Below, in pieces: positions 1-64,000 of a stretch of 64,000 bases of DNA. This stretch comes from Plumapathes pennacea. Lineage: Eukaryota; Cnidaria; Anthozoa; Antipatharia; Myriopathidae. Location of the stretch: assembly GCA_964036295.1 (NCBI GenBank), contig OZ038463.1:7307274-7371273 (forward strand). The letters are read 5' to 3'. The position numbers and the translations under genes were made by a program. Each line of letters starts with the position of its first letter. Within the stretch, counting starts at the first letter, position 1. The notes under the pieces were generated by a model. It had not been told where the DNA came from and made no database searches. It saw only the letters and a list, made by a program, of their open reading frames with translations.

Positions 1-3000
1 TGCGGTCATACTGCTGTCAGGAATACGATTCCTGTCCTGGACTCCCACTGCCTCACATGAACCTAAAGAGGACAATGACGCTTAACATTACAAACATGAA
101 TATTACATTTCCCAAACTAGAAATGTATTCTTTTTCCAGAGTTATTTTGTATCTATCTATATAATAATACGCTAAAACAAATCACCGTATTTTACGGGGG
201 TCCCGCTAGTCTATATAATAATAAGCTAATTCACTTCCGTCCGTCTGTAACGCTCTTTCCCAGGCCTCCTCGTAAAAAAACCCAAGATGGCCGCCACATC
301 GAGTGAAACTAATTTTAACAAATTGACGTCAGTTTTTTATGTATCTGTCCTCTTATTGATTATGAAACGCGTTATAACATTGTCAAAAAGTTGTGGATCC
401 ACGAGGCGCTTTGCCGAGTGGATCCGCAACTTTTTGACAATGTTATGACGCGTTTCATGATCAATAAGAGGACAGACACAAAAAACTGACGTCAATTTGT
501 TTTTTACAATAACAAAACTCAAGCGACGACGCGGGGAAAACACACAAGAAAACTGGATTTTGTTCAATTTGACCGAAATGTTGTCAACAACTTTTCCCGC
601 TTTCTAATTGTCGAGGTTAAAATTCAAGACATCTCATTGGCCAAAAAGTGACAGTTTGACGTGAGCATTTCGCGCGTGCAAAATAAAATTTTGTCAAAGA
701 AGTTGGAAAGAAATGAAACTAGACGCTTTTCTGCTGCTGTTTTCTCGACAATTTCAAGACAAAGCTCAAGGAAATTCGCCTCTGAATACTTCTGGTTCTC
801 TAATTCAAATGCCGAATGTCGCTTTTGCAAGAACTGAGGTAAAATTGAAGCTGAATTCACCTTCTTCGTCCAAATCACTGTCGTCAGCACTCGATTTTAT
901 GTGTCTGTCCTCTTATTAATAATGAAAATTAGCCAATCACAAAGCGAGAAACTGACGTGTTATTGTAAAAATAAATATTGGCCTCGTGTGCCGACCACAG
1001 TTCTTTTAGAAATCGGAAATCAATTTAAAAAGAGAATTTGTGCTGTCAGTTGACTGGATGTCGGGCTGATGCTTCCGCATGTTCAAAGAACGGGGAGATT
1101 TTCATGTCGATCGATTGCACTACAGAGAAGTTTATACTTTGACACTGGAAACTGCATTCGAGATGCTCGAAATGGACTTCAAAAAGAATAAAAGAAAGAA
1201 AAAAAGAAAAAAAAACCGATCACCGTATTTTACGGGGGTGCCGCTAGTTTGAAATACCCAGAAATTTCTAAACGACGACGGTTTACGTGAGTCAATTCAT
1301 CTACCGCTTGAAACACTCTACATGCCTCATGCCCTAAATCACCGTATCAGTTGAAGTGGGTACGACAAATCCTAAAGCTTTGAGTAAGCTCCTTTTTTTG
1401 CAGTTGCTCCAATGCTAATTTTCATTCTGTAGTAGTAGTGGGGCAAATAAAACGCTGCAGAGAGGGAGGAAACAAAGAGGGGCGCTGCTTCTTCTCTCCT
1501 CCGACTCCGCATTATTTTACTCGCCCATTCCTACTTCCAGATCAGCAAACAGGAACAAGCTTATATACATTGCAAGCTAACAAATATGCAATGTGTAGTT
1601 TGGGTATAAAATATACCAGGTTCTCATTTCATTAAATTGCAGGTGTGAACTACGAACCGAGACGGACATTCAGCTGCATTGAAGTTTGGGATTACCGTAA
1701 TGGCCTTGTTACAGTGTGCAATTTTCTTGATAACTTATTGTCGCACGAGACAAAATTTTGAAGATTCTCGCACTTTTTTCTTGTTGTTGTTCAGTCTTTG
1801 ACATCGTGCACGAAGTAGAACTGATACTTTTCGCAGGTCGCAGCAACTTTCAACATTGTGTTACATTATTTTTGCCCTCCAACGACTTCCCTCAGCCTAA
1901 ATTGCTAAGATCGCGTTGCACAGTGCAACATCTCGCCTCAGGCACCTGTAACAATACATTTTCGACCGTTACAAGGCAAGTTTCTTGGGTTGAGCGACGA
2001 GGAGACGACTGACATTTCAGGCTAGACAAATGGCTGCGAAAATTGCACAAAGTAAATCAGCGCCATAAGTTGGCTCATCCCGCAGGGTACTGTCTTTGTT
2101 TTCGACCTGCAGAAGAATATATACTCACGTTCTACATTCAGCTGCATTATAGCTGTAATTACATTAGGGGTGGATCCAGACCAGTGCCACCAGTTCCAAT
2201 AAACCAGTCAAATCTTTCTAATAATATTAGCATACTCGCAGTTTATGAGGTTGAAAACTGTTCTTCAGTACATCCTTACACAGACGCGACTGTTGTTTAT
2301 CCCACTTGCGACAAAGTGACGAAATGAATTGTACCGTTTAAACCCTGCGACATTCGATTCGTGTCGCGAAACATCGCAAGGGAAAAAATCGGTCTTTCCG
2401 CAAATAGACGTCAATGAGTGCAAAGGTCAAATAAGTGCACCCATCAAGACTCACTATGATTGGTTAGCCAATTTGTGCACTGGTCATGATCGCCTCCTAT
2501 TGGCCCTCGTTTTTCTTGTGCACCGGTCGTGAACTGGTCAGCCTTTATAAATATCCGTGCGATGGCGTCACATGCTCGAGAAAATCCTGTTTGTCGTAAA
2601 GACGATTGTTCAGCGTTCGACTCGGAATAGTGTATCAAGAAATCGCTAGATTTTCTGACGCGGAAAAGTTCCGATTCATTCAAAATATCTGGAAGCCAGA
2701 TACGCTCTTCCAGTTCCCGTTGACGAAAGAAACCGGCGGCCGACTTAGACAATTTAAACCAGACTGGCTCGTTTGTCACTTTTGGCTGGTTTATTCCAAG
2801 TACTTGAATGGCGCGTTCTGTTTGCCATGTGTCTGTTTTGGGATGGAATGTGGAAAGAATGGCGCAAAGGTGAATAAGCTATTTCGATCTCCGTTGACGT
2901 TTTTGACAACGGCGTGTGAAAAATTTCAAATCCATTCGAGCGGAAAATCGCAAATCCACAATTTTTCTGTGCTGGCCATGCAGCGATGACTAACATTATC

Positions 3001-6000
3001 CACCTTTGACATGTTCTTGTGTACTTTTGAAACGCTACACTTGCTATTTCTAGAGCACATATGGACTCATATAGGGACCTTCTTATAATCAAGCCAGGAA
3101 ACATACAGTATTGATGGCTAATACAACCAAATTGTGCGCTGTGCATAATTGTTGTGAATTAAAATCCACATTGAGTTAAAAAAGCGTCTGGTTATAGGGC
3201 ACTTTGTGGCCTTCAGATTTTCATTAAAATTCCCTGGAAAACGCAGGAAATCGCATTTCAGAGACTTAAAATTTCAAAATTTTCCGGGGGGGCATGCCCC
3301 CTACCCCCCTAGCGTCTCGCGCCTTTGGCGCTCGCACTGGTCACGAGAAAGGCTGGATCCACCCCTGTTACATTATGCATCCAATTTGTTTGAAGGCTGA
3401 GGAACATATTTGGATGTACATACACGAGAGGTTTCCATGTCATTTCTAAGGTTGTAAACACTTACTGAGACCATTTAGCTGCATTACGGCTTGTGATTTG
3501 AAGATCCCAATTGACGCAATGCAGATGTATTGTCCCTCGTCCTCTTTCACAACATTTGTTATCTTCAGAGTTCCGTCAGCAAGAACCTGGGACCTACCAG
3601 TTGGTAGCACTCCGTTTGACTTTGACCACGTGACTGTAATCCTGGAGTCGCCTGTGGCTCTGCAAATGGCTGACACATCCTTTCCTTTAGGAACTCTTAG
3701 AACTTCAGGAGGCTTCACAATGATTCTTGGCAGTGGTACAACAACCAAATTTGTCGAAGAGGAATCAGAACCAAGCGTGTTGGACGCCTCGCACTTGTAA
3801 AGACCTGAGTCTTGTTTGGTAACATTCATCAGTGTTACCTGCCCATCTTGCTGGACTTTGTTGATGACGGGCAAACTTCCAAACACTTTTGACCACGTGA
3901 CTTTAGGGACTGGAAAACCAGTCACATGACATTTTGGGAGAGTTACGTTTGTGTTTTCGGCGACATACGTTGGGCCAGCGTTGAGCGTAATCAACGGCTG
4001 GGCTAAAACGAATAGACGGACCATAAGTAAAGGATAGTAGTACCTTCATTAAATGGCCCTCTCTTAAACGGCCACTTATCAATGTCCTAAAACATTCTCA
4101 GAGTAACATACTGCTGGATTGTCCCCTTACTAAAAGGTTACTTCTAATAAGAGGCCAAATCTGAACGGTCCCAACTGACGTTTATCTTTGGCGTAATTTT
4201 ACCATAACTGGAAACAGAAACTAAAAATCGAACTAAATTGGCGGCCGTAGCACACTTAGTTGTTATCAGATTTTCATTCAGTACAAACGAAGCTTCACCA
4301 CACCAAGGCCCAGTGTTGATGTCCCACTATTAAGCGGCCACGAAGCAGTTCCCCACCAACAAAATTTTATACGTCGTTTACTTTGATGACTTACCTTGTA
4401 CGGTCAAATTACCAGATCCTTCCTGCATTCCTAGGATGTTTCTCGCCGAACATCTGTACATTCCCGAGTCCTGAAGGCCAACAGACTTTATCAACAGCTC
4501 CCCGAGATCTGACACTACCGTCCTGTTGCCAGGCAATGACCCACCGTCTCTCGTCCACTCAATCTGAGGTTTTGGATTGCCAGTCGATGAGCACTGAAGC
4601 CTCGCTGTCATGCTTTCGTTTGTTGTCACGCTTGAGGGAGAAACGATCACGTGAGGTGAGGAGATTGACTCTCCTGGTTTGCCTCTCGGTCCCGGCAAGC
4701 CTTGCGGACCTGCATCTCCTGTGTTACCTTTCTCTCCTCTGGGTCCAGGATTTCCCATAATGCCTTGCTTACCACTCTTTCCAGGTGGACCCATAATGCC
4801 TTGGTGGCCTGTTGCTCCTCGTCTTCCTTTCTGTCCTCTTTTCCCTCGACTTCCTCTCTGCCCAGGCTCTCCGGGAGGTCCACGTGGACCTGGTACACAA
4901 GCATTACTTCCTGACTGTTGACACATTTTGAATAAGGCGTCCACACGTTTATTGATTTCTTGTTTTATGTCGACTGGGGAAGGATTGCCTGCACTTCGTC
5001 TTGCTCTCTCCAACGGCTTATTCTCCTCTGCAAGTCACAAAAGCGAGGATGAGCAACAGTGTCAGAATACAAAATGAAAAATCCAACAGAACACATAACT
5101 CGCCCCATTTCAAACTAAACCATGCATCTTAGCGTCAAGTAAAATCTTAAAATAACAGTATAGTTCAAAGTTTGTTAAAAAAAACCTGGTACTTACCCAT
5201 TTGTCACGACATTTACACGCCGTTTGTAGTGTCGTATTTCAAAATCAGGAAAAAGCCTGAGGATACAAGTTCTTCCTGCATTTTATCGAATTGTTCATTA
5301 CCGAGTGTGTTCTGTTTCATTTAGCTGCGGCTTTATTTATATTTACTGACTTTACTAACTAAAGTTCCAAGAGACTCTGCCAGAAACAGCAAGATTAGGC
5401 ATCTAAATTGACGAAGTGTCCCGGCCACACATCAACATCACGTTAATCTATCGCCGATAGATATCAGAACTATTTCTCACAAAGACCAGCTACATTTCAC
5501 TTATTACTGTGTAAGACTTGAGAAATATATAACGCATTCCCGTGCAATTTAGCCTCACCTAAATACGTGGGAAGTTGGGAAAAAAGGAGAGTTAAGCGAA
5601 GGGAAACCACGAGGCCGCCAAGTAAGTAACTCGGAGTAACTTCAAGCAGTACTGGTTAAAAGTTTGATTGCAGTTTGACATTTGAATAAGTTTGTAATTG
5701 GCATTTCGAACTTGAAAATCCCTTTTCGTGTGACACACACTCTCTCGTTCAGTAGATCTTCGTAAATGACCGTATCGAGTTCGACATGCTACATTTCACT
5801 CGGATTGTTGACATTTCTGCAATTCTATGAGTCATTATTTTCCATATACACTAAAGCAGTTGCCCATAAATCGAATAAAACAGAGTGGCAGAGCCCAGAC
5901 AATGTCCATCATACAGCTGGTCATACTAGATTTGTAAAAGTTTGAAAATGGTATTTGTGAAATGGTCCTGTTCCGTTTGACACACTATTCGGCTTTCTCG

Positions 6001-6250
6001 ACTCTCTCTTAGTTTAGTTTGTAAACTGAACTAAGGAATGTATGGTACTAAAAAAAGCGATGGTTTAATACTGACCTGGGTCTGTGTGATGGACTGTGTT
6101 TTGCGCATCTTGAAGCGAGTTTAGTCTGCTGTCCTGGTCGTTCAAGCGAAGTTCGACCCTGATGAATCCAGCGCAGTACAACAGGATAGACAAAGCTGAC
6201 AGGACTGTACCGGGGCAGATAGAGTGACCACTGCGTTCCTTGTGAGCCAT
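1..6250 (-). CDS. Type II membrane collagen-Ig-discoidin protein, copy 1 (3' end outside window)
   Basis: Exons, high to low: 6250-6076, 5027-4395, 4002-3466 and 62-1 (continues past the window edge). All internal junctions are phase 1 with GT-AG sites, and the first three exons are 175, 633 and 537 nt, the same as in copy 3. Exon 1 encodes a short basic N-terminus, one hydrophobic segment (about residues 13-31) and a short heptad-like stretch: a type II signal anchor. Exon 2 encodes a linker with two Cys, about 25 Gly-X-Y collagen triplets and a first I-set Ig domain (DSGMYRC). Exon 3 encodes two more Ig domains (DSGLYKCEAS; EDEGQYICIAS). The last partial exon starts an F5/8C discoidin domain (SCEAVGVQD). 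I see no stop or frameshift. The domains suggest a trimeric cell-surface adhesion or recognition receptor; that role is inference. Its last intron (3465-63) is swollen by Helitron and hAT insertions. Confidence 0.82.
156..209 (+). mobile_element. Minimal Helitron, 54 bp (ends only)
   Basis: The element starts TCTATATAATAATACGC and ends with the small hairpin CCGTATTTTACGG, a short GC-rich spacer and CTAG. It sits after A155, as expected for Helitron insertion between A and T. Nearly all internal sequence is missing, so it consists of the two termini joined. The next Helitron starts at the adjacent base. Confidence 0.6.
210..1247 (+). mobile_element. Non-autonomous Helitron, about 1.04 kb
   Basis: It begins TCTATATAATAATAAGC immediately after the CTAG end of the mini-element and ends with the same hairpin CCGTATTTTACGG, a GC-rich spacer and CTAG, followed by T1248. 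It carries no Rep/helicase reading frame. Inside are a 181-bp inverted repeat and a third half-copy of the same arm near 895-940 (CTGTCCTCTTATTAATAATG). It lies in the last intron of copy 1 of the collagen-Ig-discoidin gene. Confidence 0.6.
319..499. repeat. Long inverted repeat inside the Helitron
   Basis: Arms of about 80 bp run from CAAATTGACGTCAG to CTGACGTCAATTTG and are nearly perfect complements around a short centre (GAGGCGCTTTGCCGAG). GGATCC occurs in both arms next to the loop. As RNA this would form a long hairpin. Confidence 0.8.
1248..2158. other. Intronic sequence, nothing recognised
   Basis: This stretch lies between the Helitron and the hAT element in the last intron of copy 1. 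I see no coding exon, terminal inverted repeat or tandem array. Short open frames here have no recognisable domains. Confidence 0.5.
2167..3367 (+). mobile_element. hAT-family DNA transposon, internally deleted
   Basis: The inverted ends are GGGGTGGATCCAG at the left and CTGGATCCACCCCTG at the right. An exact 8-bp target duplication, TTACATTA, lies at 2159-2166 and 3368-3375; 8 bp is the hAT hallmark. The left end appears to lack the terminal CA seen at the right. The interior keeps part of a transposase frame at 2606-2989. Confidence 0.78.
2606..2989 (+). pseudogene. hAT transposase fragment (TTF-type zinc finger)
   Basis: The 127-residue frame has a Trp/Cys pattern (KPDWLVCHFWLVY, then AFCLPCVCF) and the phrase PLTFLTTACEKF. 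These are typical of the TTF-type zinc finger at the N-terminus of hAT and ZMYM-like transposases. It stops before any DDE catalytic core or dimerisation region, and the element is too short to hold them, so it cannot be autonomous. The family assignment is from memory of the motif. Confidence 0.6.
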
Positions 6251-7578
6251 CTTAGTTTTACGAATGGTGGAAGATAACTGATCAGTTTATAACCGCTTCG
6301 TCAAGTTCTGAAATTTGATGCTCTGGTTAACAGATGGCTGATAGGTTTAGGCCTCACCCGGGGGTCTCACTCTCATTCCTGCGCGTATACCGCATAAATT
6401 CCGGCTATATTATTTCCTGAGGCTTTAAATAGTAAACTTTTTGAAACAAATACTTCTACTTAGGAACGTCTTTGTTACAGGTGACAATTACTGCTCGCGT
6501 TTTTTGGTCAAGACAAGAGAAAAGTGTCCGAACTGGATCGAGTGAAATATTTAGATAAAATTGTCAGAGGTCAAGGAGAATGTCAAACAGTTCCGTCTTG
6601 ACCAAAAACACTGAAATAATATTTGACTCCGTCAATTCCCATGGCCGGAAGTAGTAAGAAAGTTTTTCATCCGGGGAGGCAACTCCAACGCGTTTTTTCC
6701 TTTTGAACTTGTCTCCTTTCTACAGGTATTCCACTTGTTGGACATTTGTACAAGAGCCTCTGGCTCGGGTGAATAGGCAACCACTTCTTAATGCTTTGAC
6801 TTTTAACAAACGAAATTTATTTGTTTATATTTTGACGTCAGTGTATTTTACGGGGTCCCGATAGCACAGTTTAGATATCAGGGGTTTGTAGTGAGACGGT
6901 CACGTGAGCCAATTCCATGGAAACAAGACACGAGGATCTGTTCGACACAAAAAAGTGCCACAGTGTTGAAAATAATACTGTATTTCGGGCCATTTTGACC
7001 CAGGGCTGTGTTAAGCCTGATTTTATTTCACAACTTGTAAAGAAGGAAGTGGTTCCTAATAACGTCGACTGTTGACAGCAACAAAGAACAAACAACGAAA
7101 GCTACCCTAACTTTTGTTCGACTCCCAAAACTCATTCGTACTTGTAGTTGATATGCGCGACGTAATTTATTGTTTGCTGCTCTAAATTCATTGAAAATCC
7201 TCATTTTACAAATAGCTGTACAGCTGGATATTTCATCTTTAAAATGTTGCATACATTACATCATTCGGTATTCAGTAACTTTCTGATTACACGAGGTTTA
7301 GAAAACGGGTATTAGAATTTTTATTTTAATGAGGTAACAACTTTATCATTTCAGTTAAAAGGCATAATTTTTCTTAAAGCTAACAAAATCTTCCAGAGAA
7401 CGATATTTATCATTGCCCTGAAGCAGACGATAAAGACAACAAGTAAAACGGTGTATTTCCCTCGTAATCAGGATCCGTAGTTCAAAAGGTCGATAAGTAC
7501 AATATTCAAAGCCTTAAGTTTGATTACAGTTCGCCTTGATTCTGGTTTTGTTAAATGGCTACTGTTGTCTTTATCGCT
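6251..7578. other. Spacer between copy 1 and pseudogene copy 2
   Basis: No gene is seen. Part of the spacer (about 7010-7200) is clearly homologous to 11500-11700 upstream of copy 2, sharing GTTCGACTCCCAAAACTC, so the duplicated unit includes 5' flanking DNA. Positions 6845-6863 resemble a decayed Helitron 3' end (TATTTTACGGGGTCCCG). Confidence 0.6.
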
Positions 7579-8539
7579 TTATTTTAATACAAATATTTCA
7601 ACTCGAATAGCGGAAAAACTATGGTATGCTACAGGGTAGAAGCGGACGTAACGTGCATCGATAGAGGTCCCCAGTTGGTTCTTGACAACAGCCGGTGATC
7701 AGAATTTCCTTGAAATTCCTGTCCACAAAAAAAGGTGAACTTTCCTTACAACTTTGGTATATATCAAGGTAAGGCCATGTATCTAATCTGAATTTCGAGT
7801 GTTCGTCAGAGAATTATTCACCAGGTAGGGGTCTGTTATTTTTTTTATCATAGGAAGGAAAGGATGTTGGGGTTGTCCACTCGGTTTGGGATTAGAGAAG
7901 GGGAGATCACTCAGTTTTGTGTCAAGAAAAGAGGGTTGTATTAAATTTGAAGTACTCTGGAAGCACAAAGAAGCCATAGTCATGCAGACTAAACTTCTAA
8001 CTTCAAACATCATACCAATAGACAGGCAAGTAATGACACACTCGGCCCTCCACGACACAGTTATGGTCCTTAGAATAAGACAAAAAAAAAATACATACAT
8101 GTTGTTTTTTTAATTTCCTATGCATAGCTCATACTAACATTAAATAATTGGAAGGCACTCCTACCTTATCTTTATTATTTTCCTTGTAGAAGAACCAGTT
8201 GATTCCGTCATGAGACACTTCTAACTTGTATCGTGTGACTCATTCTCCGCCAGTACGTCTCCCTTGTGTTGCCACTGCGCAAACAGCGTGCTTTGTTTCA
8301 AGGTCAATCTACAGATAATCGTTTCTGTTATCTGTTGTTTTCGGATCCCAAGCACCATCTCCCCGTTTTTCGTGCAGCCGACCATAGTACGGATAATATC
8401 TGGTGCCGTAATAGCTCGTAGCGGTCGTACTGCTGTCGGGAATCTGATTCACATTCTGAACGCCCACTGGCTCACATGAGGCTAAAAATGAATAAACATT
8501 ACGAAAACGTTAAAATGCAATATCTATTATTTAGAGAGA

Positions 8540-9180
8540 ATGACTGGCATTTGGGCCACCGCATGGCCAGCGGATTAAATATACGCTGAATGTTTAACTC
8601 TATATTATTTCATTTTATTATCCTCGCTATAAATACTCAGCAAAATAATACGTAGGAATAAGAAAATAAGATAATAAAAATGAGACATGACAGGGAAACC
8701 ATAACAGCATATATATACCAATTACTGCGAGCCCGGATAATTTAAAACTAATTTACAAGCAACAACCGTAACCATGTTTTGTCACGTTGTGGGTAAAGTT
8801 ACAGGTTAGTACACTCAGATGCTTTTATAGGTTCCAAGGTCTTCTGGGTCATGAGTATTTGAGAGAGCATTTTTAAAGTAGGTGTTATATATAACTGTTT
8901 TGAGATATAAAAACTAATGTCACATGATGAAGAGAGTTCGCGGGGTCGTTCTCAAGTGTGTTCTAAGCGCTGGTTCATTGTCTTATCACAAATTATACGA
9001 CAATTGGGTGGAGCCATGTGCGTACAGTTAGAAGTACGGCAAAGAGTGCTAAGTCAAGGTAAACAAGTCAATAAATTTCGTGGCCCGTAGCTGGACCTGC
9101 TCCGTCTTTCTGGTAAGTTCCCGTTGAGTTTGAATGTGTCACCGACAAAATGAAGTTGATTTAAGTTGTGTTTAAAAACA
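8540..9180. repeat. Duplicated intron tract, paralogous to 13850-14480
   Basis: This intron of pseudogene copy 2 matches 13850-14480 in copy 3 over several hundred bases (for example AAATATACGCTGAATGTTTA in both). It marks the extent of the tandem duplication unit. I see no coding sequence in it. Confidence 0.75.
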
Positions 9181-11021
9181 GCAGGGCGAGCTTAAGTCAA
9201 AGTGGTTTTTCGGCCGAATGTGTGAGCACCAAGATAGCACTTTTGTTTATATAAACAATCCAGTTTTACAATCAGTTTAATTGCAGATTGTGACTGTTTA
9301 AAGATCCCAAATGACGCCTGCATTATGAGCTAGAGTATAACATTATTTTTTGCAAATCCGCCTGGAAATCAACAGCTTCAACTTGCATTTAACATTTCTT
9401 TCTCATGTTGCAAACTTCGAAAGCTGCTCTGACCAGACTGTGGCTACTTTTATCTGGGCGCTTCGCACCTTTTACGTTTCGAAATAATATCACCTGCCGC
9501 CTTGCCATGCACTAAAGGGTACGTCCACACCAATGCGGTTTCAAAAGTCTTCGTTTCCACAGCCCCCGTTTTCGCCCGTACACACTAATTCGTTTTTTCT
9601 TGAAAACGCATCCTATTTCGAAAGTCTCCACTTTGAAAACCGTTTTTGAAATTAAAAACCTCCGTTTTTGTAAACCTCTGTTGTCGAGTCATCGTTTTAG
9701 TGTAGACGGAAAGCAAAAATGCATAAAATGTATTCGTTTTCAAACAAAATCGGATTAGTGTGGACGGCGCGGGGCCTGATTTGTGAGGCCTTGCCATTTA
9801 TGTTGTCGCAAGACATTTCTTTCCATGATCAGGTCGATTGTAAATTCATGCAGAAGTCGAAAAAGAGGTCCTGTGGCTGCTAAATATAGCATTTCTCACC
9901 GACAGGGACCGATGATAACATTTTCGTCATTTTTTCACAAGTTGTACACGTGCCATCGTGTTAGTGTGAGCACTACCCGACATCCAACTGCATTCCAGCT
10001 TGCGATTTGAAGATCTCGACTGACGCAGTGCAGATGTATCGTCCCGAGTCCTCTTTTGCAACGTTTGTTATCTTTAGGGTTCCGTCAGCAAGAACCTGGG
10101 ACATACCAGTTGGGAGCACTCCGTTTGACTTTGACCACGTGACCGTGATCCTTGTGTCACCCAAGGCTTGCAAATGGCCGACTTCAGGAGGCTTTGCTAT
10201 GAGCTTTGGCAATGGCACAACAACCAAATGTGCCGTCGAGGAATCAGAACCGAGCGAGTTTGGACGCCTCGCATTTGTAAAGACCTGAATCTTGTTTGGT
10301 GACATTCATCAGTGTTACCTGCCCTTCTTTCTGTACATTGTTGATGACGGGCAAACTTCCAAATGCTTTGGACCACGTGGCTTTAGGGACTGGGAAGCCA
10401 GTCAAGTGACATTTTGGGAGGGACCAGCTGCATTCTATTGTAACTTGGAGTAACTTTTCGCAGTACAGATTAAATGTTTGATTGCAGTTCGACATTTGAA
10501 AAAGTTTGTAGTTCGCATTTCGAATTGGCCCTATTACTTTGATACCGTATCGAGTTCAAAATATTTTATTTTACGGAGAATGTTCAACATTTCCACAATC
10601 CTCCACGAGTGACTATTTTCCGTAAACACTGAAGGTGTTGCCCATAAATCGAAACTAATAAAAATAAAAAAAAGAACGGCAGAACCCAGACATGTCATAC
10701 ACAGCTGCTCACACTTGGATTGTAAATGGCATTCTTGGAATGGCCCTGTTCCGTTTGACACACTATTTGGCTAGCTCTTTCGACTCTCTCGTCCAGTTCA
10801 CTTTGTAAACTGTAACCAAGGAATACCTGGTACAAAAAAAAAAAAAAAAACGATGGTTAAATACCGACCTGGGTCTGTGTGCTGGACTGTGTTTTGCGCA
10901 TTTTGAAGCGAGTTCAGTCTGCTGTCCTGGTCGTTCAAGCGAAGTTCGACCCTGATGAATCCAGCGCAGTACAACAGGATAGACAAAGCTGACAGGACTG
11001 TACCAGGGCAGATAGAGTGCC

Positions 11022-11457
11022 TGTTGGGAACTGGGGACTAGTCATTGAGTAACAGCCTAGGGCCGACAAACAATTATAGTATTTAGGAGAGTATTAGTAA
11101 CCAGGATCATATAAGGTTTCCATTCGAAGGTTCAAGACGGCAGACATCTAGATAGAATGACGTAGTAGATGTTTTACGGTGCAGAAATGGCGGATGTGAT
11201 AAGATTTCGGACGTCAATCACGGACGTGTTTGCGAAAAATGATCTTGCTATTATTAGCAGCAATGTAATACCTGCTTTAGTAAATGAAGTCATACCTTTT
11301 TAGTAAACTGACTGTATAGATACGAGAGTCAAAGAGAAATAAATCACCTACATTCGATGAGATCGTTGTAGAAGTGAAAGTTGTAGTTCATCAATACTGA
11401 GCGGCAGTCATTCCGCTAAACTGATCCTAACGTACGGAGGCATAGTTTTTCCCGAAA
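11022..11457. mobile_element. 436-bp insertion in exon 1 of pseudogene copy 2
   Basis: The insert is flanked by TGCC at 11018-11021 and 11458-11461. Removing the insert and one TGCC shortens the exon from 615 to exactly 175 nt, the length in copies 1 and 3, which supports the boundaries. It begins TGTTGGGAAC and ends TTTTTCCCGAAA. The TG start resembles a solo LTR, but the 3' end is not CA, so the class is open. It contains no coding frame of note. Confidence 0.7.
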
Positions 11458-11846
11458 TGCCCACTGCGTTCCTTGTGAGCCATCTTAGTTTTACGAATGA
11501 TGGAAAATAACGCTTGGTCATGCTCTGAAAGAGGGAAGTGGTAATATTTTTTGCTAATAACGTCGTCCTGTCGACAGCAACAAAAAACAAAAAACGACGG
11601 CGACTCTTTTGTTCGACTCCCAAAACTCATTCGTACATAGCCTACTTGTAGTTATGCGATGTAATTTATTTTCTGTTGTTCTAATTCATTGAAAATCCAT
11701 ATAAAAATAGGTAAAACTGTGTATTTTTCCTCGTACTCAGAATTCGCAGTTCAGAAGTTCGATTAGAATATTCAAAGTATGATTACAGTCCGCTTTGATT
11801 CTGGTTTTGATGAGTGGCTACTAGTTTTTTTGTTTTTGTTTTTGTT

Positions 11847-11852
11847 TTTATT
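11847..11852 (-). promoter_or_regulatory. Putative polyadenylation signal of copy 3
   Basis: AATAAA on the minus strand, about 18 nt after the copy 3 stop codon. It is a motif match only. Confidence 0.4.
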
Positions 11853-11869
11853 ATCATTTTCTTTTCGCT

Positions 11870-12552
11870 CTATTTTAACACAAATATTTCGACTGCAATA
11901 TTGGGCCAACCATTGTACGCTACAGGGTAGAAGCGGACGTAACGTGCATCGATAAAGGTCCCCAGCTGGTTCTTGACTACAGTGCGGTGATCAGAATTTC
12001 CTTTGAATTCCTGTCCACGAAAAAAATAAAAAAAGGGGAACTTTATTCACAATAATCAGTATGCATCAAGGTAAGGGTTGACGTATCTAGCCTGAAATTT
12101 GATTCATTGGGATAGGGGCCTGTAATGCATTTTTTTTTTATCATAAGGAGGGGATCGAAGGTTTTTAGTAGTGTCCAATCAATTTAGGAAGCAGGGAAGC
12201 ATGATAATTTACAGTTATTTGAGGGGGAGATCAGATATAATTACTTGGTTTCCATACCCAACTTTTAGTCTTGGATAAAATGAAAAGTCGAATTTAATTT
12301 TTTTTTTTCTCTCACAATCAGCTTGCAAATCGAGTCGATAACAATGACTGTGCCAGGCAAAATGACGGTTGATCTAGTCAGTTTCTTGCCAAAGATCCTG
12401 CATTCTAAAGTATAGTACAGACTCGGCTTTCCGCGACACAAAGTAAAACGTGCACAGTAGCTCGGTGGTTGCCACAAACCCTTCCGTGCGGGTTTTCGAA
12501 ATTTATTTTCGCCGCACCGTTTTCTCACGGAACTGAGTTTTATTTTATTTTA

Positions 12553-12649
<97 letters not shown>

Positions 12650-15600
12650 GTTATTATTATTATTATTATTATTTTTATTTTAGCTTGTCACTTACTCCTC
12701 GTTCAACGGACCTGAGACCGAGACTTCTATTTTCAAACCGCCAGGGTCCTTAGAAAATATTGCTGAATTGTGAAAAATTATTCCGAATAGGACAAAAACA
12801 AAAATACATATAGAGGATATTACACGGCGGCGCAAAGATATGAATTTTATTTTCTAGTGGTAAAATATTGTTTTTACCACGAAAAAATAAAATCCATTTA
12901 TCATATAGACACGAGTGTTTTACTGGAAAATATACCGTGCGTAAAATCCATACGAAACTACATCCGGGACCTGAGTGGCGTATTTTCCATGATATCGTTG
13001 GAATCATTTCCCGCTTTTGCACGGTTGTTTGTGCTCGCGAAGGGCTCGTTCGTAAGATATTGTTTTTACCACTCGAAAATAAAATTCCTATCTTCGCGCA
13101 GCCGTGTAATATCCTCTATATCTTCAAGCCGCCGTGTAATTTTCTTTTATTATATAGACACGAGTGTTTTACGAGAAAATGCACAAACAACCGTGCAAAA
13201 CCGGGAAATGATTCCAACGATATCCTCACTAGTGAGGATATGGAAAATACTCCACTTGGGTCCCGGATGTAGTTTTGTACGGATTTTACGCACGGTATAT
13301 TTTCCAGTAAAACCCCAAGGGTGTGGTTTCCATCCACCCCCAACTCCTCCCCCTGTGCGGTGGCTGGCGTACTGACTTGCAGTTTATACGAAATTTATCA
13401 ACATTTTAAACTTAATGTAAACAGTTGGAAGGTATTCGTACCTTATCTTTATTATTTTCCTTGTAGAAGAACCAGTTGATTCCGTCATGAGACACTTCTA
13501 ATTTGTATCGCGTGACCCATTCTCCGGGCGAACGTCTCCCTTGTGTTGCCACTGCGCAAAGAGCGTGCTTTGTTCCAAGGTCAATCTGAAGATAATCGTT
13601 TCTGTTGTGTTTTGTTTTCGGTTCCCAAGCACCATCTCCCCGTTTTTCGTGCAGCCGACCATAGTACGGATAATAGTTGCTATTGTAGTAGCTCGTAGCG
13701 GTCATACTGCTGTCGGGAATCTGATTCACATTCTGAACGCCCACCGGCTCGCATGAGGCTGAAAAAATTAATGAACGTTGCAAAAATTTTAATACAATAT
13801 CTATTATTCAGAGTGAAATGACTGACACTATTTAGTGTATTTGGAACAACTTTGCTTGTTGCATTTGGGCCAGCACATGGCCGGCAGATTAAATATACGC
13901 TGAATGTTTAACTCTATTTTACTTTATTTTATTATACTCGCCATAAAATACACAGCAAAATAATACGTACGAATAAGAAAATAAGGTAATAAAAATGAGA
14001 CCGGGTCCAGATAATTTAAAACTAATTACAAGCAGCAATTAATCATATTCGTCAGGTTGTGGGTAAAGTTACGAAAATTAAAAAGTACGGATATTATTAT
14101 AGGTTCTAGGGTATTCTGGGTCATGAGTATTTGGAAGAGCATTTTTATAGTAGGTGTTATATATAACTGCTTTGAGATATAAAAATTAATTTCACATGAT
14201 AAAGAGAGCTCGCGGGGTCGTTCTCAAGTGCGTTCTAAGCTCTGGTTCATTTTCATATCAGAAATTGTACTACAATTGGGTAGAAACGTGTGCGTACAGT
14301 TAGAAGTACGCCAATATTAATATTATAACTACTTCAGCAACATCTTTGAAAAAGAGTGCTAGGTCAAGATTGATAAGTTAGTTAATAAATTCGTGGCTCG
14401 TTGCTGGACCTGCTCCGTCTTTCTGGTAAGTCCCCGTTGAGTTTAAATGTGTCACTGACAAAGTGAAGTTGATCTAAGTTGTGATTAAAAACAACATTAA
14501 CAAAACATAGGTCCGCAAAGCGTACGTGAAGCTATTTGCTAGTTGATGATAGTCTATGATAGGTAGTTCGTGTTACAACGGGGCACGAACTACATCGAAT
14601 ATTATCACCGTTTGATCGGGGTTTTACACTATGTTCTACTATGCCAGCTACGTACTATGCATGGCCAAACACAAATGCACAAACATGACAGTTTATTATA
14701 TGATTATTTTGAGCTGATCGACATAAAAGGAGGAAAGTATAGCTTGCCAAAATATTTCAAGTCGTTCTGTAAATTTCTGCGAGGTAAGCCAGACTTTGAC
14801 TCGTTATAGTAGTTTCGTATAACGTAACACACTCCAGCCAAACAAACCTGTTTCTCGTGCTCTTCGAACGGTGGTGAAATAGATTCACAGTAAAATTTCC
14901 TGTCGACTTTTCAGTCGATTTTTCATTAGCGACAAAACCCGCTAGAGACAATTTTTGTGAACAAACAACTCAGACAAACCACAGTCGATCTGGTCATGAA
15001 ATCATGTGTCAACAAACATATCATGCGAGGTAAACCAGATTTTGACTCGTTATAATAGCTTCGTAACGTAGCACACTCCAGCCGAACAAACCTGTTTCTC
15101 GTGCTATTCGAACGGTGGTGAAAAGGATTCACAGTAAAATTTCCTGTCGACTTTTCAGTCAATTTTTCATTAGCGACAAAACCCGCTAGAGACAATTTTT
15201 GTAAACAAACAACTCAGACAAACCACAGTCGATCTGGTCATGAAATCATGTGTCAACAAACATATCATGCGAGGTAAACCAGATTTTGACTCGTTATAAT
15301 AGCTTCGTAACGTAACAAACTCCAGCCGAACAAACTTGTTTCTCGTGCTATTTGAACGGTGGTGAAAAGGATTCACAGTAAAATTTCCTGTCGATTTTTC
15401 ATTAGTGACAGAATCCGCTCGAGACAATTTTATAAACAAACAACTCAGACATACCACAGTCGATCTGCATTTGCAATTATGACATGAAATCATGTGTCAA
15501 CAAACATATCAGCGAACGCAAAAAAAACTCAGAATAAGCTTTTACCTTTGCCAAAACATATGTCATGGTCACACCATACAGCTGTGTTCCTTCTTTTGTG

Positions 15601-18600
15601 AGCGGAGCGTATATTCGCAAATGTGTCCGGAAATGTCGCTCTAAATGTGAATCTGTGTCGCCTGTTTGCCAGATACTACGGATATGTCAGACGGGGGCTG
15701 AAGGGGGAGCAGATTTCCACATGCAACCAAAGAATCTGCAACGCTCACAGCCGCCATTATAATGCCTTGAACTTCCACGTGCGAGAGAGCCGATTATATT
15801 TAGAAAGCCCCTCCCTGGAGAGGTAATTTAGCTTCTGACATTCTGTCGCAGTTATAACATTAGCACGGAAACCCTTTACTGGAAATCTCTCTGTGCATTC
15901 TTTGTGTTAAGTAGATAATAAAAGACAAACTTTCTCACAGGACCTGTACCACGGCGGCTTTTATATGGATAACACTTCATGCTCCTCCCCCCTCAGTAGT
16001 CTTTGCCTCCTAAAGGGGGAGCATTTTAATGACCTAATGAGATGGGCCGAACGGCTGTTCAACTATCGCCCAAACGCCGACATAGAAGCTATTTGCATAT
16101 TGCAAATAGCTTCAAAAACGGCAATGAAAACAATGCTATTCAATTTTCAGATAGTAACACGGTTAAGCCCGTTGAAATTCAGGGCATAAAAGCTTAAATC
16201 AAAGTCGTTTTTCGGCCGAACGTGTGAGCACCAAGATAGCACTCTTATTTGTATAAACAATCCAGTTTTACATTCAGTTGAATTACAGATTGTGACTGTT
16301 TGAAGATCCCAACTGCCCCCATTCAAGACGCCTGCATTATGCAGCTATTTCAGTTGTTTTAAGGTTCCGGTATGAACTTGGATGTACATATAAAAGGAAA
16401 ATAAACACTTACTGATTACATCCAGCTGCATTGCAGCTTGCGATTGGAAGATCCCTACTGACGCCGTGCAGATGTATCGTCCCTTGTCCTCTTTCACAAC
16501 ATTTGTTATCTTCAGAGTTCCGTCAGCAAGAACCTGGGACCTACCTGTTGGTAGCACTCCGTTTGACTTTGACCACGTGACTATGATCCTGGGGTCACCT
16601 GAGGCTCTGCAAATGGCCGACACATCCTTTCCTTTAGAAATATCTAAAAATTCAGGAGGCTTCAGAGTGATCTTTGGTAATGGTACAACAACCAAGTGCG
16701 TCGTAGAGGAATCAGAACCAAGCGAGTTGGACGCCTCGCATTTGTAAAGACCCGAGTCTTGTTTGGTGACATTCATCAGTGTTATCTGCCCTTCTTGCTG
16801 CACATTGTTGATGACGGGCAAACTTCCAAATGCTTTGGACCATGTGACTTTAGGAACTGGGAAACCAGTCACGTGACATTTTGGGAGAGTTACGTTTGTG
16901 TTTTCCGCGACATACGTTGGCCCAGCGTTGAGGGTGACTAACGGCTGAGCTAAACGGAAATAAACAGTCGTAAATTAACATACAGTCGAGCATCTGTATT
17001 AACCGATCCTCTATTAGGCAGCCACCCTCTATTAAACGGCCATTTATTATAGTCCTAAAAATATTCTCAGCTTATCCGTTGGCGTAATATTTCCTCAAGA
17101 GAACAGAAAGTGAAACTTGAGCTAAATTAGAGACAGTAGAGCAGTCTTACTTGTTGTCAATAAATACTTTACTACAGGGGACTGTACAACCAAGTTTTTG
17201 TACGTTGTTTCTTTTTGTGTACTTACCTTGTACGGTCAAATTAACAAATCCTTCCTGCACCCCTAGGATGTTTCTCGCTGAACATTTGTACACTCCCGAG
17301 TCCTGAAGGCCAACAGACTTTATCAAGAGCTCCCCGAGATCTGACACTTTTGTCCTGTTGCTAAGCAACAACCCGCCGTCTCTCGTCCACTTTATTCGAG
17401 GTCTTGGATTGCCAGTCGCTGAGCACTGAAGCCTCGCTGTCATGCTTTCGTTTGTTGTCACGCTTGAGGGAGAAACAATCACATGAGGTACAGAGATTGA
17501 TTCGCCGGGCTCGCCTTTTGGTCCCGGCAAGCCTCGCGGACCTGCATCTCCTGCGTTACCTTTCTCTCCTCTGGGTCCAGAATTTCCCATAATGCCTTGC
17601 TTACCACTCCTTCCTGGTGGGCCCATAATGCCTTGGTGGCCTGGTGCTCCTCGTCTTCCTTTCTGTCCTCTTTTCCCTCGACTTCCTCTCTGCCCAGGCT
17701 CTCCGGGAGGTCCACGTGGGCCTGGTACACAAGCATTACTTCCTGACCGCTGACACATTTTGAGCAAGGCGTCCACGCGTTTATTGATTTCTTGTTTTAT
17801 GTCGACCGGGGAGGGATTGGGGGCACTTCGTCTTGCTCTCTCCAACGGTTTACTCTCCTCTGCAAGTCACAAAAGTGAGGATAAGTCAGATTACAAAATG
17901 AAAAATCTTACAGAAGTATGAGCACACCCCACTTCATAACTACACGCGCCCAGCGTCCATTTTCAGCGCAGGGTAAAGATTTAGCAAAACAACATTTTTT
18001 GTTTAAAAATACCTTTGCACGAGCGTTGCGACTACGCATTTACATCGTCTCAAAACTAAAAAAAGCCCAGGGACGAGGCGGGATTTAAGTTCTTCCTGCT
18101 ATTTATCTAACTGCACAATGCTAAGTGTGACTGCTGTTTCATTTGCTAATTGCAGTTATTTATTTATCTATCTATTTATTTATTTATTTATTTATTTTTA
18201 TTTTCTGACATTTATCAAACTAAAGTTGCAAGACACGTAGCCAGAAAACAGCAAGAAGTCAGGCTAATTTAAGCTGACTCAACAAGTCAAGACTGCTCTT
18301 GTTGCTTATAAACGAGACTACGTCGACTTTCCTCTACGCCGCCTAAAACCAAAACTTGTTCTCACAAAGACCAGCTGCATTCCACTGTATTAAACTGGAC
18401 AAATTTTACACAGTTTGATCGCATTTGTCGTATCGAGTTTGACATATTTTATTTCATGAAGAATTTCCGCAATCCTCCATTTAGTCAATATTTTCAGTTC
18501 ATAAACATGAACTGCAGTTGCTCATAAATTCAAGAAAACGGAGCAGCAGAACCCAGTCATGTTTATCCGTATATAGTGAGCTGCTCACACTTGGGTCGTA

Positions 18601-18911
18601 AAAGTTTAATTGGCTTTTTTGAACTGGTCCTGTTCCGTGACACACTATCACTCTTTCGTTCAGTTCAGTGTCTAAACTGAACTAAGGAATGCCTGGCACA
18701 AAGACAAAAAGCAGTTCAGACTAATGGTTTACCGACCTGGGTCTGCTTGTTGAGCTGTGTTTTGCGTATCTTGAAGCACGTTTAGTCTGCTGTCCTGATC
18801 GTTCAAGCGCAGCTCGACCCTGATGAACCCAGCGCAGTACAACAGGATAGACAAAGCTGACAGGACTGTACCAGGGCAGATAGAGTGACCACTGCGTTCC
18901 TTGTGAGCCAT
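11870..18911 (-). CDS. Type II membrane collagen-Ig-discoidin protein, copy 3 (complete)
   Basis: Five exons: 18911-18737, 17859-17227, 16949-16413, 13758-13442 and 12010-11870, with lengths 175, 633, 537, 317 and 141 nt. Junction phases 1,1,1,0 all join, giving 600 residues. Residues 1-58: basic N-terminus, a single membrane anchor (about 13-31) and no cleavable signal. Residues 59-104: helical linker with Cys94 and Cys102, likely interchain bonds. Residues 105-179: 25 Gly-X-Y triplets. About 182-265: Ig1 (DSGVYKCSA). Exon 3: Ig2 (DSGLYKCEAS) and Ig3 (EDKGRYICTAS). The last two exons encode an F5/8C discoidin domain (SCEPVGVQN to AVEIFVLK). The usual closing Cys of F5/8C domains is absent. 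Several N-glycosylation sequons are visible. The inferred role is a trimeric surface receptor binding glycans, matrix or cells. I do not recognise a named family with this exact order. Confidence 0.88.
12541..12683. repeat. (TTA)n simple repeat
   Basis: A nearly uninterrupted TTA/ATT microsatellite in the final intron of copy 3. It creates a spurious poly-Tyr reading frame. Confidence 0.95.
12903..13318. repeat. Foldback/MITE-like repeat, family A
   Basis: The left arm (about 12905-13010, starting TAGACACGAGTGTTTTACTG) is the reverse complement of about 13180-13316 (ending CCAGTAAAAC), including a shared segment TTGCACGGTTGTTTGTGC. Another copy of the same sequence is at 20155-20500, so it is a dispersed element. 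It has no coding capacity. Confidence 0.75.
13850..14480. repeat. Duplicated intron tract, paralogous to 8540-9180
   Basis: The counterpart of the tract in pseudogene copy 2, in the intron between the Ig exon and the discoidin exon of copy 3. The homology ends shortly before a region unique to copy 3 that holds the 245-bp tandem repeats. Confidence 0.75.
14563..14593. repeat. Short hairpin
   Basis: GTAGTTCGTG pairs with CACGAACTAC around an 11-nt loop. It is intronic and its function is unknown. Confidence 0.6.
14779..15512. repeat. Tandem repeat, about 245 bp x 3
   Basis: Units start with GCGAGGTAAGCCAGA or GCGAGGTAAACCAGA at 14779, 15025 and 15269 (periods 246 and 244). The third unit has an internal deletion and changed ends. 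The units give similar short open frames on the minus strand; these share no known domain and are probably by-products of the repeat. It lies in the long intron of copy 3 and is absent from copy 2. Confidence 0.85.
16085..16113. repeat. Perfect 13-bp palindrome
   Basis: GAAGCTATTTGCA and its exact complement are separated by TAT. The arms contain ATTTGCA(T), an octamer-like sequence. It is intronic. Confidence 0.7.
18167..18208. repeat. (TTTA)n simple repeat
   Basis: A tetranucleotide microsatellite in intron 1 of copy 3. Confidence 0.9.
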
Positions 18912-19852
18912 ATCTTAGTTTTACAAATGATGAAAAACAATTGATCAGTTGATCCACATGACACAGCTCCCAGTTAATCTCTGAAATTTGATAAGCTAGA
19001 AGCACTGGTAAGCAGAAGGCTGACAGGTTTGGGTTTTAACCTATTCGCCCTCATGTATAGGCAAGTCCCAGTTATTATTTCCTGATCACAACTTTCATTA
19101 TAAAGCAGACTTTATGTAGCAAGTCAAGTAAAGAACTACTCGCGTTTTCTAGAAAAGGCAACAAAAAGTGTCCGAAGCCGGTCGAATGATATATTGAGAA
19201 TGAAAGGTCAAAATAAACATGAAATAATGACTTATTGAGTATCTCAGACTTCCGTTTCAGTCTTGATCTCGTGCCTCGTGCATGCGCGGGGGATCAGCAG
19301 CTGAAGCAGAGCAGTTTCAGGGAGACGGATATCCTCTTTCCAAGGCTTACGTTTCATTTTTCCTGACCGCACTATTTTTAATCTATGGAAAATCTACTAA
19401 TTTTTTTATAGTTTACATTATTTTAGAAACATATCACTATCAGGATCCGGCTTTTCTAACCTTAGAGGGGAATCCCCGTTCTGACTGGCCGTTTTTTAGT
19501 AGAAGCTTGTCCAAGGCGTTTATTGCAAAAGACACTTGTTTTAAAAGCTATTTGGTCAAGTTTTCCTAAAAGGTTTTCAGGATTGGTCAAATGATTTGGG
19601 CGGAGCTGTAACTGTTGACGTTGCGTATTTAGTTCTAAATGTTTATATTGTACGGCGCGACATGTTTGCACTTCTAAGGGTTCAATCAAAGTCATCCCTC
19701 ATGCCCCCAAATAGATTCACAATAATCTGTGTTTTTACGATTGTTGCTATACGTAGCGTATTGTCAATACAGATTAAACGCGTCCATGCGACGTATTTTC
19801 AGGCAATTGTCTTCATGTCTCAGCAGCCGTAAAATATACTTAGAAATCCATT
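18912..19852. other. Intergenic spacer, copy 3 promoter side
   Basis: This lies between the start codon of copy 3 and the 3' end of the PAN-fibrinogen gene, both on the minus strand. I see no coding exon. The copy 3 promoter must lie near 18912-19300, but I could not pick out a TATA box or other element. Confidence 0.5.
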
Positions 19853-19863
19853 TTTATTATCCA

Positions 19864-22800
19864 CTAAATACATGGACGCATCTTCATTTCCGACTTTTTC
19901 ATGGAGTAATCAAATCCTTTCCAGTCTGACCATATGATTCCTTCTCCATATTTACTCGCGTGACTGGAGTGATACTGTCCATTCAGATTTGCATGGTGAC
20001 ACCACTTGTGCCACCAGCCTCCCTTAAACTTCACAGCACAGTTTCCATCAGACTTGATATCGTTGTCTCTGTCTAGAGTGGTAAAACTTGAACCTTTGCT
20101 GTATGAGAGGGAATCACCTGCAGAACCTAGAGGCGAAAAGCGAAAGAACATAATTTATTTTATAGACACGAGTGTTTTACTGGAAAATATACCGTGCGTA
20201 AAATCCATACGAAACTACATCCGGGACCCGAGTGGCGTATTTTCCATATCCACACTAGTAAGGATATCGTTGGCATCATTTCCCGCTTTTGCACGGTTGT
20301 TTGTGCAATTTCTTGTAAAACATTTGTGTCTAATATAATAAAAAGAAAATTACACGGCGGCTTGAAGATATGGATTTTATTTTCTCGGGGTGAAAACAAT
20401 ATTTTACTCACTCGCAAAGCGCTCGTTCGTAAAATATTGTTTTTACCACTCGAAAATAAAATTCATATCTTCGCGCCGCCGTGTAATATCCTCTATGTAT
20501 AAAAATGACAAAAATCGGTGGGTTGAAAATGATGGTAGCATAAGTTGGCCAAACTTCAGTGACAACGACCAGAGGGAGGGAAAGTAAATTTAATAGAAGG
20601 TGGGGGAGGGAACCTGGAAAAGAAGAGGGAAAAGTAAGCCAAAGACCGGAATGGCCAGAGGGTTGGAACTGGGCACTTAGAGAAGTCAGAATGAGAAACA
20701 AAACATGACGAAAGGAAAGAAAATATGAAATTGGAGTAAATGTGAAGTGAAAAATATTATCTAAAATAAAAAATACAAGACTAAATATTTGCCTAAATAG
20801 ACGAGGGAGCACTGGGAGGCATTCAAAAGACAAAGAACATTGCACATTCAATATATCTCAGTGTACACAAGAACGCTTTACCCGCGCAGTAGCTGCCAAC
20901 ATCCAGTTTGTAGTTGTCGAGTTCGCTCGAAATGACAAAAACATCGTATGCTGCTTCACTCTTCTTTCCTTCCCAGTCCTCCAGCTCAATACGCAATGTA
21001 TTGTGGGAGAAACTCGTCAACTGGTGAAGCTTTTCAAGCCCGAGCCAAAACTCGCCAGTCAGGTTGCCAAACCCGTTCTTGTACTGATCCCATTTGCGGT
21101 TAAAATGAACGGAGCCGTCAAGCCTCCTCTGAAATACAGCCCACCCCCCTCCGTCTGTGGTTTGATCACAGTACACGTCAAATTTACCCAGACCGCCGAG
21201 GTCAATAACATAGACGCCACTATCGTTGTACCCAGCTTTTAGAACGTCGGTGCAATCCTTGAATCCTGCGTTTAAGAATGGCAAATACCTCATTAACTAG
21301 TTAGCGAAATTTTTAGAAAAAGTTTTTTTTTCCTGTAGCGAACATTTTATTCGTACACTCCGGCGTTGATGTTGCGCGATTCACTGACTGAAAGAAGTGC
21401 ATTGGTACATACATATTGCATCCCTGTGTAATAGAACTGTACGTCACAATGTTAGAAAACATCCTGTACGTGATGATAATCTGCAACTTACTCACCTTGC
21501 TGTTTCTCAGAATTACTTGTGCTTTTCTGAAACACATAATATGTCGAAAGTGCATTTACATTAATTGACAAAGAGACAGCCATGTAGTAGCCTGCAGTGT
21601 AGCTGAGTGTAATGTTCCTGATCACACGTACATATTAAGAAAGTCGATCAGTAAACTGCATAAACACACGCCGAAAAGTATATTGCCACAACATGACAGG
21701 ATATGATAGGATAGGATGTAGGCAAACCAAATGCATCCAAATATATTCACAATAATCTGTGTTTCAACGTTTGTTGCTATTCACGTAGTGGAGTATTGTC
21801 AATACAGACTAAACGCGTGCGACGTATTTTCCGGCGAATGTCTTTATGTCTCAGTAGCTGTAAAATATACTTGGAAATCCAATTATTTTTACTATATATA
21901 ATAAATGCATGGACGCGCATCTTCATTTCCGAAGTTTTGATGGACTAAAACAGTCGGTTGCTGTCATTCTGTCACGGACTGTTCTTTAGACTTATTGAAA
22001 GTCTTTACGAAGCGGACTCTTTGCCGACTGAAGGCGATCTTAGTGCAAAGAACAACACAGCTATATCCACCTGGACGCTAAAACCTTTAATTGGTACTTC
22101 CACTATATGACAGGTGAAATTAATAGTGTACTGCGCGGTTCAGCGTTGGAACTTGTCAACTGGCTGATGCCTTTTTTCGTGCGTAAGATGTTTTCAAACT
22201 GCAAAACTGTGACGTGGAAGAACAAGAGAGCAACACTGAGCTCGACTAACAAGTCAGAGATCAGTACAGGGATGCAGAACGAAATAGTGAGCAAGGTTCA
22301 ATCATAGACTTGCATCCAATAGAGGAGCGGACACACAGCAAGTTGAGATAGGAACAGTGAGAAAAATTACTCAAAAAAATAGAAACCGTCAAAACGGTTG
22401 AAAGTTTGAAGATTGGCCGTTTAGCCTAGTGCACTAGATTGTATACCCGTGGTAAATGACTTAAACCTGCTCCGTTATGAAACATGTAAACGTTTAAGTT
22501 TGTTTCCTCCGTGAGTAGTACTATTTCATTTCTGCCAGTTCCGGTTTTCTGCTACTCGGCTCTCTTTTTCAAGGAAAATTATGAATCAAAGTGAAATTAT
22601 TTAAAAGCAATTAAATATTAAGCAGGCAATACTGTTCTTCCACATTAAAAGCTAACTTTCTCGCTTAGAATACACTAGATAGACAAGAAATTTCTAAATC
22701 AGTACCTTGGTAGGTCGAAGCTGGTGGAAAACAAAGCCTTGGGCGTAGACCAGAGCGCGCGCGGCTGAAGCTTCACACCTTTTCTCGAGTCCCTGTGCGT

Positions 22801-23032
22801 TTAGCTCACAGACACCATCTTCTTTGTGATAGTTATAAGAAATGCATCTGGGTTTGTCCTGACAAGTGTACAGACAACTCATCCACTCTGACCGACTGTG
22901 CCTTTCAAAAACATGGCCGCCTAGAGCGTGATCAGAGACGGTGAAGGACGATTGCCAGGCAAAGACAAAGAACGGAGCAAAATTACAAAGGCAAGCACAA
23001 AGAAAATTGTTCAACACTCGGCGGGCGAACAT
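19864..23032 (-). CDS. Secreted PAN/apple plus fibrinogen-related (FReD) protein
   Basis: Four exons: 23032-22706, 21526-21496 (31-nt microexon), 21265-20882 and 20117-19864. Phases 0,1,1 join and give 331 residues. The N-terminus is a hydrophobic signal peptide ([18 protein letters not shown]) followed by a PAN/apple domain with its Cys pattern ([16 protein letters not shown]). The microexon adds a short polar linker. The last two exons form a full fibrinogen C-terminal domain: [27 protein letters not shown], then [14 protein letters not shown] and SEMKMRP near the end. DRDND is in the calcium-binding position of ficolin/tachylectin-type domains. The product is probably a secreted lectin of innate recognition or matrix; this follows from the family, not from direct evidence. 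AATAAA at 19858-19853 (minus) follows the stop closely. No lesion is seen. Confidence 0.87.
20155..20500. repeat. Foldback/MITE-like repeat, family A (second copy)
   Basis: It shares TAGACACGAGTGTTTTACTG, CCGTGCGTAAAATCCATACG and the GCACGGTTGTTTGTGC segment with 12903-13318. It lies in the last intron of the PAN-fibrinogen gene, close to the acceptor of its final exon. Confidence 0.75.
21731..21945 (-). pseudogene. Decayed 3' end of a duplicated FReD gene
   Basis: This intronic segment matches the 3' UTR and last coding bases of the PAN-fibrinogen gene (about 19700-19905): ATTCACAATAATCTGTGTTT and CATCTTCATTTCCGA occur in both. On the minus strand it still reads SEMKMR, then diverges from the normal RPCI and stop. 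It is a relic of a lost neighbouring copy or a partial duplication. Confidence 0.7.
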
Positions 23033-23831
23033 TGTAGCGCATTCTGTGTGTAATAAATGAAAATGATGTCTGCATGTGTTGGCGCAATTTATTATGCATA
23101 TTGTTTAGCAGGTGGCTTTGCTCGCCTGTGCAAACAGACTACGCAATTAATAAATGCATTTCTTTTTTTCTCACTATCTTTGCGGCATTTTGTGCAGGGC
23201 ATGGTTTTGGGGCTATAATATTTTCCCAACATGCATTGCTGTGGAATAATTAAGCTGGAGGGTGCATGCCCAGTAGCGATTTGTGCCTGGGATACTATGA
23301 AAGCTATCACGATTATTTCCCCACACAGACCAATCCATCAATGAGCCGTTTCCAATTCCCCAATAGACGCAAATGTTACGAGTAAACGAGCTCCATGCCA
23401 ATCAGAAAACGAAATCAGAAATGAAAATACGAGCTTCTAAAATAAAGATCGATTTGCCATTGTGTACTTTGTTTTTCAGTAGATGTCAGATGGCCATGAA
23501 CTATTTATTTCTCCCAAAATAATTTGGTGTCGCATTAGTTTTTTTGTATGTCTTTTTCGGCTTGTTTCATTATTAACTCATGTACTAGTGTTTCTCTGCA
23601 GGTTGTGGAAATCTCTCAAGTGCCACATACTTAGGTTTGAATAGCTGACGAATAGTAGTGTTGAAGTCGCTCTGTTTTAATTAAATTCGGGCAACACTCA
23701 AACTGATCAATAAGTGAAATGTTTACTTCCAAGGTCCCTGCGACACTTCCATTTCTAGAGAGTTCAAACATTACTAATTATGCGGTATCACTAAGTGACT
23801 ACACCGACGTTTTGCAAATCTTTGATGGACA
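23033..23831. other. Intergenic, nothing recognised
   Basis: This is the upstream side of the PAN-fibrinogen gene. I see no exon, tandem repeat or inverted ends. Its promoter presumably lies in the first few hundred bases. Confidence 0.45.
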
Positions 23832-23874
23832 GGGCCCGGTTTGACAAAGCACGATTATGCTAATCCTGGATTAG

Positions 23875-24163
23875 TGTGAAGAATCTTAAGCCGCAGTTTT
23901 TCGTGTTAATTTCGGTCGTTACAAAACAGTTGTTATTTGCGTGCACAGACCTTTCTAGAACTCTCCAGACTTTTGGTATTTCGTTTAAAATTAGTTAGCC
24001 AATCAGAAGGTAGTTTACACACGTGTTCGTGTCTGTTCAAGCGAGACGAGTCTGTTCAAGCGAGCGAGTTGTGAGAAAAATAAACTGTTGACATCGTGGT
24101 GAGTTCTTCAGTGTCACTGGGAATTGTGAATCAGGGCCAACTACTTCTCAGAAATTCCCCACA
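23875..24163 (+). repeat. 5' LTR of BEL/Pao element
   Basis: The 289-bp LTR contains an internal direct repeat (GTCTGTTCAAGCGAG twice) and an AATAAA. Downstream sequence CTGGAAGGTGGCGACCCTGC should hold the primer binding site; I could not assign the tRNA. Confidence 0.92.
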
Positions 24164-24263
24164 CTGGAAGGTGGCGACCCTGCCAGGACTACTTTTGGAG
24201 CGATTACTTATACTTTCTTTCACGGAGTAAAAGGTACGTGCAGCGAGTGGTGAATGTTTACTT

Positions 24264-27200
24264 GTGCGAATTCAAAGAACGGAAGCCTTGAAAAACATGG
24301 CTTATACGGAGGAGAAGTTCAACAAACAAATTGCAATAGCGGATCTTAAACTTGAGGAAATACAGGAACTATCGACTAGTGAAGATACAGAGGAGGTGTC
24401 AATCGCGTACGAACAGATTGGAGAGTTGATCAAGCGTTTGGAAAAATGTAAGGACGAGACAGCTGAATATCTGCTCGAATCAGACAAGGATTTGGAGTAC
24501 ATTAAAAAGTGGACGGCAGATCAAAAGGGAAAAATACAACCCTTTCGTGGGGTACGTCTTGAAATCAAGAAACGACTGGAAGAACTTGCGGTGAAAGAAG
24601 CACAAGTGACACTTGATAAACAACTGCATATTCAACAGAAGATCAACGAGGAGCAGACCAAGTACAGGTTACAACAACAAAAGGAAATCGAGGAGGCCAC
24701 TATACGACAACAACAGCGGGAAGAGGAGTGGTACATGAGAAAGCTTGACTTCGAGAAACAAATAGGGGAGAGCCAAGCCGAACGTATCGGAAAGGAAAAC
24801 ACAGAGAAACCCACGAAATCCACAGCGCAATCCGTAAAGCTACAGAAGTACACCATCACTCCCTTCACTGGTGACTACAAAGACTGGTTACGGTTCTGGA
24901 ACCAATTTACGGTAGAAGTGGATGGCTCGTCAATCGCGGAAATTAGTAAGTTTAATTACTTGCTAGAGCTGGTGAAAGGGAAACCCAAGGAGGACATCTT
25001 AGGACTCCCGCACACTGAGGAAGGATACAAAGAGGCTAAACGAATTCTCGTTGAGACCTATGGGAAGGACGTCAAAGTACACAAAGCCCTGATAAAAGAA
25101 TTGGAAGAACTTCCCGCCATCACCAGCATTCACAAGCTGCGCAACGTACACGAGTTCTACAACAAGCTGGCCAGGGTAGTGCGCACTCTTACTACGATGA
25201 AGAGATTGACCACTGCCCAGAGCATGATCTACACACTGATGGACAAACTGGGTCCTGTTCGAGAAGTGATCGTGCAGAAGGATGACGCCTGGGAAGAATG
25301 GGGTCTGGAGCAACTCGTCGAGAACCTTCGAAAGTATGTGGAAAGAAATCCGCTGAGAACCAGTGATGATGATGGAAAGAGAGATAACGCCCCGGGACAT
25401 CATCTAGGGAGAAAAGAAAAATTGCTTCTAGGAAACTCAGAAGAGCCGAAGCTGGGGAAGCAGAACCGCAAATTTACTTGTGTGTACTGTAACTCGGATG
25501 AACATTTCAGCCCCAACTGCACGAGGGTGCTTGACCTTGCCGCAAGACGAGCGACACTGCAGAGAAACAAGAGGTGCTATAATTGTACAGCAATTGGACA
25601 TAGGGCATCTCAATGCAGATCGAGGGGATGCAAAAACTGCCAAGGAAAGCATCACACCTCTATTTGTGACAAGGAGAAATCAACTGTCGACATACTTCAA
25701 AATTCTAAAGTGGAGAAGGGTTTGAGTTCACTTCTGAAGCAGACAAGCACATTGCATCCAACAGTGCTCGCCAAAGTGGGAACGGAGACATTTCGGGTGA
25801 TGTTTGACTCGGGTGCCGGAAGTTCTTACGTGTGTGCTGACGTCATAACCAAACTTCACCTGAAACCTGCGAGAAAAGAGCAACGTTGCATCGAGCAAAT
25901 GTTCGGGACCATAAGGAGGAACATCGAGGTGTACGACATCAACATACAGTCTCTTGCGATCGACGGTTTCCAGTTCAATGTCGAGTGCCTCAATGCTGGA
26001 AAGGATGTACTCACTTACCTGCCTAACCCGAACATTCGCGCGTTAAAGGAACAGCATGGCCGATTCAGACGACTAATCTTTAGTGAGGAAGAAACAAGAA
26101 GCGATTCAATGCCAGTTCACATCATTCTTGGAGCAGCTGACTACCAAAGAGTACGGACGACAGAGCCTCAAGTCTTAGGAACCATCCCAGATAAAGACCC
26201 AGGCGCCGAATTCACGATGCTCGGTTGGACGATTTACGGCCGACAGCCCACAACAGAAAATTGCACGGAGAAGCAGTTCTTTCTGAGGTCTGGCCAGGAA
26301 GAGTTTGAGAAGTTGTGCTCACTGGACGTTCTCGGACTTGCGGACGCGGGTACAGGAAGAGACGCGGTGATGCATGAAGATTTCCTACAACAGCTAAACC
26401 AGACCGAAAGCGGGTACTACGAAACGAAATTGCCGTGGAAAAAGGACCACGTTCCGCTCCCAATCAACAAGAACCTGGCTACCGCCCGACTTTACAGTAC
26501 GACGAAAAAGCTGGAGAAGATTGGGAGATTACACGAGTATGACCAGATAATGCGGGAGCAGATGAGTGATGGAATTATCGAGCAAATACCCACCCATCCA
26601 ACGGGGGAGGTTGTGCACTATGTGCCCCATCAAGCCGTTATTCGAGAAGATGCGGAGACAACGAAGATGAGGATTGTGTATGACTGTTCCTCGAGAGCCA
26701 ACCCCCAAACCCCCTCCCTCAACGACTGCTTAGAGACAGGACCACCACTGCAGCCACTCCTGTTCGATATCCTTCTACGGAATCGAATGCGAAAGTTCTG
26801 CGTCACTGGAGACGTTCAGAAGGCGTTCCTGCAAATCCGAATGCACGACCAAGACAGAGATGCACAACGAGTCCTGTGGTACGACAACCTCAGAGATCGA
26901 AACGTCACTGAGTACAGATTCACACGAGTGATATTTGGGGCTACATCGAGTCCATATATCCTTGGCGCAACACTTCAGAAGCACGTCAGGAACTACGAGG
27001 CGGAGTACAAAGCGACAACGCAGTCACTGTTGGAGGACACGTATGTCGATGACATCCAAGGGGGAGGAGATACGGAAGAAGAAGAAGCAGCGATCTTCAA
27101 AGAAGAGTCTACCAAAATTCTGTCAGAGGGCGGTTTTTCTCTTCACAAGTGGCACAGCAACGTAGGGCAGCTAACGGTGAGCGAGGGAAACCGTGAAGGG

Positions 27201-29705
27201 GAAGAGACTTACGCCAAGAGCTTGGTTGGGAACAGACAAAACAGCAACATCAAAATCCTTGGAACTCAGTGGAACAAAAAGGAAGACACACTTACTATCA
27301 ACCTCGAGTCATGCTTGAAGACGGCCAAGCCATTGACAAAACGGAAGATGATTTCTACTATCAACAGCATTTATGATGTACTTGGGTTGAGCGCTCCAGT
27401 CACCATCACTGCGAAGTTAATCTTCAGTGAAGTTTGTCTCCTAAAACTACACTGGGACGACGAGATTCCAAGTGATGTTCAACGGAAATGGGAAGCGTGG
27501 GTAAACAGCTTGCGGCGAGCTTCAACCATTACCGTCCCGCGCTGCGTGTTTACAGCCCACCGAACGCACTTTGAGATCCATGGATTTTCAGACGCCAGCA
27601 AGATTGCTGTTTGTGCTTCACTGTATGTCGTGGCATACCAGGACGCGACGCCAGTCGACCAGAACCTACTGGTAGCTAAAGCAAGAGTCGCGCCTAAAGA
27701 GATGAGCATTCCACGACTGGAACTGATCGGAGCACACACCTTGGCGAAACTACAAAGTAACGTGAGCAAGGCGTTAACGTCCTTCCCAATCACAGCCTAC
27801 CACAACTGGGTGGACAGCATCACTGTGCTGTGCTGGTTGGCAAATCGTGGGGAGTGGTCAACCTTCGTGCGCAATCGAGTCAAGAAGATCGGCGAGCTGA
27901 CAGATGCGGCGTGGAGACATGTTCCTACAACAGAAAACCCAAGCGACCTTGGAACCCGAGGGTCAGTGCCAGACAAGCTCAAATCAATGTGGTTGAAGGG
28001 GCCCATCTGGCTTTCGGATGCGTCGAACAGGCCAGAGCAACCAGCGATTTTAGAGACGGGTGAAGCCAAGTCAGAAAGGCGTCAGAAAGAAGCAATGCTG
28101 CTGACGGAAGACGCGACACAAGAAACCTTAAAGAGCTGGGCAGGGGATCTCTTGGACAAGTTCACGTTTTGGAGGCTTCTGCGCATAACTTCGTACGTCA
28201 AACGCTTCATAGATTGCTGCAGAAAGACAGATGAACCAATCAACAACAAGGCGAGACAAAACGTGCCACTCAGCAAAACCGAGATCACGGAGGCAGAGAA
28301 TGTCTGGATTCGGATCACTCAAAGAACAAGTGACATGACTTCAGGCCTAAAACTTGCGACAGATGAAGACGGGTTAATGAGGTGCTACGAAAGAATTCAA
28401 GGCTACACTCCTGTTTTCATTCCGAGGGAATCTGCGTTAGCGAGACGCATCGCTGAACATTGCCATCTACACACTCTACACGGGGGAGTTGCTGCAACAA
28501 TGAGCAAAGTTCGACAGAAGTACTGGATCCCTAAGCTGAGATCGCTGGTAAAGAGCATACGGTATACCTGCAACTACTGTAAGAAGTACCGAGCAAAAGT
28601 TCTTAGTGCCCCAACCACTTCAGCCTTACCAACCTTCAGAACAGAATTTACAGAGCCGTTTCACGCCACTGGGGTGGACTTTGCTGGACCGCTTCTGTGC
28701 AAATCTGGGAAGCACGAAACAAGCAAGGCATACATTGCACTGTTTACATGTGCCAGCACGAGGGCAGTACACCTCAAACTTTGCAGCAACTTGACAGCAG
28801 GCGAGTTCAAACGAGGTCTTAAAGAGTTTATTGCCCGAAGAGGCTCACCGAACCTAATGGTGAGTGACAACGCTAAGACTTTCCAAGCAACGAAACAGTG
28901 GTTGTCGACACTGCGGAAAGATGATGATCTCTTCAACTACCTGGCAACGAAGGACATTGAGTGGAGATTCAACTTGTCACGCGCTCCATGGTGGGGCGGA
29001 TTCTTCGAGAGACTGATTGGCATCATGAAGAACTGTCTGTCCAAAGCAATTGGACGAGCGCTGTTGAAATTTGAGGAACTTGAAGACGTTCTACTAGACG
29101 TGGAGTCCTTCATGAACAACCGACCTTTGTGCTACATCGGGGGAGAATTTGAGCAGCCGGTGATCACTCCAAGCCTCCTGCTACGCGGACAACCAGCTCG
29201 TTTCCTTGAGGAGGATACCGTCGATATGGGCGACGAGCGAGAGAAGATGACCAAACGGTTACTATATCTAAAGGCATGTCGAGATAATATTCGTAAACGT
29301 TGGCTGAATGAGTATCTTCATGCCTTACAAGAGCGTTTCAGCACGGGCACTGCAGCAAAGGATCAAGTGACGATGAGCAAGGGCTCAGTTGTTCTGATCA
29401 AGGACACAACGAAGTACAGAGCGAATTGGAAGATCGGGCGAATCGTGGACTCCATCGTTGGAAAGGATGGGGTGACCAGAGGCTACAAGATACGAACGGG
29501 CAAGGGGTACGTTGTCGAGAGACCCCTGCAGCTGGTGGCTGACCTTGAGATAAGTGGCGCCAGTGACGATCCCGAGTCTAATGATGATGCCGGTGGGGAC
29601 AACCAGAACCAGCATCAACGAGCCATAGGCCATGGTCGACAAGCGAAGATTGCAGCAGTAAATCGCCTAGTGGGCGTGGTTGCTAATGAGAACGAAGACG
29701 ACTGA
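24264..29705 (+). CDS. BEL/Pao gag-pol polyprotein
   Basis: 1813 residues in one frame with no stops. Order of domains: coiled-coil Gag N-terminus (about 10-185); DUF1759-type Gag region (from about 191, ITPFTGDYKDWLRFW); zinc knuckles (about 403-470, CYNCTAIGHRASQC); aspartic protease with DSGAG (about 513); reverse transcriptase with YVDD (about 926-929); Pao-type RNase H region (FSDASK, about 1107); integrase HHCC zinc domain (about 1398-1440); integrase core with D, D and E (GVDFAGP about 1470, SDNAKTF about 1534, FFERLIG about 1579); and a C-terminal DUF5641-like domain. DUF1759, Peptidase_A17 and DUF5641 are the known BEL/Pao set. A second Met at 24297 (MAYTEEKF) is an alternative start. 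All catalytic motifs I checked are present, so the element may be active. Confidence 0.93.
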   Translation: MRIQRTEALKNMAYTEEKFNKQIAIADLKLEEIQELSTSEDTEEVSIAYEQIGELIKRLEKCKDETAEYLLESDKDLEYIKKWTADQKGKIQPFRGVRLEIKKRLEELAVKEAQVTLDKQLHIQQKINEEQTKYRLQQQKEIEEATIRQQQREEEWYMRKLDFEKQIGESQAERIGKENTEKPTKSTAQSVKLQKYTITPFTGDYKDWLRFWNQFTVEVDGSSIAEISKFNYLLELVKGKPKEDILGLPHTEEGYKEAKRILVETYGKDVKVHKALIKELEELPAITSIHKLRNVHEFYNKLARVVRTLTTMKRLTTAQSMIYTLMDKLGPVREVIVQKDDAWEEWGLEQLVENLRKYVERNPLRTSDDDGKRDNAPGHHLGRKEKLLLGNSEEPKLGKQNRKFTCVYCNSDEHFSPNCTRVLDLAARRATLQRNKRCYNCTAIGHRASQCRSRGCKNCQGKHHTSICDKEKSTVDILQNSKVEKGLSSLLKQTSTLHPTVLAKVGTETFRVMFDSGAGSSYVCADVITKLHLKPARKEQRCIEQMFGTIRRNIEVYDINIQSLAIDGFQFNVECLNAGKDVLTYLPNPNIRALKEQHGRFRRLIFSEEETRSDSMPVHIILGAADYQRVRTTEPQVLGTIPDKDPGAEFTMLGWTIYGRQPTTENCTEKQFFLRSGQEEFEKLCSLDVLGLADAGTGRDAVMHEDFLQQLNQTESGYYETKLPWKKDHVPLPINKNLATARLYSTTKKLEKIGRLHEYDQIMREQMSDGIIEQIPTHPTGEVVHYVPHQAVIREDAETTKMRIVYDCSSRANPQTPSLNDCLETGPPLQPLLFDILLRNRMRKFCVTGDVQKAFLQIRMHDQDRDAQRVLWYDNLRDRNVTEYRFTRVIFGATSSPYILGATLQKHVRNYEAEYKATTQSLLEDTYVDDIQGGGDTEEEEAAIFKEESTKILSEGGFSLHKWHSNVGQLTVSEGNREGEETYAKSLVGNRQNSNIKILGTQWNKKEDTLTINLESCLKTAKPLTKRKMISTINSIYDVLGLSAPVTITAKLIFSEVCLLKLHWDDEIPSDVQRKWEAWVNSLRRASTITVPRCVFTAHRTHFEIHGFSDASKIAVCASLYVVAYQDATPVDQNLLVAKARVAPKEMSIPRLELIGAHTLAKLQSNVSKALTSFPITAYHNWVDSITVLCWLANRGEWSTFVRNRVKKIGELTDAAWRHVPTTENPSDLGTRGSVPDKLKSMWLKGPIWLSDASNRPEQPAILETGEAKSERRQKEAMLLTEDATQETLKSWAGDLLDKFTFWRLLRITSYVKRFIDCCRKTDEPINNKARQNVPLSKTEITEAENVWIRITQRTSDMTSGLKLATDEDGLMRCYERIQGYTPVFIPRESALARRIAEHCHLHTLHGGVAATMSKVRQKYWIPKLRSLVKSIRYTCNYCKKYRAKVLSAPTTSALPTFRTEFTEPFHATGVDFAGPLLCKSGKHETSKAYIALFTCASTRAVHLKLCSNLTAGEFKRGLKEFIARRGSPNLMVSDNAKTFQATKQWLSTLRKDDDLFNYLATKDIEWRFNLSRAPWWGGFFERLIGIMKNCLSKAIGRALLKFEELEDVLLDVESFMNNRPLCYIGGEFEQPVITPSLLLRGQPARFLEEDTVDMGDEREKMTKRLLYLKACRDNIRKRWLNEYLHALQERFSTGTAAKDQVTMSKGSVVLIKDTTKYRANWKIGRIVDSIVGKDGVTRGYKIRTGKGYVVERPLQLVADLEISGASDDPESNDDAGGDNQNQHQRAIGHGRQAKIAAVNRLVGVVANENEDD

Positions 29706-29745
29706 ACTATTCCTTGTCAATATTAAAGTTGGGAACCACTTTAAT

Positions 29746-29755
29746 AGGGGGAGTG
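29746..29755 (+). other. Polypurine tract of BEL/Pao element
   Basis: AGGGGGAG just before the 3' LTR, the expected site of plus-strand priming. It is a position and composition match only. Confidence 0.55.
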
Positions 29756-30044
29756 TGTGAAGAATCTTAAGCCGCAGTTTTTCGTGTTAATTTCGGTCGT
29801 TACAAAACAGTTGTTATTTGCGTGCACAGACCTTTCTAGAACTCTCCAGACTTTTGGTATTTCGTTTAAAATTAGTTAGCCAATCAGAAGGTAGTTTACA
29901 CACGTGTTCGTGTCTGTTCAAGCGAGACGAGTCTGTTCAAGCGAGCGAGTTGTGAGAAAAATAAACTGTTGACATCGTGGTGAGTTCTTCAGTGTCACTG
30001 GGAATTGTGAATCAGGGCCAACTACTTCTCAGAAATTCCCCACA
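29756..30044 (+). repeat. 3' LTR of BEL/Pao element
   Basis: 289 bp, identical by eye to the 5' LTR, followed by the target duplication TTAG. Confidence 0.92.
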
Positions 30045-30248
30045 TTAGGTCTAAACTTTCTTGTCATTTTTTTAGCCTGAAAAGGTGAAAGTTTCGTCCA
30101 CAACGACTTTCTTGATAACGTTTTAAGCTGGAACAAGTTTTCTAATCCGTCTTCGAACAAAACCCAGCAGTGTACTGACAGAGAGGTCGAAAGAAAGAAT
30201 TTCGTTAATCCTGAATTAGCTTAATCGACTTTCGAAAAACCGGGCCCA

Positions 30249-30757
30249 GAACAGCTTAGTCGGCTTAGTCCGATGAGGCAATTGGAGTATTGCCGGTACG
30301 TTGTATCTTAGCTTCGTGTTTGAAGCGGATCTAGCTGTGTGCAAGCAGGCAATCCTTGTCCAGTTTTCCTTTTCCCTTGCTCTGGTGAAGGGTTGATACT
30401 TAGTCGAACTTTTAACTATCTGACACACAATCAGGGGCATTCTTTGGTCTGTGCTGTCTGTTATAAACAGCTTAGATTGCTTCCCGGGATTGTCCGGCGT
30501 TTTAGTTTAGTTTTGACAACAACGCAGCAGGGCTGCAGCCATTTGGTCTTCCAATCGACGAACTTCGCCGGCTTTTTGCGCATTTGCCGAAACTTTGTTT
30601 TAATTTCATCATACCTTTCTATTTGTTAAACAGACAAGTTGAATTATTAATTAGTTGATCTGCGCGCAGAAACAGAAAACTCCACCAACCCCCTAAATTG
30701 CACTATATTGCTGGTGACGGTTTTCACGCCTGCTTTGGAAACTTCTGTCATATCACA
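30249..30757. other. Intergenic, nothing recognised
   Basis: Between the MITE and the first visible exon of the PAN-EGF gene. A separate signal-peptide exon for that gene could be here, but I found no convincing one. Confidence 0.4.
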
Positions 30758-33700
30758 ATGCTAAACCAACCGCTTATCTTTGTTGAAATCTTTTCCTTGT
30801 TTCCCGATTCTACCCAGCAAGCAAAACACATTTTTCCTGGAGGAAATTACATTTACCACAACAACAACGAAGGACTTCACTTTGGGAATTTTGTTTCAGT
30901 GGACAAAAAGCGACTGGCTGTCGGTCCAATCCACACAAGTCGTGTTTGCTTTCATGTTTGAACAACCTTGAATGTATTTCTTTTAACTTTGGCATCAGCG
31001 CAGAACAAGGAACTCATTTATGCGAGCTACTCAACACAGACAAACACGTGTCAGCGGAAAACTGGAGAGAAGATGCAGAGTTTCGGCATTATGCCCCAAA
31101 GGTTTGTAAAGCCGTCAACTCTTCATTGTTCAAATGAAATACTGCATAAAAATCGATGTTATTTTTTATTTCTCATATATTTTTACGGACTTTTGGCGAA
31201 GATGTAACGCCTGGGCCGGAGTCTTATATTTTCAGATGTTAATGCAGGCAATTTCTTCAGTTAATTCGTCGATTGCCATTGTCCCCGAACGAAGTGAGGG
31301 AAATAATCACGACGCTAATGCAGCAAAATCGTATCATTTGAAGACTCCAAGCGTGTCGCCATCTCGAAATTTAATGTTCGTGTGTGTGTGTGTGTGTGTG
31401 TGGGGTACGACTCGTCCCCAGGGCCATCCGCGTCGAGCGACCACTGCGAGGTTACATCGGCAGCTTAACTGTAAACCGCCATTTTCTTAGTGACATGCGG
31501 TAGCTGTAAGAGTACGAACGGAAGTGATTTTGTACAATAAGATGCAGATACAAGGCCAAGCAATTCGACGGACGGCTGTAATTTGCCCGGATATTTTGCC
31601 GGTGTATGGGAGGCAAGCTTACTAGCCGTGAAACGGATTCTTAAAGGCACAACTGGTCGACCTGAACACAATCCCAGACGCCAGTACTGTGTTAAAACGC
31701 AGACACTTCTTCAGAAAGAAATAGCAAAATACAGTTGGTGGAAATCGAACAATCATCGTGGCAAATTTCACCTTTTACAATAACAGGAATGTAGTTTTCA
31801 GAATCCAAGTTTGACAAGATGACGACACACAATACAATGGAAAGTGGAATTTTCGTACTGTATAAGGACTGCTCTATACAGTGTACTTTGAAATCATTGA
31901 AGACGTAAACAATGGTGTTTTGGGTTTTGTTTCCTTTGCTGGAAAAGAGCTAAAGCTATGGCTTTCAGGAACCGGTGAGTTTTGAAAATTTACATCAATT
32001 AACGTACAACGCTTTTGTTAAATGACGGTCGTGTTATCATTATGGTATTTCAACAATTGCCGTATATTTTGTCGTTTGATGCCCCGGGAACTGTGATGAA
32101 GGCCAAGTAGGATTATACTGTGATCTTTTCGCTAGTTTTCAAAGCTATTTCAGAGTGCCTTCGTGCAAGATTGTGTCATCCGATTCCTGACATATTTGCA
32201 TAATTTCACTGACAGTCTGACACATGCTGTGAAGTTTTGTCGCCGCGTTTGTTGGCACACTGTATTCAAGGATAAAATGTAACCGGGTTAAAATGCTTTT
32301 GCTTTTTGAAGGCTATTAAAGTAGAAAATATCCGGCCACTGCTTTCCAAATTAAACAATTACAGTCTATTGTATATTATTGTCTACTAGCGGGACCCCGT
32401 AAGATACTCGCTCAACACAATCGAACTTTGTATTATTTAGTGACCGGGTTTGCTCGCTCAATACAATCGGACCTTGTATTATTTAGTGACTTGATTTCTT
32501 TTTTCTGTCAAAGATTTTAAAATCGTCAAACGCAGTTTGAAAAGTTGTTGTGTTCAAAATTGAATACCTGCCAAAATTCACACGGTCCCGAGACTTCGAA
32601 AGCGTGTAAACAAGCGACTCGCTTTGACGGCTCTAAATTTTGTCACACTCGAAGAGGCGTATTAAACTTATAAAGTAAAAAAAAAAAAAAATCGGTGTCC
32701 AAGATCGACTTTGCTTGGCTTTCAAGCCTCGGGAGTATTCTGTAGTTGCGTGTAAATGTTGTCTCAGCGAATTTTGAAGTTCAGCTTAGTGTCTACGAAA
32801 CTTGCAGACTGTGCACGTTGTCTGAACTAAACCAGACTGCCGTGCGAAAAAGATTTTTTTTAGCGGCCGACTGGTGACGTCGCTACACAGCCGTGGTTTG
32901 CAAAAAAATTTTTAAATAATCTCCGAACCGAAAATAAACAAGAATCCCGCTTTCCGAAAACCCACTACTGAGCGAGGGGATATCTGCGATTATCGTATTT
33001 CTAGTAATAGCTTAGTCAGTATATCGTTGTATATACACACGAGACCGGGTACAATAGTTAAGCACAACTAATTTTTCCACCTGCTCTTTGTGGTCCACTT
33101 TCCAAATTAGGCTGGGGCGCACTATATAAGGGCCTACGCGGAGATCTTCCCAAGGATGATTTTTATAGTGCGCTCCAGCAATTAGTGTTTGATGAACTGG
33201 ACTGGACGTCATTCCGACCTCGCTTTAGCGAGCACAACGAGTACAAAAATATATGGAAACGCGGGCTATATTGCTCAAATCGGGGCTTCTTTTTGTATCC
33301 AGTCATTCTTGGGCGAGTCCAGGAGTGCATGTTACTCGCCCTTTGCAGTTTGCTTTCACGCATTAATTTTTTTCGCATGTTTTTTGTTTTTGTTTTGTTT
33401 TGTTTTGTTTTGCTTTTTTGCCAATCCTCCACACTAATCTTCCAGACATACTGTGACACCATGCCGTGTCAGAATCAAGGAAGATGCGTGCCAAACTACG
33501 CAATCGACGAGTACAAATGCGACTGTCCTCTCCACGCCGAAGGAAAACTTTGTGAATTGAAAAGTAAGCTTGCCTACGGTGATAAATTTGAAATAAAGGC
33601 AATACGGCCACTATATGCTTTAGCACCCTTACTAGTTCACCCAGGGGAAGGAAGTACTCGGTACTAAATTGTGTGGAGGTTGCGCTACCACCATAAACCC

Positions 33701-34686
33701 TGACCCTATTTAACCCTTTCACTCCCAAGAGTGATCAACTTCAATTTTCTTCCTTCTGTTTCTCACTAGAAATACATATTACAGTAAGAAGAACTTGGCT
33801 TTTGATAGCTTGCTCAGATAGTAGTTGATTAAACTGTGAATTCTCACTACATCACTCATACATTTTCTTTTTAAAAAGTTATCTTGGGAGCGAAAGGGTT
33901 AAGAGACGAAGCAGTAAATTATAATACCATATATAAAAGTGTTCACTTTAATTTGTGACTCTATTTAAGATTGTACATCCCGTTTTTGGTTTATTTCCCA
34001 TGACAGCGGAGAATGCAGTTTGAATATTTTAAGTCGGCGGTGAACACGATGCTTCATCGCGTACTGAGTGCACCCTATTCAAAAGGACTCGCCCAAAAGC
34101 CAGGGAATAATGAGTCTGTTCAGGACGCTAAAGTGTAAAACTGTATACCCTGTTTAAGACAGAGGACCCTAAAAACCCAATTAATCCAGAGGCAGAATTC
34201 CCGTATAACAATCCCTGTCCACAGTCCCGGGGCAAGTTCACAACCGGGTCAGTTCACAACTTTCTCTTCTTACATTCAGAATCGGCGATGAACATAACAT
34301 GTGACAACAAGTGCACTGTGTATGCAAACGGACAAACTTTGGGCCAAACCACGTCTGACTGGTCAAAAATAGAAAGATTCTTTATTCCGGGTGCAACCAA
34401 AACTATTGCTGTTGCTGTGCAAAATTGGGGAGGCCCAACTGCACTCTTGGCTTCCATGAGCAATGGAAAGATGACGGACGCAAGCTGGAGTTGCAATTCT
34501 GTAAACACACCAAGATGGAACTCTGCAGAATTTGATGCATCTCAGTGGCCGTATGCAGTAGAACACGCTGCCCAGAACAAAAACTTGCCATGGGACAAAG
34601 TGATAAACGGAATTTCTTTGAACGCCAAATGGATTGGCGTAGCGAACACGGAAGCGGCTTCTTTTTTCTGTGTTCTGAAACTTTAG
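30758..34686 (+). CDS. PAN-EGF-beta-sandwich protein, with a frame break in the PAN exon
   Basis: Visible exons: PAN exon about 30758-31101 (start uncertain), EGF exon 33446-33563 and last exon 34280-34686. Phases 0 and 1 join. The PAN domain is split between two frames: RLAVGPIHTSRVCFHV ends in a stop near 30958, while CLNNLECISFNFG and CELLNTD continue in another frame. The sequence CATGTTTGAAC looks like an ancestor with GTTTGTTTG that lost one 4-bp unit. Exon 2 is a complete EGF domain (CDTMPCQNQGRC, CDCPLHAEGKLCELK). The last exon encodes about 135 residues resembling a galactose-binding-like beta-sandwich (CTVYANGQTLGQTTSDWSKI). The gene is either a young pseudogene or has an assembly error; the rest is well preserved. 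Likely a secreted adhesion or lectin-type protein. The donor after the PAN exon (GTTTGT) is weak. Confidence 0.65.
31379..31400. repeat. (GT)n microsatellite
   Basis: A dinucleotide run in the first intron of the PAN-EGF gene. Confidence 0.9.
32388..32490 (-). repeat. Helitron-type 3' terminus plus a 38-bp direct repeat
   Basis: ACTAGCGGGACCCCGTAAGATAC is, on the minus strand, the CTAG end with GC-rich spacer seen at 206 and 1244. Next to it, a 38-bp unit starting CTCGCTCAA occurs twice (32407-32444 and 32453-32490). I did not find a matching 5' end. Apart from this, intron 31102-33445 holds only the repeats listed separately. Confidence 0.45.
33112..33178. mobile_element. Very short MITE, 67 bp
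   Basis: CTGGGGCGCACTATA at the left and TATAGTGCGCTCCAG at the right are inverted with one mismatch. It lies in an intron of the PAN-EGF gene. Confidence 0.55.
33710..33902. mobile_element. MITE with TTAACCCTTTCACTCC ends
   Basis: It starts TTAACCCTTTCACTCCCAAG and ends CTTGGGAGCGAAAGGGTTAA. A related copy is at 52936-53103. TTAA at both borders suggests a piggyBac-like origin. Confidence 0.7.
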
Positions 34687-35614
34687 ATGGGACTCCAGGG
34701 GAGCTGTCGATACTTCGGCCACCAACTATAACAACAAGACTTCTTACTTCTTGGTTCAAACCATTTGTGATATATTTATTGTAGATCTTTTTGTAAGTTG
34801 GTTTGTGTGCGGCCATGGGTGGTAAAGTCCAATGTCTGTGGCCAGAACCAACCGAGCTTTCTGTTTATTTGATTACCACGGCCATATTTTCCGTCCTGTC
34901 CATATTTGTACTTCTGTGCAGCTTCAAAGTTGTAATTGGATTAGTTCTTAAGAATTTAGGTTGGCGAGCATAACGTATGCAAGTTTGATTGCAAATCATT
35001 TCGATTTGAAACAGGAGTAGAAACGGACAGTTTTCGGCGAAAACAGTGCAGTTTTCTCAGTCCCAGCCTCCACCACGCGTAGTTCAGTTCAGTTTATTTG
35101 ACTGCCACAAAATTGATTTGTTATTAATTAATATGAAGAGACTCGACTGTATACAAGCAGTCGAGTCCACCCTCATTTGAAGTCCTCCCTGTGCAATCTT
35201 CAGTTGTCTTGAAATTACAGTGCACTTTTTACTCGTGTTGTTGTAAGATATTGTTTGCACCTACACTGCGAGCAGTTCCTTCTCTTCTCTCAAAGATCGT
35301 ATTGCGAGAGCCTAGTCGCAAACTCCGTAGAAGAATATGACCGACTGGACTCTCGCGATATGATCTTAGAGAGAAAAGAAGGAACTGCTCGCAGCCTAGT
35401 TTGCACCAGAAATTTATAATTTAGTGCAGCAGCAGCAGCAGCTTTATGAAGTTGTTTCAAACACATAATACTCCATTCCTCTTTCTAACAATATTGAAAC
35501 TTTTTTTCACCTTAGCATTAGGGATGGTTGTACAATTTCTCGGATTAGGGATGGGGTGAAAGAGTGAGAATGGTCATTAAGACTCATTAAACAAAGAGCA
35601 AACAAAACTGTTCA
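34687..35614. other. Intergenic between convergent PAN-EGF and TXNL1 3' ends
   Basis: Both genes end here. Apart from the 125-bp inverted repeat and a short hairpin around 35135-35165 (GACTCGACTG pairing with CAGTCGAGTC), nothing was recognised. Confidence 0.5.
35268..35392. repeat. 125-bp inverted repeat
   Basis: The arms start GCGAGCAGTTCCTTCTCTTC and end GAAGGAACTGCTCGC. They are about 40 bp each with a few mismatches, around a loop of about 40 bp. It resembles a MITE and is intergenic. Confidence 0.75.
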
Positions 35615-35620
35615 TTTATT
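35615..35620 (-). promoter_or_regulatory. Putative polyadenylation signal of TXNL1
   Basis: AATAAA on the minus strand, about 30 nt after the TXNL1 stop codon. Confidence 0.5.
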
Positions 35621-35649
35621 TCCCTTCTCTCTAAACCTGAGCTCCACCT

Positions 35650-38158
35650 TCAGTGACTTTCGCCCTTTTTTCCAGCAACCTGCAAATAAAAGTTTACACA
35701 AAACGTTATGATCATAAATATTAAATATAAATGTCGCAATGATAAAAATAATAAAATTTTCAAATTACGTTCAAGAAAAGAGTCCCTCTCCCATCTGTCT
35801 AAGGAACTTGTTGTTCTTTTGCTATATTTGTGCTTCACTCCTCTTCTCTCTATTTGTCAATGCATCTCTAGCACCCACTGTCTCTTTTATTTTGTCTTGC
35901 TCTCGCAACATTCCTTCATTACCCAACTTTATTCAACCTATTTCTTCTTGTTTTGCTCCCTGCATGGCAGGTCTTTGTTCCGTGAACTCCACTAGGCTGG
36001 TTTTGCACGTGACCTGATTTTTAGACGTTTCCGAATGACCAATCACAGAGAGCTTCGTATTTCTTGAGAAGTGACTAGTGCCAAGAACGTTTAAAAAACG
36101 CGACGGAGATATTTGACGTGAGGCTGTTCGAAAAGTACTAATTTGCTGTTTAAAATATATTTCCAATTAATTTTCGTTCTTTTCTTACACTCAACTTCGC
36201 CAACGCCAAAATGTGTCCCCTTGTTCGCACTTACTCTTTTAAAATCACTCATGTTTGTTGCTGCATCAACTGGACTCCCGATAATGCACAGGTAGTTGAG
36301 CACAGTTGTCTCCTCTCCTCCTTGGTTGTCATTCACAAACAACTGATGAAAAACGGAAACCATTCAAGGTATCCACAAGAGTGACCAGATACAAGAGCTA
36401 CATGCACACAAAGAGGAAGACAAACATGTAGATTACAGGATAAGAGTAAAAGACAAACCGAAAAGGGGGAGGGAAAACAAACAAACAAACAAACAAACAA
36501 ACAAACAAAAGGAGACATAGTAACAGACCAGCAGAGATAAAAAGAGAAAGAAATCCCTCACAATTTCTACACTTTTCTTCCTCAAAACCCAGCCAAATAG
36601 AAAAGCACTACACACTTACTGTCAACGTTTGGACATTTTGAAATTTGACATATCTCAGAGGGATTATTACATCCTCTTTAAGATTCTCAGCTGTCAGTCT
36701 ACAAGAAAATAAATGATTTAATACACAGTAGCCCTGGAAATAATGTCAACTTGCCATCAACATTTGCGCACACCAAGACTAGATGTACATTTGGACCTAT
36801 AAATATTGAGATACAGTGTGGGTACATATGAACTGAGCTACAGAATGCATTTTAATGTTTGACTAAAAAAGATATGTGATTCCTAACTCATGTCCTAAAT
36901 CAATCATCACTAACCAGCTCATGCACTAGTTGTCATCGTGGGCCAATAAACATTTAACATTTACCTGGTGGACCAGGACTCTAAAAAGCTTTGACATAAG
37001 CCTGTTATAAAACTGTTCATGTATACTAGATACAGGACATCCAGATCCAAAACATAATAATATGCTTTGACTGTGAGTGTCAAAAACAGACTAAACTATA
37101 ACAAAATATGTACACATGCAAAACTTCAGGTTGGTTGCATTTAACACACCAAATTTGGTGACACTTCAAAATTCCGAAAATTGATGAGGAAGATTTGTAT
37201 GGGAAAAGTTGCTGGCTAGCAAGGTCATGTGAACTGCAAAGAGCCTATTGTCTTTATATTGAATTGGTCCCAGTCTTAGTAAACAAACTAAGCATTAAAT
37301 AAGTTTATGTCAGGATCAGTAAGTACTCACTCAAGCGTTTGTGCTGACTGGAACTTTTCAGCGGAATCAAAATCCATTGTCTTGGTTTGGTTGATAAATA
37401 TTTTCACTGTCTTTGGGCCTCTCCCTTCAGAATAAGCAAGTTAAAAAATTGTAAATACAATTAAATACAAACAAAAGAACAAAGTCAGATTTTTCCCAAA
37501 CCTAATGTTATAGTAACTTGCAGTTTGAACTTTGTGAGTGATACAAGTCTACTTGCCAGTAGACACCTCCATTGCAAAAAAGTTTCACTACATCATAAAG
37601 ATATTTTTTAATTTTTAAAATATTTGTTTTTAAATATTAAAATATAATAAATAACATATAAAGTATAGTGCCATACTGTGCATGCAGTAGTCAAACAGTT
37701 TCCTGACAAAAACTCACCATCATCTGGCCCTTGTATTTTCAGTGAATGTAACTTGACCGGCTGGTTAAACGCTATGGATATCAGAAGCTGGTGGTACAAA
37801 TTAAAGCAGTTGAGCACCACGTAAATACTATATTCTTTTTACACTTCAGTACTTCAAGACCTGCAAATTCCACCTTGTTTAGGACGTTGCACATCCATAT
37901 AGTCATCTTCCAATGTACATCATCCATACGCTGGCATGTACTTTGGAAATTTTCAATCCTGGGCAATTGAACTTCAATATTCAGTATGGTATAGATCCCT
38001 TCACGGATTTGAATGCATGATGAATCAGGTGAAATAAAAATCGTTTTTCTGATTGGTGGAACTTCGGAGCACTCCACCAGGTTTATTACTGAATCACATA
38101 CAGATAAATAATAATAATAAATAATAACAATAAAAATAATAATAATAATAATAACAAC

Positions 38159-38222
<64 letters not shown>

Positions 38223-38241
38223 CTAATAATAATACTAATAC

Positions 38242-38282
<41 letters not shown>

Positions 38283-40550
38283 TAATGCACCTGTTCATCA
38301 CAGTCACTTTCTAAGAAGCCTGGTCCCTTGGTCAGTGCATCTGCCAAATGGTGGTCATCACTTTCATTTAAACATTCACACCCAGTCTTGTTAATGAATG
38401 TGGCCAAGTCTATCTGAGAAGAGATTCATGTGCAATAACAAATAAGTAGAGTAAAACGTTGCCACAACATCCAGCATTCTAGTGTGTCACTCCCAAAAGC
38501 CCCTCTTTGATACAAAATTTGAAAGTGTTGTAATCCATGCTGAGAATCTTGGCTGAGCATGATCTTGGCAAGATCTTGCAAGATATTATGTAAGATCTCA
38601 TCAAGAGCTTAGCCAAGATGACCATCATGCACGGCCTCAATGGATCTGCAGGAATGGCAGGATCTTACCAAGATCTAGCAATATACAATCCAAGAAAAGA
38701 TGAATTAAACTAGTTAACACACAAAATGGAATATCTCACATGTCCTTTGACTCCGCTTGACTCTCCCTCGTCATCTCCAATCCAATTTATAAGCTTGTCT
38801 TCAAGAGCCTTGGGATCTGCTCCACGTAGCTCATCAACTTTGACGCCCCCTTTGAAGAACAGGAATGTTGGCATAGCTGTTACTCCATGCTTTTCAGCTG
38901 TTTCCTGTTTTATAGAAAAAAAAATACAAATTGATGTCATAACATTTATTTTTTAACAGTAGCTGTGGTAACTATTGCTTTTGCTGTACTGAGTTGATCA
39001 AACTCCCTACTTCAGTGTTCTTTTATCCCCTAAAACTAAAACTGTTTCCTGTTTTATAGAAAAAATACAAATTGATGTCATAATATTTATTTTTTAACAG
39101 TAGCTGTAGTAACTATTGCTTTTGCTGTACTGAGTTGATCAAACTCCCTATTTTAGTGTTCTTTTATCCCCTAAAACTAGCTGTCACACAATAAATTACA
39201 TATGCACTTAACATTAAGAAGGGTCAGGGGAATTTAACAGGATTGAATTCAGTGTGACTGAAAACGCAGGGAAATTGAAGTGTGAATAACGGCTATATTC
39301 TTTTTTGACAGGTGTCTCAACCATTATGCACCAGATTGTACAGTAGTTCTCAAACAATACATTCTTGTCATTTAAGTCCTGTATAGGTGCTACAATAAAT
39401 TATTATGCTATGTTGTAGTTAACCTACAGTAACCATTAAGTATCTGGTGTGTTTCTATAAATCAGGATCGCATACTCATACCGGACACTGATCAACGTCC
39501 ACCTTGAAAAAAAGGGCTTGGGTATACTTTAGGCTGAGACGTGTAAACACAGGGGCAATGCGCTGGCATGGACCACACCTATAAGACAGAAGAAAAAGAT
39601 AAATGAAGGGTGCAACCATTACATAAGGCAAGCTGTGCAAGTGTCTCATCCAAACTATGGCTCTGCAACTTTGTAAACACCCTGCATCAGGGCAAAAAAA
39701 CTTGAATCTCCCACAGTGGCCCCTCCCCTCCCCCTTCTCCCTGTGGAGGAGTACATCACCATATGCTCTGGTCTGTCTGTCTCTTGATACAGTTTGAGCA
39801 TACAACTCATTTCCAGACCCTTTCTGTATGCTCCAGGGGGCCTGGAAATGAACCTGCCCAAAACCTGAAATTTCTTTGATTGAATATGGAGTGATTTATT
39901 ATCAGGCAGACAGTGTATATAAAAAATACGGATAAATGTATGGGTACCATGCTGTTTTTGACTGAGTTCTTTTTTACTTTTTATTGAAGTTAAAATAATC
40001 TCAACCATTCAAGAAAAAGCACATGGATGATAAAATGTTCAGACACATACTTATCAGAATATATCAGTTCCTTTCTGAGTGAGCATTAATATATCACGTT
40101 TTGAATCCTCTAATTAGAGCATATATATGTATTCCAACCATTTGACATATCACTTCACATCCACAGTTTTATCACTACCAGGCACTATTTATATACAAAA
40201 GGACGAACATATTTTTATAATGTTATTAGTTACATTCTATGAGTTTACAACGCAAGCTGTCGGAATAAAATCAAGTTGTACAGATTAGTACAGAACAGTT
40301 GCTACGCACACTTTAAAAAATGTCTAATATGTGATACATTTGAAAACTGCTCCCAGACGTCTAATAGACGCGCGGCTCTTCAGCTTTTAAAAAGTCGAGT
40401 TTGTGCCGATATTAGCAGTTACATAGGATCCCTATTTACTCACCATGTGGCAGTAAAATCCACAACTATCAGCTTACTTCCAGCATTCTTTATTTCTGGC
40501 TGTAAATGACCGTCTTCCGTAATCATTTTGACATTTCCATGTTCCGCCAT
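35650..40550 (-). CDS. TXNL1: Thioredoxin-like protein 1
   Basis: Nine exons: 40550-40444, 39578-39482, 38904-38740, 38413-38291, 37787-37718, 37424-37331, 36698-36620, 36342-36235 and 35679-35650. All phases join, giving 290 residues against 289 for human TXNL1. The N-terminal thioredoxin domain has the redox motif WCGPC, whose Trp codon is split by intron 1, and AMPTFLFFKGG. The C-terminal PITH domain follows: CECLNESDDHH, ESDCDEQ, AFNQPVKLHSLKIQGPDDG, IPLRYVKFQNV and MSDFKRV, ending GKKGESH as I recall for human. TXNL1 is a cytosolic, redox-active protein bound to the 26S proteasome. The acceptor of exon 6 has a poor pyrimidine tract. The gene is divergent from WDR7 and shares a 321-bp upstream region with it. 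Confidence 0.95.
36475..36508. repeat. (CAAA)n microsatellite
   Basis: A tetranucleotide repeat in a TXNL1 intron. Confidence 0.9.
38107..38283. repeat. (TAA)n microsatellite
   Basis: A long TAA array in the TXNL1 intron between exons 4 and 5, ending about 8 bp from the exon 4 donor. It causes spurious poly-Ile and poly-Leu frames. Confidence 0.95.
38901..39179. repeat. Tandem duplication (about 140 bp x 2) over a TXNL1 3' splice site
   Basis: TTTCCTGTTTTATAGAAAA begins at 38901 and again at 39045, and the following sequence (GTAACTATTGCTTTTGCTG) is repeated with few changes. The first unit includes the acceptor of exon 3 and its first 4 coding bases, so a second copy of that acceptor exists 144 bp upstream in the intron. 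Confidence 0.85.
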
Positions 40551-40871
40551 TTTGGAAAATGTGCTGGGTCATCTTGGGAAACCTGGGACCGAAACGTTGT
40601 CGTACATTGTTCGGAAGAGTTCGGATTTCGTAACGAGAAGCCGGCTTGTTTTCGGCGGCTGGCATAAACGAGCACGGTCAGCAAAACAGTGCGCTGTGTG
40701 TGTGTTTTTTATTTTCATTTGTTTATTTATGTTCAGAAAGAGAGTACTTTGGTTCAAAGTGTTCCATCCTCCGAATAATCCAACGGGGATAATACATCAT
40801 ATATGGTAGATATAATGTACTGTTTTGTGCCGCTGACCAAAATTCGCTGGCGACCCCGAGAGCGAGCCAAA
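40551..40871. promoter_or_regulatory. Bidirectional promoter region TXNL1/WDR7
   Basis: Only 321 bp separate the two divergent start codons, so both promoters and 5' UTRs must overlap or abut here (unless a 5' UTR intron exists). No clear TATA box is seen on either strand. Confidence 0.7.
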
Positions 40872-57446
<16,575 letters not shown>

Positions 57447-58008
57447 AGCGTGTCCCCCGTCGTGTTTAATCGTTCGAAATAGTGAATAGGCTATTTACCA
57501 GATGCCTCCGTTTCGAAACAAGCTTTTCTATTGATAAAATTATGTTGTATTTGCATGAAAATGCTGAACGCACGATTTAAAGTAATTTTCTTAAGAAAAG
57601 TTTCGCCTCGATTTGAAAGAGAGGCAGCAGGCACCTCAGAAAATTAATGGCCTATTACTTAGAGCGCAATAGCGCCGAACAGTCGCCGTGCTCAGGGACT
57701 GAGGGGCATCATACTGGTATATATTCACGTTAGAGCGAAAAAACGTTGACATTCGTTGGAAATGGTGCATTTCTAGCGCACAGAGCGCTGAACAGTCTAG
57801 CTATGCTCGTGAACTGAGTACTGCAATATCGCGTAAAGAGCTTCCTCATGATTTTGGTCTATTTCAGACCAAATATACCATTTCAGACCTGCATTCAATT
57901 ATTTTTCCCCTTCACAGACCAGAATACCAAAAACTTCACCCAAGTTCAGACCAAACACCAAAATAAGCAAAATCTACTTCCCTATTCCAGACCGGAGACA
58001 AAATGTAT
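57447..58008. other. WDR7 3' flank, no gene seen
   Basis: 3' UTR and intergenic sequence. No AATAAA close to the stop codon was found. The part after about 57860 has repeated 'CAGACC' phrases (TTTCAGACC, TTCACAGACC) and leads into the 74-bp tandem repeat. Confidence 0.45.
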
Positions 58009-58230
58009 ACCATATTTCCGACTAAAATGCATGCTTCCGGTGGCACATAGACAAGACAGGAAAAATTTATTAGAGACCTCGTACCATATTTCCGACTAAA
58101 ATGCGTGCTTCCGGTGGCACATAGACAAGACAGGAAAAATTTATTAGAGATCTCGTACCATATTTCCGACTAAAATGCGTGCTTCCGGTGGCACATAGAC
58201 AAGACAATACAAATTTATTAGAGACCTCGT
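58009..58230. repeat. Tandem repeat, 74 bp x 3
   Basis: Units begin ACCATATTTCCGACTAAAAT at 58009, 58083 and 58157. The units differ at only a few positions. Confidence 0.9.
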
Positions 58231-59316
58231 ACATCTATGTTTTATTATGCGAGAGTAACTCCCCGCGCGTGAACCTCGGCTATTTCCATGTACTGTGATT
58301 GCCGCGTTTGTTCCATTTTTTCTTTACTTGAACTGAGGTTCATGACAAGCCTCGGGAAAACTTCTCAGAATGGTTGCTATAGGAACCTTGTTTTCACGAG
58401 CAACGCAAGGACATCGGGTTCTTTTAATATTTAAATACAGACTTGGCGCGAGCGCGCGCATTTGCATTACGTCCTTGTTCTTGCGCGCGTCCATAGCGAA
58501 TTCTTTCATCAATAAAACATGATTGTGCCTGACTTTGTACTGCTAAACTTTCAGTAGAATATTTTAGTACGATTGCTCAGTGTTTTGGGTATGTCCGTTA
58601 TCAAGAGAATCATCATACACATCACAGATCTGTTTTAGTTACTGACTTTTCATAACACACACGTAACTTTTTCTTTGTTTCTGCTTTACCTGCAAGATGC
58701 AACCCCATTTTTTTTTTCAAACCAGCCCCGAAGAAACAACAAGCAGCATTTTGGCACAAGCCTGCCAGAGATCACCTGGTATATTCTACATAACACTGAA
58801 CCTCAATTTCGATTTGCCTCCACTCTTGTAACGCATCCGAGTGACTCTAAAAAAGTTTAATAATTGCATTTACAATTTTCTTCTGCGCATTACACAATTT
58901 TCTCTGCAATAAAATGACATCAATTCTACATTATTTTCTTCTTATCGATCAAGGGATCCTTGGTCTGAAATGCAGTGCCGTCGTACAAAAGCCATGCGGG
59001 AAGTTTGTTTTTGACCCTTAAATCATAGTCTGTTATTTAATTCCAGCATGCTCTCATTTCGTTATTCAACAAAAATAAGTCTATGCAAATTACGCTGCAT
59101 GCCATATCCATATTTGGCCATGTACCAGCAGCACATCCAAAGTCCGGGTCCCAATGAACGTATGTTATCCATGTGAGACGATCACAAACTGTAGGATCGC
59201 AGTGGTGCGATTTTGTCAACTCTTGTTTGCTCTTCGCTGCTTTCATGGGAAATGAAACAGAAATTATTGTAATCAAGAAACAAGAATATTAGTCAGATGC
59301 ACCTCAAAGTACACCC

Positions 59317-59732
59317 CGGGGGGGTGGGGGGGGGGGGGGGGGGGGGTACTCCCATATATTTCCTATATAGGGACGTTCCGCCCGATAGGGTATCATTTTC
59401 AGGGTCTTCTGTCTTAAACAGGGTATCAAATTTTACATTTTCGTGTCTTAAACAGGGTTATTTTCCAAAGATTTTCTCCTCTTCCCCTCCCCCCTCAACC
59501 ACATTTTTGCTCTCGCCATTTTCGCGCGATTTCTTCGTATGCTTCAGTGGAAACGCGTGCAACGCAGTCTAACTTATCTAAACTTAGTCTTGAACAGGGT
59601 ATCAAATTAGAGCACTTTGTCTTAGACAGGGTAGCAAAATTTCCATTTTTGTGTCTTGAATAGGGTCAGGGTTTTATAGAGCCAGCGGAACCCCCCTACC
59701 CAAATTCCCATTGAGTACCCCCCCCCCCCCCC
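59317..59732. mobile_element. MITE bounded by G/C runs
   Basis: The left side is a run of about 25 G followed by GTACTC; the right side is GAGTACC followed by a C run. Internal AACAGGGTATCAAA phrases repeat. A dispersed element in or just 3' of the LRR gene. Confidence 0.65.
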
Positions 59733-59740
59733 TCAGGAAA

Positions 59741-61537
59741 TTACAGTACCTTTTCTTTGCCATGCTTTGATTTCTTTGACTTTACTGAAAACCGACGATT
59801 TCCATAAATCTTTCTGGCCTCTTCCCGTTCCTCTGCTGTTATTTTGTGATCATCCAAAACGACAAGATTTGGCAAACTACTGATCACATAACACCTGACC
59901 AAAAACACATTGACATTTTGTCATATAGTTTTAATTGAGAGACATCTTAAGTGAAAATTCATTTATTATGACAAAGGGGAAGGAAGCTCCTTTTTTTTCA
60001 ACTACGTATACCAAGGGGGGCAACCAAAAAACTGAAACGCTAGCAAGAGGGGCTTCTAAAATTTCATGCTTCAAGTTTCAATATCCTCATCCCTCTCTCC
60101 CCTTGTCATAGTAAAATGAACAACAATTTCTCAATAATAAGTAATTGTTGGGCTTATCTTCTGATTCTCATCCTCACCCATCCCCCCTGTGTAATTAACC
60201 CAATAGAATGCTTATATTATGCTGACTCCTACCAAGAAACAATATAAATGAATGATATAATTATCTATGATTGAATAGTTGAATAGACTATGTTCTGACT
60301 GCAGAACAACTTAAGAGATTCCAATAGGTTGTATTCCTCTCCTCAAAGCCTCACTGTGTATATATTCTAGCCTGCATACACTGGTCCTCCAGAGCAAGGG
60401 GAGGGGGAGGGGGGAGGAGGGATTGGAAGGTTGACTGAATCAAGCACAGGAGCCTCTCTCCAGTGCTTGCTCGCTCCAGTCCATCTCCCTCCTGACCACC
60501 CTCATCCCCTCCACTAGAGAGTGAAGCTACTCAGCAGAGCTGCCAATCAGTGACCAAAAATGTTCAAGTGGGAGATTTTGGCCAGTGGTCTGGGACCCAC
60601 CATGTCAAAGGGTATGCAGCTGTAGGGGTGGGGAGGGGATTGACAGGTGAACTACAAAGTCCCTTTCCAAGTCGAAGAACTTTAAGCCAACACAATAAGT
60701 CGAAATTATGATTTTTAGTGCATATATGTAGTGCTTGTCTGCTCTGTTAAATCAGCTAGAAGGTTTGCAATAACATCTTCTTGATCATGGGAAGGGGGGA
60801 ATTTTCAGAACTTGTGGGAGAGTTGACAGGTTTAATTCTGACTACTTATGATCAGCGATGGTGGGAGGGGGGACAGGGACACTCACCTGTAATCTTTATA
60901 TTGCTGATAAGTTCCTCCATTGAAATAGCTTGGGGCAGCTTCATTGTTCATCATGCTCAGATAATTCAGATTTGGACAGCACTTGGCTACTGTCTCTACA
61001 AACACGCTTAGGTTTGAGATGCTGTTATGGTTTACCCAAAGAGTCTCCAATCCTGGGATATGTGGCAATTTTACATGAGACTTCAGCATATTATTATCCA
61101 AAATAAGCGTGCTTATCGCCACGAAATCTTGAAGAAATCTGAGGTCAGTGTCTACAATTAAGGAAAGAGACTTATTATTAATTATTAAGTTATACTATTT
61201 AATATTCACTACAAGAGTCCAGCATTTATCAAGTTTTTAGTATGTATAAATGGATCTGCATGTGCATACCGTAACTATCTTTGAAGTCTCTAGGAAGGGG
61301 AATTATGACAAAGAATTTGTACACAAAAGACAAGATTTTGTTTTGGCTAAACACAAACACGACATCAGCTGACCACACGTATATAAATTCGCACTGAGAA
61401 GGATATCTGAAGTGATTGTGACTCAAGTCCAGTTCCTTCACTTTGCTGCCATACTCCTCTGCGACTCCCCGAGGCAAATCGGAAAGTTCTCGGTAGGCTA
61501 AAGAGAGTCTTTCGTCCGCTGCTGCTTGCACGGACAT
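59741..61537 (-). CDS. LRMDA: Leucine-rich repeat protein, LRMDA (C10orf11)-like
   Basis: Exons 61537-61407, 61147-60887 and 59894-59741 join in phase and give 181 residues. Leucine-rich repeats are visible: VKELDLSHNHF, STLILDNNML, PGLETLWVNHNSIS and LNYLSMMNNEA. They are followed by an LRR cap region (YKDYRCYVISSLPNLVVLD, KITAEEREEA). The order and the capping region resemble human LRMDA, a short LRR protein linked to melanocyte differentiation; orthology is likely but not certain. The first intron has ATATCCTT at its donor and TTCCTTAAT about 12 nt before AC, features of a minor-spliceosome AT-AC intron. The 3' end may differ: AAG/GTACTG at 59750 could be a donor, and 59029-58926 encodes a plausible last exon (LRVKNKLPAWLLYDG) but in a phase that needs another exon between. 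Confidence 0.72.
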
Positions 61538-61832
61538 TTCGTCAACTCCTGTGGTGGAAGGCCAGGTTGTTGAATAATATTCTACTCACTAGGGAGGGGA
61601 TGTATTAGAAAAATATCACTAAATTTGTAAAAGTTTGTTTGTTACTAATTTATTAAAAAAGAAGCAAAGAAGCAAAATGTCGAAACTCAGCAAGTCTGCC
61701 GTTCAGACTCAGTTTGGGCAGTAATTTGTATATACAAAAATACTCTTGTCCCTTCCCCCGAGAAACAAGTTTTTGCAATAATGAGACAGCGAACTGTGTC
61801 AGCGGAGACTGCTTTTGCCGCAAAATTTCAAA
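61538..61832. promoter_or_regulatory. Bidirectional promoter region LRR gene/CEP20
   Basis: 295 bp lie between divergent start codons. No separate core element was identified. Confidence 0.6.
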
Positions 61833-63327
61833 ATGGCGTCTGTCGAGGAACTGAAGGCAGGTCGGTGAATTAAATATTTCCTCCAGTTCTAACATTTTGA
61901 TGGTCTTGTTGTTTACCTAAGAGTTTTTGAAACAGTTATTTTATCTACTTCTTGCTTTTTTGTTGCCCAGTTTTAAAGGAAACTTTGGAAAATCGAGGAG
62001 TGTTGGGTCAGCTACGAGCGAGAATTCGCGCGGAGGTTTGCAGTGCCCTGGACGATCAGGTGCGGAGCAAAAGCTCTGTTGAGCTACGCAAGCCCAACAT
62101 CATCTCAGAAGGAATGTCTATACTTGTTCGCGCATAAATGGAAATCGAAACGCAACGTTTACAAGTCTTTAGTCTTATAATACTTGATGTTGTTGTGGCA
62201 ATGTTGTTGTAGATTGTTATAAATACAGGCACTTTATTAGTACTGTACTGTTGATATTGTTGTTAATATACAGTTTGATACTTTAATAATAATAAGTTAT
62301 GATAGTGATCACGTGTCCTTAATTCCTTCCGACCTCCTTACTCTCTGTTCCCAGTTTATAGATTGCAAATAAGTATTAGAGATCAATTTTGAATTTCAAG
62401 TTGCTAAAGTAAGTTGTTGGTGATGCTATAGTTGTTTTTGTTGCTAATTTCTTTTTTATTATTGTTATTCTTGCTTGCAGACCGAGCCTCGCCCTGCCCT
62501 TTCCAACGAAAACCTGTTGATAAATGAACTGATCAGAGAATACCTTGAATTCAACAAGTACAAATATACCCTGTCAGTTCTGCTAGCAGGTAAACACAAC
62601 ACAGATTTACCACAAGCAAACTTCTCCAATGATACACCAACACCAGTATAGAGAACTAATTTACATGTGTACTCAGTGATCCACTAATGAACACATTGTA
62701 ATATGATTCCCACGAACAGGTAAAATAATATATAACATAAATTTTTGGAGAATCTAATAATAATTTAATGTTTATTAATTTGATATATCATTGCTTGTCT
62801 AATCTGCAAACTGGCACACCAAGCAGGAAATATCTGCTATTTCTCTGCACTTCCCTGGGTATTTGAAGTTTTAATTATTATATTATTATTATTTAAAGAT
62901 ATTATTAATTATATTCTATTCTATTCTATTCTATTCTATTATATATAATAGTTATTTATTAATCTGCTGTGGATTAATCTTCAACAGAGACAGGTCAACC
63001 CAAGGATCCACTTGATAGGAAATTTCTTACTCAGGAGCTGAACATTACAGAGGACCATGCTACAGTGTGAGATAATAATAATAATAATAATAAATAGTAA
63101 TAATATTCCAAGTTGTACATTCCTTTACTATTGACACAGTTGGTCTAATATTCCTCACTGCCATTTTGCACATGCATGTACATTTTTATTAATCTGTGAC
63201 ATTTTATTAACCTTCAGACCCTTGTTGTATGGAATGATGTCGCACTTCCTTCAGGGTAACCACAAGTCAAATAATGAGAAGAGAACAAGAGTAACAGATG
63301 ATACAAGATTGCCACCCAAAGAAGAGT
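61833..63327 (+). CDS. CEP20: Centrosomal protein 20 / FOPNL (3' end outside or unseen)
   Basis: Exons 61833-61860, 61971-62059, 62481-62589, 62988-63066 and 63218-63327 join in phase. The protein starts MASVEELKAVLKETLENRGV and continues LRARIRAEVCSALDD, then the LisH-type segment LINELIREYLEFNKYKYT and FLTQELNI. This matches human FOPNL/FOR20 almost position by position in the N-terminal two thirds. The protein is a small centriolar-satellite/basal-body component needed for ciliogenesis. The last visible exon ends in phase 1 at a GTATGT donor; the final exon(s), expected to be Lys/Arg-rich, were not found before 64000 and probably lie beyond. Confidence 0.9.
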
Positions 63328-64000
63328 GTATGTGACTTATATTATTTTGTGAATCTTGGACTATTACAATATTTTGATATAAAAAAAATGGGGCCAGGAG
63401 TCAATGGGTTAATATTTATATATTGAACCCACACTTCAAATAGGCTCTTTGCATCAAGCTGGTCACATGGCCAAAAGCCACCACATGACTGAAAATTCAC
63501 CACCAAAGGTTTATTGAAAGCCAGAACAGAGCGTGAAAAAATATGTAGGCATACAAAATTTCAGGTCATGGCATGTAAAGATCGAATTGGCAACATTTTA
63601 AAGTTCAGAAATATTAAGAAGAATTGTATGGGAAAAGTTGCTGGGACGCAAGCCCTTGTGGCAAAAACGAAAATTTCACAGCAAAAACAAAAAGCTCACG
63701 GCAAAAACGAAAAAGCTTGTGGCAAAAGAGAGAAGCTCACGGCAAGCACAAAAAGCTCACGGCAGAAGTGATTTTTGTCACGTGTCATGTGCTGCATTAA
63801 AAATACAGATGGCGGAATCAGAAGCAACGGCCGGAAGATGATGAACATTGGGAGCTTCTTGCTTTTGCCGTTACACTTGTAGGACACCGTACTCTTGTCT
63901 CTGATGAAGGCAGCCTCACACCAACATCACCAGCTGTAGAGCTCTCACAAGTTACGACAGGATACAGAAATGATCACAACACAATAGTTTTGATCAAAAT
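63328..64000 (+). other. CEP20 intron or 3' region
   Basis: No convincing CEP20 terminal exon is seen. Positions 63658-63768 hold a degenerate short tandem repeat on GCAAAAACGAAAA and AAAGCTCACG, giving a spurious Lys-rich frame. Confidence 0.5.

Follow-up and report, generated by a model that had tools for sequence, protein, structure and literature searches.

A tandem array of predicted membrane-anchored collagen, immunoglobulin and F5/8C genes in Plumapathes pennacea, and relatives carrying other heads on the same stem

The window analysed here is a stretch of 64,000 nucleotides from the antipatharian Plumapathes pennacea (assembly GCA_964036295.1, contig OZ038463.1, positions 7,307,274 to 7,371,273; this contig is called C2 below). 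The minus strand of positions 1-18911 holds three related genes, A, B and C, and the tandem array proposed in an initial annotation of the sequence is therefore real. That annotation gave all three copies the same domain order, which is correct for C and A and incorrect for B, a pseudogene without the collagen/Ig1 exon. Copy A has the exon order of copy C, but it crosses the left window edge and its last exon lies up to 965 bp outside. The features, including a neighbouring fibrinogen gene, are as follows.

18911-11873, minus: copy C, whole gene, intact, five exons
18737..18911, minus: copy C exon 1, cytoplasmic tail and predicted membrane anchor (splice model, hydropathy, genome homologues)
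17227..17859, minus: copy C exon 2, RARR site, Cys pair, 25 Gly-X-Y triplets and Ig1 (splice model, Pfam, motif count)
16413..16949, minus: copy C exon 3, Ig2 and Ig3 (splice model, Pfam)
13442..13758, minus: copy C exon 4, first part of the F5/8C head, head type I (splice model, Pfam, PDB matches)
11873..12010, minus: copy C exon 5, remainder of the F5/8C head, then the stop codon (splice model)
7582..11483, minus: copy B, whole pseudogene
11483-11457, minus: copy B start piece, split from the other part of exon 1
11019-10867, minus: copy B exon 1, remainder
10423-9979, minus: copy B exon 3 (Ig2-Ig3), broken
8479-8165, minus: copy B exon 4, with two stops
7692-7582, minus: copy B exon 5
6076..6250, minus: copy A exon 1 (end placed by likeness to copy C)
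4395..5027, minus: copy A exon 2, RARR site, Cys pair, collagen and Ig1 (homology, splice model)
3466..4002, minus: copy A exon 3, Ig2 and Ig3 (homology, splice model)
1..62, minus: copy A exon 4, head type II, its start alone in the window, the remainder to the left
C2:7306452-7306309, minus: copy A exon 5 (last), outside the window
19873-23032, minus: fibrinogen gene with a signal-peptide-like start, a PAN-like exon (23032-22706) and fibrinogen exons (21272-20880 and 20118-19873)

In the splice model the five exons of copy C join to a product of 600 amino acids without a stop, the length originally given. From its N-terminus it consists of a short tail, a predicted membrane anchor, an RxRR site, a Cys pair, 25 Gly-X-Y triplets, three Ig domains and an F5/8C head. 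The domain-database search that had been proposed bears out this order, with Pfam returning collagen (PF01391; 53.6 bits, cut-off 27.2), three Ig stretches and F5_F8_type_C (88.8 bits, residues 467-593). The anchor was recognised from hydropathy as a 19-mer with a KD value of 1.79 that follows the first 15 residues, and a type II anchor with a collagen stalk and a recognition head, as first read, fits the sequence with the orientation predicted. In a search against solved structures, the head gave hits to coagulation factor V, neuropilins, factor VIII and lactadherin, with a best E of 2.1e-26.

The array continues beyond the left window edge with three further copies (G1, G2 and G3), giving six copies over 48 kb (C2:7278327-7326184). 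The dead copy that had been noted is copy B, which lacks exon 2 and has a broken exon 3 and two stops in its head exon. In G1 the collagen exon is truncated at the 5' end. Window 18156-23874, a segment that contains copy C exon 1 and the neighbouring PAN-fibrinogen gene, is repeated with 98.9% identity at C2:7298414-7304150, and window 16673-18203 is also repeated (98.0%). G3 is the copy of C from that duplication, and frameshifts already split its Ig2-Ig3 exon and its head exon. With this second dead copy inside a duplication of about 98-99% identity, the proposed birth-and-death evolution fits the sequence. The PAN-fibrinogen gene was duplicated along with the F5/8C genes, and copies of it lie at C2:7300132-7303291 (98.9%) and, diverged, at C2:7274707-7277264; it was considered as a family member and rejected, as its signal-peptide-like start and PAN-like exon were seen by eye and no stem exon was seen. 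A 244-bp unit is present in 2.9 tandem copies at window 14778-15467, inside intron 3 of copy C, the intron of the head break described below.

Searches of the genome of this one individual assembly (290 Mb, 24 contigs) showed that the stem is not confined to the array. Exon 2 of copy C gave 65 one-piece matches over both its collagen and its Ig1 part and 4 more in two abutting pieces, so that this part is encoded at at least 69 places, on contigs C1, C2, C3, C5, C6, C8, C9, C10 and C11; the figure is a lower bound because the best 150 of 1385 candidates were scored, and some of the places may be pseudogenes. Homologues of the anchor exon were found at 39 places (E<=1), among them F5/8C, C-type lectin, PAN-like and fibrinogen loci and, weakly (E ~0.002), SRCR loci; at the COLFI-like, glycine-rich and sushi loci no anchor exon was identified. 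The seven anchor exons that were measured encode tails of 8-17 residues and reach KD values of 1.67-2.42 over 19 residues. Among the 34 exon 2s with an intact 5' part, RX[KR]R stands just before the collagen in 29 (RARR in copies A and C) and RXXR in 33, with four of the five that lack the former retaining the latter. A C-x(5-9)-C motif precedes the collagen in 30 of the 34 by pattern, or 31 when L028 is counted by eye, and some exon 2s are without one Cys of the pair. The splice script sought phase 1 alone at module borders, and good splice sites there are therefore support, not proof, of equal phase; of its output, the ends of exons 2-5 were used for copy A and the Ig2-Ig3-head exon for L038.

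Our reading covered 37 genes, the six of the array plus 31 from other loci, a sample picked by us and not random; 34 of them belong to the 69 collagen-Ig1 places, with B, G1 and L044 outside. A head could be called in 33, and the head class of L024, L025, L028 and L039 was left uncalled. The calls are as follows.

F5/8C: the six array genes, L016, L018, L019
C-type lectin: L017, L021, L022, L023
SRCR: L026, L027
COLFI-like: L031, L032, L033, L035, L037, L038, L041
Fibrinogen: L042, L043, L044
ALK-type glycine-rich: L030
Sushi: L036
Intelectin-like (weaker call): two in L029; L034; L040
PAN-like (weaker call): L020
EGF (weaker call), perhaps not the last domain: L045

Pfam searches with ten representative proteins back seven of these classes, namely F5/8C, C-type lectin, SRCR, fibrinogen, COLFI, ALK glycine-rich (27.8 bits, cut-off 24.5) and sushi; calls beyond these representatives were made by reading the sequence. 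Neither the PAN-like nor the intelectin-like heads had a Pfam match. For L020 there was none in NCBIfam either, while L029 gave a sub-threshold NCBIfam match (16 bits, cut-off 30) and a weak match to intelectin-1 (E=0.01). A PDB search with the COLFI-like head gave nothing at E<=0.01. Genes of this branch encode the head and Ig2-Ig3 in one exon and thus have no exon border between stem and head; in L037 (C8:16759500-16763300) a second, similar head exon lies further downstream (2798-3628). The fibrinogen-headed L044 (C8:3354300-3357000) has an RVRR site and Ig domains but lacks a collagen stretch; loss of the stalk is thus possible. Possibly broken relatives are retained in the counts: L016, whose last exon appears frameshifted, L042, with an in-frame stop in its fibrinogen head, and L024 and L025, which look degraded. 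F5/8C domains themselves (PF00754) are too common in the genome to help, with at least 172 matches among the best 150 of 1239 candidates scored. One F5/8C exon pair, L046 (C1:14.98 Mb), was rejected as a family gene because by eye no stem lies in the preceding 3.2 kb, and a large cluster of F5/8C exons at C5:18.0-18.6 Mb, 44-50% identical to the array heads, has no stem among the matches listed nearby.

The stem is that of CniFL, the cnidarian ficolin-like proteins made up of collagen, Ig and fibrinogen domains, a family said to have been first described in Baumgarten et al. 2015. The initial annotation knew of no named family with this exact domain order, and within the literature searched this stands for the F5/8C order, though not for the stem. 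Array and CniFL have in common a membrane anchor, collagen and mostly three Ig domains, and fibrinogen-headed genes of this genome have stem exons homologous to the array's. They differ in that the array carries an F5/8C head instead of fibrinogen, and its stem clade lies apart from the fibrinogen/SRCR clade. In an anemone survey, CniFL were defined by collagen, Ig and fibrinogen domains; most had a transmembrane domain and three Ig domains, some had a WAP domain, and the authors give copy numbers of 1 to 7 (PMC5094078). CniFL with anchor and Ig domains go up in Vibrio-infected Exaiptasia (PMC7654579), and CniFL are reported to be higher in animals without symbionts (PMC4840205). Copy C has collagen, three Ig domains and a transmembrane segment (hydropathy only), but F5_F8_type_C rather than fibrinogen (PF00147), which places the array outside CniFL in its strict definition despite the homologous stem. 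On contigs C1, C5 and C6, by coordinates, 15 of the 17 one-piece stem matches have a fibrinogen match 1.7-7 kb downstream on the same strand, and these are canonical CniFL.

Ficolins and collectins resemble the family in joining collagen to a fibrinogen or C-type lectin recognition head. They are secreted and are not known to have Ig domains, unlike the array genes, which carry Ig and are predicted to be anchored. Vertebrate class A scavenger receptors (MARCO, SCARA5, SRCL) are type II proteins with collagen that end in SRCR or C-type lectin domains (PMC5119243); compared by domain make-up, they have no Ig between collagen and head and no F5/8C or fibrinogen head. The array genes have collagen and a predicted type II orientation, but no terminal SRCR or C-type lectin domain. 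Such a terminal domain occurs in the relatives L026 and L027 (SRCR) and L017 and L021-L023 (C-type lectin), which also carry Ig domains. Collagens XIII, XXIII and XXV, also type II, are cleaved by furin directly before their first collagen domain, and the ectodomains of colmedins are also released (PMC7848082). These membrane collagens and colmedins lack the combination of Ig and recognition head, colmedins carrying olfactomedin instead. Copies A and C have a predicted furin-type site (RARR) before the collagen, followed not by several interrupted collagen domains without a recognition head but by one short collagen stretch, Ig domains and F5/8C. A scavenger receptor survey of six cnidarians reports two proteins with collagen and SRCR, both from Acropora digitifera and with a CUB domain (PMC5119243), and a C-type lectin survey has the majority of its cnidarian species without collagen-bearing ones (PMC8260672). 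No description of one stem with many heads was found in the passages of literature searched, which lie mostly outside the subscription journals; protein databases may hold such architectures without comment. In our sample, which was not random, 30 of the 33 called heads are not fibrinogen, and searches that require a fibrinogen domain therefore pass these genes over.

Within the array, stem and head differ sharply in their divergence. Between C and A, dS is 0.16, 0.19 and 0.28 in exons 1-3 and 1.07 and 1.37 in the head exons 4-5, a contrast with p=3e-13 in a Fisher test on rounded synonymous counts. Exon 4 separates the copies into two head types, with dS of 1.07-1.18 in the four cross-type pairs (C-A, C-G1, A-G2 and G2-G1) and of 0.205 (C-G2) and 0.135 (A-G1) within types. 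The DNA of C and A is 80-90% identical in stretches that begin before exon 1 and stop 12 nt past exon 3, and in intron 3 no similarity between the two was found; this places two head cassettes on nearly the same stem, and the break falls where intron 3 begins. C and G2 are alike in stretches through intron 3 and the head, and so are A and G1. The mosaic fits either head exchange or stem conversion. A climb of dS from exon 1 to exon 3 in C-A, as conversion tracts would give, extends from exon 1 to exon 5 in cross-type pairs. All exon pairs have dN/dS below 1, with a maximum of 0.70 (A-G1, exon 4). Residue changes in the head are denser in three loops aligned to what we take to be the membrane-binding spikes of factor V C2: 12/39 loop sites against 5/66 others in C-G2 (p=0.005) and, as changes in loops and elsewhere, 14 and 5 in A-G1 (p=0.0005), 8 and 3 in C-B (p=0.018), 15 and 6 in G2-B (p=0.0007) and 23 and 17 in C-A (p=0.0009), the pairs not being independent and the loops having been drawn partly after the data were seen.

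Across the genome, head and stem do not share one common history. Stem trees were built from 30 of the 37 genes, omitting B, G1 and L044, which have no collagen exon or part of one, and G3, L024, L025 and L039, from which no Ig2-Ig3 sequence was taken. In these trees the F5/8C loci fall in two separate places, as do the C-type lectin loci. A single clade was rejected for the F5/8C stems (AU p 3.7e-5; 7.3e-4 without the collagen columns) and for the C-type lectin stems (AU p 6.1e-6; 1.2e-10 without them), the head groups tested having been named after the heads had been seen. The F5/8C and C-type lectin loci, each in two groups, share one stem clade (99/97) with the PAN-like locus, and among neighbours 47-53 kb apart on contig C9, L017 has a C-type lectin head and L018 and L019 have F5/8C. 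Head labels are still clustered on the stem tree (11 changes for 11 groups, against a shuffled mean of 20.5), and heads thus change now and then, not freely. The C-type lectin head occupies one exon in L017 and two in L021-L023, and this difference in layout suggests that the two groups took up their heads separately. F5/8C heads may have moved between stems or been taken up twice. In the tree of F5/8C heads, support is 16/0, and one clade for the four array heads is not rejected (AU p 0.34).

We think it likely that the array genes encode trimeric, perhaps sheddable type II recognition receptors, built on the CniFL stem and diversified by duplication and head exchange. The collagen would wind three chains with anchored N-termini into a short stalk, the Cys pair would link the chains, and the Ig domains would serve as spacers that hold out three heads, joined for avidity. 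Glycans or lipids could be the ligands of the heads, whether on microbes, on symbionts or on dying cells, and with so short a tail the receptor would depend on a partner for signalling. RxRR lies where furin cuts collagens XIII, XXIII and XXV, and by this analogy ectodomain release is possible; a furin-like protease could then give, from one gene, both a tethered receptor and a soluble, ficolin-like agglutinin. New specificities would come from tandem duplication, from head cassettes being exchanged at a breakpoint where intron 3 begins (or from stem conversion that leaves differing heads in place), from uptake of unrelated head domains and from change in the head loops. An immune function of the array genes is what we infer from these features, and analyses of the array and the family gave no pointer to allorecognition in particular, the other role the initial annotation had raised. 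Absent from that annotation were the kinship with CniFL, the array's mosaic make-up, the RxRR site and the fact that stems elsewhere in the genome bear other heads. For the family as a whole, we lean towards a modular innate system in which one trimeric, perhaps sheddable stem, encoded at about 69 places, carries at least seven unrelated heads that recombination at the start of intron 3 can exchange as whole cassettes, CniFL being the fibrinogen branch alone. CniFL, so far studied through that branch, would become part of a wider, testable family. Many microbes have to be recognised even by animals that lack antibodies, and partner choice is a further task for corals and anemones; if true, swapping heads on a common stem would offer a simple route to a repertoire, with parallels in vertebrate scavenger receptors and ficolins.

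The array mosaic could also have arisen without any head exchange, if gene conversion had kept the stem exons alike around two head types that are old alleles or paralogues. This is possible, though we would not put it at even chances. It predicts the same low stem and high head dS, the climb in dS across the exons is in line with it, and a single clade for the four array heads is not rejected. Against it are the sharpness of the break, 12 nt past exon 3, and the unrelated heads across loci, which do not follow the stem tree and which conversion of stems within the array leaves unexplained.

The function proposed for the products can be questioned as well. Adhesion proteins are found among the type II collagens that carry a furin site ahead of the collagen (PMC7848082), the F5/8C heads match structures of neuropilin and discoidin receptors as well as lactadherin, and dN/dS is below 1, all of which would suit adhesion or matrix molecules whose stem ties cells to matrix or to each other (compare collagen XIII and gliomedin), with heads as adhesion modules and copy number as drift. 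We regard this as unlikely, as many lectin- and scavenger-type head classes on one stem, tandem arrays with dead copies and denser residue change in head loops are more usual in recognition families, and fibrinogen-headed relatives respond to infection (PMC7654579). It seems more doubtful still that exon 1 encodes a signal peptide that is cleaved off, leaving purely soluble, ficolin-like agglutinins. By eye the hydrophobic stretch closes in small residues (Cys-Ala-Gly), a possible signal-peptidase site, and the charges on its two sides are nearly equal; however, hydropathy is high over 19 residues in all seven anchor exons, a transmembrane domain is annotated in most published CniFL (PMC5094078), and an RxRR release site would be needless in a secreted protein.

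Elsewhere in the window, a single plus-strand ORF of 1824 aa at 24231-29705 looks by eye like a BEL/Pao-type retroelement and is flanked on both sides by the same short tandem repeat (24031-24069 and 29912-29950). Further on, at 30787-34686 on the plus strand, a PAN-like exon (30787-31137), an EGF-like segment (33062-33667) and an extracellular exon (34132-34686) were seen by eye and perhaps form one gene.
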